DNA of 64,000 nucleotides from Halalkaliarchaeum desulfuricum (lineage in GTDB: Archaea; Halobacteriota; Halobacteria; Halobacteriales; Haloferacaceae): contig NZ_CP025066.1 of NCBI RefSeq assembly GCF_002952775.1, forward strand, positions 2,356,001-2,420,000, read 5' to 3'. The position numbers and the translations under genes are program-made. The notes below the pieces were generated by a model. The model saw only the letters and a program-made list of their open reading frames with translations. It searched no databases and was not told where the DNA came from. Shown here piece by piece: positions 1-64,000 of this stretch; position 1 is the first letter of the stretch, and each line of letters starts with the position of its first letter.

Positions 1-761
1 CCCATCCCGGGAATCACGTCTTTGACCGCTTCGAGCCGGCTCGTCGGCACGTTCATCATCAGATACCGTTTCCCCTCGGCGGCAACGACCGACTCGAAGG
101 CGGTCGCGACCTGCCCGACCTTCGGATCGTCGACGACGTTCGCTCTTGCGAACAGTCGTACGGAGCTTTCGAGAACGTCGGCGATAACGGCGAGCCGGTT
201 GACCTTCAGGGTCGTCCCCGTGGAGGTGATGTCGACGATCGCGTCGGCCATCTCGACGTGTGGCGTAAGCTCCGTCGCGCCGGTCACCTCGACGATGTCG
301 GGAGCGATCCCCCGAGAATCGAAGAACGATCGGGTGACGTTCGGGAACTCGGTGGCGACGGTGCGCCCGTCGACGTCGTCGATCTCGGTGATGTCCCCGT
401 CCTCAGGGGCGGCAAGCACCAGTCGACACCGTCCGTACCCCAGATCGACCAGATCGACGAGCGCAGCCCCGTCTGCGTCCTCCCCGCCCGCGGTCGACGC
501 TTCGGAGCCGTCGCCGGTGGCTTCCACCACCGCCCCGGACTCGTGGGCCTGGTCGAGACCAGTAACCCCCAGGTCGGCGGCGCCGTCACGGACGTACTCG
601 GGGATGTCGGCCGCCCGGGCGAAAAGCACCGTCACCTCCGGATCGACAGTGTCGGCGTACAGCTGGCGGTCGGCCGTTCGTTCGACGTGGAGCCCCGCCC
701 GCTCCAGCAGTTCCATCGTCGGCTCGTGGAGACGGCCCTTGTTGGGCACGGCGATGCGCAT
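1..761 (-). CDS. hisG: ATP phosphoribosyltransferase HisG (3' end outside window)
   Basis: This enzyme catalyses the first step of histidine synthesis, joining ATP and PRPP to give phosphoribosyl-ATP in the cytoplasm. The reverse strand opens with [19 protein letters not shown], the standard HisG N-terminus, and continues with the DLGVTG block that contacts the substrate. The reading frame stays open to the window edge, where it reads [19 protein letters not shown]. That segment belongs to the C-terminal ACT-like domain of the long form of HisG, so only about the last 30 residues are missing. The ATG at 759-761 matches family N-termini. The next gene upstream is thrC, 71 bases away on the same strand. 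Confidence 0.93.
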
Positions 762-832
762 ACCGTCACCAGTCGGGGCGGGCAGGAAACCTTTTCGCGT
801 CGGACTCGCGGACGTTCCGGAGCCGACGATGG

Positions 833-2038
833 TTACGAGGATCGGTCCCCGAGCTGTGACCGGAGCGTCGCCGCGTCCTTGTTCCCGGCGCCGGTGTTCA
901 ACAGGACGACTGTATCGTCGTCGTCGAACTCCCCCTGCTTTGCCAGCTCGAACGCCCCGCTCGCGGCGGCCGCACAGGTCGCACCCATCTCGACTCCCGC
1001 CGTCCGGGCGACCTCGATCGCGGCCTCGAGGATCTCCCCGTCGTCTGTTGCTACTGCCCCGCCGTCGCTTTCGCGGATCGCAGCGAGGATCTGTCGGCTG
1101 GCACCCGGGTCCGGGATCGCAATACCGTTACAGACCGTGTTCACTTCCGCGACCGGCTCGTGTACCTCGCGTCCGGCCTCGAAGGCGTCCACGATCGGGG
1201 CACAGCCGCTCGCCTGTGCGGCGTACAGCGGCGGGAGGTCGTCGATCCAGCCCAGCTCGCGAAGCTCCCGGGCTGCCTTGTGCATCCCGACCAGCCCGAC
1301 GCCGCCCCCGGTCGGGTAGACGACGGCGTCGGGAGGTTCCCAGTCGAGTTCCTCGAGAATTTCCAGCGCCATCGTCTTTTTCCCCTCGTGACGGTACGGC
1401 GTCACGAACGTCTTCGTCGAGTACCAGTCCTCTTCTGCCATCGCTTCCGCGTATGCGTCCCCGGCATCGCCGATCTCGGAGTCGCCGTCGATCGGGTCGG
1501 CGACGTGGAGGTTCCCGCCGTGGATCTCCACCATCGCCTTTTGAGTGAACCCGGCCCGCTGCGGGAGGAACACGTGTGCGTCCATCCCCGCACGGGCCGC
1601 GTAGGCGGCCGCCGCCTGGCCGGCGTTGCCCGCCGAGTTGAGCGCGATCGCGTCGGCGCCGTGCTCCCGTGCGGCCGTCACTGCCAGCGACTGGCCGCGG
1701 TCCTTGAAGGTGCCCGTCGGGTTCTGTCCCTCGTCCTTTATGAGCACTCTGTCGACGCCCAGCGTGTCAGCGAGCGACGGACACTCCACCAGCGGCGTCG
1801 TCCCCTCCCCCAGGCTGACAGCCGACTCGGACGGGAACGGGAGTAACTCCTCGTATCGATACATCGACTGGGTATGGCGGTCGGCTAACACGTCCGGGGT
1901 GAGTTCGACCGCATCGAGGTCGTAGCGAGGATCGAGGATCCCTTCGCAGTCGGGACAGCGGTGGCCCGTGGGTTCGGGGTCGAACTTCCCTCCGCAATCG
2001 AGACACGCGAGCCCGACGAACGCATCGGTCGTTCGCAT
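833..2038 (-). CDS. thrC: Threonine synthase ThrC with N-terminal zinc ribbon
   Basis: This PLP enzyme converts O-phosphohomoserine to threonine in the cytoplasm. The 401-residue protein starts with a two-CxxC zinc ribbon (CLDCGG near residue 14, CPDCEG near 28), common in archaeal threonine synthases. The fold-type II PLP lysine lies in GTFKDRGQS near residue 110, the phosphate-cup glycines in [10 protein letters not shown], and the second binding loop in PTGGGVG near 230. A paralogous cysteate or diaminopropionate-type enzyme is possible but less likely given the zinc ribbon and length. It follows rps8e on the same strand after an 18-base gap, so the two may be cotranscribed. Confidence 0.93.
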
Positions 2039-2056
2039 GGGAGGGGGTTTTTTCGA

Positions 2057-2431
2057 TCAGTCGAGGAGAACGGCGTTGATCTGTCCGGTCTGTCCGGGGC
2101 GGGAGGTGACCCGGGCGCGTCCTTCGCTGGTCTGGATGATCGCGCCCTTGGTGATGATGTTCCGGCGCACGTAGTTCACGTTGGACGGGTTTTCGACCAC
2201 GTCCTCGATATCGGCGGAAACCGTCTCGCCGTCCGGCGTGGCGACCTGCACGACGTTCGCCGACAGCGCACGGACCTTCATCCCGGTGCCCCGGGAATCG
2301 ATGTACTGGAGGCGCTGTTCGCCGACGGTCGTTTCGGCGGGTTCGCGGCCGAGTTGGTAGCGCTTCTTCTTCCGGAACGGCTTGAGTCGTCCGCCCGTTC
2401 GTTTCCGCTTCGAGCGTCCTTGATCCTTCAT
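2057..2431 (-). CDS. rps8e: Small-subunit ribosomal protein eS8
   Basis: This is an archaeal and eukaryotic-type 30S subunit protein. The 124-residue product begins with a basic stretch (MKDQGRSKRKRTGGRLKPF) typical of eS8. It contains the conserved TTVGEQR and NPSNVNYVRRNIITKGA segments and ends with the family's NAVLL motif. Length fits archaeal eS8 (about 125). Its basic N-terminus stands out in an otherwise acidic proteome, as expected for an rRNA-binding protein. Confidence 0.96.
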   Translation of the reverse strand: MKDQGRSKRKRTGGRLKPFRKKKRYQLGREPAETTVGEQRLQYIDSRGTGMKVRALSANVVQVATPDGETVSADIEDVVENPSNVNYVRRNIITKGAIIQTSEGRARVTSRPGQTGQINAVLLD

Positions 2432-2492
2432 ATCCCCGTGAACGGCGAGCGGCTACTTGAACCTCTCGAAGCGGAACCGACGGCGACCTCGA

Positions 2493-2627
2493 TCACTGGA
2501 GGTACGACGGTTCCTCTGCGTCGCAGGTCTTCTCGTGTTTTTCCGCGTCCGCACGCTCGTCGAACAGCAGGCCACACTCCTCGCATTGATACCACGTCAT
2601 GTCGTCGCGCTGTGTGGTGGTGACCAT
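2493..2627 (-). CDS. 44-residue zinc-ribbon-like small protein
   Basis: The reverse strand encodes a 44-residue protein starting MVTTTQRDDMTWYQCEECG and ending PSYLQ. It holds a CEEC pair and a later H-x4-C (KHEKTC), which together look like a single C2HC-type zinc site. Haloarchaea have many such small zinc-finger proteins, mostly of unknown function. The start could also be the internal ATG nine codons later (MTWYQC). It lies between rps8e and deoC on the same strand, 61 bases upstream of rps8e. Confidence 0.75.
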   Translation of the reverse strand: MVTTTQRDDMTWYQCEECGLLFDERADAEKHEKTCDAEEPSYLQ

Positions 2628-2692
2628 CACTTAACAGTTCGGCGTCGGGGGCCAAAACAATTCGCCCTATCGACCGGGAATCGAGGTGTCCG

Positions 2693-3331
2693 TCACTCCT
2701 CGGGGAAGCCCCTAACGATCTCGACGCCGGAGGAGGCGCCGATCCGGCCGGCTCCGGCCTCGATCATCTCCACCGCTCGATCGTAGCTGCCGATCCCGCC
2801 GCTCGCCTTCACCGGGAGATACTCCGACAGCAGTTCGACGTCCGCGAGTGTGGCGCCACCCTCGGCGAACCCCGTCGCTGTTTTTACCATGGCCGCGTCG
2901 GCGTCCCGAACTGCCTCGGCGGCGCGGTGTTTCTCAGCGTCGGTGAGCAACGGCGCCTCGATTATCACCTTGACGGGGATCGGCACGGCAGCCACCACCT
3001 CGGCGACGTCGGTTTCGACTGCCTCGAGGTCCCCGGATTTCAGGCGGCCGACGTTCGCCACGAGATCGATCTCTTCGGCGCCGTCCTGCCAGGCGCGAAC
3101 GGCCTCCTCCCGTTTCACGTCGGTCGCGTGGTGGCCGTGCGGGAAACCGACAACCGTCGCGAGCGTCACCGACGGTGAAGCCTCCGTGGCCTCCGAAACG
3201 TAACACGGGGGAACGCAGGCGTTCATTCCGTACTCTTCTGCCTCCGAGAGAACACGATCGACGTCGTCGACGGTGGTCGTCGGGCCCACTACCGTGTGAT
3301 CGATCTTCGAGGCGAACTCCGTTCGGTCCAT
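2693..3331 (-). CDS. deoC: Deoxyribose-phosphate aldolase DeoC
   Basis: This class I aldolase cleaves 2-deoxyribose 5-phosphate to glyceraldehyde 3-phosphate and acetaldehyde. From the ATG at 3331 the protein has 212 residues ([19 protein letters not shown]). Conserved blocks include CVPPCYV near 40, VVGFPHG near 63, EIDLVANVG near 88, the Lys-containing PVKVIIE near 122, the Schiff-base lysine in VKTATGF near 152, and VKASGGI near 177. The frame is open 37 codons further upstream, but the family N-terminus and length favour the downstream ATG. Confidence 0.94.
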
Positions 3332-3439
3332 ACGCGTTGCATCGACGCGGCGGTTGAAAGGCGTATGGATTCCTCGGGAAGCGAGTCGCTCTCCGTCGGG
3401 TATCGTCGCGTCATCGACATCCGCGAGTTCCCCCGATAA

Positions 3440-3862
3440 CACAGCCTTAAGTCCGGTTCATCCCGTTCCGTCGGCATAGCAACTCGTTTCCGCTCGTTCG
3501 AGGCGCTGACGGACGGGTTCGCGACGGCAAGTTTCGACAGGTCGCCTGCGTTCGTCCCAAACGCCCACGTGACGGGGCTTGGAGTCGGCGACGGCGGCGA
3601 CGGTGGGAGGGAGCGGTGGATCTCCATGGCCGACTACCTGCAGTTGCTTTCGGAAGCGTTCGAATCCAGGACGGAACTGACGACCGGGGTCTTCCGACCC
3701 TCCGATCCGGATCCCGCGAGACAACTGCTTGCGACGACGTTCGGTACCCGGGAGTACTACTGCTCCTGTCGAGGCTCCTGCGGCCGAGCCGACGGTTCTG
3801 TCTTCCAACAATCATCATTCGAGAACGCAACGCTTTCCCGGCGACCCCTCCGTCTCACGGGT
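3440..3862 (+). other. Open in-frame region upstream of the DUF63 gene, without a normal start
   Basis: After a TAA at 3437-3439 this frame stays open and runs without a stop straight into the DUF63 gene. The translation looks protein-like rather than shadow-like: it includes TRFRSFEALTDGFATASFD, then AFVPNAHVTG, WISMADYLQLLSEAFESR, GVFRPSDPDPARQLLATTF and GTREYYCSCRGSC. No ATG, GTG or TTG precedes the conserved-looking part. The first ATG is at 3569. At 3476 an ATA sits about 27 bases downstream of a TATA-like CTTAAG (3446-3451), exactly where a leaderless start would be expected. It may be a gene with a mutated or non-standard start, a decayed gene, or a domain fused to DUF63. I do not recognise the family. 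Confidence 0.4.
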
Positions 3863-4753
3863 ATGCAGCCGTTCGCGGTAGTCGCGCTCGCCTCCGACGT
3901 TCGTCCGAGCCAGCTTCTGCTCCCGGAGGGATTCGGACTCCCCCCGCTGCCGTACCTGGTTATATTGCTTTTTGCGATCGGGGCGGTCGGCTACGGACTG
4001 TACGTTCGACGGCCGACTGTCGATGCGTGGGTCGTGGTCGGGTTTGCGCCGTGGATGGCCGTCGGGTCGGCGCTGCACGTGCTGTACGTCCTCGGCGCCC
4101 TCCCGCCGGCCATTGGGCCGCTTGCCGGCACGCCCTCCGTGTATCTCTCTGTCGGCGCGATAGCCGGAGGGTTCTGGCTCGTTGGCGTCGAACTCGTCCG
4201 TTCGGGGGCTTCGATCGGTGACAGTGACGTGACAGCTCCGGTCGTGGTGGGTGTCTCCGGGACCGCCGTCCTCGTCGCGGCCGTCGGCGCCGTTCTCGCC
4301 GTCGGGGCTGCGGCCGGAACCTTACAGCCGCTCTGGCCGACGATCGCTGCGCTTCTCACGCTGCCGGTGACGGCGTTCGCCTGGATCGTGCTGGTGCGGA
4401 TTGCCCCCGGCGCGAGCCGGTCCGGCGCCGTGGGCGTGTTCGTGGTGTTCGGGCACGCGCTCGACGGCATCTCGACGGCGATCGGCGTCGACGTGCTCGG
4501 ATTCGGCGAGCGAACGCCGCTGTCGCAGTTGATCCTCGACGTCGGTGCAGCGCTACCGACGGCGTCGGCCATCGGCTCCGGCTGGCTGTTCGTACTCGTC
4601 AAACTGACCGTTGCAGGATTGGTCGTCGCCCTGTTCGACGATTTTATCGAGGAGTCACCCGCGGAGGCGTATCTCCTGCTCGGTCTCGTCGCTGCCGTCG
4701 GGCTGGGACCGGGAGTACACAACCTCCTGCTTTTCGCCGTCGCAGGCGGCTGA
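3863..4753 (+). CDS. DUF63 family membrane protein
   Basis: This is a 296-residue polytopic membrane protein with about eight hydrophobic segments, of the archaeal DUF63 type. Recognisable parts are the N-terminal LPPLPYLVI before the first membrane segment, the FGHALDGISTAIGVDVLG block near residue 200 and an acidic cytoplasmic DDFIEESPAEAYLLL near 260. Function is unknown for the family. The ATG at 3863 is chosen because family members begin just before the first membrane segment. The same frame is open for another 140 codons upstream (see 3440-3862), so a longer fusion protein cannot be excluded. Confidence 0.85.
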   Translation: MQPFAVVALASDVRPSQLLLPEGFGLPPLPYLVILLFAIGAVGYGLYVRRPTVDAWVVVGFAPWMAVGSALHVLYVLGALPPAIGPLAGTPSVYLSVGAIAGGFWLVGVELVRSGASIGDSDVTAPVVVGVSGTAVLVAAVGAVLAVGAAAGTLQPLWPTIAALLTLPVTAFAWIVLVRIAPGASRSGAVGVFVVFGHALDGISTAIGVDVLGFGERTPLSQLILDVGAALPTASAIGSGWLFVLVKLTVAGLVVALFDDFIEESPAEAYLLLGLVAAVGLGPGVHNLLLFAVAGG

Positions 4754-4806
4754 TCGTTCGGCGTTGCAGGCGGCTGATCCGGTTGTGATTCGCGGGACTC
4801 GGACTC

Positions 4807-5313
4807 TCAGGTTCCGTCTTCGAGAACGCGTTCGTCCCGCAGGGCCCGGAGCACGTCCTGTCTGGCGACGATTCCGACAAGTTTGCCGTCCTCGTCGACG
4901 ACGGGCAGCCGGTTGATGTCCCGCTGATCGTCGGCGAGGAGGTCGATTATCTCCAGTAGCTCGGTATCCGGATCGATCGTTATTACCTCGCCTGTCATCA
5001 CCGTCGATACCGGCTTGTCCGCGTTCCGGAGGAGATCTACGCCGAGATCGACTTCGTCCCAGGAAACGTCGACTGCGTACGTCAGGGTGTCGACGAACGG
5101 GGGAAAGCCCACGGGGATCCACAGGGTCCGATCCTTCGTCTGAAAGAGGCTCACCAGGTCGGTCTGCGTGACGATCCCCACGACGACCCCGTCGTCGTCG
5201 ACGACGGGGAACCCGTTGAAATTCGCTTTCGCCAGCCGGCCGAGCACGTCGGCCACGTCGTCGTCCGGCGAAACCGTCTCCACGTCGGTCGTCATCAGAT
5301 CCCGAGCGCGCAT
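4807..5313 (-). CDS. CBS-domain-pair protein
   Basis: This is a 168-residue cytoplasmic protein made of two CBS domains: the first spans about residues 1-60 (MRARDLMTTDVETVSPDDD, then GFPVVDDDGVVVGIVTQTDL), the second about 100-165 (VSTVMTGEVITIDPDTEL, then RLPVVDEDGKLVGIVARQD). CBS pairs bind adenine nucleotides or S-adenosylmethionine and act as energy or ligand sensors. There is no attached catalytic domain, so the partner is unknown. It is divergent from the M24 peptidase with 78 bases between starts. Confidence 0.88.
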   Translation of the reverse strand: MRARDLMTTDVETVSPDDDVADVLGRLAKANFNGFPVVDDDGVVVGIVTQTDLVSLFQTKDRTLWIPVGFPPFVDTLTYAVDVSWDEVDLGVDLLRNADKPVSTVMTGEVITIDPDTELLEIIDLLADDQRDINRLPVVDEDGKLVGIVARQDVLRALRDERVLEDGT

Positions 5314-5391
5314 ACTCGACGGGACGTGCGGCGGGGACGTAGACCTTCCGGGAGGCAAACCGCTTTGTGGTTCCCGCCGGCATCGACGTGT

Positions 5392-6576
5392 ATGCAACCC
5401 GACTGTGCGCAACTCGATACGTTTCTCTCGGATGAAGACGCGGATCTCTATCTCATCGAGGCCGACAGTGACGACGCAAATCAGCTGTATCTCTCCGGTT
5501 TCGACGCGTCCGATCCGTTCGAGACGGCGTACGCCGCCGAGACGGGTGAAACACAGCTTTTGGTCTCCGGACTCGAATACGGCCGAGCCAAAAAGGAGTC
5601 TCGTGCCGACCAGGTGTACCGACACGCCGACTTCGGGTTCGAGTACGGGGATCGGGAGGAACGGTACGACATGTACGCCTCGTTTCTCTCCCGAGTCGCC
5701 GACGTCGAGGCGACGGATCTCACAGTGGCGGTGCCGTCGTCGTTCCCGCTCGGCTCGGCCGAGCAGCTCCGCGAACGCGGCGTCGAACTCGTCGTCGACG
5801 CGGACGGCACGATCGACGGGATGCGGGCCGTCAAAACCGACGAGGAGATCGACAACGTTCAGGACGCCCAGCGGGCCAACGAGGCGGCGATGCGGGCCGC
5901 GGAAGCGCTGATCGATGCGGCCGCAGTCGACGAGGACGGGACGCTGGTTTCGAACGGCGAGCCGCTCACGAGCGAACGCGTCCGTTCCGAAATCGAGATA
6001 ACGCTGCTGCGTCACGGCTGTTCGCTCGACGAGACGATCGTCGCCTGCGGGAGCCAGGCCGCCGATCCACACGATCGCGGTTCCGGCCCGCTTTCGGCCG
6101 GGGAGCCGATCATTGTCGACATATTCCCGAAGTCGAAGGCGACGGGATATCACTCGGACATGACGCGCACGTTCTCGAAGGGTGGCCCCTCCGAGACGAT
6201 CCGGGAGTGGTACGACCTCACCCGGGAGGCGCTCGAGGCCGCACTGGCGGCGGTCGAACCCGGCGCAACCGGCGCTGACGTCCACGACGCAGCCTGTGAG
6301 GTGTACGAGGCCGCAGGCGAGCCCACGCTCCGTTCGGAACCCGAGACTGAAACCGGATTCATCCACTCGACGGGCCACGGCGTCGGGCTCGACGTCCACG
6401 AGTCCCCGTCGCTGTCGCCCAGCGGGGGCGAACTCGAGGCCGGCCACGTGATCACGGTCGAACCCGGACTGTACGACCCCGCACACGGGGGCGTCCGGAT
6501 CGAGGACATCGTCGTCGTCACCGAGGACGGCTACGAGAACATCACAGACTATCCGATCGAACTCGTCGTCGAGTGA
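5392..6576 (+). CDS. M24 family Xaa-Pro dipeptidase/aminopeptidase
   Basis: This is a cytoplasmic metallopeptidase of 394 residues, predicted to remove N-terminal residues ahead of proline or to split Xaa-Pro dipeptides. The N-terminal half is a creatinase-like domain. The C-terminal pita-bread domain shows all five metal ligands: Asp in IIVDIFP, Asp in HSDMTRTFS, His in IHSTGHGVGLDVHE, Glu in TVEPGLY and Glu in GVRIEDIVVV. The ATG at 5392 is preferred over upstream in-frame codons because the region before it reads like intergenic sequence shared with the CBS gene. Substrate preference cannot be read from the sequence. Confidence 0.9.
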   Translation: MQPDCAQLDTFLSDEDADLYLIEADSDDANQLYLSGFDASDPFETAYAAETGETQLLVSGLEYGRAKKESRADQVYRHADFGFEYGDREERYDMYASFLSRVADVEATDLTVAVPSSFPLGSAEQLRERGVELVVDADGTIDGMRAVKTDEEIDNVQDAQRANEAAMRAAEALIDAAAVDEDGTLVSNGEPLTSERVRSEIEITLLRHGCSLDETIVACGSQAADPHDRGSGPLSAGEPIIVDIFPKSKATGYHSDMTRTFSKGGPSETIREWYDLTREALEAALAAVEPGATGADVHDAACEVYEAAGEPTLRSEPETETGFIHSTGHGVGLDVHESPSLSPSGGELEAGHVITVEPGLYDPAHGGVRIEDIVVVTEDGYENITDYPIELVVE

Positions 6577-6664
6577 ACAGCCCTCGACAGCGCCGGGGGG
6601 TCGAGACACCGACAACTCGGACCGGTTTCGCAAACCGCTTCTACTGGGGCACCCAAGGCCGCCT

Positions 6665-7837
6665 GTGCGCTGGCGATACGGCTACACCGTTCTCGCGTTA
6701 TGTACGCTCGCGTTCGCAGCCACGATGGTCGCCAGACTCGCGATCAGTCCGGTCGTCCCGATCGTCCGGGCGGATCTCGGCCTGTCGAACACGCTGGTGG
6801 GAGTGGCGCTGTCGGGGATGTGGGCTGCATACGCGCTCTCGCAGTTTCCAAGCGGCGTGTTCGGCGACAAGTTCGGGGAGCGCCGGGTCATCCTGGCGGC
6901 CGTCGGGTTGACTGCGCTCGCCAGCCTCCTTTTGGCGCTGTCGCCCAATGCGATCGCGTTTACCCTGTTCGCGATCGTCCTCGGCGCCGGTGCTGGGCTC
7001 CATTACTCGGTCGCGACGACGTTCATCACGAAGCAGTTCGACGACATCGGTCGCGTGATCGGCGTCCACGTCTCCGGCGGTCCAGTGGCGGGGCTTCTGG
7101 CTCCACCGGTCGCCGCTGCCCTGGGTGCCCAGTACGGCTGGCGCGTGGCGCTGCTTTTGGGTGCCGCGGTTGCGATCCCTGTGTTCGTCGTGTTCTGGTG
7201 GCGAATCGACCCCTCGCCGCCGGAACGTCCCGCACAGCCGGTGCGCGAACGGTTCGAACTCGATCCCGTCCTCGAACTGCTCCGTCGCCCGGAGATCGCG
7301 TACACAACGCTGCTTGCGGTGCTGGGCGCGTTCACCTGGCAGGCGACTGCCTCCTTTCTCCCGGCGTTCTTCGAGGGGTACCACGGCCTGTCGCCGGCGA
7401 TGGCGAGCCTCTTTTTCTCGGCGTACTTCCTGGTCCATGGCGCCACGCAACCGCTTACCGGTGCCCTCTCGGACCGTTTCGATCGCGACACGGCCGCAAC
7501 GCTCACCATGGCGCTCGGCGTGCTCGGGTTTTCGCTGCTCGTCGTGAGCGATTCGGCGGCCACCTGGACGGGCGCAGTGTTGCTCGTCGGCGTCGCGATG
7601 TCGTGGGGGGCGCCGGTCCAGTCGCGGTTCATGGACCATCTGAGCCGGGAGGAACGCGGTGCGGGGTTCGGGCTGGTCCGAACCGTCTACATGATTCTCG
7701 GAGCCTCCGGGTCGGTCGTCGTCGGACTGCTTGCGGACCTGGCCGGCTGGAACGTCGCCTTCGGGCTGCTTGCGGGCGTGATGGCCGTCGGCCTCCTCGC
7801 GTTGCTTGCAAACCGGATACTCACGCTCGGCCTGTGA
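6665..7837 (+). CDS. Major facilitator superfamily transporter
   Basis: This is a 390-residue inner-membrane carrier with twelve predicted membrane segments. The motif between segments 2 and 3 reads GVFGDKFGERR, matching MFS motif A (GxxxDxxGxRR), and an echo between segments 8 and 9 reads GALSDRFDRDT. A GTG at 6665 begins the frame immediately before the first hydrophobic segment. Substrate is not evident and no neighbour suggests one. Confidence 0.85.
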   Translation: MRWRYGYTVLALCTLAFAATMVARLAISPVVPIVRADLGLSNTLVGVALSGMWAAYALSQFPSGVFGDKFGERRVILAAVGLTALASLLLALSPNAIAFTLFAIVLGAGAGLHYSVATTFITKQFDDIGRVIGVHVSGGPVAGLLAPPVAAALGAQYGWRVALLLGAAVAIPVFVVFWWRIDPSPPERPAQPVRERFELDPVLELLRRPEIAYTTLLAVLGAFTWQATASFLPAFFEGYHGLSPAMASLFFSAYFLVHGATQPLTGALSDRFDRDTAATLTMALGVLGFSLLVVSDSAATWTGAVLLVGVAMSWGAPVQSRFMDHLSREERGAGFGLVRTVYMILGASGSVVVGLLADLAGWNVAFGLLAGVMAVGLLALLANRILTLGL

Positions 7838-7865
7838 CGAGTTGTCGACGTATCGGATCGTCACC

Positions 7866-8549
7866 TCACCGGCAGACGGTGTCACCGATTTCGTAGGTCA
7901 GGAGAACACCGTCGTCGAGCCGCTTGACGTCCACGAGTTCGAGTTCGGGGAACGTCTCGGTGAACCCTTTACCGTCGGCGAGCGTCGGCGCCTCGCGGCC
8001 GCCGATCACGAACGAGCCGACGTAAAGCGACAGTTCGTCCACCAGTCCGTCGTCGAAAAGCGAGAAGATCAGTTCGCCGCCACCCTCGACCATCAACCGG
8101 TCGACGCCCGCCGCCGACAGCGCATCGAACGCCGACGGAAGGTCGACCCGGCCGTCATCGCTTCCCGCTTCCAGTACAGTCGCGCCCACCTGTCGGAGGC
8201 CCTCGAGTCGCTCTTCGGGAGCGTCCGTGCCTGTCAGGACGTAGACGGACGCGTCCCCGTCGAACAGCTCCGCGTCCGGCGGCGTTCGGGCCCGGGAATC
8301 GACGACGACCCGTGCGGGGTGGGCCGGACGCCCGTTCTGGAGCCGAGTGACTCGCCGCTGTTCCTCCTTGACGCCGAGGTTCGGATCGTCCGCGAGCACC
8401 GTCCCGACTCCCACCGCAATCGCGTCGGCGGCAGCCCGCAGTCGATCCACGCGGTCGAAGTCTTCCGGCCCGGAGATCCGCAACTGTTCGCGACAGCGCG
8501 TCGAGAGCTTCCCGTCGACGCTTGTTGCCGCGTTGACGACGACGTCCAT
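7866..8549 (-). CDS. arfC: 2,5-diamino-6-(ribosylamino)pyrimidinone 5'-phosphate reductase
   Basis: This NADPH-dependent enzyme reduces the ribosylamino pyrimidine intermediate in archaeal riboflavin and F420 synthesis. The 227-residue protein is a stand-alone RibD C-terminal (dihydrofolate-reductase-like) domain. It starts MDVVVNAATSVDGKLS, has AIAVGVGTVLADDPNL near residue 50 and the cofactor loop MVEGGGELIFSL near 155. The ATG at 8549 fits the family. A bifunctional RibD would carry a deaminase domain, which is absent. The gene is convergent with the MFS gene on its left. Confidence 0.9.
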   Translation of the reverse strand: MDVVVNAATSVDGKLSTRCREQLRISGPEDFDRVDRLRAAADAIAVGVGTVLADDPNLGVKEEQRRVTRLQNGRPAHPARVVVDSRARTPPDAELFDGDASVYVLTGTDAPEERLEGLRQVGATVLEAGSDDGRVDLPSAFDALSAAGVDRLMVEGGGELIFSLFDDGLVDELSLYVGSFVIGGREAPTLADGKGFTETFPELELVDVKRLDDGVLLTYEIGDTVCR

Positions 8550-8686
8550 ACCGGTTCCTGGCGAGGTTCCCTTGAAAAGGCGACGGAACCGTCGGAACCT
8601 GTGGGGTTCATAACGTATCGATCGACCTGCACGAGGCACCGCATCGATCCCCTGTCGGCTGCCATTTTTTGTAATCTCCCCCGGTA

Positions 8687-9664
8687 GTGTTGCATGTGAA
8701 AGAAACGTTGCGAACCGCCCTGTGGAACAGTCGCGAGCGTCGCGCCCGAGCGCCCTGGCGGCTTCTCGCGGCGGGCGTCGCGTACGTCCTCGTCACGTTG
8801 GTCCTCAGTCTCGCGGTGTTCGCGGTCGCGGCCTCCGCCGGAATCGATCCGACCGCCTTCGGCGAGTTCACGCTCCTCGTCGTCGGGTCGCTGCTTTCGG
8901 TCCCCGCGACGGGTGTGACCCTGTGGATGGTCGCCAGATACGTCGACCGTCGTTTTCTCACCGATTACGGGCTTCGAGTCGATCGCGAATGGTGGCTCGA
9001 TTTCGGGTTCGGACTCGGACTCGGTGCGGTACTCCAGTCCGGGATCGCGCTCGTCGGCCTCCTTGCCGGCTGGTACACCGTCGAAGCGCTGTTCGTGGCC
9101 GACGGATCCTTCCTCGTCGGATTGGCCCTCGCCGGCGTGCTGTTCCTTTCGGTTGGGATCGTGGAGGAATTGCTCGCGCGGGGGTGGCTGCTCACCAACC
9201 TGGCGGAAGGGCTCGGCCGGTTCGGAACGCGGACTGCGGTCGGACTCGCCGTGTTTGTGTCTTCGTCGCTGTTCGGTATCGCTCACCTCGCGAACCCGGG
9301 CGCCTCGGCGGTGTCGGCGGTGGTCATCTCGCTTGCGGGCGTCTTTCTCGCGCTGGGATACGTGCTCACAGGCGAACTGGGAATCCCGATCGGCGTCCAC
9401 GTCACCTGGAACTTCTTTCAGGGGCCGGTGTTCGGACTCGGCGTGAGCGGTATCCAGCTGCCCGTTGCACTGGTCGCGCTCGAACCGGCCGGTCCCGGGT
9501 GGGCGACCGGCGGCGGATTCGGTCCGGAAGCCGGACTGCTCGGACTCCTCGCTGTCGTAGTCGGAACCGTGGCCACGATCTCGTGGGTCCGCCGTCGACA
9601 CGGGACGGCAGAGATACACCGGCTGATTGTCGAACCGCAACTCCGGCACGAGACGGAAGCGTGA
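8687..9664 (+). CDS. CPBP family intramembrane protease
   Basis: This polytopic protein (325 residues from the GTG at 8687, or 322 from a GTG at 8696) carries the three signatures of the CPBP/Abi metalloprotease family: EELLARGWL (EExxxR) near residue 165, FGIAHLANP (FxxxH) near 200 and HVTWNFFQG (HxxxN) near 242. Such enzymes cleave within the membrane, and relatives process prenylated or immunity-related substrates. The target here is unknown. The stop codon lies inside the first copy of a 28-base tandem repeat. Confidence 0.87.
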   Translation: MLHVKETLRTALWNSRERRARAPWRLLAAGVAYVLVTLVLSLAVFAVAASAGIDPTAFGEFTLLVVGSLLSVPATGVTLWMVARYVDRRFLTDYGLRVDREWWLDFGFGLGLGAVLQSGIALVGLLAGWYTVEALFVADGSFLVGLALAGVLFLSVGIVEELLARGWLLTNLAEGLGRFGTRTAVGLAVFVSSSLFGIAHLANPGASAVSAVVISLAGVFLALGYVLTGELGIPIGVHVTWNFFQGPVFGLGVSGIQLPVALVALEPAGPGWATGGGFGPEAGLLGLLAVVVGTVATISWVRRRHGTAEIHRLIVEPQLRHETEA

Positions 9665-9737
9665 TCGTCGCTGCCGGAGCGACGTTGCGTGATCGTCGCT
9701 GCCGGAGCGTCGGTGCCCGATTGTCGTTTCCGGAATG
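9659..9737 (+). repeat. 28-base tandem repeat, two good copies and one decayed
   Basis: The sequence GCGTGATCGTCGCTGCCGGA occurs at 9659 and again at 9687. Both copies extend to 23 identical bases, with a period of 28. A third, diverged copy (CCCGATTGTCGTTTCCGGAA) begins near 9717. The first copy overlaps the stop of the CPBP gene, so the repeat arose at the gene's 3' end. Confidence 0.85.
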
Positions 9738-9739
9738 TC

Positions 9740-9866
9740 CCGGGCCGCGAGGCCCCGTCAATGTCGGCTTTGAACTGTTCGACGGTTCCCCCGTCGAGTT
9801 CGAAGTCCGGATGCGCAGCCTCGACGTGTTTGGCAGCCTGTTCCATTACACGATCGAACGCGTTGG
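9740..9866 (-). pseudogene. Remnant of a DUF1059-like small protein gene
   Basis: On the reverse strand the segment FDRVMEQAAKHVEAAHPDF followed by ELDGGTVEQFKADID resembles the C-terminal half of the small DUF1059 proteins of haloarchaea, which have a Cys-containing N-terminal strand followed by a helix with H-x-x-x-x-H spacing. That N-terminal half is missing. Upstream the frame meets the end of the helicase gene within about 15 bases, and downstream the frame drifts into the tandem repeat without a stop. I read it as a 5'-truncated relic. A short expressed protein from the ATG at 9846 or 9882 is the alternative. Confidence 0.5.
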
Positions 9867-9878
9867 TTTTAAGTGACC

Positions 9879-12302
9879 TCACTCATCCCAGAACTTCCGG
9901 AACTGCGAGGGGAGAAACTCCGGTTTCATTCTGACGAATTCCCGGCGTTCCGACTCCGGGAAGTAGTCGTGGACCGAGTGGATCGCCCCGGGAACGTAGC
10001 GCTTGCCGACGACGATCCGGACCCCCCGTTCGTCGGGGCCGCGAATCACCCGGCCGAGCGCCTGTCGCACCTGTCGGACAGCCGGTATGGCGAGTGCGTA
10101 CTCGAAGGCGTTCCCCTCGCCGAACCGGGAGCCGTAGGCGCGCTCGACTGCCTGCACCCGCGGGGAACCGATGTTAACGAGCGGGACCCCGAAGACGGCA
10201 CAGACGTGGAGGTCGTCCCCCTCGTAGTCGACCCCTTCCGTGAGCGTCCCGCGCGTGCTCGTGACCAGCACCGACGGATCGCCGGCAACGAACTCCCGTT
10301 TCAGCTCGCGTGTCTCCTCGTGATTCGTGGACTGGTCCAGCAACACCGGCTTTTCGATCTCCGCTTCGAGACGGGCTGCGGCCCACGCCGCCTCCGTGTA
10401 GTTGGGCCAGCAGAGCATCACGTTTCCGTGACTCTCTGCGATCAGGCGGGCGACGTAGGCGTACCGCTCCCGGGTCGCGTTCCGGTTGTCGATTCGAGGG
10501 TCGCCGCGGTTGCGCTTCGTGAACGGTTCGACATCGACGATCCAACTCGCGCGATTGACCTCGGGAAACGGCAGCTCGTACGTCCGCGAGGACACCGACC
10601 GGGGCGGATCACCGTCGCGTTCGAGCGCCTCGAGCCCCGAGACCTCCTCGAAGATCGAAAGCGGTGCCAGGGTCGCGCTCATCAACACGCCGCCGCCGAA
10701 CTCCTCGAAGACGCCCTTGATCCTGTCGGACGGCATGCAGTTGTACATGACCAGCGAGGCGTTGTACTCCCGCTGCCACGGTTTCTCCACGCTGCGACGG
10801 TCGAGGTCGGATCGCTCGAGTTCGATTTCCCTGAAGTACTCCGTGTGGTCCCGCTCCCACCACTGTCCGAAGAGGGCGCCGACTGCGGTACAGACGGGTT
10901 CCCGACCCACACCCGACGCCTCCAGCGCGTCCTCGACTGCGGCGCCGACTGCACTCAGCCGACGGAAGTCGTCGCCGTCGTAACCGTTCGTCTCTGCCCA
11001 CCGCGTGAACTCGTCCGGTTCGGGTTCGGCAGGATCCCGAAGTTCGATTTCGAGGCTGTCGTCGGGAGGCGACTCCCAGGCGAATCCCGAGGCGTAGCCG
11101 TCGAACCGGTCCCGGAACTCCTCGTCGACTCGCCGTTCGAGCCACCCCAGGACGTCGCCGTAAAACTCCCTGGCGCCGTCGACGTGTTCGAGTTCGACGT
11201 CGTTGTATGCGAGGTGTTCCTCGATCGTTTCGGCGCCGCGTCCCGTCTGTCGGACGCGTTCCAGCAATACGCCGAGGTCTCTTTGGGCCTGTTTGATCGT
11301 CGAGTAACCGATCGTGTCGGTGAGCAGCCCCCGAACGCGATCCTCCAGTCGATGGGCCTCGTCGAGGATCACCAGCGTTCGTTCGTCGAGCACGGGATCG
11401 ACAATCGCCCTGCTCGCCGAATCGAACAGGTGGTTGTAGTTCCCGATCACGACGTCTGCGTGGTGGACGAGCACCATCATCGCCCGGTGGGGACAGACGC
11501 CGGCGCCGACCGAGTCCGGGAGAAACTCCTCGGTGGTGACGACCCCACAGTCTCCCGACTCGAACGTCACCGGGGACCCCTTGTCGCGGGCGTACCAGTC
11601 CGCCTCGAACGGGCAGTAGAGCCGTCCGTCACCGGAGTCGACGAGTTCCGGGGGTGTTGTGGGTTGTGTCGACGGGTACGGCGCCGATCGGCCGGCCGTC
11701 CGCAACGGGGCACCGCCTCCTTCGGGGTCCACCTGTGCGGCGTCGACGAGCGCCCTCGCTTTCGCCGGATCCCACCACCGTTCTTCGTCGGCCGATCTCG
11801 GGGAATCGGTTCCCTCTCGGGAGGGAGTGTATCGCTGAGTCACTTCGAGATTGCTGTCCTCGGAGACGAGTTCGGCGGTCGTCTCCCGAAGCGATTCACA
11901 GCGCTCCTGGACGCTTTTGCCCTCCGGAAACGAGCCTTCACGGCCGTACGGGCAGAGGTCCCGCTTTCCGACGAGAGCAACCCCGTCGAGGGGGTCCTCG
12001 AGGGTTTCGTTCACCGTTCGGAGGTCCTCGACGAACTGACGACGCTGCTGTTTCACCGGCGTGGCGACGATCGCGTTCTCGTAGTGATCCGTTTCCCGGA
12101 TCAGATATCCCGCAGCAGTGAGCGCAGCCATCGTCTTCCCGGTTCCACAGGGTCCCTCCATGGCGAGAAACCCCGACTCTTCGGCGGCCGAAACGATCGC
12201 GTCGATCGCGTCCGCCTGGTTGACGTACGGGGACTCGAAGCCGAAGTACTGCGACCACTCTGGTGAGGAACGCTCGGACGGAGACTGGGAACGATCGGAC
12301 AC
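9879..12302 (-). CDS. ATP-dependent DNA helicase, XPD/Rad3/DinG type
   Basis: This is an 807-residue superfamily 2 helicase predicted to unwind DNA 5' to 3' in repair. Motif I reads GPCGTGKT near residue 52, motif II DEAH (VILDEAHRLED) near 310, and motif VI QALGRVIRGPDERG near 750. Between I and II lie Cys residues suited to the XPD [4Fe-4S] cluster: CPYGREGSFPEG, a later QERC, YCPFEADW, GDCG and GVCPHRAMM. The length is typical of haloarchaeal Rad3-like enzymes. Its exact repair role cannot be told from context. The stop codon abuts the DUF1059-like remnant. Confidence 0.9.
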   Translation of the reverse strand: MSDRSQSPSERSSPEWSQYFGFESPYVNQADAIDAIVSAAEESGFLAMEGPCGTGKTMAALTAAGYLIRETDHYENAIVATPVKQQRRQFVEDLRTVNETLEDPLDGVALVGKRDLCPYGREGSFPEGKSVQERCESLRETTAELVSEDSNLEVTQRYTPSREGTDSPRSADEERWWDPAKARALVDAAQVDPEGGGAPLRTAGRSAPYPSTQPTTPPELVDSGDGRLYCPFEADWYARDKGSPVTFESGDCGVVTTEEFLPDSVGAGVCPHRAMMVLVHHADVVIGNYNHLFDSASRAIVDPVLDERTLVILDEAHRLEDRVRGLLTDTIGYSTIKQAQRDLGVLLERVRQTGRGAETIEEHLAYNDVELEHVDGAREFYGDVLGWLERRVDEEFRDRFDGYASGFAWESPPDDSLEIELRDPAEPEPDEFTRWAETNGYDGDDFRRLSAVGAAVEDALEASGVGREPVCTAVGALFGQWWERDHTEYFREIELERSDLDRRSVEKPWQREYNASLVMYNCMPSDRIKGVFEEFGGGVLMSATLAPLSIFEEVSGLEALERDGDPPRSVSSRTYELPFPEVNRASWIVDVEPFTKRNRGDPRIDNRNATRERYAYVARLIAESHGNVMLCWPNYTEAAWAAARLEAEIEKPVLLDQSTNHEETRELKREFVAGDPSVLVTSTRGTLTEGVDYEGDDLHVCAVFGVPLVNIGSPRVQAVERAYGSRFGEGNAFEYALAIPAVRQVRQALGRVIRGPDERGVRIVVGKRYVPGAIHSVHDYFPESERREFVRMKPEFLPSQFRKFWDE

Positions 12303-12388
12303 GGACTATCGATGGATGCACACGGAGGGACAAAACCGTTGTCAACTTCCGTCCGGCCCGATCCGGTCAGCGGTTCCAGCTCGATATG

Positions 12389-13681
12389 TCAGCCGTCCCG
12401 GTCCGTGATGTCTGCTTCGGGTTCGACTGCCGAGACGGCATTAGCCGGATCAACGACGGTGGCGCTTCCGTTCCGTTCAGCGGTCGAAAACAGCAGTTCC
12501 CTCGTTTCGTCCGACGACAGCGAACCGTCGGCGGATTTCAGCAACGCGGCTGTACCTGCAACGTACGGCGCCGCAGCGGAGGTTCCGACCACTTCGCCCC
12601 CGGCAGTTTCGACGGTACCCGGACCGGCGATCATCGAGTCGTGTCGGGAGCTGTCTGCCCGCAACAGTTCGTCGTGGGTTGTTGCGCCGACTGCGAGAAC
12701 GGAACCGGTCGAGGCAGGTTCGAGGACGCTGTCGTGGGGCTCGGTGTGTGCCAACGGCTGGTGGAGCGAAAACAGCCGGAGCTGTTCGGGCGGGGCGACC
12801 TCCTCGGGGGTGCGTACTGCCGCGTAGTACGATCCCTCCGGAACCGTCGCGTCGATTCCCGCCGCACCGTCGGTTTCGCTGGCGCTGGCTACGACAACAT
12901 CGCGGGCGTCAGGTCGGTGTTTGAACAGGTACAACTCGAAGGGATGATCCGACTCCCAGTAGAGACGCAGCGAGACTGGCCCGTCGATGGTTCCTTCGCC
13001 GATCTCGTTTGCTTCCGTCGTTCGGTCGAACGGGATCCACCCCGAACCCTCGACAGTACCGGCCCAATGTTTGTTGCCGTAGTTCCCCGCGGAAGTGACG
13101 AACAGGACGTCCTGCTGGGAGGTGTACTCGGCAGCCCAGCCGAACACGGCAGCGGTCCCCCTGTCGGTTGGGGCATAGCTTCCCGCATCGAGGATCACGT
13201 CGACTTCTTCGTCGACGAGCCAGGCGATCGCACTTCTGTAGGTGTGACTTTCGGGGCCGTCGCCGAGTTCCGCGAGGTAAAGTTCTGCGTCGGGTGCCGA
13301 ACCGGCGACGACACTTGCGACCTGTGCGCCGTGATCGGTCGTGGAATCTCCGACCGGTTGTGCTCCCGAATCGTGGAGCCGCTCCCGTTCGGCGACGCCC
13401 TCTCCCAGGTTGCCGTAGGAGCCGAACGAGGAACCGACGATCCCGATCTTGACCCCCTCGCCCGTTACGCCCCGATCGTGGAGTGCCCGCAGGTCCTCGT
13501 CGGGGGGATCGGCGGCAGCCAGTCCGATCGCGTCCGTTCCGTCGACGGCGTCGGTGCGAGTGTACTCTGCGGGCGGAACTGCAAGCACCGCGGTCAGTAC
13601 GATCGCCGAAAAAATCACCACTCGAGCGGTCGCCCCGAGGGTTCGTCCGTCCGAACGATCGCCACGATGGCCATCTGACAC
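12389..13681 (-). CDS. Secreted S8 (subtilisin-like) family protein, catalytic Asp apparently replaced
   Basis: This is a 430-residue protein with an N-terminal hydrophobic anchor or signal (ATARVVIFSAIVLTAVLAV, about residues 17-35), so it acts outside the membrane. Subtilase blocks are visible: the His region DHGAQVASVVAG near 115, the oxyanion Asn region SAGNYGN near 193, and the Ser region GTSAAAPYVAGTAALL near 370. At the usual catalytic-Asp position the sequence reads VKIGIVGSSFGS, with Gly where Asp is expected. This suggests an inactive or atypical enzyme. The stop of the HTH gene is 6 bases upstream on the same strand, implying an operon. A conserved haloarchaeal subfamily using another acid is possible. 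Confidence 0.82.
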   Translation of the reverse strand: MSDGHRGDRSDGRTLGATARVVIFSAIVLTAVLAVPPAEYTRTDAVDGTDAIGLAAADPPDEDLRALHDRGVTGEGVKIGIVGSSFGSYGNLGEGVAERERLHDSGAQPVGDSTTDHGAQVASVVAGSAPDAELYLAELGDGPESHTYRSAIAWLVDEEVDVILDAGSYAPTDRGTAAVFGWAAEYTSQQDVLFVTSAGNYGNKHWAGTVEGSGWIPFDRTTEANEIGEGTIDGPVSLRLYWESDHPFELYLFKHRPDARDVVVASASETDGAAGIDATVPEGSYYAAVRTPEEVAPPEQLRLFSLHQPLAHTEPHDSVLEPASTGSVLAVGATTHDELLRADSSRHDSMIAGPGTVETAGGEVVGTSAAAPYVAGTAALLKSADGSLSSDETRELLFSTAERNGSATVVDPANAVSAVEPEADITDRDG

Positions 13682-13687
13682 GGTGGA

Positions 13688-14278
13688 TCACCTCCAGGCG
13701 CGAAACGCCAGCAAGACGACGAGGACGACGAGCCCGCCCGCGAAGAAGGCGACTCCCGGCGGGAGGAATCCGAACACGGGCTCGACGGCCGTCACGCTGT
13801 CGCCGACCCGTGGAAGGGACTCGGGTGTGGTATCGTCGAGCACGGCGGTCGCGAACCACCATTGCACGAGGACGCTACCGACGAGCAGGGCGATCACGGC
13901 TCCAGCAAGATCCTCGATCGAATCGAGCAGGCTCGTCGAGTCTCCAACGCAGACGACCAGCGCGTCGTCGCTGGGGGCGTACACTTTCATTTCGCGTCCC
14001 TTGCTCGAGTAGCGGGTGTCGGCAACGTACACGAGATCCGCCTCCTGGAGGTTCGAGAGGTGGTGTTTTGCATTTTGAAGGGACGTGTCAGCCCGATCGG
14101 CCAGTTCGGAAGCGGTGGCCGGCTCCTCGTGAAGCGACGTGAACAGCTGCCGGGCCGTCTCCGAACTGAGCGAGCCGAGAAGCCGATCCGTGTCGGCGTC
14201 CTCGAGTTGGACGACCCGGAGTCCCCGCTCCTCGTCGAGCAGCTCCGGGTCGGAGTCCGTCGGCAACAGCCCGGACAT
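13688..14278 (-). CDS. Membrane-anchored ArsR-like winged-helix protein
   Basis: This is a 196-residue protein. Residues about 30-100 form an ArsR-type winged helix (LLGSLSSETARQLFTSL, then ATASELADRADTSLQNAKHH and LVYVADTRYSSKGREMKVY). It is followed by two hydrophobic segments (about 125-148 and 172-192) that would fix it in the membrane, with a roughly 25-residue external loop between them. It is the first gene of a two-gene unit with the S8 protein. The layout suggests a membrane-tethered transcription factor whose external loop could be sensed or cut by the neighbour. A 12-base perfect palindrome lies 40 bases upstream of its start. Confidence 0.82.
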   Translation of the reverse strand: MSGLLPTDSDPELLDEERGLRVVQLEDADTDRLLGSLSSETARQLFTSLHEEPATASELADRADTSLQNAKHHLSNLQEADLVYVADTRYSSKGREMKVYAPSDDALVVCVGDSTSLLDSIEDLAGAVIALLVGSVLVQWWFATAVLDDTTPESLPRVGDSVTAVEPVFGFLPPGVAFFAGGLVVLVVLLAFRAWR

Positions 14279-14317
14279 ATCTCACGCTATGCCCGGGAAA
14301 ACAAAATAGTTCTGTTA

Positions 14318-14329
14318 CATGTCGACATG
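14318..14329. promoter_or_regulatory. Perfect 12-base palindrome upstream of the HTH/S8 operon
   Basis: CATGTCGACATG is a perfect inverted repeat. It sits just upstream of a TATA-like stretch on the reverse strand (TATTTTGTT, about 14303-14311), which in turn lies about 27 bases from the HTH gene start at 14278. That is a plausible operator position, perhaps for the HTH protein itself. Confidence 0.45.
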
Positions 14330-14421
14330 GGTCAGGAAAGAAATCTGCCGTTTTGAAACGCATACGACAACAGAATATTCAACCACAAATGCATAGTAAT
14401 CACAATTATACAAAACACTCA

Positions 14422-14431
14422 CTCTTATACT
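14422..14431 (+). promoter_or_regulatory. TATA box of the thioredoxin gene
   Basis: CTCTTATACT lies about 28 bases before the ATG at 14454, the spacing expected for a leaderless haloarchaeal transcript. The preceding 150 bases are AT-rich for this genome. Confidence 0.6.
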
Positions 14432-14453
14432 TCTGGGAGCCATATTCGCGTTT

Positions 14454-14933
14454 ATGAGTGATACGGACGGAGGAACCGACGACGAACTCGAAGAGATTCG
14501 GGAACGAAAACGCCGGAAGCTCCGCGAGAAGCTGGAAGACGGAACACCCGGTGAAAGTGCCTCGGGCGGTGCAAGCAGCGTCGAGTCGGTTGGAACGGAC
14601 CACACGGAGAGTTCGGCTCCACCGGACGAGCCGATCGAACTGGAAACACCCGATCGGTTCGACGTCGTGGTCTCCAAGTACGACACCGTCCTCGTCGACT
14701 TCCACGCCGAATGGTGCGGTCCATGCAAGATGATGGAGCCTGCAGTGAAATCCGTCGCGCGCGAAACTGACGCGGCGGTGCTCAAGGTAGACATCGACAG
14801 ACATCAGGGGCTTGCAAGCAAGTTCGGTGTTCGAAGCGTCCCGACCCTCGTGTTGTTCCGCGGCGGGGAACCCGCACAGCGCGTGATGGGTGCCCAGTCC
14901 GAGGCGGCGCTCAAACGACTGGTCTCCGGGTAA
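14454..14933 (+). CDS. trxA: Thioredoxin with acidic N-terminal extension
   Basis: This is a 159-residue cytoplasmic disulfide reductase. The first 60 or so residues are a charged, helical then disordered extension (EEIRERKRRKLREKLE, then Gly/Ser/Glu-rich). The thioredoxin domain follows, with the active site HAEWCGPCKMM near residue 88 and the cis-proline loop RSVPTLVLFRGG near 128. The extension is common in haloarchaeal thioredoxins. Expression is probably leaderless from the TATA box at 14422. Confidence 0.93.
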   Translation: MSDTDGGTDDELEEIRERKRRKLREKLEDGTPGESASGGASSVESVGTDHTESSAPPDEPIELETPDRFDVVVSKYDTVLVDFHAEWCGPCKMMEPAVKSVARETDAAVLKVDIDRHQGLASKFGVRSVPTLVLFRGGEPAQRVMGAQSEAALKRLVSG

Positions 14934-15016
14934 GAAACCGCTTTCCCCCGGGGTGGAACTGGTTTTGCGTCTGGAAAGACCGCAGTTATAATTTTCTGGA
15001 CGGTGAGGGGTCAAGT

Positions 15017-16462
15017 ATGATCACGAGCCGTCGGATGGCAGCCGTCGACGCGAACGCCGAGGCGCTTGGAGTTCCGCGAAAACAGTTGATGGAGTCGAGT
15101 GGGAACGCGATCGCTCGAGTCGTTCGGGGGCTCGTCGACCCGGGTGCATCGGTGGCGCTCGTGTGTGGTCGGGGCAATAACGGGGGAGACGCTTTGGTCG
15201 CTGCACGCTTTCTCCAGGAGTACGAAACGGCGGTCCACTTGCTCGGTCGTCCGGAAACGATCACTACCCAGATCGCCCGGGAGAACTGGGGGGCGCTTGT
15301 TGCGTCCGAACTCGAAGCGGCAGTAGTCCAGGATAGCAGGGCGTTCGAGCCGGGTGACCCGGATCTCGTGGTGGACGCGATCCTCGGGACCGGCGTCACA
15401 GGTGCCCTGCGAGAACCGGAACGGAGCGTGGTCGAACTCCTGGGCGATCTCGAAGCACCGGTACTCTCGGTGGACGTGCCGACGGGGATCGACCCGGACA
15501 CCGGGGACAGGCTCGGCGGGACGGACGGCGTCGCAATCGACGCCGACCACGTCGTCACGTTCCACGATCGGAAACCGGGACTGGGGTCCCTCGACGCCGA
15601 GGTGACGGTCGCCGACATCGGGATTCCCCGGGCGGCCGAACTGTTCACCGGTCCGGGAGATCTGCTGCAGCTCGACCGCCGACCGGACTCGCATAAAGGC
15701 GAGAACGGCGAAGTTCTCGTCGTGGGCGGCGGTCCCTACACTGGCGCGCCGACCCTTGCGGCCGCGGCTGCGCTCCGGGCTGGCGCGGATCTGGTTCGCG
15801 TTGCCTGCCCCGAGGTCGTCGCCCGCGAGGTGCAGGCGTTCTCGCCGGATCTCATCGTTCGTCCGTTCCCGGGCGAAACGCTGGCGTCCCCCCACGTGGA
15901 TCGGATCCTGGAACTCGCCGCCGCTCACGACGCTGTCGTGTTCGGGCCCGGGCTCGGGGACACCGAGGCGGCGCTCGATGCGGTTCGGGAGTTCCTCGAA
16001 CAATTCGAGGGGAACGCAGTAATCGACGCCGACGCGCTCAGGGTCGTCCCTGCTGTCGATACTGACGCGACCCTGGTGTGTACTCCCCACCAGGGTGAGC
16101 TGCGCGCAATGGGTGGGCCGTCGGCGGAGGACTGGGAGTCCCGGGCAGATCTCGCCGCCGACTACGCGGCGGAACTCGACCACATATTGCTGGTAAAAGG
16201 CAAATACGACGTCGTTACCGACGGAGAATCTGTTCGGGTGAACCGAACCGGAAATCCGGGCATGACCGTCGGCGGTACAGGGGACGTCCTCGCTGGTGCC
16301 GTCGGGGCGTTGCTCGCGGTCCTTCCACCGTTCGAAGCAGCCGCGGTCGGTGCGTTTGCCAACGGCAGGGCGGGCGACATCGCTCACGACGACATGGGGA
16401 ACGGCCTGGTCGCGACGGACTTAATCGATCGGCTCCCGGAGGCACTACGTACGGATGAGTGA
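15017..16462 (+). CDS. nnr: Bifunctional NAD(P)H-hydrate epimerase/ADP-dependent dehydratase
   Basis: This 481-residue enzyme repairs hydrated NADH and NADPH. The N-terminal epimerase (YjeF_N) domain spans about residues 1-215 and shows VALVCGRGNNGGDALVAARF and ILGTGVTG. The C-terminal dehydratase of the carbohydrate-kinase fold (about 220-475) shows HKGENGEVLVVGGG, GPGLGDT, LLVKGKYDVV and NPGMTVGGTGDVLAG with the catalytic Asp. The fusion is the usual prokaryotic arrangement. Its 3' end overlaps moaC by 8 bases, indicating translation coupling. Confidence 0.94.
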   Translation: MITSRRMAAVDANAEALGVPRKQLMESSGNAIARVVRGLVDPGASVALVCGRGNNGGDALVAARFLQEYETAVHLLGRPETITTQIARENWGALVASELEAAVVQDSRAFEPGDPDLVVDAILGTGVTGALREPERSVVELLGDLEAPVLSVDVPTGIDPDTGDRLGGTDGVAIDADHVVTFHDRKPGLGSLDAEVTVADIGIPRAAELFTGPGDLLQLDRRPDSHKGENGEVLVVGGGPYTGAPTLAAAAALRAGADLVRVACPEVVAREVQAFSPDLIVRPFPGETLASPHVDRILELAAAHDAVVFGPGLGDTEAALDAVREFLEQFEGNAVIDADALRVVPAVDTDATLVCTPHQGELRAMGGPSAEDWESRADLAADYAAELDHILLVKGKYDVVTDGESVRVNRTGNPGMTVGGTGDVLAGAVGALLAVLPPFEAAAVGAFANGRAGDIAHDDMGNGLVATDLIDRLPEALRTDE

Positions 16463-16934
16463 GGATCTGACCCACACCGACGAGGAGGGGAACGTGCAGA
16501 TGGTTGACGTCGGGGACAAGCCCGACACCGCGCGGCGGGCGGTCGCCCGCGGCGAGATCCAGCTGCAGCCGTCGACGATCCAGTCGGTCCGAGACGACGA
16601 CATCGGCAAAGGAAACGTCCTCGCGACTGCACGCGTGGGTGCAGTGCAGGCTGTCAAACACACCTGGGAAACGATCCCGATGTGCCACCAGATCCCGATT
16701 ACCAACGTCGAAACCGACTTCGATCTCCGGGAAGACCGGATCACCCTGGAGGTCGCCGTCGAAACCACCGGGAAGACGGGCTGCGAGATGGAGGCGCTCG
16801 AAGGCGTGACGTCCGGGCTGAACGTGATCTGGGACATGGTGAAGGCAGCCGAGAAAGACGAGGACGGACAGTATCCGGAGACGTCGATCGGCGAGGTTCG
16901 AGTGGTAACAAAGCGGAAACGATCCCTCCAGTAG
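16455..16934 (+). CDS. moaC: Cyclic pyranopterin monophosphate synthase MoaC
   Basis: This enzyme makes cyclic pyranopterin monophosphate, the second stage of molybdopterin synthesis. The 159-residue protein contains MVDVGDKPDTARRAVARGEI near residue 16, the active-site MCHQIPIT near 76, and the EMEALEGVTSGLNVIWDMVK helix near 112. All are diagnostic. It overlaps the upstream nnr gene. Its product is needed by the molybdenum-dependent NarG encoded 32 kb away. Confidence 0.95.
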   Translation: MSEDLTHTDEEGNVQMVDVGDKPDTARRAVARGEIQLQPSTIQSVRDDDIGKGNVLATARVGAVQAVKHTWETIPMCHQIPITNVETDFDLREDRITLEVAVETTGKTGCEMEALEGVTSGLNVIWDMVKAAEKDEDGQYPETSIGEVRVVTKRKRSLQ

Positions 16935-17010
16935 CTGCTCGCATTCGGGCGCGTTCGTGTCGGCTACGGAGCCGACCCCTCTCGATGGAAGGCCCCCGAA
17001 AAACGGGACG

Positions 17011-17865
17011 CTAGCGCAACGACAGCACCGGTCGCTCGGCGTCCCGGATGATCCGCCTCGTCGTGCTCCCGAGCAGCCGGTCGGGAACTCCCTCGCGCCC
17101 TCGCGTCCCGACGGCGATCAGGCCTGCGTCGACGCCGTCTGCGTATTCGCACAGTTCAGACGCCGGCGCGCCTCGGAGAACCTGACCCGTGGCTGGGACG
17201 TTTACCTCCTGTGCGCTCGAGGTGATCTCTTCGATCACCGTTTCTCCACCCTCCCGGAGGAGACCCACGATACTCCGTGGCGCGTCCTCCAGGTCGTACA
17301 CGGTCGAATCGATCACGTAAACCGCGTGCAACGTCGCACCGAATCGTTCGCCGATTGCCAGTGCGTGGTCGGCGGCACGCTCGGCCGCGTCGCTTCCATC
17401 GGTCGCCACGACGATGTCCGCGAGTGGCTCCGGCAACGACAGTCGGAGGTCCTCGACGTCGGGAACCGATACGACGGGAACGTCCGCGAGTGTCACGACC
17501 CGCTCGGCCGTGCTGCCGAGGCGCCGATCGCCCGCCCCTCGAGTTCCCAGCACACAGAGGTCGATGTCCCGATCGTCGGCGTGGGCGAGGATCTCTTCGT
17601 ACGGCTTTCCGTGCCGAATCTCCCGGTCGATATCGAGATCCGTCTCCCGTTTTTGGATGTCGGCGGTCACACGCCTGCCGGCTTTCTCCGAGCGATCCAG
17701 AAGAGTTCGTCCCTCCTCTGGATCGATCAATCGATCGATCGACGTGTCGACGACGTACAGGAGATCGACAGCCGCGTCTGTCGCCCTGGCGACCGAGAGA
17801 CCGTATTCGACAGCGCGGGCGGCACCAGTGCTTCCGTCAACGGGGATCAGCAGCCGGTCGTACAT
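17011..17865 (-). CDS. Universal stress protein with two UspA domains
   Basis: This is a 284-residue cytoplasmic protein with tandem UspA folds. Domain 1 (residues 1-145) starts MYDRLLIPVDGSTGAARAVE and carries the nucleotide-binding loop LGTRGAGDRRLGSTAERVV. Domain 2 (about 150-284) starts DIVVATDGSDAAERAAD and carries VGTRGREGVPDRLLGSTTRR. Both G-2x-G-9x-G type loops suggest ATP binding. The ATG at 17865 begins the conserved N-terminus, although the frame is open further upstream. Confidence 0.9.
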   Translation of the reverse strand: MYDRLLIPVDGSTGAARAVEYGLSVARATDAAVDLLYVVDTSIDRLIDPEEGRTLLDRSEKAGRRVTADIQKRETDLDIDREIRHGKPYEEILAHADDRDIDLCVLGTRGAGDRRLGSTAERVVTLADVPVVSVPDVEDLRLSLPEPLADIVVATDGSDAAERAADHALAIGERFGATLHAVYVIDSTVYDLEDAPRSIVGLLREGGETVIEEITSSAQEVNVPATGQVLRGAPASELCEYADGVDAGLIAVGTRGREGVPDRLLGSTTRRIIRDAERPVLSLR

Positions 17866-18042
17866 GGTTGAACCATCACAGAGCGGGATCAAGTACTCTT
17901 TCCCCAACCAGGATCGAATCGTCGGGTTCCACCGCCACGTCCTGTATCCCAACGCATGTCGGTCTGAACCATACACTTCCGGGCCCGACCACTGACGACG
18001 GTGTACGGATCGCGCTGAAGATTTAATATAGCGGTATACAGT

Positions 18043-19116
18043 TTATCGAGGGGCGGTTTCTCCGAGTAACGAGTAGACATGTGTCACGTATGTATCACGA
18101 ACCTGGTCGCCCCAGTTGTGGGTGTACGTGTCGATGATGTCGCTGGCGACGTCACCGCGGAGGTATTTCACGATACCACGGTCGCCTGTCCGGTCGCGGA
18201 GGTGAGTGGTGAAGAAGTGCCGGAAATAGTGGGGCGTCACGTTTTCGGCGGAGCCACCGCCGGTGTGATACCACCCCCGTTCCCGGGCGTGCTGTTCGAC
18301 GATGTGCCTGACTGCAGCGGGATTCAGCCGTGTTCCCCAGTCTTCGCTCGTGGAAACGAACAGGGGTTGAGCCTCCGATCTGGTGTCGGGGCGGACTGCG
18401 AGCCACCGGAGCAGGACCTTCCCCAGTTCTGCGTCGACCGGAATGATCGTCTCCCGCATTCGCTTGTTCGACGCGGATCTGACCTCGCCGTTGTACGATT
18501 CCCCGACGGTCGGTTCCGTGGGGACGTAGATCGAATCCGGGTGGCCCGAAAGCTGTGCTCTGGGGGAAACGCCGTACTCCTCGACGACCTGGGTGTTGGA
18601 AAGCCACAGATCACGCAGGTCGAGATTGCACAGTTCGCCGACCCGCATGCCGGTTTTCAAGAGCGTGACGACGACGGCGCGATGCAACGGGTGATCGATG
18701 TCCGCGAGGAACGCGCGCATCTCCGGGACCGAGATTTCCCGTCGCTGAGGGTCTTTCTCGACGGTTTCGTCCATCTCCTCTGCGACCAGTGTCATCGGAT
18801 TGGCGTCGAACGCCCCGACCTGGGTCATGTAGGCGTAAAACCGGTGGAGATACGCTGCATACGTCGCCACGGTGCTTTCGCTCACCGAACCACGTAGCGT
18901 GTAAACGTACGCCATACAGTCGCGATACGTCGCCTCACCCGGATCGACGCCTCGACCACGGGGATTGCGATCGGAATCGGCGAGAAACGCCTCGAAATCC
19001 CGGAGGACGCGCTCGTAGGCGTCCCGCGTCCGTTCGGTCTTGCCGTGAAAGGTAAGGTCTTCGAGGAAATACGCAATCGGGTCGTCCGGATCAGCCTCGG
19101 TGGAATCGACGCTCAT
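18043..19116 (-). CDS. Tyrosine recombinase (XerC/D-like integrase)
   Basis: This is a 357-residue site-specific recombinase. The N-terminal SAM-like core-binding domain covers about residues 10-115. The catalytic domain shows the first Arg in LLKTGMRVGELCNLDL near 167, HYFRHFFTTHL (HxxR) near 300, a His/Trp-equivalent THNWGD near 335 and the nucleophilic Tyr in IIDTYTHNW near 333. It begins 3 bases after the stop of the ribbon-helix-helix-like gene. There is no tRNA or direct repeat next to it and no phage or transposition genes, so it looks like a resident recombinase (chromosome or replicon resolution) rather than part of an active provirus. Confidence 0.88.
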   Translation of the reverse strand: MSVDSTEADPDDPIAYFLEDLTFHGKTERTRDAYERVLRDFEAFLADSDRNPRGRGVDPGEATYRDCMAYVYTLRGSVSESTVATYAAYLHRFYAYMTQVGAFDANPMTLVAEEMDETVEKDPQRREISVPEMRAFLADIDHPLHRAVVVTLLKTGMRVGELCNLDLRDLWLSNTQVVEEYGVSPRAQLSGHPDSIYVPTEPTVGESYNGEVRSASNKRMRETIIPVDAELGKVLLRWLAVRPDTRSEAQPLFVSTSEDWGTRLNPAAVRHIVEQHARERGWYHTGGGSAENVTPHYFRHFFTTHLRDRTGDRGIVKYLRGDVASDIIDTYTHNWGDQVRDTYVTHVYSLLGETAPR

Positions 19117-19119
19117 GGG

Positions 19120-19515
19120 TCAGCGCGCCCCTCCCTCGTCGGTAAGGGTGTACCCTCCGTCGCGTCCGCTGTATTTGACCTGATTGCGATCTTGCAGTGC
19201 AGACAGGGCCTCGTCCATCCGATCTTCGAGATCCACCGCGAGTTCCTCGCGGAGTTCGTCCCAGTCCAGGGTACCCTCGGATTCCAGAAGGTCGTGTATC
19301 CGGCTTTCGAGGACGTTTCCCCCGGGGTTTGTGGTGTCAGGACCGCCTTCCTCGGACTTCTCCGCGAGATCGAACCCGCGACGGCCCGCCTGCACCATCG
19401 TTCGCAGGAACTCGCTTTGGCTCATCCCCAACTGGTCTGCGTGTTCCCGCCACCGCTTTTTTTGATACGCCGGCACGTAGGTCTTGACGGCGACGCGTTT
19501 GTCCTCGCTGCTCAT
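19120..19515 (-). CDS. Ribbon-helix-helix-like protein, partner of the integrase (DUF5805-like)
   Basis: This is a 131-residue protein. Residues 1-50 resemble a CopG/ribbon-helix-helix unit: a strand (KRVAVKTYVP) followed by two helices (YQKKRWREHADQLG, then SQSEFLRTMVQAGRRG). The C-terminal half (about 70-125) has helices and a wing-like hairpin (NQVKYSGRDGGYTLTDEG) suggesting a second DNA-binding fold. The ATG at 19515 lies about 30 bases from a TATA-like ATAAATT on the reverse strand. It forms an operon with the integrase. The repeated TTCGGGATAA half-sites upstream make autoregulation likely. Confidence 0.8.
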   Translation of the reverse strand: MSSEDKRVAVKTYVPAYQKKRWREHADQLGMSQSEFLRTMVQAGRRGFDLAEKSEEGGPDTTNPGGNVLESRIHDLLESEGTLDWDELREELAVDLEDRMDEALSALQDRNQVKYSGRDGGYTLTDEGGAR

Positions 19516-19540
19516 ACATTTCCGGTCTGACGGACGCCCC

Positions 19541-19680
19541 TTCAATTTATCCCTACACTTCGGGATAAGGGCACTTACCCGGAGTTCTAGGACTACCATG
19601 GGGTGCCGAATGTGCTAGTAATCCCGAATTATAGCACTATTTCGGATTTGGATATGCCTATCATTCGGGATAAGAACATT
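19541..19680. promoter_or_regulatory. Repeated TTCGGGATAA half-sites and nested palindromes
   Basis: The 388-base gap between the RHH/integrase operon and btpA is AT-rich and holds no convincing gene. Half-sites of the form TTCGGGATAA occur near 19559 and 19664 on the plus strand and, as TTATCCC at 19547 and TAATCCCGAATTA around 19619, on the minus strand. A partial copy (TTTCGGATT) is near 19640. GTGCTA at 19612 pairs with TAGCAC at 19632, flanking one half-site. The site at 19547 overlaps the operon's TATA region. These features look like an operator and/or a recombination site. Confidence 0.55.
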
Positions 19681-19731
19681 AGCACCGAGTTTCCGTATTG
19701 AGTTGCTCTCTATACAACATAAATTACACTG

Positions 19732-19775
19732 TTGTGTCGCATTGATTAGGTTAATATTAGTATTGTGTCGTATTG
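19732..19775. repeat. Two direct copies of TTGTGTCGYATTG, 31 bases apart
   Basis: TTGTGTCGCATTG at 19732 and TTGTGTCGTATTG at 19763 lie three helical turns apart in the AT-rich gap between btpA and the RHH/integrase operon. Nothing else in the remainder of the gap (19680-19903) looks like a gene. Confidence 0.4.
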
Positions 19776-19903
19776 TCTCGGACAAATTTGACCAGCAGCT
19801 TCTGTTGTTCAATGACGTCAGAATCACCGTCCCACCGAGCCCGAACGGTGGATCTCGTTCGACTGGTTCACCTCCCTCCACCATCCAACACGTTCCAGTA
19901 CCG

Positions 19904-20710
19904 TCATCCCTCTCGTCGAACTCGCCTGACGAGCGCTTCGACCCGCTTTTCTTCGACTGGATTGCGGGGATTACCGTCGGACTTGAACGCGGAACCGACG
20001 ATCGCGCCATCAGCGACATCGAGATATCGTTCGACGTTGTCGACGGTTACCCCGCTTCCCACGAACACAGGGGGATTCCGGGACGTTTTGGCGACTGCAT
20101 CCCGGACGTTGGACACCTGTTCGGGATCAGCCCGCGTCCCCGTCGACGATCCGGAAACGAGCACGCCGTCTGCCAATCCCCGTTCGACGACGTCTTCGAC
20201 GGCCACCAGCGGATCGTACTCCGGCGAGATGGGCTGTGAGTGTTTGACATCGACGTCCGCCAGTACGGCGATTTCCGGATCGATCCGCTCCCTTAGGCGG
20301 ATCGTCTCGTGGGCACGCCCCTGCAGGTCACCCTGGTCGGTGATCCGGGCACCGGCGTGGACGTTCGCCCTGACGAACTGCCCCCCGATGGCGCCGGCGA
20401 CCGCGACGGCTGCGGGGACGTCGTTTCGCAAGACGTTGATCCCCACGGGCACGTCCACAACTCCCTGGAGTTCGGTCGCGATCCGCGTCATCGACGCGAC
20501 GGTGTGTTTCGGCACCTCATCGGGATAAAACGGCGCGTCGCCGAAGTTTTCCACCAGAACGGCGTCGACCCCTCCCCGTTCGAGCGCGTCGGCGTCGGCT
20601 GTTGCTCGTTTTACGGCGTCATCGATTCCCGTACTGTCGGGAGCACCGGGCAGGGGCGGCAGATGGACCATTCCGATCACGAGAAACTCACTCGGATTTC
20701 GCACGTTCAT
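19904..20710 (-). CDS. BtpA/SgcQ family protein
   Basis: This is a 268-residue TIM-barrel protein of the BtpA family, first linked to photosystem I assembly in cyanobacteria but of unclear role in archaea. Typical blocks are VIGMVHLPPLPGAP near residue 11, AVLVENFGDAPFY near 50, VGINVLRND near 90, FVRANVHAGARITDQG near 112, DVDVKHSQPI near 150, LVSGSSTGT near 187 and VFVGSGVT near 215. It is likely a sugar-phosphate or nucleoside-metabolising enzyme by fold. It shares a divergent promoter region with the NUDIX gene. Confidence 0.87.
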   Translation of the reverse strand: MNVRNPSEFLVIGMVHLPPLPGAPDSTGIDDAVKRATADADALERGGVDAVLVENFGDAPFYPDEVPKHTVASMTRIATELQGVVDVPVGINVLRNDVPAAVAVAGAIGGQFVRANVHAGARITDQGDLQGRAHETIRLRERIDPEIAVLADVDVKHSQPISPEYDPLVAVEDVVERGLADGVLVSGSSTGTRADPEQVSNVRDAVAKTSRNPPVFVGSGVTVDNVERYLDVADGAIVGSAFKSDGNPRNPVEEKRVEALVRRVRREG

Positions 20711-20774
20711 ACAGAGGTGGGAACGTCCGACCCCAAAGGGGTGCCGACACTCGAAAACCCTCCAGCACTCCCAA

Positions 20775-20800
20775 GTTTTAAACTCTATATCGCTATATAG
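20775..20800 (+). promoter_or_regulatory. Promoter of the NUDIX gene with a TATATCGCTATATA palindrome
   Basis: GTTTTAAAC (20775-20783) lies about 23 bases before the ATG at 20802. It is followed by CTATATCGCTATATAG, an almost perfect inverted repeat ending one base before the start codon. The second element could be an operator covering the transcription start. Confidence 0.5.
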
Positions 20801-20801
20801 A

Positions 20802-21239
20802 ATGGTTGAGCATAACTACTACTGCAGTCGACCCGTGGGTTCTCACATGGTCGAGGTCAGAGCGCTGGCTACCGATGCCGTGATCGTACTGGACGGGGAG
20901 GTGCTTCTCCTGGAACGAAATCATCCGCCGTTCGAAGGACACTGGGTACTCCCGGGCGGGCTCGTCGAACCCGACGAGACTGCGATGGAGGCCTGTGTTC
21001 GGGAAGTCAAGGAGGAAGTCGGGATCGACGTGACAGTCGAGGAATTCGTCGGCCTCTATGACGATCCAAATCGGGACGAACGGGGAAACGTCAGCGCAGC
21101 CTATCGCTGTTCTCCGGTAGGTGACGCGACGCCGGAACCTCGGGAGGAAGCACGCAGGGTGGAGATGTTCGATCCTGCGGAGTTGCCCGAACTCGGCTTC
21201 GACCACGAACACATCGTTCGCGACGCGCTCGACGAATAG
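20802..21239 (+). CDS. NUDIX hydrolase
   Basis: This is a 145-residue cytoplasmic pyrophosphohydrolase acting on nucleoside diphosphates linked to another group. The NUDIX box GLVEPDETAMEACVREVKEE followed by VG matches G-x5-E-x7-REU-x-EE-x-GU. An aromatic substrate-binding region and the SAAYRCSP strand follow. From the ATG at 20802 the first 15 residues (MVEHNYYCSRPVGSH) precede a second ATG at 20847 (MVEVRALATDA) that some relatives would use. The promoter spacing favours the first. The substrate may be ADP-ribose, but this is not shown. Confidence 0.88.
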   Translation: MVEHNYYCSRPVGSHMVEVRALATDAVIVLDGEVLLLERNHPPFEGHWVLPGGLVEPDETAMEACVREVKEEVGIDVTVEEFVGLYDDPNRDERGNVSAAYRCSPVGDATPEPREEARRVEMFDPAELPELGFDHEHIVRDALDE

Positions 21240-21308
21240 TTCGGTGAAAGATCCCGTGAGCTGAGGCAACACCGAAAACGTTTCACCCTGCCACCCGGAG
21301 GAAACCTC

Positions 21309-22832
21309 ATGAGCGGTGACGGGAACGATTCGCTGGACTGCGACGACGTGAACGTTCGGATACGGGGGGTTTATACGACGGCCCTGACACAGTTGTTTCT
21401 CGATTCGGGGTTCGACGTGGTCGGCGTCTCGGGAGCCATCGATCGGCGATTCGACGAGAAGTTTCCCGCTGCGGGCCACGACGTCGCGGTGGAAACGACT
21501 GACGATCGACAGGGCGTCGGCGTCGAGGGTGATCCGGAAGCCGTCCCGGCCGTCCGAGACTCGCTCGTCAACGCGCTGGGTAGGGACACGTTCGCGTGGC
21601 CGGATCCGACTCCTCGGGGGTCGGTCTTTCGCGGTCGAGTCACCGAAACCCTCGGCGGTGGCGCAGTCGTCGATCTGACGGTCGGATCCGCCGGCGAGGG
21701 CGACGCCGACACCGGCGGGCCGATGACGACCGACCACCTGGCGAGTGAGGGGTATTTGCCGTTCGACAACGCCGACGAACACGTCTCCGTTGGCGACGAA
21801 TTGCGGGTACAGGTTACGTCGTCGTCACCTCCCTGGGCGAACCGCCGTCCGGAACTGGACACCACGATCCGGGCGTACGGCGGGGTCGCCGTTCTCGAAC
21901 GGGGGCGGGAGGGAACGACAGTCGACACGTACGACGATCGGGCCGCCAGAGAACTGGCCGGGATGACCGACCTGCTCGGACTCGAGCCGCCGGACGGATG
22001 GGGGCTAAAGTGGACCCACGCGGCGACAGACCTGGAAATGAACGCCCTGAGCTCCGGGCTCGAGATCGCCATCGAACGGGCCGACGCGCTCGAGCAGACA
22101 CTCTCGGGAGCGGGCGAAACGAATCAGACAGGCTCGGCCCGTCCGGAGGCGCTCGCATCGCCCGGGGCCGGAACCTGGCTGTGGTTCGGCCGGGAGTCGC
22201 GATTCGCGCTCGATGCCCGCCGCCGGGACGTCACGACGACGATGCCAGGCCACCACCGCATCAAGGCCGGGGCCGAACCAGCCGGATCCGGCGTCGACTT
22301 CGTCGAAGCCCTCTGTGAGCCGGACGGCGACGACGAGTTCCCCTTCGAAACAGTCACCGCCCAGTTCGGCCCTCACGAGGACGAGGAGATCCGAATCGAA
22401 CACGGAAAGCCGGACGGACGGCTCATCACGCTCGGCGCCGGCACCGTGACCGAACTCGAGCCGGACGGGACCCTCACCGTCGAGCGACCCATGACCGGCC
22501 GAGGGAGCTACGACGGACTCGGGGTCGCACGCGAGGAGGGCGACGTGGCGGTGACGAAGTTTCGCGAGGGCCGATGGTGGTATCCGACGACCTACCGCGA
22601 CGAGTCCGGGACGCCGAAAGGAACGTACGTCAACGTCTGTACCCCGGTCGAAATCTTTCCCGAGACGATCCGCTATGTCGACCTCCACGTCGACGTCGTG
22701 AGACACGGCGACGGAACCGTCGAACGGGTCGACGACGACGAACTCGACGCGGCCGAGGCGGCCGGCAACGTCCCGGCCGATCTGGCCCAGAAGGCACGCG
22801 CGGTGGCGAGTGCCCTCGAAAACGCGCTGTGA
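21309..22832 (+). CDS. fau-1: Probable ribonuclease FAU-1 (AU-rich RNA-binding protein)
   Basis: This is a 507-residue archaeal RNA-binding protein and putative RNase E/G-like enzyme taking part in rRNA processing. The N-terminal half reads like the RNase E/G type domain (NVRIRGVYTTALTQLFLDSG near 15, an S1-like VFRGRVTETLGGGAVVDL near 105, YLPFDN near 150). The C-terminal third is a DUF402 barrel (HHRIKAGAEP near 315, KGTYVNVCTPVEIFP near 440, YVDLHVDVV near 460). A Shine-Dalgarno-like GGAGG at 21297 stands 7 bases before the ATG and supports this start. Confidence 0.88.
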   Translation: MSGDGNDSLDCDDVNVRIRGVYTTALTQLFLDSGFDVVGVSGAIDRRFDEKFPAAGHDVAVETTDDRQGVGVEGDPEAVPAVRDSLVNALGRDTFAWPDPTPRGSVFRGRVTETLGGGAVVDLTVGSAGEGDADTGGPMTTDHLASEGYLPFDNADEHVSVGDELRVQVTSSSPPWANRRPELDTTIRAYGGVAVLERGREGTTVDTYDDRAARELAGMTDLLGLEPPDGWGLKWTHAATDLEMNALSSGLEIAIERADALEQTLSGAGETNQTGSARPEALASPGAGTWLWFGRESRFALDARRRDVTTTMPGHHRIKAGAEPAGSGVDFVEALCEPDGDDEFPFETVTAQFGPHEDEEIRIEHGKPDGRLITLGAGTVTELEPDGTLTVERPMTGRGSYDGLGVAREEGDVAVTKFREGRWWYPTTYRDESGTPKGTYVNVCTPVEIFPETIRYVDLHVDVVRHGDGTVERVDDDELDAAEAAGNVPADLAQKARAVASALENAL

Positions 22833-22877
22833 GATCGGACCCAGCTTATCCGCCCCTGTCAGCCCCCTCGGCGATGT

Positions 22878-22887
22878 TCTTTATAGG
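22878..22887 (+). promoter_or_regulatory. TATA box of the Asp-box propeller gene
   Basis: TCTTTATAGG is centred about 26 bases before the ATG at 22909, the geometry of a leaderless haloarchaeal promoter, and separates this gene from fau-1. Confidence 0.6.
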
Positions 22888-22908
22888 CGATACGCCAAAT
22901 TAGCGGCC

Positions 22909-23988
22909 ATGACCACAGCGTACGTAGCAACCCCCGACGGCCTGCTCGTGGCCGAAGGAATCTCGTCGGCGACGGAAACCGCAGCGATCCGGCTGCCCGG
23001 CGAGCGAATCAACTGTGTGGCTGCCTCGCCGTCTGCTCCCGATCGGGTGTTCGCCGGGACCTTCGAGGCCGGACTGTGGCGGTCGACCGACGGCGGAGAG
23101 ACGTTCGAACGCGTCGGCCGGGCGATCGACCCGAACGCGGTCACTGCCCTGGGGATATCTCGACACGATCCCGACACTGTCTGGGCGGGGACGGAGCCAT
23201 CCCGGATCTACCGATCCACTGACTGCGGGGAGACGTGGACGCGCCTCGACGGACTCGCCGACCTCCCGTCGGCGCCACACTGGTCGTTTCCGCCGCGACC
23301 CGACACCCATCACGTCAGGTGGATCGAACCCGCGCCGGCCGATCCGGACGTCTGGTACGTTGGGATCGAGGCCGGCGCGTTCGTGGTGACCCGGGACGGC
23401 GGGGATACCTGGCAGGATCGACCCCCGGGCTCCAGGCGGGACAACCACACGATAGCGACCCATCCGGACGTGCCGGATCGCGTCTACAGCGCCGCCGGGG
23501 ACGGCTACGCCGAAAGCGAAGACGCCGGTCGGACGTGGGAACAGATTCACGACGGACTCGAACACCGGTACTGCTGGGGATTGGCGGTCAATCCCGGCGA
23601 TCCGGACACGGTGCTGGTCTCGGCTGCAAGCACCGCTCGGAACGCCCACCGGAGGGGACCGAGCTATCTGTATCGGAAACGTTCGAACGACGACGATACC
23701 GACGGCGGAACTGACGAGGGGAAATGGAGGCTACTGGAGGACGTCGAACTCGACGTCGGCGAGGGTGCACGCCGGCCGGTACTGGCGTCGGGAACCGAAC
23801 CGGGCGTGCTGTACGCCGCCTGCGACGACGGCCTCTACCGGTCCGTCGATGCCGGCGTCAACTGGAGTTCACGTCCCCTGCCAGAAGTGACCGTTTCCGA
23901 GCCGGAATCAGCGGGAGAAAGCGTCGAAATGGGATGGACTGGGCTGCTCGAGGACGGCCCCGTATTGGGACTCGAGATCGTGGAATAG
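22909..23988 (+). CDS. BNR/Asp-box beta-propeller protein
   Basis: This is a 359-residue protein without signal peptide, built from repeated Asp-boxes (S-x-D-x-G-x-x-W/F): WRSTDGGETF near residue 63, YRSTDCGETW near 105, VTRDGGDTW near 165, AESEDAGRTW near 210 and YRSVDAGVNW near 310. Such repeats form the blades of sialidase-like or photosystem stability factor-like propellers. No glycosidase active-site arginine triad is evident, so it is more likely a binding or scaffold protein. Function is unknown. Confidence 0.83.
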   Translation: MTTAYVATPDGLLVAEGISSATETAAIRLPGERINCVAASPSAPDRVFAGTFEAGLWRSTDGGETFERVGRAIDPNAVTALGISRHDPDTVWAGTEPSRIYRSTDCGETWTRLDGLADLPSAPHWSFPPRPDTHHVRWIEPAPADPDVWYVGIEAGAFVVTRDGGDTWQDRPPGSRRDNHTIATHPDVPDRVYSAAGDGYAESEDAGRTWEQIHDGLEHRYCWGLAVNPGDPDTVLVSAASTARNAHRRGPSYLYRKRSNDDDTDGGTDEGKWRLLEDVELDVGEGARRPVLASGTEPGVLYAACDDGLYRSVDAGVNWSSRPLPEVTVSEPESAGESVEMGWTGLLEDGPVLGLEIVE

Positions 23989-24030
23989 TGTAGCTCGAAA
24001 GGCAGACAGGGGATCGAGAGAGTCTGCCAA

Positions 24031-24040
24031 GCTATTTACT
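24031..24040 (+). promoter_or_regulatory. TATA box of the flavoprotein gene
   Basis: GCTATTTACT lies about 26 bases before the ATG at 24062, consistent with leaderless transcription. Confidence 0.5.
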
Positions 24041-24061
24041 CATCTGTACCGAGTAACAGGT

Positions 24062-25165
24062 ATGTACGACGTTGCGGTCGTCGGCGTCGGCCCTCCCGGC
24101 GCCCGGTATGCCCGCCGGGCGGCCGAAGCCGGCTACGACGTCCTCGCGTTAGAGAAAGGCGAGATCGGATCGCCGCTTGCCTGTTCTGGACACGTCTCGA
24201 CGGACCTCTGGGAGTACGTCCCCGACGACGCAGTCGATCGCCTCCGGCAAAACCGGATCTACGGCGCGGATTTCCACGTCGGTGGGGCGGAAACCGACGG
24301 GTACAGGTTTTACAAACGCGAGGAGGTTTCAAACGTGATCGACCGGGTCGAACTGGACCGGACGCTCGCGGACTGCGCCAGGGAGGCCGGCGCCGACGTC
24401 CGGGACGGCCACACAGTGACTGACGTCGACGAGCGATCGGATCGCGTGGTGCTCACCGCGAGCGTCGACGGAGACAGTTCGGACGGAGAAAACCCACGAG
24501 AACGGAGGTTCGAAGCCCGGATCGTCGCCGGCTGTGACGGACCCACTTCGAGAATCCGTCGGACGGTCGGGCTCCCGGAACCGGAGGAGACGCTCCACGG
24601 GGTACTCGCGTTCGACTCCGAACCCGACCACGGTGATTACGTCGACGTCCACCTGACGGCACCGAGGTTTTTCGCCTGGCGGATCCCGCGGGGCGACGCC
24701 GGCGTCGAGTACGGGCTGGCTGCACCGCCGGGGACCGACGTCAAAACCCGGTTCGATCGACTCGTCGCGGGCTATGGCGTCGAAACCGAGCGGTTCTGTT
24801 CGGGTGCGATTCCGATCGGGCCACCCACCCGAACGACGTCAGACCGGGTGTTCCTCCTCGGCGATGCGGCCGCACAGACGAAGCCGTTCACGGGCGGCGG
24901 GATACTCTACGGGATGACTGCAGCCGACATCGCAGCCGAGACGATCGATCCGGCGGACCCGTCGACGCTGTCGGCATACGAACGCGCCTGGCGGGAGGAA
25001 CTCGGACGGGAGATCCGCCTCGGATCCCTCATCCGTCGGGCATATTCGCTACCCGAACCGATTCAGCGGGCGGGACTGTGGGCGCTATCGGGGGAGATCG
25101 GCGTCCACATGGACCGACCGACGTCGTTTTTCTCCCGCGAGCACCTCAGACGGCTGTTCTCGTGA
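24062..25165 (+). CDS. Geranylgeranyl reductase family FAD-dependent oxidoreductase
   Basis: This is a 367-residue flavoprotein. The N-terminal FAD motif is VVGVGPPGARYARRAAEAG, followed by ALEKGEIGSPLACSGHV with the Cys typical of the group. RIVAGCDGPTSRIRR near 155 and VFLLGDAAAQTKPFTGGG near 265 complete the fold. Family members saturate isoprenoid chains of archaeal lipids or of quinones. Since haloarchaea have several paralogues, the actual substrate (archaeol precursor, menaquinone side chain or other) is not settled. Confidence 0.85.
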   Translation: MYDVAVVGVGPPGARYARRAAEAGYDVLALEKGEIGSPLACSGHVSTDLWEYVPDDAVDRLRQNRIYGADFHVGGAETDGYRFYKREEVSNVIDRVELDRTLADCAREAGADVRDGHTVTDVDERSDRVVLTASVDGDSSDGENPRERRFEARIVAGCDGPTSRIRRTVGLPEPEETLHGVLAFDSEPDHGDYVDVHLTAPRFFAWRIPRGDAGVEYGLAAPPGTDVKTRFDRLVAGYGVETERFCSGAIPIGPPTRTTSDRVFLLGDAAAQTKPFTGGGILYGMTAADIAAETIDPADPSTLSAYERAWREELGREIRLGSLIRRAYSLPEPIQRAGLWALSGEIGVHMDRPTSFFSREHLRRLFS

Positions 25166-26287
25166 TCACCCGTTGGGATACGTCGGTACCCTGGCCGAGG
25201 GCGCCGACCCCTCGAGAAACGGAAGTGAGGCGGCTTTCGCGTGAATGTCCTCGTCTTCGAGTCGGATAGCGAGGTCGCCGGCGGCGTCGAAGTCGACGAG
25301 CGCCAGCGCCAGGGGACGATCCAGCGTGGACCACGGCGCCGCGCGGGTGACCTCGCCGACTGCAGCGCCGTCTGCGACGACCGGAACACCGGACAGCGGC
25401 GGGGTGTCCGATCCCGAAGCCGCCGACTCCGGAATCCGCCCCGGCGTGAGGCCGACCAGCCGCCGGCTGGGTCGACCGCGGTTTTCGATCTTCGAGACCA
25501 CCTCCTGTCCCACGTAACACCCCTTCTCGAAGTCGAGCGCGTTGCGTACTCCCGCCACGTTCGGAACTCGGCCCCGTAATTCCGTCTCGAAGATCGGCGT
25601 CCCCGCCTCCAGCGTCAGCACGTCCCAGCTACGATAGCCGAACGGGGCGGCGTTGAGGCCCCTGGTGAGTAGTGTTTCGAACACGTTCCTCGCGTCCGCC
25701 GCCGTACAGATAATCTCGTATCCTTCTTCGCCCAGAGGGTTGTCCGTCGCGACGACGGTGACGCCGGTATCGTGCATCGAACTCCGGACAAACGACAGCG
25801 GCTCCTCGGGCGGCGTACCCCCCTCGAGCACCGAGGCAATCTTCTCTGTCGCCTGGGGGCCGTGAACCCCGAATATTCCGAACTCCCCGGTGGCGTCGTG
25901 GATCTCCACGTCCTGGATGAACACCTTTCCACCCCAGTCGTCCGCGAGTGGAGCCGCGCGTCCGGGAGGCGTGAGTATCAGGAGCCGTTCGCCGGCGTTG
26001 TACACGTATATGTCCGTCTGTACCGTCCCCTGCGGGTCGAGCAGAAGTGCGTACACGCCGTTGCCGTCGCGTTCGGGGACCCGATTCGAAACCGCGTCGT
26101 CGACGAACTCGTGTCTGTCTTCCCCCGAGACGGTGACGACGCCATATCCCATTTCGATCGTTCCCGCCACGTTCCTGACTGCACGAGCCGCGCGCTGGGG
26201 TCGACCGTAGGCTTCCGCGATCTCGGTTCCGCCGCGCTCGCCGAACGTCGCCCCGTACTCCTCGTGTAGATCCCCGACGACCGTCAT
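25166..26287 (-). CDS. YgfZ/GcvT-like folate-binding protein
   Basis: This is a 373-residue protein of the aminomethyltransferase fold. The C-terminal domain carries KGCYVGQEVVSKIENRGRP near residue 265, the K-G-C-Y-x-G-Q-E signature of the YgfZ (IbaG/COG0354) group, which helps repair or assemble iron-sulfur clusters using a folate. The N-terminal domain has RNVAGTIEMGYGVVTVSGED near 38. True glycine-cleavage T proteins lack the Cys signature, so YgfZ is favoured. ATG 26287 is the family-like start. It is convergent with the flavoprotein gene, meeting it without a gap. Confidence 0.85.
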   Translation of the reverse strand: MTVVGDLHEEYGATFGERGGTEIAEAYGRPQRAARAVRNVAGTIEMGYGVVTVSGEDRHEFVDDAVSNRVPERDGNGVYALLLDPQGTVQTDIYVYNAGERLLILTPPGRAAPLADDWGGKVFIQDVEIHDATGEFGIFGVHGPQATEKIASVLEGGTPPEEPLSFVRSSMHDTGVTVVATDNPLGEEGYEIICTAADARNVFETLLTRGLNAAPFGYRSWDVLTLEAGTPIFETELRGRVPNVAGVRNALDFEKGCYVGQEVVSKIENRGRPSRRLVGLTPGRIPESAASGSDTPPLSGVPVVADGAAVGEVTRAAPWSTLDRPLALALVDFDAAGDLAIRLEDEDIHAKAASLPFLEGSAPSARVPTYPNG

Positions 26288-26423
26288 GTGGTGGGATAAC
26301 GGACCGAGGTGCAAAACGTCGCCGATCCGATGCCCGTATACAGTTCACAAACCAGTGTCGCTGAAGGGGCTGCGATCGGCGCATCCGGCCCCGGCGACTG
26401 TTCGTGGCGCCCGAAAGGGGGCC

Positions 26424-26433
26424 GATTTATACT
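26424..26433 (+). promoter_or_regulatory. TATA box of the YVTN propeller gene
   Basis: GATTTATACT is centred about 28 bases before the ATG at 26457, in the 169-base gap shared with the divergent YgfZ-like gene. Confidence 0.6.
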
Positions 26434-26456
26434 ATTTCGTCTCGAAACTCCGCCAC

Positions 26457-27380
26457 ATGACGGACGACCGACTCGTCGTACTCAATAAGGACGAAGACAG
26501 CATCTCGATCGTCGATCCAGACTCCGGGGAAACCGTCGAACGGGTCGAGACCGACTTCAACCCACACGAAGTCGAAATCGGTCCGGACAGCGAGGAGGTG
26601 TACGTCACCTGTTCGCTCGGCGGGAGCCTCCTCGTGCTCGACTCGGATACCTGGGAGATCACCCAGCGGTTCGAACACGAGCGGTTCGACTTCCCCCACG
26701 GGCTGGCCCTCAGGGAGTCTGCCGACGAACTGTGGCTTGCCTCCACCTACAGTTCCCGCGTGTTCGTGTTCGACGTCGATGGGGAGGGCGTCGAGCTGCT
26801 CTCTGTTTTCCCGACCTTCCAGGACAAGTCCCACATGGTCGCGTTCACCCCGGACGAGGAGACCGCGTTCGTCGCCAACATCGGCAGCGACAACGTCACC
26901 GCGATCGACGCCGACGAGCGGGAGATCGTCGGCGATGTCCCCGTCGGCGAAGGCCCCGAGGGAATCGAAGTCCACCCCGACGGCGGGCTGCTCGTGGCCA
27001 ATCAGGACGACTCGCGACTCACGGTCGTCGACCCCGAAACGTTCGAAGAGGAAGGGCAGGCGCTGCTGGGCGAAACGCCGATCAGGGTCGTCTCCTCGCC
27101 CGACGGTCGCCACGTCTTCGTGCCGAACCGCGAGGGCAACGACGTAAGCGTCATCGACACCCGACACGAACGTGACGAGGACATCCGGCCGTGGGAGATT
27201 GCACGCATCCCCGTTGGCATCTGGCCCGGCGGGACGACCTTCGAGCCGTCGGGGAACCGTGCCTTCGTCGCGAACAACAAAACGAACGACGTGAGTGTTC
27301 TCGACGCCGGCGAGTGGGTGGAGATCGAGAGGTACGACGTCGGTCTCCATCCCGACGGAATCGCCTACCTCTCGCGGTGA
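26457..27380 (+). CDS. YVTN-type beta-propeller protein
   Basis: This is a 307-residue seven-bladed propeller candidate with repeated units such as DSISIVDPDSGETVERVE, SLLVLDSDTWEITQRFE, FVANIGSDNVTAIDADE, LVANQDDSRLTVVDPE, FVPNREGNDVSVIDT and FVANNKTNDVSVLDA. No signal peptide is visible, which is unusual since many YVTN proteins are secreted. It is probably a cytoplasmic binding or scaffold protein. A lactonase-like activity cannot be excluded but no catalytic set is recognisable. Confidence 0.85.
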   Translation: MTDDRLVVLNKDEDSISIVDPDSGETVERVETDFNPHEVEIGPDSEEVYVTCSLGGSLLVLDSDTWEITQRFEHERFDFPHGLALRESADELWLASTYSSRVFVFDVDGEGVELLSVFPTFQDKSHMVAFTPDEETAFVANIGSDNVTAIDADEREIVGDVPVGEGPEGIEVHPDGGLLVANQDDSRLTVVDPETFEEEGQALLGETPIRVVSSPDGRHVFVPNREGNDVSVIDTRHERDEDIRPWEIARIPVGIWPGGTTFEPSGNRAFVANNKTNDVSVLDAGEWVEIERYDVGLHPDGIAYLSR

Positions 27381-27405
27381 CGGCCCGAGTGTGACCTGAG
27401 GTCGG

Positions 27406-27429
27406 ATGTGTGTTACTCACACACATAAA
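27406..27429 (+). promoter_or_regulatory. Perfect inverted repeat overlapping a TATA box
   Basis: ATGTGTGT (27406-27413) and ACACACAT (27419-27426) are perfect 8-base arms around TACTC, and the right arm runs into CATAAAAGG, a good TATA element for the gene starting at 27480. Binding here would block the promoter. It could alternatively act as a terminator hairpin for the upstream gene, but it is followed by A rather than T residues on the plus strand. Confidence 0.5.
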
Positions 27430-27479
27430 AGGGGCGTTCATAGGGCTTCGAACCGTTGTTCCACTGAGGACGGTCTCCC

Positions 27480-28436
27480 GTGAACGACGAAGCGAGCACC
27501 GATACCGTCGACGCCGACGCCGAAACCGCTGAGGAACTGATAACGGCGATCAGGGGGTCGGATTCCCTGGTCGAATTGCAGAGACAGTTCGACACAGAGT
27601 CGGTTCACGAGGCCTATTTCCGGGCGAAAGACGTCTGGAAATCGGTCATCGAACCGACGTGGTGGAACGTCCCGGATTCGGCTGGTATTCCGGGAGCGTG
27701 CGTCAGAATCGACGATTCCGCGTTCCATGTCCACGGCGTCACCCACGCGGACACGTCCGAAGAGCGTGCGTTCCTCCGAGAGCACGTTCGGCGATATCTC
27801 GACAGGGATGCGTCGGTGTACTGCGAACAGGGGATCCGGCCGCTGTACTTTCGGGACTTCGAGGCCGTTTGCGAGATGGACGACTACCGGTGGGCGATGG
27901 AGGAGTGTGCAAAACTGGGCGTGGAATCGCATCTCGGTCCGCTCGAGGAGACGCCGTTCGACTCCTTGCTCGAGGACATCGCGTCCATGGCGTCGACGTT
28001 CCGCGAGGCGACGTTTTCGCTCATCGACTCTGGAGCGTCCGTGTACGGCGACCGGTTCGAACGCGTTCTGGCCGACGTCGCCGCTGCATTCGTGACAGAC
28101 CTCGCGGATCTCGCGACCGCGAAAGACTACGAATCGTTTTCGCTGAGTCGCGAGGCGAGTCGAAACCCCGACCGCCTCTACGAACTACAGCGCTACTACG
28201 CCCGGGCGTTCCTCCCGCAGCCGCTCGAACGCGAGTGGCTCCGCCGACACGATCCGGAACTGGAACTCGTCACCCACGCGCGAAACGAACGGATCGCTGA
28301 TTACGCTGTCTACCACAACGACACCGCCCGGGAAGTGCACCTGATCGTCGGGGCGGCTCACGGTCCAGGCGTCAGATATTATCTCGAGCAGTATCGGAAG
28401 GATCGGACACTCTCACCGTCGTTCGAACCGGTGTGA
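27480..28436 (+). CDS. Uncharacterised protein with TraB/PrgY-like features
   Basis: This is a 318-residue cytoplasmic, acidic protein from a GTG start. The segments FHVHGVTHADTSEERAFL near residue 82, YCEQGIRPLYF near 118 and the terminal HLIVGAAHGPGVRYYLEQY near 285 resemble the conserved His and Glu blocks of the TraB/PrgY/Tiki superfamily (GxxH near the start, a later GxxH near the end). That superfamily includes metalloprotease-like proteins that act on signalling peptides. Membrane segments found in PrgY are missing. The assignment is tentative. Confidence 0.55.
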   Translation: MNDEASTDTVDADAETAEELITAIRGSDSLVELQRQFDTESVHEAYFRAKDVWKSVIEPTWWNVPDSAGIPGACVRIDDSAFHVHGVTHADTSEERAFLREHVRRYLDRDASVYCEQGIRPLYFRDFEAVCEMDDYRWAMEECAKLGVESHLGPLEETPFDSLLEDIASMASTFREATFSLIDSGASVYGDRFERVLADVAAAFVTDLADLATAKDYESFSLSREASRNPDRLYELQRYYARAFLPQPLEREWLRRHDPELELVTHARNERIADYAVYHNDTAREVHLIVGAAHGPGVRYYLEQYRKDRTLSPSFEPV

Positions 28437-28441
28437 GACGG

Positions 28442-30115
28442 TCAGTCTTCGGTCGGGCTGGGCGGGTCGACGGGGTCCGGTTCGTCGATGTACTTCTCCG
28501 TCCAGGTCCCCCGGGAGAACCAGACAACGCCGAGCACGGCGCTTATGATGTGTCCGACAGTCATTCCGACCCAGATCCCGGTCGCGCCCCAGCCGGCCAC
28601 GAACACCAGATAGAAGACGCACGCCACCCGTCCGGCCCACAGGGAGATCAGCGAGATGGTCATCGCAGTCTTCGTGTTTCCGGCACCCCGGAACGCACCG
28701 AGGATCACCTGTGCCACCCCGATGAACGCGAACTCGACGGAGCGTATTCTGACGTACTCGACGCCGTGACGGATCGTTTCGGGGGCGTCCGGCACGTCGC
28801 CGAGGAACACCGACACGATCGGTTCGGTAAACGCCACCGCGACGACGGCGACAAGGAGCATCACGCCGGCGCCGGTGGCTGCAGCCACCCGAACCGCCCT
28901 GGCGGCCCGATCGGCACGGTCGGCGCCGAGGTTCTGTCCGACCATCGTGTCGATCGCCCGGCCGAGTCCCATCGCCGGAAGGAACACAAGCGAAATCAGC
29001 CGATTTCCGAGCCCGTAGGCGGCCACCACCGGCGGGGAGAACGTCACCACCATCGCGGTGAGCGTGATCATCGCCAGCGCGCTCGCGGTCTGCTCGACGC
29101 TACTGGGCAGCCCGAGCCGGAAGATGTCGGAGATGAACCCGATATCCGGCGAGAGGTGAGTGAACCTGACGGCGGGCCCGACGGACGTCGAAAACAGCAG
29201 CCACAGTCCGATCGCCGTCGCGACACCGCGGGCGACGATCGTCGCGAGCGCCGCCCCCTGGATGCCGAAGCCGACGAACCCCGTCGCGGCGTACGTCGCC
29301 GTCTCCATGGCCGCGAAGTCGATCGTCCCGACGACCGGGGTCGCGTCGAGCCAGACGAATATCGGGTTGTTCTGGAACCCGAAGATCAAGAACGGATCCA
29401 GAACGACGTTGATAAAGACCGACACCACCATCACGAACATCGGCGTTCGGGTATCGCCGTACCCCCGCAGTAGCGCGCTGAACACGAAGAAGCCGAACAT
29501 CAGCGGGATCCCCAGGAAGATGACCTCCATGTAGTCGGCCGCAAGCGGGATCACCGTCGCGGCCGTGTCGGGATCGCTCGGCAGCAGTTCCAGCGCCGGC
29601 CGCGTGTAAAAGTACCCGCCGATCCCGATGACGACGGAGAGTGCGGCGACAGTCGTGATCGTCTGGCCGGCGACCAGACCAGCGGATCGATCGCCTTTCG
29701 CGCCGGTGTACTGGGCCACCAATATCGCCCCCGCGGTGGTGAACCCGCCGGCGACCGCGATCAACAGGAAGATCAGCGGGAACGCCAGGCTGAGCGCCCC
29801 CACTGCCTCCGCCGACAGGCGGCCGAGATACAGGGTGTCGACGACGTTGTACGTCACCTGCAGCAGCTGGATGACCAAGATCGGCCACGCCAGCCGGAAC
29901 AGCGGCCGGAGGAGGCTCCCCTCGGTGATCGAGTCTCGGGGGTCCTCGTCACCGTCATCGCCCTCGGAAGCCGCAGCCTTGCAGCTGCTTTCGTCGGGCG
30001 AACTCTCGGGAGAGTTCTCTCGGGAACTCGTGGACGGCTCGTCGGAAGGCGTTCCGGAGGGCGTTTCGTCGGGCTCGTCTGACTCGTCGTCCCCCGGCGA
30101 TGCGGGGTCTGTCAC
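28442..30115 (-). CDS. MATE family efflux transporter with long acidic N-terminus
   Basis: This is a 557-residue membrane protein with twelve predicted segments, of the NorM/DinF-like MATE group exporting cationic drugs or metabolites in exchange for Na+ or H+. Diagnostic parts are FRLAWPILVIQLLQVTYNVV after residue 70, VAQYTGAKGD near 130 and the second-half echo LGRAIDTMVGQNLGADRADR near 375. The first 65 residues are almost entirely Asp, Glu, Ser and Pro, a long disordered cytoplasmic tail not usual in the family. Its substrate is unknown. Confidence 0.9.
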   Translation of the reverse strand: MTDPASPGDDESDEPDETPSGTPSDEPSTSSRENSPESSPDESSCKAAASEGDDGDEDPRDSITEGSLLRPLFRLAWPILVIQLLQVTYNVVDTLYLGRLSAEAVGALSLAFPLIFLLIAVAGGFTTAGAILVAQYTGAKGDRSAGLVAGQTITTVAALSVVIGIGGYFYTRPALELLPSDPDTAATVIPLAADYMEVIFLGIPLMFGFFVFSALLRGYGDTRTPMFVMVVSVFINVVLDPFLIFGFQNNPIFVWLDATPVVGTIDFAAMETATYAATGFVGFGIQGAALATIVARGVATAIGLWLLFSTSVGPAVRFTHLSPDIGFISDIFRLGLPSSVEQTASALAMITLTAMVVTFSPPVVAAYGLGNRLISLVFLPAMGLGRAIDTMVGQNLGADRADRAARAVRVAAATGAGVMLLVAVVAVAFTEPIVSVFLGDVPDAPETIRHGVEYVRIRSVEFAFIGVAQVILGAFRGAGNTKTAMTISLISLWAGRVACVFYLVFVAGWGATGIWVGMTVGHIISAVLGVVWFSRGTWTEKYIDEPDPVDPPSPTED

Positions 30116-30202
30116 TTTTGCATGGCTGGGTTGGCTGAGAAATCAACGTTCCGATGTCGGAAAGCCGGTTGCTTATAAGACGTCCCCGCGAAATCCGACG
30201 GT

Positions 30203-30850
30203 ATGGGTCGGGTCATCCCGGAGCGCTGGGCGGCAGATCTGGGAACGCCGTCCACCCTGGTCTGGCTCCTCCTCGTCAACGCCGTCGCGTTCCTCGTCGG
30301 CGTGGAGTTTTACCTCGAGAGGTTGGGGGAAGTGCCGACGATCCTGTGGCCGCTGTACGCCGACTCCCCGACGGCGATCGCCCTGGCGACGCTCGCGCTG
30401 GCGACGCTTCTGCCCAACCTCGGTCGGCACCCGAACCAGCTATCGAGAAACCGGCCGCTTTCGTATCTCCACACCTTCGCGTTCGTCTGGCTCGTGAAGT
30501 TCGGGCTCTGGACGTTCGTCGCCCTCACGCTCCGTCCGGAACTGTACCTCTTCGCCCCGGGGGCACTATGGGACTACTGGGGGATCGTGATCACCCACTT
30601 CCTGTTCGTCGCGGAGGCGTTCCTGTTTCCCCACGCGGCAGCCACGACGCCGGGGGCGCTCGGATCGGCACTGGTATTGCTTCTGGCCAACGACGTGTTC
30701 GATTACGTTTTCGGATACCATCCACCCCTCGAGTACGAACCGGGGGTTGCGCTGCCGGTGATCTCGGTCGGACTCTCCGTTTTCGCGGTCGCCCTCGCGT
30801 GGTGGGCGTTCGAACCCCTCTCCGAGCAGTCGTCACCGCCCGCGTCGTGA
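30203..30850 (+). CDS. DUF1405 family membrane protein
   Basis: This is a 215-residue protein with about six membrane segments. The pattern WLLLVNAVAFLVGVEFY near 22, LYADSPTAIALATL near 51, LHTFAFVWLVKFGLWTFVAL near 88 and LLANDVFDYVFGYHPPLE near 160 fits the DUF1405 family of archaea and Bacillus. No biochemical role is known. It is divergent from the MATE gene, whose start is 87 bases away. Confidence 0.85.
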   Translation: MGRVIPERWAADLGTPSTLVWLLLVNAVAFLVGVEFYLERLGEVPTILWPLYADSPTAIALATLALATLLPNLGRHPNQLSRNRPLSYLHTFAFVWLVKFGLWTFVALTLRPELYLFAPGALWDYWGIVITHFLFVAEAFLFPHAAATTPGALGSALVLLLANDVFDYVFGYHPPLEYEPGVALPVISVGLSVFAVALAWWAFEPLSEQSSPPAS

Positions 30851-30899
30851 GCACCGACGAACGGAGACGTTATCGTCCCCCGGACCGAAGCTGTTTGCA

Positions 30900-31118
30900 A
30901 TGTCGACACGAGCGATCGTATGGTGTCCTCGGTGTGGTTTCGAGGAGACGTTCGACTCGCTTTCGGCCGCCAGGGAGTGGATCGACGACCACGAACGCGA
31001 AACCGGCCACGACCCGTCCTGGGAGATCGGCGGGATGGCGCATGGCGTCGAACGGGCAGGGGCCGCGGCCGGTGTGTGCGGGATTCCGGGGTCGGACGAC
31101 GATCTCGACGCCGAGTAG
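30900..31118 (+). CDS. 72-residue zinc-binding-like protein
   Basis: This is a small acidic protein with CPRCGF near residue 9, a helix (SAAREWIDDHERETGHDPSW) containing two His, and a final Cys in AAAGVCGIP. The CxxC plus HxxxxxH pattern suggests a C2H2-type zinc finger, seen in many haloarchaeal small proteins. Its 3' end directly abuts the stop of the repeat-rich protein on the other strand, with no gap. Confidence 0.75.
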   Translation: MSTRAIVWCPRCGFEETFDSLSAAREWIDDHERETGHDPSWEIGGMAHGVERAGAAAGVCGIPGSDDDLDAE

Positions 31119-31718
31119 TCACCGCGAGGACTCGTCCCCGTCGGATCCGTCTTCGGTGTGGTCCTCGACGCGGTCGTCGAGCCGTTTTTCGACTTCCTCG
31201 CCGATCCGCTCGTCGACCTCCGCTTCGATCTGTTCGCCCATCCCGTCTTCCATCTGCCGTTCGACCGCCTGTTCGACCTGTTGTTCCACCTCCGAGGTGA
31301 CTTCCTCTGGAACCTGCTCTTCGACTTCCGAGGTGACTTCCTCGGGCACACGTTCCTCCACTTCCGAGGTGACTTCATCAGGAACTTGCTCTTCGACCTC
31401 CGAGGTGACCTCCTCGGGCACACGTTCCTCGATTTCCTGTGTTACCTGTTGCTCGGCTGCCCCTGGCACGGTGTCTTCGACTTCCTGTGCCACGGCCTCC
31501 TGGGCCTCCGCGGCGACTTCCTCCTCGAGAATCTGTTCGTATACGCTCATGTTCTCCCACACGCGGAGGAAATACCCCAACACGAGCCCACCCTGGAACG
31601 CTGCGACACGGGGGTCCATACCGACGAACAGGAGATAGGCGAACCCGACACTGAACGCGATACCGTAAATGATATCGATGTAAAACTGCGTTTGTCGTCC
31701 CCTGAATCGAATCGGCAT
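31119..31718 (-). CDS. Membrane protein with tandem 12-residue repeats
   Basis: This is a 199-residue protein. Two membrane segments (about 12-30 and 38-52) are followed by a long, very acidic, Glu/Val-rich region. In the middle lie four near-perfect 12-residue units of the form EEVTSEVEEQVP (about residues 97-145), flanked by looser copies (QEVEDTVPGAAE, QQVTQEIEERVP). The heptad-poor but regular spacing suggests a rod or amphipathic helix on one side of the membrane. I do not recognise a functional family. It has no operon partner on its strand. Confidence 0.8.
   Translation of the reverse strand: MPIRFRGRQTQFYIDIIYGIAFSVGFAYLLFVGMDPRVAAFQGGLVLGYFLRVWENMSVYEQILEEEVAAEAQEAVAQEVEDTVPGAAEQQVTQEIEERVPEEVTSEVEEQVPDEVTSEVEERVPEEVTSEVEEQVPEEVTSEVEQQVEQAVERQMEDGMGEQIEAEVDERIGEEVEKRLDDRVEDHTEDGSDGDESSR
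31281..31430. repeat. 36-base coding tandem repeat
   Basis: The core CTCCGAGGTGACTTCCTC recurs at a 36-base period (near 31290, 31326, 31362 and 31398), inside the reading frame of the repeat-rich membrane protein, and encodes its 12-residue units. Confidence 0.85.
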
Positions 31719-31802
31719 AGTCGTCTGAACCTACGGTCGTGTTCCACTAAGATTCAACTGATTTCGTGTGCCGTGTTTGTCGCTGGTAGCCGATACGGCG
31801 CC

Positions 31803-33002
31803 TCATATCAGGAGGAACGTGAGATACGATCCGACGGTAGCGACGATCGGAACGACGTTTTGCATCAGGATCACCCTGACTGTCGTCTCCGGATCGAACA
31901 GTTCGTTGGTCGCCGGGGGCGTCTCGACGTCGTCGGAATCGGGTTCTCGTGGCTCCGGGACGTCACCGTCGATGGCCGGATCACCGACCGTCGGCGCACC
32001 TGCGTCCGCCGAGAGCGCACCGACCGACACCTGCGGTGTCGTGTTTCCACGGACCGCGTCCCGGATCGGGATCCGGTCGGTCGAGCGGCCCCAGCCGAGT
32101 CCGACGATGCAGACGGTGGCGATGATGACGAAACTGGCCGGAATCCCGATTGCCGACAGGGCGATGACGATGGCGGAACTCAACACGGCCACGATAATGG
32201 CGGCGGTGAGCGGAAGCTCGGTGATATCGTTGCCCAGCGTCTCCATCGTGCGCCGGGCAATCGTGAGCGCGCCGACGGCAACGGCCACCGAGCCGATCAC
32301 GATGCCGGGATTCATCGCGATCGCTCCGCTCCCAACGAGGGGGGCGATCGCGTTCGCGATGTTGCTCGCCCCGGAGCTAAACGCCATCATACAACCGATG
32401 CCGACGACGACTGCGGTACCGAGCAGCTCTCGTCGACTCGTGTTTTCCCCCGGGACGGGTCGCGGGATCGTCGCTTCGCGGTCGAGAGTCACGAGCGGCC
32501 CCTCGCTTTGTTCGATGGCGATGATCCGGTCGAGTTCGTCGTACAGATACCGGCCGATCATTACCGCCATCCAGAAGCCGATCACCGGAGAGATGATCCA
32601 CCACGCCAGGATCTCGCCGATCACGGCGAAGTCCAGGACGCCACGGGACAGGGCGAGTCCGGCGATGGCTCCGACAGCTGTCATCGATGTCGACGACGGC
32701 GCCCCGGTGATATTCCCGAGGAGCAGCGCGCCCCCGATGAAGAACAACACCACGATACTCGCCTCCAGCGTGAACACGGCCGGATCGTGGACGAGATCCT
32801 CGCCGAGGGTGTCGACGACGTTGCGGCCGATAGTAAACGCTCCGAGGAAGAAAAACACCGACATCAGTCCACCGGCTGCCGCTTTGGGGAGCACGCCGGC
32901 ACCGACCGCCGGCCCGAACGCCGGGCCAGTTGTCGCCCCGCCGATGTTGTAGGCGACGAAACATGCCACGAGGAGTCCGATCGCGAGCAACGGATCGATC
33001 AC
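31803..33002 (-). CDS. Inorganic phosphate transporter, PiT family
   Basis: This is a 399-residue membrane protein with about ten segments. Both PiT signature repeats are visible: AYNIGGATTGPAFGPAVGAG near residue 16 and FSSGASNIANAIAPLVGSGA near 210. NITGAPSSTSMTAVGAIAGL near 96 is also characteristic. A hydrophilic loop near 300-370 is acidic, as in relatives. PiT carriers bring in phosphate (or sulfate in some archaea) with a cation. The start is a GTG at 33002. Confidence 0.9.
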   Translation of the reverse strand: MIDPLLAIGLLVACFVAYNIGGATTGPAFGPAVGAGVLPKAAAGGLMSVFFFLGAFTIGRNVVDTLGEDLVHDPAVFTLEASIVVLFFIGGALLLGNITGAPSSTSMTAVGAIAGLALSRGVLDFAVIGEILAWWIISPVIGFWMAVMIGRYLYDELDRIIAIEQSEGPLVTLDREATIPRPVPGENTSRRELLGTAVVVGIGCMMAFSSGASNIANAIAPLVGSGAIAMNPGIVIGSVAVAVGALTIARRTMETLGNDITELPLTAAIIVAVLSSAIVIALSAIGIPASFVIIATVCIVGLGWGRSTDRIPIRDAVRGNTTPQVSVGALSADAGAPTVGDPAIDGDVPEPREPDSDDVETPPATNELFDPETTVRVILMQNVVPIVATVGSYLTFLLI

Positions 33003-33066
33003 GGCTCACGAGGGAGTAGGTGTTCGATTTTATAAGTCGTGACGTTTTTCGCCCGCCGACAAACGC

Positions 33067-33076
33067 GCTTATATTA
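33067..33076 (+). promoter_or_regulatory. TATA box of the PHP-domain gene
   Basis: GCTTATATTA is centred about 27 bases before the GTG at 33098. This decides between that start and the longer frame opening at 33020. Confidence 0.6.
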
Positions 33077-33097
33077 TGGGTCGACCTACGGGATAGC

Positions 33098-33901
33098 GTG
33101 ACGACGCTCCGGATCGACCTCCACGTGCACTCGGATGACTCCTACGACGGCCACGAGCCAATTGATCTCATTCTCGAACACGCCGCCGATATCGGACTCG
33201 ACGCCGTGGTCGTGACCGATCACGACGTGATGGGAGAGTCGATTCGGGCCGCCGAACTGGCTCCCGAGTACGGTCTGGTAGGGATTCCGGGCGTGGAGGT
33301 GTCGACCGCCCACGGTCATCTGCTCGCGGTCGGGGTCGATCAGATGCCGCCACACCGGAAGCCGTTCGACGAGACGGTCGCCTGGATCCGCGACCACGGT
33401 GGGGTCGCGGTCGTCCCGCATCCGTTCCAGCGGTCCCGACACGGCGTTCGACGGCGCTACGTCGGCGACTGCGACGCCATCGAGGTGTTCAACGCCTGGC
33501 TGTTCACCGGCTACCGGAACCGGCGGGCCCGCCAGTTCGCCGTCGAACACGGCTACCCCGGCGTCGCCGCCAGCGACGCCCACACCCTCGAATACGTCGG
33601 GCGGGCGTTCAGCGAGATCGACGTCGGCGACGTCTCCCGGGAGGCGGTGACCAGCGAACACGTTCTCGAGGCGATCCGGGACGGGGAGACCAGCGTCCGG
33701 GGGCGCCGTGCCCCGATCCCGATGGCCAGCAAGCATTACGCGATCGCCGCCGCGCGCAAGAGCGCCTACTACAGCAAAAAAAGCGTGAAAACCAGCGCGA
33801 CCTACGCGAAGGCCAGTGCCATCAAAACGGCGTCGGCTGCAAAACTCGGCGCGATCCGGGGGCGCCACGGACTTTCGCGCATCGTGTCTCTGTTCGAGTG
33901 A
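33098..33901 (+). CDS. PHP-domain phosphoesterase with basic C-terminal tail
   Basis: This is a 267-residue protein. The PHP metal sites are in LRIDLHVHSDDSYDG near residue 5, VVVTDHDVMG near 38, GVEVSTAHGHLLA near 65, VAVVPHPFQRSRHG near 105 and VAASDAHTLEYVG near 165. PHP domains hydrolyse phosphoesters such as nucleotides or histidinol phosphate. The last 50 residues are Lys/Ala/Ser-rich and positively charged (AARKSAYYSKKSVKTSATYA, then KASAIKTASAAKLGAIRGRH), in sharp contrast to the acidic proteome. They may bind nucleic acid or membrane. The GTG start fits the TATA box at 33067. Confidence 0.87.
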   Translation: MTTLRIDLHVHSDDSYDGHEPIDLILEHAADIGLDAVVVTDHDVMGESIRAAELAPEYGLVGIPGVEVSTAHGHLLAVGVDQMPPHRKPFDETVAWIRDHGGVAVVPHPFQRSRHGVRRRYVGDCDAIEVFNAWLFTGYRNRRARQFAVEHGYPGVAASDAHTLEYVGRAFSEIDVGDVSREAVTSEHVLEAIRDGETSVRGRRAPIPMASKHYAIAAARKSAYYSKKSVKTSATYAKASAIKTASAAKLGAIRGRHGLSRIVSLFE

Positions 33902-33974
33902 GGGGCCGCCAACAGGTAACGGCAGTCGACAAAGACGTGGTTGAACGAATGCATCTCCGGACTGAACGAAAAGA

Positions 33975-33982
33975 CGTTTACT
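33975..33982 (+). promoter_or_regulatory. TATA-like box of the archaetidylserine synthase gene
   Basis: CGTTTACT lies about 27 bases before the GTG at 34005, which argues for that start rather than the GTG at 33987, which would lie upstream of the predicted transcript start. Confidence 0.5.
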
Positions 33983-34004
33983 CTCCGTGGGTGAGGAAGG
34001 TAAC

Positions 34005-34691
34005 GTGATCCCACGGTTCCTCGGCCGTCTGGGGCTGGCCGACTACGTCACCACGGCGAACGCGGCGCTGGGGTTTCTGGCCGCCGTAGCCGCGACGATG
34101 GACGTGGGGATCGCGGCCCGCCTGCTGTTGTTGGCGGCGATCATGGACGCGCTCGACGGCATCATCGCTCGCAAGTATGGGTCGACCCCGGCAGGCGTAT
34201 ATCTCGACTCGCTTGCGGACGTTGCCTCCTTCGGTGTCGCGCCGGCGTTCCTCGTTTCCTACACCGTACTCAGCGAGTGGGGGATGGACGAGCCGAAGGC
34301 GTTGATCGGGATTGCCATCGGGGCGGTGTTCGTCGCACTGGCGGTGGTTCGTCTCGGACTGTACAACGCCTACGACATCGGAACGAAGGAGACCGAAGGC
34401 GTCCAGACCACGCTCGCGGCGACGATCCTCGCGGCCGCCGTCCTCGCCGGCTACACCGCACCGGCATTCCTCGTGCCGCTTACCGCCCTTCTCGCGGTGC
34501 TGATGGTGACGCCGATAACGTACCCTGATCTTCACCCGCAAGACGCGGCAGTCATGGGAATCGTTCAGGTCCTCGCAATCGTGCTCACGGGCCAGCCCGG
34601 GGAAGTGTTCGCGTTCGCTCTGCTGTTCCTCTCGCTCGCGTACCTTCTGTTCGGACCGCGATTTTACTGGCAGGACCACCTCGATCTGTAA
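34005..34691 (+). CDS. pssA: Archaetidylserine synthase (CDP-alcohol phosphatidyltransferase)
   Basis: This is a 228-residue membrane enzyme with about six segments that transfers the CDP-activated archaeol group to serine. The CDP-alcohol signature D-x2-DG-x2-AR-x8-G-x3-D-x3-D is complete in DALDGIIARKYGS followed by AGVYLDSLADVASFG. The DVASFGVAPAFL continuation is typical of the PssA branch. A longer start at 33987 adds six residues but does not fit the TATA position. Another CDP-archaeol acceptor (glycerol phosphate or inositol phosphate) is less likely. Confidence 0.86.
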   Translation: MIPRFLGRLGLADYVTTANAALGFLAAVAATMDVGIAARLLLLAAIMDALDGIIARKYGSTPAGVYLDSLADVASFGVAPAFLVSYTVLSEWGMDEPKALIGIAIGAVFVALAVVRLGLYNAYDIGTKETEGVQTTLAATILAAAVLAGYTAPAFLVPLTALLAVLMVTPITYPDLHPQDAAVMGIVQVLAIVLTGQPGEVFAFALLFLSLAYLLFGPRFYWQDHLDL

Positions 34692-34799
34692 GGGCAACTG
34701 CGCAGTCGATCGCGAACGTTCTGGACACAGTAACGACAATCGGGTACGTGTCATATTCACCGAAATCTCTATTGCTCAACCTTGATAATAAAGGGCAAT

Positions 34800-36050
34800 A
34801 TGTCGGTGCTTGCTAACATGCCACCCGATCCGGCCGATCCGGAGTGGGAGGACTGGGCGAACGAGAAACTGGAAGACGTCGACTTCGACGCCGAACTGGG
34901 TCGAGAGATGGCCAAAGACGCAATGCGATTGGCCAATGGGGAACTGTCCGAAAGTGAATTTTACGGGCGATACCACGAGCAGGTTCTCGAGGAGTTCGGC
35001 ATCGACAGGCGGGACGAGGCGATGGAACCGGAGGAGTTCAGCGGGGATGGAAAACGCGGCGGCGGAAACGACAGTTGCGGAAACGGCGGTGGCGGGAACG
35101 GCGGCGGGAACGACGGCGCGATGCCGGGCGTCCCGGGGGAAGAGCATTCGCGGCGTTCGGTACTCAAGACCGCTGGAATGCTGGGCGCTGCGGCGGTAGG
35201 CCTGGGAGGTCTCGAAGGGGCGGCGGGCGGCGGCCACGTCGATGATGACGACGGGGACGTTCAGATGGGAATGGCGATAAACACCAACCAGTGTGTCGCC
35301 TGCCTCCAGTGTGTGGAGGCGTGCAACGAGGAGAACAACAACACGGCCGACGCGCTATGGATGTTCGTCCATCGGTACGTCGAGGACGACTACCGGGATC
35401 GTGAGGCGTATCTACCGCGACCATGCCAGCACTGTTCGGAGCCGTCGTGTTCGACCGCCTGTCCCGTCCAGGCCCGATACAAACGCGAGGAGGACGGCAT
35501 CGTGATGACGGATTACGACCTCTGTGTTGGCTGTCGATACTGCGAGATCGCCTGTCCGTACGGCGTCAACTACCTCCAGTGGGGCGAGCCCCACGAACTC
35601 GACGAGTTCGGTGTCCACCTGGACATCGACACTCCCCGGGAAGCTGCCGGCGGGGTCCACGCCGGGGGAAATCCCCCGCAGGGCGTGATGGGAAAATGTA
35701 CGTTCTGTGTGCACCGCCAGGACTCCGACAACGAGGACCTCCAGGGGACGACCGCCTGCGAGGAGGTCTGTCCGGTCGACGCGATTCATTTCGGAGACCT
35801 AGAGGATTCCGAAAGCGCCCCGCGCCAACATCTCGAGGAACTCGACGACGACGCCAGCACGTTCAGGCTGCTCGAGTTCATGGGAACCGAACCGAACGTC
35901 ATCTACGTCGGGGACGAACCGGGAGCCCCTGCGACGCCAGTGGAGGGGCCACGGACGGTCGAAGACATGCACCGCGACCTGACCCGGGAACGCAAGGGGC
36001 GCCCACCCGTGGAATATCCCTCTCCAGGAAGTGATGAGGATGGCAGCTAA
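34800..36050 (+). CDS. Tat-exported [4Fe-4S] ferredoxin subunit with N-terminal extension
   Basis: This is a 416-residue electron-transfer subunit. A 115-residue N-terminal region (helical, then Gly/Asn-rich) precedes a twin-arginine signal SRRSVLKTAGMLG at about residue 117, an unusual internal position. Four Cys groups follow: CVACLQCVEAC near 162, CQHCSEPSCSTAC near 210, CVGCRYCEIAC near 243, and KCTFC with a distant ACEEVC near 300-325. This is the PsrB/DmsB/NrfC pattern with four [4Fe-4S] clusters. It overlaps the NrfD gene and heads the operon. An ATG two triplets inside an earlier frame (34782) is an alternative start. It probably relays electrons between the quinol subunit and an external partner. 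Confidence 0.86.
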   Translation: MSVLANMPPDPADPEWEDWANEKLEDVDFDAELGREMAKDAMRLANGELSESEFYGRYHEQVLEEFGIDRRDEAMEPEEFSGDGKRGGGNDSCGNGGGGNGGGNDGAMPGVPGEEHSRRSVLKTAGMLGAAAVGLGGLEGAAGGGHVDDDDGDVQMGMAINTNQCVACLQCVEACNEENNNTADALWMFVHRYVEDDYRDREAYLPRPCQHCSEPSCSTACPVQARYKREEDGIVMTDYDLCVGCRYCEIACPYGVNYLQWGEPHELDEFGVHLDIDTPREAAGGVHAGGNPPQGVMGKCTFCVHRQDSDNEDLQGTTACEEVCPVDAIHFGDLEDSESAPRQHLEELDDDASTFRLLEFMGTEPNVIYVGDEPGAPATPVEGPRTVEDMHRDLTRERKGRPPVEYPSPGSDEDGS

Positions 36051-37320
36051 AACCGAGTACAACTGGGATCACCTCTCGGGGCTTTCGACTCCCCTCCTGG
36101 GATCGATCGTCGTCCTGACAGCCATTGCACTCCTCACCCTCGAGGCGATCGTCCACCAGGTCCAGCACGGACTCGTGGTCACGGACCTGGCCGCACAGGG
36201 AACACAGGCGGGTGCCACCTGGGGACTGTACATCGGGACGTTCGAGTGGTTCGCCGGCATGGCCGTCGCAACCCTCGCGATCACGGGATACATCCGGTTT
36301 TCCGAACTCGACGACTACGACATGATCGCCCGGATCGCCAACATCTGGGCGTTCATCTGCGGACTCACTGCGGCCTGGCTGATTATCATCGACCTGGGGA
36401 CGCCCCATCGCGTGTTGACGATCCTCGCCCAGTGGCCCTCGACCGTGGTTCACTCGCCGCTCGCGTGGGACGTGACCTTCGTGACGACGCTTCTGGTCTT
36501 CACCCTGACCATGCTCACGATCTCGCTTCGGCTCGACTTTCTCCGGACCGAAGGACCACTCCCCTTGCATGCCGACCTCGTCAGACGCGTGGTCAGCGCC
36601 GGGGCAACGAACACGGAGGTTCCGAAACTCGAATCGATGCGAAAGTGGCTCGGACTCGGCCTGATGGTGCTGGCGTTCACGGCCGGGATGATTCCCGGAA
36701 TTCTCCTCGGCGTCGTCGGCCAACAGCCGGGCTTTTTCGGACGCGAGCAGGGGATCGTGTTCGTCGTCAACGGGCTGGTCGCCGGGACCGCGCTCGTGAC
36801 GCTTACAGCCGGGGTATTGCGGCTGCAGTTCGACTGGCGGGACAAACTCTCAGACAGGGTACTGATCGGACTCGGCCAGGCGCTCACTACCTTCGGGTTC
36901 GTCTACCTGGTCGTGATGTTCAACGACGTTCTCCAGGGGCTGACAGGGATGCAGCAGTTCTACGAACAGCGAATCAGTGATGCGGTCCTGTTCGGCTCGC
37001 TCTCGCCGTTCTTCTGGGGGAGTATTCTCCTCGTGGGCGTGCCAACGCTACTGCTGGCGATATTCAAGTATCGGCTGGGCGTCAAATACATGAACGTCCT
37101 CGCGCTTTCGGCGATGCTTGGGGTCTGGATCAAGTCGAACCTGAAAGTCATCGAACCACTGGTGTTCCCCGTGTTGCCCGGGTTCATCGGGAGTTACACC
37201 CCGACGCTCGTCGAGTGGATCATCACAGTCGGCGCGATCGCGATCGCGCTGCTTCTGTTCCTGCTGTTCGCGAAAGTGATCCCGCTTGCACGTGATCCCA
37301 GCAGGGAGGTGAACCGCTGA
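36040..37320 (+). CDS. NrfD/PsrC family quinol-interacting membrane subunit
   Basis: This is a 426-residue membrane protein with about ten segments, related to the polysulfide reductase and NrfD quinol-oxidising subunits (RIANIWAFICGLTAAWLIII near 95, LGTPHRVLTIL near 120, FFWGSILLVGVPTLLLAIFK near 325). It exchanges electrons between menaquinone and the iron-sulfur subunit. In-frame starts at 36031 and 36034 add two or three residues. All overlap the end of the ferredoxin gene, as expected for coupled translation. The stop overlaps the start of the following small gene (TGATG). Confidence 0.87.
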   Translation: MAAKTEYNWDHLSGLSTPLLGSIVVLTAIALLTLEAIVHQVQHGLVVTDLAAQGTQAGATWGLYIGTFEWFAGMAVATLAITGYIRFSELDDYDMIARIANIWAFICGLTAAWLIIIDLGTPHRVLTILAQWPSTVVHSPLAWDVTFVTTLLVFTLTMLTISLRLDFLRTEGPLPLHADLVRRVVSAGATNTEVPKLESMRKWLGLGLMVLAFTAGMIPGILLGVVGQQPGFFGREQGIVFVVNGLVAGTALVTLTAGVLRLQFDWRDKLSDRVLIGLGQALTTFGFVYLVVMFNDVLQGLTGMQQFYEQRISDAVLFGSLSPFFWGSILLVGVPTLLLAIFKYRLGVKYMNVLALSAMLGVWIKSNLKVIEPLVFPVLPGFIGSYTPTLVEWIITVGAIAIALLLFLLFAKVIPLARDPSREVNR

Positions 37321-37538
37321 TGGTCGTCCCCGAGATCCCCGTCGGTGCGCTCGTCATCGTCTTTCTCATTTTGATGCCAGTGTACGTCACCGTCGCCGCG
37401 TGGCTGTTCGCCGAACCGCGGGAGTATCGGACGCCGGCAATCGGGTTCGTCTACATGGGAGCGATCACGGTCGCGATGATCGCCTCAACTGCACTGCTCG
37501 GAATCGGGTTCTGGGTGATCGCGAACCTGCCGCTATGA
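37320..37538 (+). CDS. Small membrane protein of the NrfD operon
   Basis: This is a 72-residue protein with two membrane segments (about 8-28 and 43-68) and a short charged loop (AEPREYRTPA). It starts within the stop codon of the NrfD gene and is followed 28 bases later by the double-ferredoxin gene. It is likely a structural accessory subunit of the same complex. No family is recognised. Confidence 0.78.
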   Translation: MVVPEIPVGALVIVFLILMPVYVTVAAWLFAEPREYRTPAIGFVYMGAITVAMIASTALLGIGFWVIANLPL

Positions 37539-37566
37539 CACGAACGATTCACAGACCAAAAGTACC

Positions 37567-38424
37567 ATGACAGATCCACAGCACTCGACAACAGACGCAA
37601 ATTGTGCGGACTGCGATGCGAACTCGGCGGACGAACCGGGCGTGTGTCCCACGAAACGGCGGCGGCTACTCGCCGGACTGGCCGTCGGCGGATCGGCCGC
37701 GTTGGCCGGCTGTACAGGACTCCTCGGGACGCCCGGGGAGTACGAGGTCCGCGGAAGCGACGACGTGTACGACGTCTCGTTCGAACAAGCGGAGCGCACG
37801 ATCGAAATTCGGGGGAGTCAAACGGTGTTGCGTGCGGCCGAAGAGCAGGAAATCTCGGTTCCGTACGACTGCCGTGCCGGTTTCTGTGGCGTCTGTCTCT
37901 CGCGGGCGGACGACGACGCCACGACGGCGGTACACATGGCCACCAACAACTACGATCGGCTGACCGAGGCGGCCGTCGAGGCGGGCTACTTCCTGCCCTG
38001 TACGAGCCAACCACGGGACGATTTCTCAGTGACGACCGGTGTCTCTCCGGGCGAACTCGACGAGTACGCGCCGGATGATCCGGACAACGACGACGAGCCG
38101 AACGACGAACCGGACGACGTCGGGAGGCGACACGCGATCAAGTACCTCAACGAAGGGTGGATTATTCCCGTCGGGGAACGACAAGATCTACTCCGTGCCG
38201 CCGAAGACGTCGGTCTCGACGAACTCCCGTATCAGTGTCGGGTGGGTCGGTGTGGAGTATGCCTCTCCCGTATCGACGGGGACGCGACGGAACTGGTCGA
38301 ACACGAATCGATCGATTATGGCCCACTCGACGAGGACGCACTGCGCGATGGATACGTGCTGACGTGTACCGCACAACCTCGTGGGGAATTCGAACTCGAG
38401 ACGAACAGGGCGGGCGATCTCTAA
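37567..38424 (+). CDS. Tat lipoprotein with two [2Fe-2S] ferredoxin domains
   Basis: This is a 285-residue protein. Its signal carries RRRLLAGLAVGG and the lipobox LAGC at about residues 46-49, so it should be exported folded and tethered by a lipid. Two plant-type ferredoxin domains follow, with CRAGFCGVC and a final Cys in LPCTSQP (about 98-145), and CRVGRCGVC with LTCTAQP (about 215-260). Both match C-x4-C-x2-C-xn-C. They are joined by an acidic linker. Two such clusters outside the membrane suggest an electron wire for the NrfD complex, connecting to an acceptor encoded elsewhere. Confidence 0.85.
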   Translation: MTDPQHSTTDANCADCDANSADEPGVCPTKRRRLLAGLAVGGSAALAGCTGLLGTPGEYEVRGSDDVYDVSFEQAERTIEIRGSQTVLRAAEEQEISVPYDCRAGFCGVCLSRADDDATTAVHMATNNYDRLTEAAVEAGYFLPCTSQPRDDFSVTTGVSPGELDEYAPDDPDNDDEPNDEPDDVGRRHAIKYLNEGWIIPVGERQDLLRAAEDVGLDELPYQCRVGRCGVCLSRIDGDATELVEHESIDYGPLDEDALRDGYVLTCTAQPRGEFELETNRAGDL

Positions 38425-38484
38425 AGGAAACAGCGAGGTGTTCTGACGGCCGCGTCCTCGCCCGGCACGGGGTTGCGACCGGGT

Positions 38485-38790
38485 TCACATCCCCATGTCG
38501 GCTGCCGGTTCCGGAACCGGCAGCCGGTGCGGAGACACATCGAGGAGTTCCGCCGCGTGATCCAGCGCCATCTCGAATCCGTAATAGCGTTCGAGTTCCT
38601 CGGCGTCGATCCCCGGGCGAACGGTAAGCATCGCGTAGCCGTCCGTGTTCTGTGCCAGGACGGCAGTCCGGCCGTCGGCCGTAAATTCCAGAAGCCGTTC
38701 CGTCCCTGCAGTGAAGTACCGTGCAGTGATTCCGTCCCGCGTCAGTTCGACTTCCTCCGTCGGGTCGTCCGTCGTGGCGTCGTCGGTCAT
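38485..38790 (-). CDS. Conserved small acidic protein of unknown function
   Basis: This is a 101-residue acidic cytoplasmic protein (GITARYFTAGTERLLEFTAD near residue 18, AMLTVRPGIDAEELERYYGF near 53) ending in VPEPAADMGM. Coding quality looks good and it has no membrane segments. It resembles haloarchaeal orphan families, and no function can be assigned. It lies on the opposite strand to the NrfD operon and just upstream (by transcription) of its end. Confidence 0.65.
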   Translation of the reverse strand: MTDDATTDDPTEEVELTRDGITARYFTAGTERLLEFTADGRTAVLAQNTDGYAMLTVRPGIDAEELERYYGFEMALDHAAELLDVSPHRLPVPEPAADMGM

Positions 38791-38877
38791 ACCGAACCGA
38801 CGGAGGTCCGGATCCCTAACGGTGTCGAAACTGCCGGCTCCTCCGAGCCATACGAGGCTGTGTCACCCTTCCGAAAA

Positions 38878-39087
38878 TCACCAGTACACCGTTTCGGGAC
38901 CGCCCCACTGTCGGCCAGCAACGACGACGAGGAGGGCAAACCCTGCAGTGACCACGAGTGTAATGCCGGTCGCGATCCCTCCAGGTCCCGCAAGCGAACT
39001 CGGGAGCTGGACCAGTCCTGCAAGCACCGTCAGCACCGTCAACACTCCACCGATTACCGCGAGCAGCATGGCAGTCGAGTCGTCCAT
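38878..39087 (-). CDS. Small membrane protein, two segments
   Basis: This is a 69-residue protein starting MDDSTAMLLAVIGGVLTVLT, with two hydrophobic segments (about 5-25 and 38-58) and a short C-terminal tail. The ATG at 39087 is chosen because upstream codons read as intergenic sequence. Function is unknown. Confidence 0.65.
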   Translation of the reverse strand: MDDSTAMLLAVIGGVLTVLTVLAGLVQLPSSLAGPGGIATGITLVVTAGFALLVVVAGRQWGGPETVYW

Positions 39088-39223
39088 GTTGGAACCTGCG
39101 TTGCCCCGCAAAATAAAACGTCGTGTCGTCGGTCGCGCCTTGATCTGTCGACGGGATCGGGTTGGGTTCCCCAGTCGATTCGACACGCCAGCCGCTGATC
39201 GGAGAGCCGGCAACAACCCACGT

Positions 39224-39652
39224 TCAGAGGCAGAACATAAACGGATACACCAGCGCCACCCGATCACCATCGGACAGTTCCGTGTCGAATCCGTCCAGGT
39301 TCTCGTTGAACCGGCCGTTGACCATGACCCTCGCGAACGCGACCGTCTGTTCCCCCTCGGGATTCTTGCGCCAGGTTCCCGGGGGATCCTTCACCGGTGC
39401 CCAGCCCCGCGCAGTCGCGTCCTCCTCTCGCGTCGCGATGATCATCGACTCGATCTCCGGGTACTCCGCGAAAAACTCTTCGAGGAATTCTCTGAGGGTG
39501 GTTCCCTGGAAGGAGTACTCGAAGGAGTGATGCCCGAGCTCCATGCGAACGTGTCCGGTACAGCGGACCTCGACGGTGGTCTCGGCGCGTTCGTCTTCTG
39601 CGGGTTGCGTGTCCTGTACACTCCCCGTTGGTTGCGAGTGTTGTCCTGTCAT
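39224..39652 (-). CDS. MoaD/ThiS-like ubiquitin-fold protein without C-terminal Gly-Gly
   Basis: This is a 142-residue protein. After a polar N-terminal region (about 30 residues) it shows beta-grasp features: EVRCTGHVRMELGHHSFEYS, TLREFLEEFFAEYPEI, AFARVMVNGRFN and LSDGDRVALVYPF. The ending is YPFMFCL rather than the GG needed for adenylation and sulfur transfer in MoaD or ThiS. A penultimate Cys is present instead. It is divergent from a radical SAM/SPASM gene, with a 12-base palindrome between the starts. It could be a sulfur carrier of a different type or a substrate or partner of that enzyme. Confidence 0.75.
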   Translation of the reverse strand: MTGQHSQPTGSVQDTQPAEDERAETTVEVRCTGHVRMELGHHSFEYSFQGTTLREFLEEFFAEYPEIESMIIATREEDATARGWAPVKDPPGTWRKNPEGEQTVAFARVMVNGRFNENLDGFDTELSDGDRVALVYPFMFCL

Positions 39653-39690
39653 AGTGCGATGTAGGTGTTCTGACGGCCAAAGCAACGGGG

Positions 39691-39702
39691 CGAACATGTT
39701 CG
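39691..39702. promoter_or_regulatory. Perfect palindrome CGAACATGTTCG between divergent genes
   Basis: The inverted repeat is centred about 45 bases from each of the two start codons (39652 and 39746) and lies just upstream of a TATA-like GTATTCAC (about 39708) for the radical SAM gene. It is a good candidate operator controlling both genes. Confidence 0.5.
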
Positions 39703-39745
39703 TACAGGTATTCACTCGGCCCCAGTTCTTTGGACTACACGACTG

Positions 39746-40864
39746 ATGAACCCACACTCCATCGACACGGAACAACAACCCTTCGTCCTCATCTGGGAGG
39801 TGACCCAGGCGTGTGAACTCGAATGCAAACACTGCCGGGCCGACGCACAGCCGGACCGGCATCCCGACGAACTCACCACCGAGGAAGGGATCGCGTTGCT
39901 CGAGGACGCCGCTGATTTCGGCGAGGGGCAGCTCGTCGTCCTGTCCGGGGGCGATCCCCTCGCTCGGGAGGACCTCGTTGAACTGGTCGAGTACGGGACG
40001 GAGCTGGGACTCCGGATGACGCTCACCCCCAGCGGTACTGCCTCGCTGACCCCGGCGGTGATCGACGACCTCGCCGACGCGGGACTGAAGCGACTTGCGG
40101 TCAGTCTCGACGGTGCGACGGCGACAGCTCACGACGAATTCCGGGGAGAGGAGGGGAGCTTCGAAAGCACGATGGCGGCCGCGAGACACGCCCGTGACGC
40201 GGGAATTCCCCTCCAGCTCAATACGACAGTTTGTGAAGAGACCGTCGAGGAACTACCGGCGCTTGCAGATCTCGCCGAGGAGCTCGAAACCGTGCTGTGG
40301 TCGGTGTTTTTCCTGGTGCCGATCGGCCGGGGGCGGATCCTGGAGCCGATCGATCCAGCGCGTGCCGATCGGGTGATGGAGTGGCTGCTGGAACAGGCGA
40401 ACGAACGCACCTTCGGCGTCAAGACGACCGAGGCGCCACAGTATCGCCGGGTCGCGATCCAGCAACACAGCGGTGGGAGCGTCGACACTGTCGATAGTGA
40501 CGATCGAGACGGCATCGGTCGGCGTGTCGGGATCCGGGCGGGGGACGGCTTCGCGTTCGTCAGTCACCTGGGCCAGGTGTATCCGTCCGGGTTCCTCCCC
40601 GAACCGGCCGGCTCGGTCCGCGAGGAGCGCATCGTCGACATCTACCGGGACGCGCCGCTGTTCGAGCGACTGCGTGACGAAGACCAGTTCAAAGGCAAGT
40701 GTGGCGCCTGCGAGTTCAAACACGTCTGTGGCGGCAGCAGGTCGCGGGCGTACGCCTACACCGGCGACCCGCTCGAGAGCGACCCGCTGTGTCCGTACGT
40801 GCCCGAGGGCTACGACGGCCCGTTGCCCCTCGAAACGTTCGCGATCCCTGAAGAACCGGTCTGA
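39746..40864 (+). CDS. Radical SAM/SPASM domain protein (PqqE/NirJ-like, TIGR04053-like)
   Basis: This is a 372-residue enzyme. The radical SAM [4Fe-4S] motif is CELECKHC (C-x3-C-x2-C) near residue 23, and SGGDP near 68 binds S-adenosylmethionine. The C-terminal SPASM region has GKCGACEFKHVCGGSRSRA and a later CPYVP, suited to extra clusters. The group includes enzymes that modify peptides (PqqE) or haem and tungsten cofactors. Its substrate here is not known. The divergent MoaD-like protein is the obvious partner. A role in nitrite reductase haem d1 is not supported, as no nirS is nearby. Confidence 0.86.
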   Translation: MNPHSIDTEQQPFVLIWEVTQACELECKHCRADAQPDRHPDELTTEEGIALLEDAADFGEGQLVVLSGGDPLAREDLVELVEYGTELGLRMTLTPSGTASLTPAVIDDLADAGLKRLAVSLDGATATAHDEFRGEEGSFESTMAAARHARDAGIPLQLNTTVCEETVEELPALADLAEELETVLWSVFFLVPIGRGRILEPIDPARADRVMEWLLEQANERTFGVKTTEAPQYRRVAIQQHSGGSVDTVDSDDRDGIGRRVGIRAGDGFAFVSHLGQVYPSGFLPEPAGSVREERIVDIYRDAPLFERLRDEDQFKGKCGACEFKHVCGGSRSRAYAYTGDPLESDPLCPYVPEGYDGPLPLETFAIPEEPV

Positions 40865-40872
40865 CCGACCGG

Positions 40873-41556
40873 TTACTCTCTGCTGATTTTTGCAGATTCC
40901 GGTGTCTCCGCGTCGCCGCCGATCAGCGGGGGCAGGTCCTCCAGAAACTGCTTGACGATCGTCTCCTCGATCCGGTGGAGTATGTCGCTACAGGTCGACT
41001 TGGCGATTCCGAGTTCCTCGGCGAGATCAGTCAGGGTGCACGTTCTCGGTGTGTCGTAGTATCCCTTCTCGACTGCGGTCCGGAGTACTTCCTGCTGTCT
41101 GTAGGTCAACAGCTGTTCGGGATGTCGCCGCTCGTGGACGTACTCGACGTCGAACTCCAGCCCCATCGCCTCGAACTGCTCGCCCAGCGCGGAGAGTTTC
41201 TCGTGTGCGCCGGCGACGTCGACCGTGGCGACCCCCTCCCTGATCTCGACGGGCATCTCGACGGAGATCCCGGCCTGCTTGGCTGCCGGGAGAATGACCG
41301 GCGTTGCGGTCTCGATCTGGATGGTCGCCGTCGCCTCGGTGCGCTGGAGCGTCGAGCAGTCGATCACCGTCTCGTGATCCGTGACTTCTGTGAGAATCGC
41401 ATCCGGGTCCGACGCGTGGATCTGAACCAGGGCGATCCCCCGACCCTCCGCAGGGATCGCGGTGAGCACGCGGAACGTCACCTCCGGATGACGCCGAGAG
41501 ATCTCGGCGATCCAGGGTCCCGACGGGAGAGTAACGTTCAGTCTGGCCTGCGTCAT
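40873..41556 (-). CDS. HTH_10 (bacterio-opsin activator-type) regulator, DmsR-like
   Basis: This is a 227-residue transcription factor. The N-terminal 160 residues form a ligand-type domain of the Bat family (MTQARLNVTLPSGPWIAEIS). The C-terminal HTH_10 is LTYRQQEVLRTAVEKGYYDT followed by LTDLAEELGIAKSTCSDILH. It lacks the CxnCxCx7C cluster motif of NarO. Such proteins control anaerobic respiration genes in haloarchaea. Target genes may be the adjacent radical SAM, MFS or NrfD genes. The ATG at 41556 matches the family start. Confidence 0.83.
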   Translation of the reverse strand: MTQARLNVTLPSGPWIAEISRRHPEVTFRVLTAIPAEGRGIALVQIHASDPDAILTEVTDHETVIDCSTLQRTEATATIQIETATPVILPAAKQAGISVEMPVEIREGVATVDVAGAHEKLSALGEQFEAMGLEFDVEYVHERRHPEQLLTYRQQEVLRTAVEKGYYDTPRTCTLTDLAEELGIAKSTCSDILHRIEETIVKQFLEDLPPLIGGDAETPESAKISRE

Positions 41557-41642
41557 ATCCTCTCTTGGGGGCTCCAGCCGGTAATGTACCTCGACAGAGC
41601 CGTACACGTCGGAAACCAACCCGGATCCCTTCGCATGGAGGA

Positions 41643-42947
41643 TTATTGGACGGTCTTCGAGAGTTCATGGTCCCCGGTGCGCTGTCTGAGCGAGAACCAT
41701 ATCGCACAACAGACCGAAACCGCGACAGCGACAGTCGTGACTGCGAACGCGATCCGATAGCCGAACTCTGAGTAGACGACCGTCCCTGCGACGATCTCTC
41801 CAGTCCGGTACTGGTCGAGCGCGATCCCCATCACCGGCGGCAGGACAGCGCCCCCGAGAAACCCCGCGCCGTTGACAGTGGCCGTGGCGACGCCGCTCGC
41901 TTCGGCCGGGTACCGCTCTTTGATCACTGGGAGTGCGAGCGCGGTGAATCCGAGACCCAGTCCGATCACGAAGTAGGCGATTGCGACTACCGGTAACGGG
42001 GGCGCACCGGAGACGGGGATCACGCCGAGTGCGACCGTAAAGAGGACGAGCCCGACAATCATCGGCAACAATCGTCGCCCCAGTCGGTCGGAGATCCACC
42101 CAACCGTGGGTCCCCCGATGAACATGCCGACAGCTCCGATCAGGGTGAAATACGACGCCGTCGTGACGTCCAGGCCATGGACGACGACCAGATACGGCAC
42201 GCCCCAGAGTCCGATCACCGTCAGGATGGTCCCCATCGCGGAGAAAAAGACGATCGAGAGAAGCCACTGGTCGGGGTCGGCAAACAACGTCCGCAAGTGG
42301 TCGAGGGTCTCCTCGAACGTGACCGACGATGCCTCTGGGACGTTGTCGATCGGATCGAGTCCGGCTTCGGCGGGCGAGCGACGAACCAGCACCCAGACGC
42401 CCCCACCCGCGAGGAACCCGACTGCCGCGAACGCGAGTATCGTCGGACGCCATCCGATCGCCTGGATGAAAAGCGCCAGCGGTGTCGTCGCGATGATCGC
42501 TCCGAGGCCGGCCATGCCGGCGGTCAGTCCCGTCATCGTCGCGAATTCGCGGGCACGGTACCAGTTCGCACAGAACCGGATCGTGGAGATGAAGATGACC
42601 CCGCTCCCGAGGCCAAGAAGCGCACGGGAGAGAAACGCCCCGAGATAGCCGTTACTGAGCGCAAACCCGACCGCCCCGGCACTGAGTGTGATCGCGCCCG
42701 CGGTACCGACAAATCGTGCGCCGTATCTGTCGGCCAGGATCCCCGTGGGGATCTGGACGAACGCGTAAATAACGAAAAAGGAAGCGTGGAGTGTTCCCAG
42801 TTGAGCAGCCGTCACCTCGAACGCCGAAATCAGCTCTTCGGAGAGGACGGCCGTCGACAGGCGGTGAATGTTGACGAGGAGAAAGACGCTGATCAGGGCT
42901 CCCCAGGCCAGCCAGCGACGTTTCGTCGGATCCGATAGAAACTCCAT
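41643..42947 (-). CDS. Major facilitator superfamily transporter
   Basis: This is a 434-residue carrier with twelve segments. Motif A reads GILADRYGARFVG between segments 2 and 3, and its echo is GWISDRLGRRLLP between 8 and 9. GAGFLGGAVLPPVMG lies in segment 11. It resembles the anion:cation symporter or nitrate/nitrite-like carriers of haloarchaea, but lacks clear NarK nitrate signatures in both halves, so an organic or inorganic anion is all that can be said. It lies between the HTH_10 gene and the cyclodeaminase gene on the same strand. Confidence 0.82.
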   Translation of the reverse strand: MEFLSDPTKRRWLAWGALISVFLLVNIHRLSTAVLSEELISAFEVTAAQLGTLHASFFVIYAFVQIPTGILADRYGARFVGTAGAITLSAGAVGFALSNGYLGAFLSRALLGLGSGVIFISTIRFCANWYRAREFATMTGLTAGMAGLGAIIATTPLALFIQAIGWRPTILAFAAVGFLAGGGVWVLVRRSPAEAGLDPIDNVPEASSVTFEETLDHLRTLFADPDQWLLSIVFFSAMGTILTVIGLWGVPYLVVVHGLDVTTASYFTLIGAVGMFIGGPTVGWISDRLGRRLLPMIVGLVLFTVALGVIPVSGAPPLPVVAIAYFVIGLGLGFTALALPVIKERYPAEASGVATATVNGAGFLGGAVLPPVMGIALDQYRTGEIVAGTVVYSEFGYRIAFAVTTVAVAVSVCCAIWFSLRQRTGDHELSKTVQ

Positions 42948-43104
42948 ATGAGTAATGGACACGGGACAGGTCAATCCCTCTTGGAAAGTAGGTTACGGTC
43001 CGTTGAAGAAACAACCTCGCATTCGCGTTCCCCGAATTCGTCCCCGTGATCAGCATCACTCTCAATCTTTCGTGATCGTCCTGGTCGTCATCCACAATGT
43101 GGTT

Positions 43105-43170
43105 TATGACGCCTTTCGATACCAGTGTGCTACCTACGACGCCCTTCAATACCAATTTGACCCTTACGAC
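43105..43170. repeat. 30-base tandem repeat at the end of the cyclodeaminase gene
   Basis: TATGACGCCTTTCGATACCA (43105) and TACGACGCCCTTCAATACCA (43135) are successive copies at a 30-base period. A shorter third copy, TACGAC, starts at 43165 and covers the cyclodeaminase stop codon. The rest of the 216-base gap up to the MFS gene holds no recognised gene. Confidence 0.65.
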
Positions 43171-43790
43171 ACTCCCTCGATCCGGTCGAACGCTCGCTCG
43201 GCCGATGCCTCGATCTCTGATGCGCGACCCGTAATCTTCCCGAGGAACTCCGGATCTTCCAACTGGTCTGCATTAGTCCAGACGATGTATAGCGCCGACT
43301 GGAGCGCACCCCGGGCGAGGTAGGCTCCGGTGACGCCGTCGGCGAGGGCGTTACGGTTCCCCGGTGCTATCACGACCGCTGCGTTCTCGAGGACGGCCAG
43401 ACTCGTGTCAGCAATCGCGAGTGGTACGCCGATTGCACGTTTCTGTTCGGTCGTTGCCTGGCTACTCCGCTCCGGGGGACGTTCGACATCGTTCGAGGAC
43501 AAGAACTCGTCGACGGCACTGGCGTCGGCGTCCGCCAGAGCGAGGAGACACCGTCGCTGTCCACGAAGTTCGTCACGGACCGTCGCAAACGACTGCGTGT
43601 TGTCGCATGCGTCCGTTTCGGCGGTACTATCCCCGCCGGTTCCGGCGGCGATTGTGTGGATACAGACCATCTCGCAAAGCGCCGCGCCGATCGCACCCGA
43701 CACGGCGGCGGCTGTCCCGCCTGCGGGGGTTACCCGGTCGGAGGCGACGGAGCCGAGGAATTCCGATATCGTCTGCTCGGCGTATGTCAT
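43164..43790 (-). CDS. Cyclodeaminase/cyclohydrolase family protein
   Basis: This is a 208-residue all-helical protein of the formimidoyl-tetrahydrofolate cyclodeaminase (FTCD C-terminal) type, expected to act on folate one-carbon units (5-formimino- to 5,10-methenyl-tetrahydrofolate). The N-terminal block TISEFLGSVASDRVTPAGGT, then AAAVSGAIGAALCEMVC, is diagnostic. RRCLLALADADASAVDEFL near 80 and NRNALADGVTGAYLARGAL near 160 also match. The ATG at 43790 starts the family-like sequence (MTYAEQTISEFL). Upstream on the same strand is the nar operon terminator. Confidence 0.85.
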   Translation of the reverse strand: MTYAEQTISEFLGSVASDRVTPAGGTAAAVSGAIGAALCEMVCIHTIAAGTGGDSTAETDACDNTQSFATVRDELRGQRRCLLALADADASAVDEFLSSNDVERPPERSSQATTEQKRAIGVPLAIADTSLAVLENAAVVIAPGNRNALADGVTGAYLARGALQSALYIVWTNADQLEDPEFLGKITGRASEIEASAERAFDRIEGVS

Positions 43791-43814
43791 GAACGTTAGT
43801 GTGGGGATTATGAT

Positions 43815-43841
43815 CAAAAAGAAGACTGACAGGGGAGTCAG
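43815..43841 (-). terminator. Stem-loop and T-run at the 3' end of the nar operon
   Basis: Read on the reverse strand, CTGAC (43841-43837) pairs with GTCAG (43830-43826) across a six-base loop and is followed by TCTTCTTTTTGATC. It begins 7 bases after the stop of the HEAT-repeat gene, the last gene of the operon. Confidence 0.6.
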
Positions 43842-43848
43842 GAGAGGA

Positions 43849-44736
43849 CTACAGATCCGGCGCGTTGTTCAGATCTCTCGAACCGTCGTCCTCCGACGAT
43901 TTTCCGGGGACGGAGCGGACGTTCGATCCGCCCGGGCGGACGGATCCACCGCCGTCGAACGGTGACGATTCCCCCAGGGCCCGCTTCGCTGTCGCGCGGA
44001 CGAAGTCGCTTTCGTCGTCGTTTGCAGTCCGTGTGAGCGCCTCCCGGGCCCGGTCGTCGTCGATTCCGCCGAGCAGTTCAGCCGCCCACTCGCGGACGCG
44101 TTCGTCCGGATCGGACAGCCCTTCGACGAGCGTCACCAGTGCATCCTCGCCGCGTGCTTTGAACAGCGATATCATCGCGTTCCTGCGCACCGCCGGGTGA
44201 TCGTCCTCGAGCATCCTCTCGAGCACTGGGAGGCTCTCATCGCAATCGAGCGAATCGAGCGTCACCACCGCTTCAGCACGAACCCACGGGTTGCTGTCGG
44301 ACGCGACCGCCTCGACGGTCTCGCGGACCGACTCGTCGCCGTGGGTCGCGAGCGCTTCGACGGCAAACTGACGCACATCCGGGTCCGGATCCTGCAGTAC
44401 GGCAGTCCGGAGCGGCTCCACAGCTGCCTCTGTTTTCGAGCGCTGTGCGAGCGCGACGGCTGCACGGCGGCGTTCGACGCGGTCGCCGTCCTGCAACGCC
44501 GAACAGAGTTCCTCGACAGTCGCGTCCGCCACTGGGGCTGTGTCGGTCGCGGTGAACTCTTCGGGATCGGCGGTGCCGAGCGTCACGTCGCGGCTCACCT
44601 CGATCTCCGAGAGGTCTTTCGGACCGTCACCGGCCCCTGGACTCCGGGCCGGATTCAGCCGCTCGTCCGGGGCCTTCCCGTTTCTGTCGTCGCTATCCTT
44701 GTCGTGTCGGTCGTCTTTCACCGGTTCCTCTGTCAT
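43849..44736 (-). CDS. HEAT-repeat protein at the end of the nar operon
   Basis: This is a 295-residue cytoplasmic protein. An acidic, disordered N-terminus (about 1-70) is followed by five or six HEAT/PBS-lyase-like helical pairs, such as DRVERRRAAVALAQR, DPDVRQFAVEALATHG, NPWVRAEAVVTLDS, HPAVRRNAMISLFKA and DERVREWAAELLGG. It ends in a Gly/Ser-rich tail. Its start overlaps the stop of the upstream membrane-protein gene (ATGA), so it is translated with the nar genes. It may be an assembly or scaffold factor for the reductase. No catalytic residues are evident. Confidence 0.85.
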   Translation of the reverse strand: MTEEPVKDDRHDKDSDDRNGKAPDERLNPARSPGAGDGPKDLSEIEVSRDVTLGTADPEEFTATDTAPVADATVEELCSALQDGDRVERRRAAVALAQRSKTEAAVEPLRTAVLQDPDPDVRQFAVEALATHGDESVRETVEAVASDSNPWVRAEAVVTLDSLDCDESLPVLERMLEDDHPAVRRNAMISLFKARGEDALVTLVEGLSDPDERVREWAAELLGGIDDDRAREALTRTANDDESDFVRATAKRALGESSPFDGGGSVRPGGSNVRSVPGKSSEDDGSRDLNNAPDL

Positions 44737-45596
44737 CGTTCTCCCTCCCGTACCGCCATCGTTGCCGCGCCGACTGCGACCGCAGTCACGGCGGGAAGTG
44801 ATACCGGAACGCCGGCGGCGAGGACGAGACCGCCCCCGAGCGCAGTCACCTGTCGTCCCTGCCGTAGCGCTCCCGAGATCGCCGCCACGGCACCGCCGAC
44901 GCCGGCGGCCACGAGCAAAAGCGGGACGCCGACGACGCCGAGGCCGCCGAGCAGCACCGCGCCCATCACTGTCGGGGCCCCGGTGCCGATCCCGACAACG
45001 AAGGCTCCGACGAAGATTCCGAGCGCTGCGTCGAGACCACCGACGCCGATCCACAGCGGAAGCGTCGCCAGGCCGACGAACAGGAGGACGCCACCCAGGG
45101 TTCGCAACGTCGCCGGTTCGACGCCGAGCGCCCCGACGATCGAGGCCCCAGTTCCGATCAGTAGCGCTCCCGTGACGCCCCATGCGGCAATCGATCGGGC
45201 CGACGTGGCGGTCGGAAGCTGGCTGGCGGCAGCAACGCCGCTCCCGGCCAGCGTCGCGCCGACGGCGGGCAGGAACGCGCCGTCCGCGAGTGCCCCCAGA
45301 ACCGCGAACGCGCCGACGGTCACGAACCCGACCCTCCCGAGGTCGCTGTCGACCGTCGCGGCGATCACGAACCCGAGTGCTCCAAGCGCCAATAGCGCCA
45401 AAAGCCCCCAGTCGATCGCGGTTGCGAATGGAGGGAGCACCTCCGCGAACCTGCTCTGTCCGACTGCGCCGACAGTTGTCCCGATAGCCACAGTCGCGAC
45501 TGCGACGCCGAGCACGATCGTCCGGAAGAGCCGCGGGCGCCGCTGTGGACTGACGGCCGCCGATCCCCGAGACGACAGCGACGTGGTTTCGGTCAT
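44733..45596 (-). CDS. Polytopic membrane protein of the nar operon
   Basis: This is a 287-residue, Ala/Gly/Val-rich protein with about nine hydrophobic segments and few charged residues. It shows no cofactor ligands that I can recognise. It overlaps both neighbours by four bases (TorD-like gene upstream, HEAT gene downstream), so it is translationally coupled. It could help insert or anchor the reductase. No family name is assigned. Confidence 0.8.
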   Translation of the reverse strand: MTETTSLSSRGSAAVSPQRRPRLFRTIVLGVAVATVAIGTTVGAVGQSRFAEVLPPFATAIDWGLLALLALGALGFVIAATVDSDLGRVGFVTVGAFAVLGALADGAFLPAVGATLAGSGVAAASQLPTATSARSIAAWGVTGALLIGTGASIVGALGVEPATLRTLGGVLLFVGLATLPLWIGVGGLDAALGIFVGAFVVGIGTGAPTVMGAVLLGGLGVVGVPLLLVAAGVGGAVAAISGALRQGRQVTALGGGLVLAAGVPVSLPAVTAVAVGAATMAVREGER

Positions 45597-46261
45597 TGGT
45601 CTGTCGAGGCGAGTGCCCGGTGTTCGGCCGCTACGAACGCCTCGAGGAAGTCCACGAGATCCCCGTACACACCGGTGTTCGGCTCCGATTCTATTGCGTC
45701 GCTCAGCTGCCGGGCGAAGACTGTGAGGTGGCGATCGAGGAAGTCGCGTCTGGCTGCACCCGCGTCCGGATCGCCGACCGCCTCCCGGCGGGCGAGGTAG
45801 CTCGCAAACTCCAACTGGAGGCGGAGGTTGTCGTGATCCTCCCGGTTCGAGTCGTCGACATCCAGCCCGTAGTAGTCGTACGCCCGGGCGAGGTCGAGGT
45901 TGAGGTCGTGCCAGGACACGTCGTCGCGGTGAGACGACTCGTACAGCGGGACCGAGGGCTTCGGGACACCGACCTCGAAGATGTCGTTGAATCGCGCCTT
46001 CAGCGTGCGCAGGTCGTCGTCAGTCTCCAACTGGGGCGCGTCGATCTCGAGGCCGGCACGCTCGACTAGCGTGGTAAGCTCTTCCGACAGGCTCCCGTCG
46101 TCGATCGCTTCGTGCAGCCGTTCGTCCGGTTCGTCGAACAGGCGCACGAGGAGACCGTACACGGTCGCCCGACTGGCGAGTGTCGTATCGACCTCGCCGT
46201 CCTCGAGTTCCACTGTACGCGATTCGTCAGCGGAGTCGACGCTCGTACCGTGTCCGGTCAT
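45593..46261 (-). CDS. narJ: TorD/NarJ-type molybdoenzyme chaperone
   Basis: This is a 222-residue, all-helical cytoplasmic protein of the TorD/DmsD family. The family-like blocks are SRATVYGLLVRLFDEPDERL near residue 28, LKARFNDIFEVGVPKPSVPL near 85, then YESSHR, and a later DLARAYDYYGLDV, DNLRLQLEFASYLARRE and FLDRHLTVFARQL. These chaperones bind the Tat signal of the catalytic subunit and prevent its export before molybdenum cofactor insertion. Here the client is NarG. It overlaps genes on both sides by four bases. Confidence 0.87.
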   Translation of the reverse strand: MTGHGTSVDSADESRTVELEDGEVDTTLASRATVYGLLVRLFDEPDERLHEAIDDGSLSEELTTLVERAGLEIDAPQLETDDDLRTLKARFNDIFEVGVPKPSVPLYESSHRDDVSWHDLNLDLARAYDYYGLDVDDSNREDHDNLRLQLEFASYLARREAVGDPDAGAARRDFLDRHLTVFARQLSDAIESEPNTGVYGDLVDFLEAFVAAEHRALASTDQ

Positions 46262-47085
46262 TGTTCCACGTTCCTGATCCCGTAGACGGTCATCACGAGC
46301 ACCGCGACGATCGCGAGTCCGCCGACGGTCCACAACACCAGTTCGAGCACCGACGGGCCGGGCTCGGGGTCCATCGGGTAGTGGTACCACTCGCTTGCGG
46401 CCTTGATTCCGCCCCGCTCTGCGTTGTCGCCATCGAACACGGCGAACGCGACGTTCAGGCGCTGGTCGGTGGCGATCTCGGTCCGCTCCCGGTCGTCAGT
46501 AGTTAGATCTCGGGTGAAGACGACACTCCATTCACCGTCCTGGTAGCTGGACTCGGTGGAGACGATCGGCTCGTCCATCTCCGTCGTCGATCCCATGCCG
46601 CCGGCGTACAGCTCCTCGACCTCGCCGTCTGCGGTCCAGTACCAGACGTTCACCGGCTCCCCGTCGCTACCCATCTCGATGGGCGGTTCCTTGTCCTGTT
46701 CGAACGGTAACTGCACTGCTACAGCGTCGGCGAACGCCCGGGGATCGTCGACGTGTTCGTCCGCGGTGGGGTCGTCCCACGTGAGCCTGATGTATATCCG
46801 TTCGTCGGTGTGAGCAGTCTCGACGTCAGTCAGCCCGACCGACGTGTCTTCGTATCCGGGTACGCCGCTTTCGGCGCTCGAGAGGACGACAGTCTGCGAA
46901 TCGACCTCCGCCCACGCCTCCGCACCGGGATCCTCGAGCCCGTCCTCTTCAGTCATCTCGGTTATGGGTAGCTGGTTTACTCCGGTTGTATATCCCAGTG
47001 CCGGGCCAGAAATCGCCAGTACCACGACCGCGACGACGACCAGCCCCGCCAAAAGGGCGAGGGAACCGACGCGACGGTCAGTCAT
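46258..47085 (-). CDS. Haem b-type gamma subunit (ethylbenzene dehydrogenase-like domain)
   Basis: This is a 275-residue protein with an N-terminal signal or anchor (ALLAGLVVVAVVVLAISGPAL), an external domain of about 200 residues and a C-terminal membrane segment (LELVLWTVGGLAIVAVLVMT). The external domain has the immunoglobulin-like pattern of the EB_dh/DdhC group (RIYIRLTWDDPTADEHVDD, FADAVAVQLPFEQD, WSVVFTRDL, RLNVAFAVFDGDN). That group binds a haem b as gamma subunit of type II DMSO reductase-family complexes. It replaces the membrane NarI of bacteria. Gene overlaps confirm the operon. Confidence 0.83.
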   Translation of the reverse strand: MTDRRVGSLALLAGLVVVAVVVLAISGPALGYTTGVNQLPITEMTEEDGLEDPGAEAWAEVDSQTVVLSSAESGVPGYEDTSVGLTDVETAHTDERIYIRLTWDDPTADEHVDDPRAFADAVAVQLPFEQDKEPPIEMGSDGEPVNVWYWTADGEVEELYAGGMGSTTEMDEPIVSTESSYQDGEWSVVFTRDLTTDDRERTEIATDQRLNVAFAVFDGDNAERGGIKAASEWYHYPMDPEPGPSVLELVLWTVGGLAIVAVLVMTVYGIRNVEQ

Positions 47086-48118
47086 CGGCGAACACCTCCA
47101 TTTGGTACTGGTTTTCCCGATCGTTCGTCGTGAGTATCTCCATCAGTTCACTGTCTTCCCCGACACGGACACGTTCCCGCTCGCGTTCGAGTGTGTCCAG
47201 CGCGTCGTGGACGTCCGGGCCGAACAGTTCCTCGAGGTACGTCGGTGGAATCCTGTCGGCGTCGACAGTCTCGCCTTCTTCCGTGTGCTGTCCCGGCGAC
47301 ATCGGCGGCACGTAGAACACGTTGGGGTCAGTATGGTACTCCGCGTGCAGGGGGAGCGCAACCTCCCACTCCTCGACGAGCTTGTGGATTGGACCGGTCG
47401 GGTCGTCGAGTCGACCGACGTACCGGAGCATCGTCACGCACGAATCTGCACACGCGGGAGCGTGTTGTTCGCCGTCGGGCCCGTTACCCTCGATCCGAGG
47501 GTAACAGAAGATGCACTTTTCGGCCGTCTTCTCCTCCATGTTGAAGTAGATCTTGTGGTAGGGGCATCCCTCGACACAGTGCCGGTAGCCGCGACACCGC
47601 TCCTGATCGACGAGCACGATCCCGTCCTCGCTGCGCTTGTAGACGGCCTGTCGGGGGCACGCCTCGACGCAGGAGGGATGTGTACAGTGATTGCACAGCC
47701 TGGGGAGATAGAAGTAATACGAGTTGGGGTACTGGCCGGCCCCCTCGTCTTCCTCCCAGTTGACTCCCCACTCGGGGTCTTCCGCCGGCGCGATGTGCTC
47801 GTCGCTCCCCTCGAGAAGCACCTCCTCGTGGTTGAACTCCCAGTGGCGACCGTACCCCTCAATGCTGGGTATCTCGCCGGGAGACCGTTCGGTACGGTCC
47901 TCGGACGCCCAGCCGTCGCCGACGTCCTCCCAGCCACGGGGATACCCCTGTCCGGGCTTCGTCTCGACGTTGTTCCAGTACATGTACTCCCGCCCGGGTT
48001 CGTCGGTCCAGTTGGTCTTGCAGGCGATCGTACACGTCTGACAGCCGATACACTTGTTCAGGTCGAGCACCATCGCGATCTGGTTGTCGACCCCGTCTGC
48101 GGTCTCCGTGTAGCTCAC
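47078..48118 (-). CDS. narH: Nitrate reductase beta subunit NarH
   Basis: This is a 346-residue electron-transfer subunit with four Cys groups: CIGCQTCTIAC near residue 23, CNHCTHPSCVEAC near 142, CRGYRHCVEGC near 174 and KCIFC plus a distant ACADSC near 203-225. The third group has Tyr where the NarH-type [3Fe-4S] site normally has Trp. There is no signal peptide, so it should be exported together with NarG. The start overlaps the narG stop by four bases. Long acidic insertions separate groups 1 and 2, as in haloarchaeal NarH. Confidence 0.92.
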   Translation of the reverse strand: MSYTETADGVDNQIAMVLDLNKCIGCQTCTIACKTNWTDEPGREYMYWNNVETKPGQGYPRGWEDVGDGWASEDRTERSPGEIPSIEGYGRHWEFNHEEVLLEGSDEHIAPAEDPEWGVNWEEDEGAGQYPNSYYFYLPRLCNHCTHPSCVEACPRQAVYKRSEDGIVLVDQERCRGYRHCVEGCPYHKIYFNMEEKTAEKCIFCYPRIEGNGPDGEQHAPACADSCVTMLRYVGRLDDPTGPIHKLVEEWEVALPLHAEYHTDPNVFYVPPMSPGQHTEEGETVDADRIPPTYLEELFGPDVHDALDTLERERERVRVGEDSELMEILTTNDRENQYQMEVFADD

Positions 48119-51039
48119 TGTGAGTCACCTCCTTTCGGCCGCACCTCGACGTGGGTGTCGTTGTTCACGCCGGTCGGACCCCAGAAGTTCGGGAAGAAGT
48201 GGAGATGTTCGCCGTTTTCCTCCGGGTACTGGATCAACTGTGTCGGCTTCATCCGCATGGGGAGCAACGTGTTGAAGTTCTGCCGATTGGGGTACTGGTA
48301 CCGCTCCCACGCGAAATACTGCATCGTCGTCCCTCTGGGCATACTCGGGTAGTACTTCGCGGTGCCCTCGATCTCGCCGAGTTCGTTGTGCATCACGACG
48401 GTGTCGCCGTCCTCGATCCCGCGCTCTTTGGCGTCTTCTGGATGGAGCCACACCATCGGTCCGCCACGCTGGAGCCGGAGTGCCTTCGGATCGTCTCGCC
48501 ACGTCGAGTGAACGCCGAGCCGGTTGTGTGGCTGAATGTACTCGAGGGGATACTCGTCGGTGTCCTGTGTCTCGAGTGGCTCCTTGAAGGTGGGAAGCTC
48601 CTCACCGAAATCCAGGAACCAGTCGTGGTCGATGTAGTACTGCTGGCGGCCGGTGTACGTCCGCCAGGGAACCTTATCCTCGATGTGGTCCTGCCACGGA
48701 ACGTACGGGTTGTCCTGATCGAGTTCCCCGGAAGATGTCCAGTGAGGGTCGACCCCGAGGAACCGTTGGGGGTGCTCGACCGTGTCCTCGAACGTGATCT
48801 GCTCGTCGAGATAGTCCGGGTTCGTCTCGTCGGAGTTTTCGAGAATAAACTCCGCCGCCGCCAGCCCGTCGTCGAGGGCACCCTCCTCGCCGGTAAGCCA
48901 GTCGCGGACGTAGTCGTCGTGGATCGACTGGAGGTCGATCTCCCGGTCGAACGACCGGTCCGGTATCGGATCGATACCGCGCTCCTGGGCGATCTCCTGG
49001 ACTTTCTCGGCCAGCAGCCGGAAGATCTCCCAGTCGGGCTTGGACTCGCCCATCGGCTCGATCGCGGGCGTACACGGATGGACGTACGTGTGCATGTCCG
49101 TTACGTTCAGGTCGTACTTCTCGTACCAGGTCGCCGCCGGGAGCACGATGTCGCTGTACAGGGCCGTTGTGTCCATCCGGAAGTTGATGTCGACCACGAG
49201 GTCCAGCTTCGGCCAGAGGTTCTCCTCGACGAACCGACCGCCTTTCGCCTGCCCGAAGTAGTTGGCCCGCCAGATGAACATCGTGTTCGGATCCGGGCGG
49301 GTTCCGTCCTCGCGCTCTTCGGGGTGCATCGGCATCCATCCCTCGTCGATGGATTCCCTGATTCGCTCTGCGGTGTCGTACTCGTCGGGTACCCACTCCT
49401 GGTCGTCGTCCTCGAGTACGTCCAGAATATCCGCGTGATAATAGGTCCACAGCGTCGTCGGCATCCCGCGGACGTCGCCGGTCGGGAACGAGAGGTTCTG
49501 CCAGCCTCTGAACAGCCAGATCTTCTCCTGACCGACGTAGTGGTCGAAGCCGGTCCCGTTCTCCCCGAGGTTCCCGGTCAACGTGAGCAACAACTGTAGC
49601 GCGCGGTTTCCGAGGTCGTTGTGGTACCAGGCGTTTACGCCCTTCCCGTGAACGATCTTCCCCCTGTCGACGTCGGCAAACTCCCGTGCGATGCGCTGGT
49701 GCGTTTCGCGGCCGACGCCGGTTTCCTCGTGGACGCGTTCGGGGGTATACTCCGCGAGCCGGTCGCGGAGATTGTTCCACACAGACCGCACGTGCACGTC
49801 GCCGTCCGCGGTCGCGACGGTCGTCTCGACGTCGAGTTGCGGATCGAAGTCGATCTCGATCGAGGACTCGAAGTCGAGTTTACCCTCACGGGTGCCGAGC
49901 GATCCGGGAGCGACCCGGAGGTTGTCGTCGGCATCGACCATCACCATCGCGTGTTCCGGGTCGTCGGCGTCTATTCCGACGTCGTCCGCACGAAGGAACT
50001 TCCCGGTGTCCTCCCGGACCAGAATCGGCATGTCGGTTTGCTCTTTGAGGTGAGCCTCGTCGTACAGTTCCTCCTCGACGATGACTCTCGCCATGCCGAG
50101 CGCGAGTGCTGCGTCGGTGCCGTAGTCCGGACTGAGCCACTCGTCGGTGTGAATTGCCGTTGCGGAGTAGTCGCTGAAGACGCCGACGGTCTTTGCGCCC
50201 CCGTAGCGGGACTCGGTGAAGTATTTGGCGTCGGGGATGCGTGTCATGTTGATGTTCGATCCCCACGCGATGAGGTAGTCGGCGTTGTACCAGTCCGAGC
50301 TCTCTGCGTTGTCAGTCTGGTGACCCCACGTCAGCGGTTGGCCCGGTGGCAGGTCACAGTACCAGTCGTAAAACGAGTGGCTGACGCCGCCCAGCAGGTT
50401 GACAAAGCGCGTACCGGAGGCAAAGGAGACGGGGCTCATCGCGGGGATCGGGGTGTAGCTGTCGATCCCGTCGTACTCGCCCTCCTGGACCTTCTCGATT
50501 ACGTGTTCTGCGATCTCCTCGAGCGCTTCATCCCAGGAGATGCGCTCCCACTTGCCCTCGCCGCGTTCCCCGGTCCGGCGGAGCGGATATTTCACGCGGT
50601 GATCCGCGTTGACGTAGTCGCTGAAGCAGGCTCCGTTCTGACAGCCCCGTGGGTTGTTCGTGGGCAAGTCGGGGTTGATGTCCGGATAGTCGCTGGCCTG
50701 CTCTTCGCGCCACACCTGGCCGTTTTTGACGTAGACGTTCCACGAGCAGCTACCGGTACAGTTGATCCCGTGGGTAGAGCGGGCGACGCTGTCCCAGTCC
50801 CACTCCTCGCGGTAGAGGTCCTCCCACTCGCGGTACGGGTAGTTGCCGATCGGATCGTCGACGGTCTCGAGCCCGCCGAAATTCAAAAGCTCGGATGCGG
50901 CACCGAGCCCGCTGGCGCCCGCCAGGGCGGCGAGACCGGTTCCCTGCAGGAAGCGACGGCGGTCGAGGCCGCCCTCGCTTCCGGAACTGTTCGCGTCGTC
51001 GGTTCGGTCTGTCGTGTCGTGTGGATCCGTCTTGCTCAT
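48115..51039 (-). CDS. narG: Respiratory nitrate reductase alpha subunit NarG (external, Tat-exported)
   Basis: This is a 974-residue molybdopterin bis-guanine dinucleotide enzyme reducing nitrate to nitrite. The twin-arginine signal is RRRFLQG at residues 27-33. The FS0 cluster site is H90-x3-C94-x3-C98-x34-C133, with the His ligand typical of NarG. Asp229 in WYCDLPPG matches the molybdenum-ligating Asp of NarG, and TWGHQTDNAES follows. WNNLRDRLAEYTPERVHEE and LPAATWYEKYDLNVTDMHTY are further family blocks. The neighbours NarH, TorD, NarO and NarK argue for nitrate rather than chlorate, selenate or dimethyl sulfide, although chlorate side activity is common. Confidence 0.92.
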   Translation of the reverse strand: MSKTDPHDTTDRTDDANSSGSEGGLDRRRFLQGTGLAALAGASGLGAASELLNFGGLETVDDPIGNYPYREWEDLYREEWDWDSVARSTHGINCTGSCSWNVYVKNGQVWREEQASDYPDINPDLPTNNPRGCQNGACFSDYVNADHRVKYPLRRTGERGEGKWERISWDEALEEIAEHVIEKVQEGEYDGIDSYTPIPAMSPVSFASGTRFVNLLGGVSHSFYDWYCDLPPGQPLTWGHQTDNAESSDWYNADYLIAWGSNINMTRIPDAKYFTESRYGGAKTVGVFSDYSATAIHTDEWLSPDYGTDAALALGMARVIVEEELYDEAHLKEQTDMPILVREDTGKFLRADDVGIDADDPEHAMVMVDADDNLRVAPGSLGTREGKLDFESSIEIDFDPQLDVETTVATADGDVHVRSVWNNLRDRLAEYTPERVHEETGVGRETHQRIAREFADVDRGKIVHGKGVNAWYHNDLGNRALQLLLTLTGNLGENGTGFDHYVGQEKIWLFRGWQNLSFPTGDVRGMPTTLWTYYHADILDVLEDDDQEWVPDEYDTAERIRESIDEGWMPMHPEEREDGTRPDPNTMFIWRANYFGQAKGGRFVEENLWPKLDLVVDINFRMDTTALYSDIVLPAATWYEKYDLNVTDMHTYVHPCTPAIEPMGESKPDWEIFRLLAEKVQEIAQERGIDPIPDRSFDREIDLQSIHDDYVRDWLTGEEGALDDGLAAAEFILENSDETNPDYLDEQITFEDTVEHPQRFLGVDPHWTSSGELDQDNPYVPWQDHIEDKVPWRTYTGRQQYYIDHDWFLDFGEELPTFKEPLETQDTDEYPLEYIQPHNRLGVHSTWRDDPKALRLQRGGPMVWLHPEDAKERGIEDGDTVVMHNELGEIEGTAKYYPSMPRGTTMQYFAWERYQYPNRQNFNTLLPMRMKPTQLIQYPEENGEHLHFFPNFWGPTGVNNDTHVEVRPKGGDSQ

Positions 51040-51269
51040 GTGGGTTCACCGTCGTAGGCGTCTGTCGGACCGGCGTCGGCTGCCGGCCTCGTCTCGATCG
51101 GGACAGTGCTCAACGCGAGAACTCCGCCCGCAAGCGCGAGCGCGATCCCCCCGCCGGAAACGATACCGATCTCGAGGGCGACAGCGACGGCCAGAACGCC
51201 CCCGAGCTTCGTGACCCGGTCGGTCCACCGGTACGTCCGGCGGTCCAGGACCGGCAGTCGCTCACGCAT
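51036..51269 (-). CDS. Small membrane protein between narC and narG
   Basis: This is a 77-residue protein with a basic N-terminus (RERLPVLDRRTYRWTDRVTK) and two hydrophobic stretches (about 22-38 and 41-55), then an acidic tail. It overlaps narC upstream by 8 bases and narG downstream by four. Its place in the operon suggests a structural role in the Nar complex. No family is recognised. Confidence 0.78.
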   Translation of the reverse strand: MRERLPVLDRRTYRWTDRVTKLGGVLAVAVALEIGIVSGGGIALALAGGVLALSTVPIETRPAADAGPTDAYDGEPT

Positions 51270-52746
51270 CCTCGTCACCTCCTGACGGTTCCGGGCCGTC
51301 CCCGGAGTCGTCGGCGAAGCCACCCAGCGACGCGTAAACGATAAGCCACGCCACGATCGGCAGGACGATCGCAAGCGAAAGCAGGATGGGGTTGAGGCTG
51401 CTCGTCGCGATGCCGGTGAGATCCGAGACCACCGTGTTCATCCCGCCGAGCGACAACACCGACAGGAAGGCGATGCCCGCCACGCCGGTGGCGGTCTGCC
51501 AGTCCCGCTCGAGGGGATCGACAACGAAGTGACCCGGCTCCTCGTACCGGTCGATGAACGGCCACGCGATGACCACGAGGATAACGAGTCCCGTGACCAA
51601 CACGCCGCCAACGAACTCGACAGAAAGCGGCCCGACGCCGGCCCAGTCGGGGAGCAGCTTCAGGATGCCGAACATCCACATCAGATACCAGTCCGGCAAG
51701 ACCAGCTCGGGCGTGGTCGCCGGATCGTACGGTCCGTACTCCGCGATGTTGTGGACCGAGAAGAATCCGGACAGCAGTGACAGCGTCCCCAGCGTGAGGA
51801 AGAACACGATCGCACTGAGAGCCGCCTGTTGGGGGAACAACGGCAGCCCGACGACAACGCCGTCGTCGTCCCGATCGACGGTTCTGTCGCCGTCGGCCGA
51901 CGCCGCGGCTTCGGGCTGTCCGCCGTCGGTGGTTGTGGGTTCGTTCGGGAGACCGAGTTCGGCTCCCCCATCCTCAGCCGACGCCGTCGCCGGGGCATCT
52001 GCGGGCGTCACCGGTTCCCCGGTGAACGCTTCGTCGCGCGGCCCCTCGGTGTGTTTCTGTCTATAAAGGATCACCATGTGCGCTGCGAGCAGGATCCCGA
52101 TGAGAAGCGGGATCACGAGCACGTGCAGGAAGTACATTCTGGGGATCGAGAGGGCAGTCGGGTAGTCGCCTCCAAAGAGAACCCAGGCGATTTCGCCGCC
52201 CACGATCGGAATCGAACTCGCGACGACGTATCCGATGCTCGCTGCCTCCGCGGCGAAGTTGTCGTACGGGAGCACGTACCCCGTGAACCCGGCGGCCATT
52301 CCAAGAACCACGAGCAAAACACCGATCACCCAGTTGGGCTCTCGCGGGTTCCGGTAGGCGCCCTGGAAGAACACCCGCATCATGTGCAGCGCGGCACTGG
52401 CGATGAACAGGTGTGCTGCCCAGTGGTGGAGCCGCCGAATGAACATCCCGTAAGAGATGTCGTGGGTGATCGCGAGCACGCTCGCGTACGCATGGGGTAC
52501 TTCTTCTCCGTGGTACTGGGCGACGCTTCCCTGGTACTCCACCATCGCAGTGATCGGCTGGTAGAAGAACCCGAGGAAGATTCCGGTCAACACCAGCACC
52601 ACGAAGCTGAACAGCGCGATCTCCCCGAGGAGGAACGAGTCCTCCGCCGGGAACGCTTTGCCGAGGGTACTTCGCTCGGAATCGAGATCCAGCCGCTCGT
52701 CGAACCACGCGTAGCCGCGCCGGTAATAGCGGTCGAGTCGGCTCAT
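51262..52746 (-). CDS. narC: Cytochrome b subunit NarC
   Basis: This is a 494-residue cytochrome b/b6-type quinol-oxidising protein. The N-terminal haem-binding part has HDISYGMFIRRLHHWAAHLF and ASAALHMMRVFFQGAYRNPR, with paired His. LPDWYLMWMFGILKLLPDWA carries a PDWY form of the PEWY Qo motif in the C-terminal half. A long acidic linker (about residues 240-300) joins the cytochrome b N- and C-terminal regions. With NarB it forms a bc-like module feeding NarGH. Its 3' end overlaps the small membrane gene. Confidence 0.9.
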   Translation of the reverse strand: MSRLDRYYRRGYAWFDERLDLDSERSTLGKAFPAEDSFLLGEIALFSFVVLVLTGIFLGFFYQPITAMVEYQGSVAQYHGEEVPHAYASVLAITHDISYGMFIRRLHHWAAHLFIASAALHMMRVFFQGAYRNPREPNWVIGVLLVVLGMAAGFTGYVLPYDNFAAEAASIGYVVASSIPIVGGEIAWVLFGGDYPTALSIPRMYFLHVLVIPLLIGILLAAHMVILYRQKHTEGPRDEAFTGEPVTPADAPATASAEDGGAELGLPNEPTTTDGGQPEAAASADGDRTVDRDDDGVVVGLPLFPQQAALSAIVFFLTLGTLSLLSGFFSVHNIAEYGPYDPATTPELVLPDWYLMWMFGILKLLPDWAGVGPLSVEFVGGVLVTGLVILVVIAWPFIDRYEEPGHFVVDPLERDWQTATGVAGIAFLSVLSLGGMNTVVSDLTGIATSSLNPILLSLAIVLPIVAWLIVYASLGGFADDSGDGPEPSGGDEDA

Positions 52747-52747
52747 C

Positions 52748-53401
52748 TCACAACACCCCCACCGGGGCCAGGAAGTCCCCGGTCGCGATGAGGTAGCCCT
52801 CGGCGCTCAACGTGATCGGCAGCTGCGGGAGGGGACGGGGGGGAGGCCCACCGACGACTGCCGCCCCCTCTAGCGGATCGAACTCCCCGATGTGGCACGG
52901 ACACACCAGGATATTCCCGTCGACCTGACTCACCATACACGCCATGTGGGGACAGATCTTCGAGAACGCCGCGTACCCGCTCACCGTGTGTTCGAGTGCG
53001 GTTTCGTCGGCATACTCCGCTTCGGGATGACGAACGAGTAACGTCGGTGCGTCCCTGATGTCCGGTCGCGGTTCCGGAAAGACGGTGATGACATCCCCGT
53101 ACTCGAGGTCCTCCTCGTGGATCCGCTCGCCGTCAGCGTCCACGAGGTGAATGTTCTCCTCGTATACGGGTCCGGTGTAGGCAGGATCCAACACGTCGAC
53201 GTCCCGGAGCGCGGAAAGCGGCGCCGCGAGACTCAACGCGGAGGCGATGCCGCCGACCGTGACGACCCCCTTCGCGAGAGTTCGGCGCTGTACCTGTGCC
53301 CGATCATCGCGGAAGATACTCGGATACCCCTCGCCATCACAAGGCCCCTCACATGGCTCGCTGGAGTTTCCAGAGCGCTCGTTGTTTGAATCGGCTGTCA
53401 C
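52748..53401 (-). CDS. narB: Rieske iron-sulfur protein NarB
   Basis: This is a 217-residue protein. The QRRTLAKGVVTVGG motif near residue 38 is a Tat-type signal, also serving as membrane anchor. The Rieske [2Fe-2S] ligands are in CPHMACMV near 150 and CPCHIGEFDP near 168, a C-x-H/C-x2-H arrangement. The prolines GGPPPRPLPQLP near 184 form the usual Pro loop. It starts within the end of the upstream membrane-protein gene and is followed by narC after one base. Confidence 0.92.
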   Translation of the reverse strand: MTADSNNERSGNSSEPCEGPCDGEGYPSIFRDDRAQVQRRTLAKGVVTVGGIASALSLAAPLSALRDVDVLDPAYTGPVYEENIHLVDADGERIHEEDLEYGDVITVFPEPRPDIRDAPTLLVRHPEAEYADETALEHTVSGYAAFSKICPHMACMVSQVDGNILVCPCHIGEFDPLEGAAVVGGPPPRPLPQLPITLSAEGYLIATGDFLAPVGVL

Positions 53402-53985
53402 GGTGTCTCACCCCCGAGATCGTGACCTCGGTACTCTGCGACCTCGACGTGGGGCATGAACCACGCGTAAAACGCAGCAGTCATCGCGGCCAGCGAGACG
53501 AACATTCCCGTCGCGTACAGGCCGATGTACTGGGTGCGCACGAGGGTCGCGAACTCGGCGGCGAAAAGCATCGCACAGGCGATCGCGAGCACCGACAGCG
53601 CACCGACCACCAACAGCCCCTCCGAGGACTCGACCCCGGGGTGGTACTCGACGACCCACCGCTTATCAGTGACAAACCAGTCCGGAACAACGAACTGTCC
53701 ACCGTCGGCCTCGGGGGAAGTGGGCCGGACGGTTGACTCCATGAACCGATGGAGTCCGGCGAGCACGCCCATCAGACCCAGCAGCGCGATCCAGGTGATG
53801 ACGCCCACCTGGCTCGGCGTGAGCTTTCCGGGAACCGCAACGAACCCGTCGAGCGGTCTTATGTCCGTGAGAGCGTAATTGATCTCCAGAACCCCCGTAG
53901 GGAGCCCGCCGTAGAGGGCGGTGATCCACATCGGGACGATCGCCGCCGCGACGACGAGCCAGACGACAGCCGCTCGTCGCCTCAC
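53398..53985 (-). CDS. First gene of the nar operon: four-segment membrane protein
   Basis: This is a 195-residue protein with four hydrophobic segments (about 7-25, 62-78, 122-140, 152-172) and an external or cytoplasmic loop of about 40 residues (VVPDWFVTDKRWVVEYHPG). The position and size match the NarA-type gene that opens haloarchaeal nar operons. No redox ligands are obvious. It overlaps narB by four bases. A function in anchoring the cytochrome bc-like module is a guess from position. Confidence 0.8.
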   Translation of the reverse strand: MRRRAAVVWLVVAAAIVPMWITALYGGLPTGVLEINYALTDIRPLDGFVAVPGKLTPSQVGVITWIALLGLMGVLAGLHRFMESTVRPTSPEADGGQFVVPDWFVTDKRWVVEYHPGVESSEGLLVVGALSVLAIACAMLFAAEFATLVRTQYIGLYATGMFVSLAAMTAAFYAWFMPHVEVAEYRGHDLGGETP

Positions 53986-54027
53986 GGCGGTACACCCCTG
54001 CGGTGTCTCGGGCGGGACCTGTTCCCG

Positions 54028-54040
54028 CCACTATACGGTC
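54028..54040 (-). promoter_or_regulatory. Possible TATA element of the nar operon
   Basis: On the reverse strand CCGTATAGTGG lies about 45 bases upstream of the operon start at 53985. This would give a short leader of about 20 bases. The element is weak, and the palindromes further upstream (54115-54160) may supply the activator site. Confidence 0.35.
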
Positions 54041-54114
54041 CGCTATCTGTACAGACAGTCGTGGCAATCATCGTCGACAAGTGTATCGAAGCGAGACGGG
54101 GCGGTGTATCTCAC

Positions 54115-54160
54115 TCCGGACCGGTCCGGGACTTTAAGTCCCCTTGCATTTCCCGACCGG
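54115..54160. promoter_or_regulatory. Nested palindromes in the narA-narO intergenic region
   Basis: The 319-base gap between the divergent nar operon and narO has no gene. It contains the palindrome CGGACCGGTCCG (about 54116-54127), directly followed by GGGACTTTAAGTCCC (54128-54142). CCGGTC at 54121 also pairs with GACCGG at 54155. Another AT-rich tract (TTATAATAATAACC) starts near 54190. These are candidate binding sites for NarO or related regulators. Confidence 0.5.
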
Positions 54161-54270
54161 AAACGGACACCGAACGGAAGATCGCGGAGTTATAATAATA
54201 ACCAACAGTAACACAACTGGCTAATTATAATTGAATCTTCGTCGGTGACGTCATCAGATTAGCTCATCTG

Positions 54271-54278
54271 CTTATGCA
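54271..54278 (+). promoter_or_regulatory. TATA box of narO
   Basis: CTTATGCA is centred about 30 bases before the ATG at 54305, matching leaderless transcription. GTTATTCGAAC lies between it and the start codon. Confidence 0.45.
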
Positions 54279-54304
54279 ACAGTCTCTCGTTATTCGAACC
54301 AAGA

Positions 54305-54973
54305 ATGAGTATTCAAGAGTACGGGGGAAACACAGGAGAATCAATCGACCGCACGACCGGTAACTGTGTCCGCCTGGAACTGCGTCTTCGGCCGGGAGAC
54401 GCCTACTCGTGTCCGTTGACCCGCCCGTTCGACTCGTCCGGCGGCGATCCCGTCTCCTCGCGGCGGTTCGGGGAAACGGACGTGTCCGATATCCAGTTCG
54501 CCAGGAGCGAGACGGGATGCCTCATCGATTTCGTGTTGGAAAGCGGTGAGGTCGTTTCGACCAGTGGCCGGGGCGGGAACGCGTCATGTCTTTGTGACAC
54601 GTTTCAGCGGTTCGACTGCGTACCAAAGTATACCGACGTCTCCGACGGTTGGTTGCACGTGACCACCCATATCAGAGAGCGGAACCGAATCAGACCGCTC
54701 GTGAGCGAACTGAAATCGGTGGTCGAAGCGGTCGTCGTCGATCGCCTCGTCGTGACCGAACCCGGAAACTGCAATAATCTGGTGCTTTTCGATCGGTCGA
54801 CGTTAACCGAAAAACAGCGCGAGGCTGTCGAAGCGGCTATCGAACGCGGCTACTTTTCCAGCGGCACGGACGTTTGCCTCGAGGAGATCGCCCGCGATCT
54901 CGACATCGGCAAATCTGCACTCTCCGAGCGCCTCCGTACTGCCCAGTCGAAGCTCGTGACGAACCTCTTCTAG
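54305..54973 (+). CDS. narO: Oxygen/redox-responsive regulator NarO
   Basis: This is a 222-residue HTH_10 transcription factor. It carries Cys36, then Cys95-x-Cys97-x7-Cys105 (CLCDTFQRFDC), matching the CxnCxCx7C motif of haloarchaeal NarO, thought to hold an oxygen-labile iron-sulfur site. The C-terminal helix-turn-helix is LTEKQREAVEAAIERGYFSS, followed by LEEIARDLDIGKSALSERLR. In Haloferax, NarO activates denitrification genes in low oxygen. Here it is divergent from the nar operon, as expected for its main target. Confidence 0.9.
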   Translation: MSIQEYGGNTGESIDRTTGNCVRLELRLRPGDAYSCPLTRPFDSSGGDPVSSRRFGETDVSDIQFARSETGCLIDFVLESGEVVSTSGRGGNASCLCDTFQRFDCVPKYTDVSDGWLHVTTHIRERNRIRPLVSELKSVVEAVVVDRLVVTEPGNCNNLVLFDRSTLTEKQREAVEAAIERGYFSSGTDVCLEEIARDLDIGKSALSERLRTAQSKLVTNLF

Positions 54974-54992
54974 CGGTCGACATCCCCCGTCT

Positions 54993-57674
54993 TCACGCAC
55001 GATCTGTGGTCTCACAACCGTACACCGATTCGACGATTTTGCGCTGGATTGCACGAAGCTGTGTCGAGAACGCCGGCTGGGAGATGTCCAGCGATTCGGC
55101 GATTTCCTTGCCCGTGCTCTTTCGGGGCTGGTCGAAGAACCCGGCGTGGTACGCCGTCTCGAGGATCTCTCGCTGTCTGTCGGTCAGCAGTTCCTCGAAC
55201 GCTGGCGTGGATGCCGATCCCGGCTGAGGGTCAGTCACGTACGCCTTCAGCTCGGCCCCGGGGTACACATCTTTCAGGCGCGAGATGAACTCGCGGTTGT
55301 CCCGCTGGCGCGGGGTCGAAAGGTCGATCCGTGTTCCCCGGCGTGACACAGTGATCGAGCGAACCTCCGCACCGAGGCCCGCCATCTCCGTGGCGATACA
55401 GTCCCCGGCGATGACCGCCTCGAAACCCGGCGACTGTTCCCCGGAGAGTGTGCGGTAGTTCTGGACGACCGATGCTTGTTCCAGGTACGTCGCAACCGCG
55501 TCGGCGTCGGCATCCTCGGCGACGAAATGTACGAGCGAGCTACCGTCGGAGCGTCGGGCCATATTTCGAATGTGCAGCGTCGTTCCACAGTTTGCGACGA
55601 GCCGGTCGAACACGTCCCGGGAGCCGGACAGTTCGACTGTCACCCCGGCCGGGTTTTCAGCCATCAAGGCGTCGCGTCGGTCGAGCGCCCTGAATCCGTG
55701 CCCGACGAGCCGCCCCAGCTGGACGAGAACCGATCGCAGCCGATCGTCAAACGCCTCCGGATCAGTACTGACGACGGTGAGGACGCCGTGGAGGAACTCG
55801 TCGTGCTGTACCGGGACGCTGACGACCGACCGGAGATCGTACAGGAGCGCGTAGCGTCGCCATCCATCTTCCTGCGGGAATTCCGCCACGTGCCGTTCGA
55901 CGACTGGTTCACCCAGTGTCGCCGCTCGAACAGCCGGCCGCGTGGCGTCGTCTTCCAGCGCGAGCGGAACGGCGTCTACGTATGCGTCCGGAATCCCGAC
56001 GCGAGCCGCTACTTCCAGTTCACGACGGTCGGGATTGGGGACGCCGATCCAGGCGCCGTCAACTCGTGGAAGTCCGGCGAGTGCCGTACAGATCCGCCGG
56101 GAAACCGCCGTTCTGGAGTCCGCATTGACCACTGCGGCGACGGCGTCTTCGACCGTCTCGAAGATTCGATCCCCACGGTCGGCCCTGGCCCGTAGCGCCT
56201 CGAACTCTTGGTTGCGCTCGGCGAGCTCTTCTTCCCTGCGTTGCCGTGCGAGTACCTCGCCTGCCAGCCGACACACCGCTTGCAGGATGTCGAGCCGAGA
56301 CGAGCCGGGTGCACCCCCGGATTCACCGACGATCAGCACACCCTCTTCGCCGATCGGGACCACCAGCTGACGACGGGGGTCGGTGCCGGCGGGGAAAAAC
56401 TCGTCGACGAGTTGTCCCTCGTCCAGTCGTTTTATCACGCCCTCCGAGAACGCCTGCCAGACGACGCTTTCGCCGGGTAATGCATCAGGAATTCCCTCGA
56501 GGGGGACGGCTCCGCCGGCCGCGGCCGGAACGAGTCGCGCGTCGCGGTTGTCGTACAGGTACGCCACGGGGAGCGACACGCCGGGAAGCTCCGCGATGCC
56601 CTCGATGAGAGTTCGGGCGATCTCTTCTTCCGTGTTAGCTTCGCGTAGTTCCGCCGTGACGGCTTTCAGCGTCTCCAGCCGAGACTCGTACCGGTCATCG
56701 ACCGGCCTGTCCCCAACCCGTACGTCTGCGCGTTTGGTCGCGATCAGGTTTCCGAAACTCGCTGCGAGAGTTTCGACGACGGCCGCGCGTTCACAGTCGA
56801 ACGTGCGTGGCTCCGTCAGGTAGTACGCCAGTACCGCCTCCAGCCGACCGTCAACGAGTACCGGAATCCCGAACGCTGTGCTGATGTCCGACTCGTCTGC
56901 GATCCCAGTCCGGATGTATTTGTCCGGCGAGAGATCAGAGACGTCCCGGATCCACTCGGTATCCCCCGTTGCCCACACTCGTCCGGGCAGCCCTTCGCCT
57001 TTCTGAAACCTCGTCGTCCGCGTTACCTCGATAAACTCCTGGAATGTATCGTCGAGGAGGTAGGACTTGGCGTGGACGAGTTCCGATCGGTCGCGGTCGG
57101 GAACCCACAGTTCGGCGTACTCCCATTCGGTCATCTCGCAGACGTCAGTGAGCACGACGTGCAGTCCGTCCTCGATCGAATCGCTGCGACCCAGGCGTCC
57201 ATTCAAATCCGCGACGGTTTCGAGCTCGCGTTTCGTTCCTCCGTTTCTGTCGGTAACGCGTTCGACGGTTCTGCGGATCCGGCGTGCGGCCGCCTCGAAA
57301 GCAACGTCTTCGGTCGACTCCCGCGGGATGTAATCCGAAAGACCGGCCGCGATTCCCTCGCTTGCGACGGACTCGTTCCCCTCGGCTGTCCACAACACGA
57401 ACGGAACCGAGGCCTTCCGTTCCCGCACCCGGTTCAAGAGCGTGCGCCAGTCGCCGTCGTCGAGTCGGAGTTCGCTGACCACACAGTCGACTGTAGATCC
57501 TTCGAGCAACACGAGCGCGCTCTCGACGGAAGTGGTGGAGACGACGCGGTCAATCTCCGGCCGGATACCGCCCTCGAGTTCGGGGAGAAGCGTCGACGGC
57601 GCAACGAGGAGAACTGTCAATTCCTCTTTCCGCCGGTGCGTTTCGGTGCGTTGCTCAAGGAGTTGTTCCGACAT
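54993..57674 (-). CDS. Bat-type sensor-regulator: receiver-like, GAF repeats, BAT and HTH_10 domains
   Basis: This is an 893-residue cytoplasmic regulator. Residues 18-115 resemble a receiver domain (LTVLLVAPSTLLPELEGG), but at the phospho-acceptor position VVSELRLDDGDW has Glu rather than Asp. Three GAF-like modules follow (about 160-320, 340-480, 500-660), then the BAT domain (TLHIRNMARRSDGSSLVHFV near 700) and an HTH_10 (LTDRQREILETAYHAGFFDQ, then IAESLDISQPAFSTQLRAIQ). It lies between narO and narK, convergent with narO, so a role in nitrate respiration is likely. GAFs may sense redox, light or a small molecule. Confidence 0.87.
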   Translation of the reverse strand: MSEQLLEQRTETHRRKEELTVLLVAPSTLLPELEGGIRPEIDRVVSTTSVESALVLLEGSTVDCVVSELRLDDGDWRTLLNRVRERKASVPFVLWTAEGNESVASEGIAAGLSDYIPRESTEDVAFEAAARRIRRTVERVTDRNGGTKRELETVADLNGRLGRSDSIEDGLHVVLTDVCEMTEWEYAELWVPDRDRSELVHAKSYLLDDTFQEFIEVTRTTRFQKGEGLPGRVWATGDTEWIRDVSDLSPDKYIRTGIADESDISTAFGIPVLVDGRLEAVLAYYLTEPRTFDCERAAVVETLAASFGNLIATKRADVRVGDRPVDDRYESRLETLKAVTAELREANTEEEIARTLIEGIAELPGVSLPVAYLYDNRDARLVPAAAGGAVPLEGIPDALPGESVVWQAFSEGVIKRLDEGQLVDEFFPAGTDPRRQLVVPIGEEGVLIVGESGGAPGSSRLDILQAVCRLAGEVLARQRREEELAERNQEFEALRARADRGDRIFETVEDAVAAVVNADSRTAVSRRICTALAGLPRVDGAWIGVPNPDRRELEVAARVGIPDAYVDAVPLALEDDATRPAVRAATLGEPVVERHVAEFPQEDGWRRYALLYDLRSVVSVPVQHDEFLHGVLTVVSTDPEAFDDRLRSVLVQLGRLVGHGFRALDRRDALMAENPAGVTVELSGSRDVFDRLVANCGTTLHIRNMARRSDGSSLVHFVAEDADADAVATYLEQASVVQNYRTLSGEQSPGFEAVIAGDCIATEMAGLGAEVRSITVSRRGTRIDLSTPRQRDNREFISRLKDVYPGAELKAYVTDPQPGSASTPAFEELLTDRQREILETAYHAGFFDQPRKSTGKEIAESLDISQPAFSTQLRAIQRKIVESVYGCETTDRA

Positions 57675-57700
57675 GTGACTCTCTTTCGAGGTACATCGGC

Positions 57701-57736
57701 CACTCGTTTAACTTTCACAACAGTTTTAACTGAGTG
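57701..57736. promoter_or_regulatory. Imperfect palindrome between the Bat-type regulator and narK
   Basis: CACTCGTTTAAC and GTTTTAACTGAGTG form an imperfect inverted repeat about 30-60 bases upstream of the regulator's start (57674, reverse strand), with CAGTTTTAACTG a palindrome in its right half. TATA-like TTTAAC elements sit inside both arms. It could serve both genes. Confidence 0.45.
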
Positions 57737-57794
57737 AGAACAGCCTCTCTCCGGATTTCAAAACCTAGAAACCGAGGCACAGAGTGGCCACAGT

Positions 57795-59081
57795 ATGGAC
57801 GAACCTTCTGTCGGCGGGACTCCTCGGCGCGGGCTGGCCGGCGCGACGTTCGGGTTCTTCCTCGGCCTCGGGGTGGTGGTGGTGTACGGCCCGGCTGCCG
57901 AAGAGTTCACTCGGGCGATGGAGCTTTCCGGCGTGCTTTTGGGCCTGCTCGTGGCGGCACCGAACCTGATCGGCTCGGTGCTTCGGATCCCTGTCGGCGC
58001 ATGGGCCGACGAGATCGGTCCGAAACGACCGTTCGTCGTCCTTCTGGCGCTTTCCACTCTCGGGATGGCCGGCCTCGCCGGGCTTCTCGTCGGATTCCAT
58101 CCGGACGGTCTCGGTCGACGGTCGTACCCGCTCGTATTCCTGTTCGGTGCCCTGGCCGGTTGCGGAGTCGGCGTGTTCCCGATCGGCAGCGCCCAGGCAT
58201 CGTACTGGTATCCGATAGAGAAGCAGGGGACCGCCCTCGCCGTCTACGGCGGCCTCGGCAACAGCGCACCCGGCGTGTTCACCGTTCTCGTTCCGATTTC
58301 GCTGGCCGCAGTTGGCCTCACGACTACGTATCTCCTCTGGCTCGGTGTACTGACCGCGGGAACGTTCCTGTACGCTCTCCTCGCGGTCGATCCGTACTAC
58401 TACCAGCTCCTGAAGCGAGGTGTCGCCCCCGAGCACGCGAGAGTTCGTGCCGAGGAACTCGGACAGGACCTGTTCCCCGGCGGCGACACTTTCGACTCGA
58501 TCAGGGAGGCGGCGCGGCTTCCCCGCTCGTGGGCGCTTGTGGCGCTGTATTTCATCTCCTTCGGCGGGTTCCTCGCGCTTACTGTCTGGTTGCCGACCTA
58601 CTGGACGGGGCTTCACGGGGTTGAGCCCCGGACGGCCGGGATCGTGACGGCTGTCGGCTTCGTCTTTCTCGCGACCGGTGTCAGGATCCTCGGCGGCGTG
58701 CTCAGCGACCGACTCGGCGGCGAGCGGACCTCGGTACTGGGGTTCGGAACCGTGGCTCTGGGCGCGCTCGTAATGACGGGGACACAGGAACTCGCTGTCG
58801 CTGCCGTCGGTATGGTCGTTCTGGCGGCCGGGATCGGGCTCGGAAACGCTGCCGTCTTCCAGTTGGTTCCCCATTATGTCCCCGAGGCCGTCGGCGGCGC
58901 CGCCGGCCTCGTCGGCGGGGTCGGTGCCTTCGGGGGGTTCGTTGTCCCCCCCGTGCTGGGGCTCTTCGTCGACGTACAGGGGCTCGCCGGCTACGCGAAC
59001 GGCTTTGTCGTCTACGTCGTACTGGGCCTCACCGGTGTGGCTATCGCGCTGTCGCTCAAATCACTCGTCGACCGTGGGTGA
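57795..59081 (+). CDS. narK: Nitrate/nitrite transporter NarK
   Basis: This is a 428-residue MFS protein of the nitrate-nitrite porter group with twelve segments. Both nitrate signatures are seen: GGLGNSAPGVFTVLVP near residue 154 and GGVGAFGGFVVPPVLG near 375, along with LRIPVGAWADEIGPK for motif A. The carrier takes up nitrate or exports nitrite. With NarG facing outside, nitrite export is less needed and nitrate or nitrite uptake is possible. The start at 57795 lies about 30 bases from a TATA-like TTTCAAAACC (57756). Confidence 0.9.
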   Translation: MDEPSVGGTPRRGLAGATFGFFLGLGVVVVYGPAAEEFTRAMELSGVLLGLLVAAPNLIGSVLRIPVGAWADEIGPKRPFVVLLALSTLGMAGLAGLLVGFHPDGLGRRSYPLVFLFGALAGCGVGVFPIGSAQASYWYPIEKQGTALAVYGGLGNSAPGVFTVLVPISLAAVGLTTTYLLWLGVLTAGTFLYALLAVDPYYYQLLKRGVAPEHARVRAEELGQDLFPGGDTFDSIREAARLPRSWALVALYFISFGGFLALTVWLPTYWTGLHGVEPRTAGIVTAVGFVFLATGVRILGGVLSDRLGGERTSVLGFGTVALGALVMTGTQELAVAAVGMVVLAAGIGLGNAAVFQLVPHYVPEAVGGAAGLVGGVGAFGGFVVPPVLGLFVDVQGLAGYANGFVVYVVLGLTGVAIALSLKSLVDRG

Positions 59082-59131
59082 CCGCGACACGTCGAAACAG
59101 TCGCCACGACGGAACCCCCCAGAACGGCCGA

Positions 59132-60931
59132 TCACTCCGAGCTGTCCCGGAACTCGACATCCGACGGTTCGGCGTACTCGAACACCTCATCGGAGTCGGG
59201 CGCGTCCGATTCATCTCCCCTGTCGTCGGCCGTCCGTTCTTCGAGACGTTCCCGGACGGCGTCCCGATCGACAGTCCCAGAGACGGTTCGCGGAAGCGAC
59301 TCGGCGAACGCGATTACTCGCGGACGTTTGAAATCGGCGAGCCGTTCCTCGCAGAACTCGGTCACGTCTTCCCGCGTCGGTCGTCCCTCGTGATCGGAAG
59401 AAGGCGACTCCGTGCTGTCCTCACCATTGGTGGACGACTCCGCACCATCCTCATCGGTCGGCTCGGAGTCGGGGGCGTCCGTTTCGTCGTCTTCCGGTGG
59501 CTCGGTGGCTTCGACGGCCGGCTCCGGACGCTCCGTGGGGACCAGCAGCGCGCCCACGAGTTCTCCCCAGGTGTCGTCGGGAACACCGACCACCGCTGCG
59601 TCGGCGATATCCGGATGCTGTCGCAGGACCTCGACTACCTCGCCCGGGTCGACATTCTCGCCGCCGGTGACGATCCTGTCGTCCAGCCGATTCGTCACGT
59701 ACAACAGTCCGTCTTCGTCAACGTAGCCGACGTCACCGGTGTGGAAGCCGCGGTCGCCGAACGTCGCGTCGGTCTCTTCGGCCATCCCGTAGTAGCCGGG
59801 AACGACGGTCGGCCCCGAAACGACGAACTCGCCTTGTTTGCCCTGTTCGACCGGCGTGCCCTCGTCGTCGACGACCTCCACGTCGGTCCACAGCAATGGC
59901 CGGCCGACGGTGCCACGGTTGTCGAACGTCTCGTCGGGGTAGGCAGTGGCGACTTGCGAGGCGGTTTCGGTCATGCCATAGGTCGGATATATCGGGATCG
60001 AAAAGCCCTGGCACCGGTCGATGAGTTCCGCCGTGGCCGGCGCGCCACCCAGAAGTACCACCCGAAGCGAGTCAGAAAGCGTCCCTCTGACGTCCAACAT
60101 CTGCTCGAGCATCGTGGGAACCAGCGAGACGCCGGTGACGTCGTACCGATCGATGTCGTCGGCGGCCGGACCGGGGTCGAACCCCTCACGGAGAACTATC
60201 GTCGTACCGTACAGCGTCGCCCGGTACAGCGGCGCGATCCCGCCGGTGTGATGCAGTGAAAGCGTGACGAGCCACCGATCGTCCGGGTGGGTACCCAGCC
60301 TGAACGCCGAGGCGACAGCACTCGAGAGCACGTTCCCCATCCGGACGTCGACCGGTTTCGGCGTCCCGGTCGTTCCCGACGTGAAAAGCAACAGGAGCGG
60401 ATCCACGCGCTCCCAGGATGCGGCGACTACTTCGCCGGGGTCGACGTTCGGAAGCACCGTGACCGTCTCTGATGTTCCCTCGCCGGAGGGGCGCTCGTCG
60501 GAATCATCACCGTCCTGTGTGTTCTCGTCCGAGGTATCCCCGAGGAGGGGATCGACGCTGACGACGGGAATCTCCGTCCCGTCGACGGCGGCGACCGCCC
60601 GCTCCAGCGTCTCCTCCCCACAGACGAGCGCGGTCAGGTCCGCGCGTCCCGCTCGATCGGCGAGTTCGGGTTCCGTCAGATCGTGTCCGAGCGGAACCAA
60701 AACGAGTCCCATTCGCATGGCTGCGTGGACGAGTTGCACGTACCTCACGCGGGGCGGCAAAACGACGCCGAGGTGATCTCCAGGTTTGAGCCCGAGCGTG
60801 GCGAGACGACCGGCGTGGTTGTCGACCTCGCGGTCGAGTTGGGCGTACGTCCACGTCTCCCCGTCGCGTGCGCGGACGAGCGCCCGGCGATCCGGCGTCG
60901 CCGCCACCCTATGTGACAGCCAATCGCGCAT
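59132..60931 (-). CDS. menE: o-Succinylbenzoate-CoA ligase MenE-like acyl-CoA synthetase
   Basis: This is a 599-residue ANL-superfamily enzyme that activates o-succinylbenzoate in menaquinone synthesis. Motifs are LLLFTSGTTGTPKPVD near residue 180, PTYGMTETASQ near 315, and GFHTGDVGYVDEDGLLYVTN near 400, then DDRIVTGGENVDPGEVVEVL. The C-terminal catalytic lysine lies in ETVSGTVDR-like RTVSGTVDRD, where Thr stands at the usual Lys. Two long acidic insertions (about 130-155 and 480-525) are unusual. Substrate choice is by similarity only. Another small-acid CoA ligase is possible. Confidence 0.8.
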   Translation of the reverse strand: MRDWLSHRVAATPDRRALVRARDGETWTYAQLDREVDNHAGRLATLGLKPGDHLGVVLPPRVRYVQLVHAAMRMGLVLVPLGHDLTEPELADRAGRADLTALVCGEETLERAVAAVDGTEIPVVSVDPLLGDTSDENTQDGDDSDERPSGEGTSETVTVLPNVDPGEVVAASWERVDPLLLLFTSGTTGTPKPVDVRMGNVLSSAVASAFRLGTHPDDRWLVTLSLHHTGGIAPLYRATLYGTTIVLREGFDPGPAADDIDRYDVTGVSLVPTMLEQMLDVRGTLSDSLRVVLLGGAPATAELIDRCQGFSIPIYPTYGMTETASQVATAYPDETFDNRGTVGRPLLWTDVEVVDDEGTPVEQGKQGEFVVSGPTVVPGYYGMAEETDATFGDRGFHTGDVGYVDEDGLLYVTNRLDDRIVTGGENVDPGEVVEVLRQHPDIADAAVVGVPDDTWGELVGALLVPTERPEPAVEATEPPEDDETDAPDSEPTDEDGAESSTNGEDSTESPSSDHEGRPTREDVTEFCEERLADFKRPRVIAFAESLPRTVSGTVDRDAVRERLEERTADDRGDESDAPDSDEVFEYAEPSDVEFRDSSE

Positions 60932-60970
60932 AGTAGGCGATCCAATCCCTCCCACTACTGTGTTGCGGTC

Positions 60971-61030
60971 GATTGCGATCGGTTGCGATCGGTTGTGATC
61001 GGTTGCGATCGGTTGCGATCGGTTGAAATC
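60971..61030. repeat. Six tandem copies of a 10-base unit
   Basis: The unit GGTTGCGATC is repeated at 60971 (first copy GATTGCGATC), 60981, 60991 (GGTTGTGATC), 61001, 61011 and 61021 (last copy GGTTGAAATC). The period is close to one helical turn. It lies 40 bases upstream of menE and just after the uspA gene on the same strand. Confidence 0.9.
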
Positions 61031-61057
61031 CACCGCCTCAACTCCCGATCGGCGCGC

Positions 61058-61489
61058 TCACTCGGCCGGCTTCCGGACGGTCAAGACGGGCACGTCGGAT
61101 GTCCGAACGACCCGTTCGGTGACCGAACCGAGCAGATACCGATCGATTCCTTGGCGGCCGTGTGTCCCCATTACCACGAGATCCATGTCGTGATCCTCGA
61201 TGTACTCCCGGATGCTCCGATAGGCTGTCCCCGACACGACACTTTTCTCGCAGTCGATTCCGGCGTCGGCTGCGATCTCGCCGATACGTTCGACTGCTCG
61301 TTCCCCCTCCGTCTCCAGTGCCTCCATCACGATCTCTGCGCCCGCCTCGAGTGTCGAGTAGGCGGCGCCGTCCACGACGAACAGCGCGTGAACCGTCGCG
61401 TCGTACTTGGTCGCGATGTCGATCGCGTGTTCGATTGCTGCCTCGGCCGCCGGGCTCCCGTCCGTCGGGATTAGGATTCGGTCGTACAT
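61058..61489 (-). CDS. Universal stress protein, single UspA domain
   Basis: This is a 143-residue cytoplasmic protein, [20 protein letters not shown] at the N-terminus and the nucleotide loop [21 protein letters not shown] near residue 110 (G-2x-G-9x-G-S/T). It likely binds ATP and acts in stress survival, though the actual role is unknown. It is upstream of menE on the same strand, separated by the 10-base tandem repeat. Confidence 0.9.
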
Positions 61490-61596
61490 CGATCGAAGCT
61501 ACGACCCCTGTCGTTAAAAACCATGATAAAGACGGGGGGACAGAAACGTCGGCGGAAACCCGAAAACCTTCTTGGGACGGGATGAAACGGAGGGGT

Positions 61597-63231
61597 ATGC
61601 GCCGGTTCGACCGCGTCGCCGCTGCCGTCGTCGTCGTGGCAGTTTTCGGGGTCCTCGCCCGGTTCGTCCGGTTGGGCGCCAGGCCGTTCCACTGGGAGGA
61701 GGCCCGCGTCGGCTACTGGACGCTCCGGTACGCGGAAACGGGGAGTTACGCCTACCGCCCGGTCGGCGGCGGTCCCCTCCTGTATCACCTCAACGAGGCG
61801 CTGTTTGCGGTGGCTCCGGCGACGGACGCGAGCGCTCGTGCCGTTGTCGCCCTCCTTGGAGGGGTGCTCGTGCTTTCCGCGTTGCTGTTCCGGAGTCGCC
61901 TCCGGGACGACGAGACCGTCGCGCTCGCGGTGGTTTTCGCGTTCGCGCCCCTTCTGCTCTACTACGGCCGCTTTCTCCGCGGCGATCTCCCGGTCGCCGC
62001 GTTCGCCCTGATCGCGGTCGGGTTGACAGTTCGCTCGGTCGACGCGGACGACGCCCGCTTCATGTACGCGGCCGGCGTCGCCGCCGGCCTCGCCGTCGCC
62101 GCCTCGATGCAGGCACTCGGGTATTTCGTCACGTTCGCGGTCGCGTTCCTCGTTGCGATCGATCACCGTCGCGTGCGCGACGCTGAACCGATCTCGGGGG
62201 CTCGGACTGCGGAGCTCCGGCGGTTCGCGGACCGCTGGCTCGGTCCCGCCGCAGGGGCCGTTCTGGCGTTCGCGGCGACGCTTTTCGTCGCGTACGTCCC
62301 GCGCGGCAGCGACATGGGTCTGTTCGCGCTGTTCGAGGCCGCGCTCGTGGAACCGTTCGACGCCGCAACCGGCGTGTACGTCGCCGGCCGGGAGGGAACG
62401 CAGTTCCTCGACGCGGTGACGTTCGCCGCCGAATCCCTGGCGGTCCTGAGTTTCCCCGTCCTCGTTGCCGCCGCGATCGGCTTTTTCGCCGAACGATACG
62501 GGATCCGGACGGTCGAAGACGACGGCAGGGCAGGGCTGTTGGTCCGATGGGCCGGGCTTGCTGCAGGGTTCGGATTTCTGGTCTTCCCGCTCGGAAACGA
62601 GGTGCTCGCCTCCTGGGTACTCGTCCACGTCACGGTCCTGCTTTCGATTCCGGCGGCGGTCGGGATCGCCCTCCTGTTCCGGTCGGCGAGAAACGCCCTC
62701 GCGGCGGACGACGCCGCCCGTCTGACCGCGGTTGTTCTCGTGTTGCTCGCACTCGGCGTTCCGACGGTCGCACTGGCGGCGGACGTGTACGCGTCGCCGG
62801 CGGATCCGACGGTCGACGGCGAAGACGAGTATCACGACCGGTTCGCTCACTTCGCCCAGCCCGTCGACGACCTCGAACCGCTCGTCGGGGAGATCAGCGC
62901 CGACGCCGTCTACGTCGGCGACCGGTTCGTCGTGGCCGACGAGCGGGCCTTCGACGCGCCGCCGCTGTCACAGGGAGAGGCAGCCGCCTTTGGTGAACGT
63001 CTGCCGCTGCCGTGGTATCTCGAACGCGCCGGAGCGCAGACGAGTAGCGTCGCTTCACCGGACGGGCTCGTTCAGTTCCTCGAGGGAGATGCCGCCGAGG
63101 AACCGCCCGCGGTCGTGTTGACGACGCCGGAGCACCGGGACGGCGTGGCCGAGCGCCTCGACGGCTACGAGGAGCGCAGCTATCGGACGGCACTTGAAGA
63201 CAGGGAAGTCGTCGTCTTCCTCCGCGAGTGA
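61597..63231 (+). CDS. Polytopic membrane protein, TIGR03663/Agl23-like
   Basis: This is a 544-residue membrane protein with about eleven segments and a C-terminal external domain. Its first external loop FHWEEARVGYWTLRYAETGS, then GGGPLLYHLNEALFAV, has the acidic pair seen in GT-C glycosyltransferases and in the archaeal flippase-associated protein Agl23. That protein is linked to flipping of lipid-linked glycan for S-layer glycosylation. The ATG at 61597 fits a TATA-like CTTCTT region about 28 bases before. An ATG at 61582 would add five residues. Function is assigned by similarity only. Confidence 0.78.
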   Translation: MRRFDRVAAAVVVVAVFGVLARFVRLGARPFHWEEARVGYWTLRYAETGSYAYRPVGGGPLLYHLNEALFAVAPATDASARAVVALLGGVLVLSALLFRSRLRDDETVALAVVFAFAPLLLYYGRFLRGDLPVAAFALIAVGLTVRSVDADDARFMYAAGVAAGLAVAASMQALGYFVTFAVAFLVAIDHRRVRDAEPISGARTAELRRFADRWLGPAAGAVLAFAATLFVAYVPRGSDMGLFALFEAALVEPFDAATGVYVAGREGTQFLDAVTFAAESLAVLSFPVLVAAAIGFFAERYGIRTVEDDGRAGLLVRWAGLAAGFGFLVFPLGNEVLASWVLVHVTVLLSIPAAVGIALLFRSARNALAADDAARLTAVVLVLLALGVPTVALAADVYASPADPTVDGEDEYHDRFAHFAQPVDDLEPLVGEISADAVYVGDRFVVADERAFDAPPLSQGEAAAFGERLPLPWYLERAGAQTSSVASPDGLVQFLEGDAAEEPPAVVLTTPEHRDGVAERLDGYEERSYRTALEDREVVVFLRE

Positions 63232-63249
63232 GGAGGAACGCTCCGAGGA

Positions 63250-64000
63250 CTATCGAAAGCCCATCGCTTCGATCTGTTCCTGGTAGCGGTTGCGGATGGT
63301 GACTTCGGTGACCTGGGCGACGTCGGCGACTTCGCGCTGAGTTTTCTTCTCGTTGCACAGAAGCGAGGCGGCGTAAATCGCGGCCGCGGCGAACCCGGTT
63401 GGGGATTTCCCGGAGAGAAGGCCCTGTTCGGCCGAGACGTCGATGATCTCGGTCGCCTTTGCTTGCACCTCCTCGGAGAGTTCCAGTGCCGACGCAAACC
63501 GGGGGACGAACTGCTTGGGATCGACCGGCTTCAACTCGAGGCCGAGTTCCTGGGAAATGTATCGATACGTCCGACCGATCTCTTTTTGAGGCACCCGCGA
63601 GACCTCTGCGACCTCGTCGAGCGACCGGGGAATCCCCTCCTGCCGGCAGGCGGCGTACAGTGCGGCGGTGGCGACGCCCTCGATCGAACGGCCGCGGATG
63701 AGGTCTTCATCGAGCGCGCGCCGGTAGATGACCGAGGCGACCTCCCGGACGGAGCGGGGGACGCCCAGCGCGGAGGCCATGCGGTCGATCTCCGAGAGGG
63801 CGAACTGGAGGTTGCGCTCGCCGGCGTCTTTGGTGCGGATGCGTTCCTGCCATTTTCGCAACCGGTGCATCTGTGAGCGCTTCTTCGAGGAAATGGACCG
63901 CCCGTACGCGTCCTTGTCCTTCCAGTCGATCGTGGTTGTCAGCCCCTTGTCATGCATCGTCTCCGTGATCGGGGCGCCGACGCGCGACTTGGACTGTCGC
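63250..64000 (-). CDS. tfb: Transcription initiation factor TFB (5' end outside window)
   Basis: This is an archaeal TFIIB homologue that bridges TBP-TATA and RNA polymerase. About 250 of the usual 320 residues are present. The N-terminal zinc ribbon is missing beyond the window edge, where the frame is still open ([19 protein letters not shown], then [13 protein letters not shown], the B-finger region). The two cyclin folds are complete: [36 protein letters not shown] and later [39 protein letters not shown]. Haloarchaea have several TFB copies, so the paralogue number cannot be given. Confidence 0.95.

Follow-up and report, generated by a model that had tools for sequence, protein, structure and literature searches.

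A four-gene operon of Halalkaliarchaeum desulfuricum AArc-Sl (genome G000, a single contig of 3,313,120 bp) probably encodes a quinone-coupled electron conduit that lacks a catalytic subunit of its own and would serve partners encoded elsewhere, as judged from the sequences of its products, their relatives and their genomic settings. The operon lies in the stretch of 64,000 nucleotides that was analysed (the window), and the module that it represents consists of an exported ferredoxin with four [4Fe-4S] clusters (FdxN), an ActC-like NrfD subunit, a membrane protein of ~70 aa and a Tat lipoprotein with tandem [2Fe-2S] domains. In the proposed path, NrfD would bind menaquinone/menaquinol close to the outer membrane face, electrons would travel via the four clusters of exported FdxN to the two [2Fe-2S] domains of the lipoprotein, and the membrane-tethered lipoprotein would exchange electrons with a partner encoded elsewhere; the four products may form one complex.

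The four genes and their products

Four linked genes had been proposed in the preliminary description of this DNA, and all of the reading frames were recovered at the coordinates given there on the + strand, conserved and in an operonic arrangement, with the following features:

34800..36050, + strand: FdxN, 416 aa, exported ferredoxin with four [4Fe-4S] clusters; alternative start codon, ATG at 34818
34827..35012, + strand: Ferredoxin_N domain of FdxN, residues 10-71 (Pfam PF16947, E 1.3e-28)
35151..35156, + strand: Tat twin arginine of FdxN, residues 118-119, internal, after Ferredoxin_N (from the alignment)
36040..37320, + strand: NrfD-family membrane subunit, ActC/DsrP-like, 426 aa, quinone-site residues D118, S139 and D144 conserved
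37320..37538, + strand: 72-aa membrane protein, conserved gene 3 of the module (ORF)
37567..38424, + strand: Tat lipoprotein, 285 aa, carrying a series of two plant-type [2Fe-2S] domains
37762..38040, + strand: lipoprotein [2Fe-2S] domain 1 (PF00111; C102, C107, C110, C145)
38143..38409, + strand: lipoprotein [2Fe-2S] domain 2 (PF00111; C224, C229, C232, C267)

The fdxN and nrfD genes overlap by 11 bases, the start ATG of the 72-aa gene overlaps the nrfD stop, and the lipoprotein gene follows ~29 nt downstream of the 72-aa gene; because of these overlaps and the ~29-base gap we read the four genes as a single operon. Compared with the same-genus relative G318, each gene shows a dN/dS of 0.07-0.14, indicating that all four are under purifying selection. 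It is therefore most improbable that a DMSO/Psr-type operon lost its catalytic subunit and left the module as a decaying remnant. Although a MopB-FeS-NrfD-small-TorD arrangement is present in relatives, the cluster ligands are invariant, three copies are retained in two species and a new lipoprotein has been added, and decay was ruled out by the purifying selection.

In an alignment of 18 relatives, the twin arginine of FdxN and all 16 cluster cysteines, which lie C-terminal to the Tat motif and are the ligands for four [4Fe-4S] clusters, are invariant. The internal Tat motif had been placed at about residue 117 and is confirmed at residues 118-119, but its position is not a peculiarity, since Ferredoxin_N proteins (PF16947) usually carry this N-terminal domain ahead of an internal Tat motif. 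The single-chain AlphaFold model of FdxN, with a mean pLDDT of 41.6 and Ferredoxin_N as three helices at low confidence, was of insufficient quality for further use. Some relatives differ in that Ferredoxin_N is a separate ORF of ~80 residues immediately before MopB, as found in six further MopB operons, indicating that the domain is not tied to the ferredoxin; we infer that its role is linked to exporting or assembling the complex and not to the ferredoxin itself. Weak MOPB HMM matches with E values of 1e-4 to 1e-6 in L034, L035 and L085 fall within the FdxN ORF and were rejected as catalytic subunits.

The lipoprotein had been described as a Tat lipoprotein with two serial plant-type [2Fe-2S] domains, and this description holds: both domains match PF00111 and combine the C-x4-C-x2-C...C ligands with the beta-grasp fold of plant-type ferredoxins. 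Its AlphaFold model (mean pLDDT 66, most domain blocks about 75-87) contains two ferredoxin folds, in agreement with Foldseek, and the eight cysteines, the Tat RR and the lipobox Cys49 are invariant in an alignment of 13 relatives. A domain often resembles its partner inside the same lipoprotein more closely than it resembles the domains of other lipoproteins (45-91%), suggesting that two clusters in series have repeatedly been made or homogenised. The tandem [2Fe-2S] gene also occurs alone (L039 in G318 and L178 in G283). The [2Fe-2S] proteins of the plasmid relatives searched were all single-domain, with no tandem form.

The quinone site and comparison with known complexes

The NrfD subunit matches PF03916 (E 7.1e-16, 59.1 bits against a curated cut-off of 25.8), and a profile of 15 NrfD sequences retrieved ActC as its only structure matches (E 1e-32 to 3e-25). 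The quinone-site residues of ActC include His139, Ser164 and Asp169 (PMC8076601), to which D118, S139 and D144, respectively, align; S139 (TMH3) is invariant in the 15 sequences, and D118 (TMH2) is present in the window protein. The position of ActC Arg395 is occupied by Ser366 in the window NrfD, by Ser or Ala in its closest kin and by Lys in most others. Since the equivalent Arg358 of QrcD is dispensable (PMC13059093), Ser366 is compatible with function. The NrfD core could run in either direction, and which one applies would depend on the [2Fe-2S] cluster potentials.

The module resembles alternative complex III (ActABCDEF) in its ActC-aligned NrfD with shared Ser/Asp quinone-site residues and in a P-side FeS chain that hands electrons on to a carrier, either diffusible or tethered. 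In contrast to that complex, it is without c-type haem subunits, a second NrfD (ActF) and the MopB-like part of ActB, and its carriers are [2Fe-2S], haem-b or copper proteins instead; no CxxCH motif of an ActA/ActE-type c haem occurs in the four proteins, and none was recognised among the neighbours. With the haloarchaeal DmsABC/PsrABC-type Mo reductases it shares the FeS-NrfD-small gene order, of which versions with MopB were found in G382, G129, G286, G029, G213 and six further loci, but it has neither MopB nor TorD, and a Tat signal and a Ferredoxin_N domain are part of FdxN itself. The top NCBIfam matches of FdxN and NrfD are DsrO (3.7e-45, 154 bits against a curated cut-off of 200) and DsrP (3e-15, 56 bits against 350), both far under the cut-offs, and DsrM, DsrK and DsrJ are not encoded alongside the module. 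Finally, FdxN resembles QrcC of the QrcABCD menaquinone reductase, its second-best match (2e-39), including a tyrosine between two cysteines of one cluster (Y247), placed like the essential Y113 of QrcC (PMC13059093); the multihaem cytochrome QrcA and QrcB are absent from the operon and its neighbours. The evidence does not support a complete respiratory system, and the module, which had been named the best candidate in the window for an undescribed one, is a variant of a known NrfD kind; what is new is the NrfD core without its own enzyme together with exchangeable carriers.

Copies of the module and the neighbouring nitrate reductase

The genome of AArc-Sl carries three copies of the module, including the one in the window. 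The second (2.100-2.104 Mb) has the order lipoprotein-FdxN-NrfD-small, and in the third (2.788-2.794 Mb) the lipoprotein gene is divergent from FdxN-NrfD-small, with another FdxN and a PsrC-type NrfD coming after the latter. All three are present in the same-genus sister species G318; G366 has the window arrangement and G120 that of the 2.100-2.104 Mb copy. In the genera g24, g50 and g36, a tandem lipoprotein accompanies FdxN and a PsrC-type NrfD, and their cluster also contains an ABC transporter, a CoxG-like protein and a further Tat lipoprotein. In a scan of named genomes, a brine-derived Natrialbaceae MAG was the one relative recovered (69%), and its contig stops after gene 3. Two findings had been named in advance as refuting the proposal, a lone lipoprotein gene not conserved with NrfD and a constant reductase neighbour, and neither was borne out. 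The tandem lipoprotein is repeatedly found beside NrfD or PsrC-type and FdxN genes. Nor does the set have a constant reductase neighbour: no MopB gene adjoins any of the three copies in AArc-Sl or the three in G318, and the same applies to most class-wide relatives.

A nitrate reductase operon, which the preliminary description does not mention, lies ~10 kb downstream of the module:

47078-48118, opposite strand to the module: narH
48115-51039, opposite strand to the module: narG
51262-53401, opposite strand to the module: narC/narB

The location of narGH in the same window, ~10 kb away, could make this enzyme the catalytic partner of the module, which we consider very unlikely. The nitrate reductase is already equipped with quinol subunits, its operon providing Rieske/cytochrome b (narB/C) as well as EB_dh haem-b subunits, and its stretch is wholly absent from the syntenic locus of G318, where the module is kept; we rejected it as a partner for these two reasons. 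Moreover, G318 has no close NarC, and AArc-Sl shows no growth with nitrate (PMC6176080).

Exchangeable partners of haloarchaeal NrfD

We scanned a set of haloarchaeal NrfD loci, consisting mostly of the best NrfD matches, with profiles built in this analysis. In this sample, which is biased to high scores so that its proportions are not population estimates, MopB was found within 4.5 kb in 8 of 82 loci, no molybdopterin subunit in the other 74, Ferredoxin_N nearby in 68 and lone NrfD genes in 11. The 11 NrfD loci without adjacent FdxN (f4) were regarded as dispersed additional copies and not considered further. The observation that no catalytic subunit is encoded beside the module was correct, but this is the normal state of the haloarchaeal NrfD family (74/82) and not peculiar to the window.

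Beside FdxN we found the tandem [2Fe-2S] protein in eight loci, an EB_dh haem-b protein in seven plus one divergent in G366, and halocyanin in eight, always directly upstream on the same strand; the remaining FdxN loci have no partner and often a Mrp ATPase downstream. The EB_dh identity of the haem-b partners is supported by Pfam. In a maximum-likelihood tree of NrfD, [2Fe-2S] and EB_dh partners are intermingled in each of two well-supported clades, and in the second of these MopB forms are also present, as sister. The simplest reading of these sequences is that one quinone core swaps its outer electron carrier. The earlier idea of the two clusters as an electron wire is reasonable and is strengthened by this exchange, because other one-electron carriers replace the [2Fe-2S] partner. 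If the reading is true, an exchangeable-carrier quinol module without a fixed enzyme would be a general part of haloarchaeal respiration.

There is also the possibility, which we hold tentatively and at somewhat less than even confidence, that the FdxN-NrfD-small module of haloarchaea acts as a minimal form of alternative complex III that replaces the bc-type complex and reduces exported halocyanin, the EB_dh haem-b protein or the tandem [2Fe-2S] lipoprotein, the window holding the variant of a sulfur respirer. Using narC as query, bc-type cytochrome b was scored as absent from 99 of 391 genomes (about a quarter of the sampled haloarchaea). NrfD (E<1e-30) was present in 96 of these 99 as compared to 45 of the 292 genomes with cytochrome b, a contrast whose p-values ignore shared descent; it recurs within families, without versus with cytochrome b, in f4 (80/80 vs 12/21) and f3 (12/12 vs 8/72). 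Two of the three exceptions, G007 and G093, have weak NrfD matches only. This contrast, itself a correlation, and the halocyanin genes in eight operons make the NrfD family a candidate alternative complex III. In haloarchaea without bc1, the transfer from quinol to halocyanin has been called unresolved (PMC3403918), and the module, if it acts in this way, would answer how these organisms pass quinol electrons to halocyanin. Besides NarC, the genome of AArc-Sl gave another match to bc-type cytochrome b, and the NrfD clade of the window is distinct from the halocyanin clade.

Direction of electron flow and candidate partners

Plant-type [2Fe-2S] ferredoxin centres are usually of low potential, well below menaquinone, and flow from quinol to cluster would thus be uphill unless the potential is raised or the proton motive force drives it. 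This would suit a reverse, Qrc-like direction, in which the lipoprotein would take electrons of low potential from an exported donor enzyme and FdxN-NrfD would use them to reduce menaquinone with proton uptake from the cytoplasm. The QrcC match of FdxN is in line with such a role, as are the donors of the strain, H2 and formate (PMC6176080), and QrcABCD is an electrogenic menaquinone reductase with a dispensable Arg358 (PMC13059093) where the window protein has Ser. On the other hand, the exported formate dehydrogenase of AArc-Sl (L104) has its own cytochrome b, and the haem-b and halocyanin partners within the family suggest quinol oxidation; we regard this direction as unlikely.

The conduit serving separately encoded partners, which we prefer, probably belongs to sulfur respiration. 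AArc-Sl is a facultative anaerobe that uses sulfur/polysulfide as acceptor, and not nitrate, arsenate or thiosulfate (PMC6176080). PsrA-type enzymes (polysulfide reductase) occur in 9 of 11 genomes with the tandem module and in 9 of 69 others (p=9e-6, in a phylogenetically clumped sample), and by genus in 4/6 versus 7/52 (p=0.009), which favours sulfur respiration; G366 and G120 gave no PsrA match, though both carry the module. The preferred partners may be exported sulfur reductases, among them two sets of Mo-reductase genes at 2.84 Mb that have no membrane anchor, and the module might then offer sulfur-respiring species a common exit from the quinone pool that several exported reductases share.

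A narrower version, in which precisely these two sets (2839-2848 kb; a PsrA-like A-B-TorD set and an ArrA-like set with a lipoprotein FeS subunit) would have the module as their detached quinol-oxidising half, seems doubtful to us. Both sets are without NrfD in AArc-Sl and G318, while their homologues in most other genomes have PsrC, and the FeS subunit of the second has a lipoprotein leader near-identical to that of the [2Fe-2S] lipoprotein of copy C. One Psr operon of AArc-Sl without psrC was also noted previously (PMC6176080), and we saw it directly in the genome. Nevertheless, the sets are not genetically linked to the module, three modules stand against two sets, and the G366, G120 and g24/g50 genomes have modules yet no such set or a complete one. 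Nine molybdopterin oxidoreductases were reported for the strain (PMC6176080), and our Pfam inventory of MopB across the whole genome gave nine places, all elsewhere than the module copies.

Distribution and gene neighbourhoods of the FdxN-type module

Across 391 haloarchaeal genomes, the NrfD protein of the FdxN type (FdxN being the exported four-cluster ferredoxin with a Ferredoxin_N domain) and bc-type cytochrome b were found to be near-complementary in their presence, and this pattern also holds inside two of the families (f3 and f4). A conserved gene cluster is shared by apparent sulfur reducers (loci L042-L047, L176 and L177, and copy C of the module in L035/L040). It encodes the tandem [2Fe-2S] lipoprotein, PsrC and FdxN, together with a Tat lipoprotein with YVVTDD repeats, a CoxG-like protein, an ABC transporter of the SsuABC type and one protein that could be assigned to no family. 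At six surveyed loci (L158, L160, L161, L162, L166 and L167), the MopB gene is directly preceded by a separate Ferredoxin_N ORF of ~80 residues.

Reductase operons in the H. desulfuricum genome

2.839-2.848 Mb (L105 6051-14882): two sets of exported Mo reductases, neither with a membrane subunit
1.925 Mb (L106): psrABCD operon
0.122 Mb (L107): psrABCD operon
Minus strand of the window, 44700-53985: nitrate reductase operon of the haloarchaeal type

In the second Mo-reductase set, the N-terminal lipoprotein leader of the FeS subunit is nearly identical to that of the copy C [2Fe-2S] lipoprotein. The PsrA proteins of the two psrABCD operons are 91% identical and their TorD proteins apparently identical across the part read; judged by sequence, the pair is a recent duplication.

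The nitrate reductase operon encodes narB (Rieske), narC (cytochrome b), narG, narH, an EB_dh haem-b subunit and a TorD-family protein, and nitrate use was reported to be absent in the strain that carries it (PMC6176080). The syntenic locus of a relative in the same genus (G318) lacks the stretch around this operon. Elsewhere in the window, the stretch at 18043-20000 is possibly an integrated element: it carries a gene resembling an integrase, and its G+C content dips (0.58).
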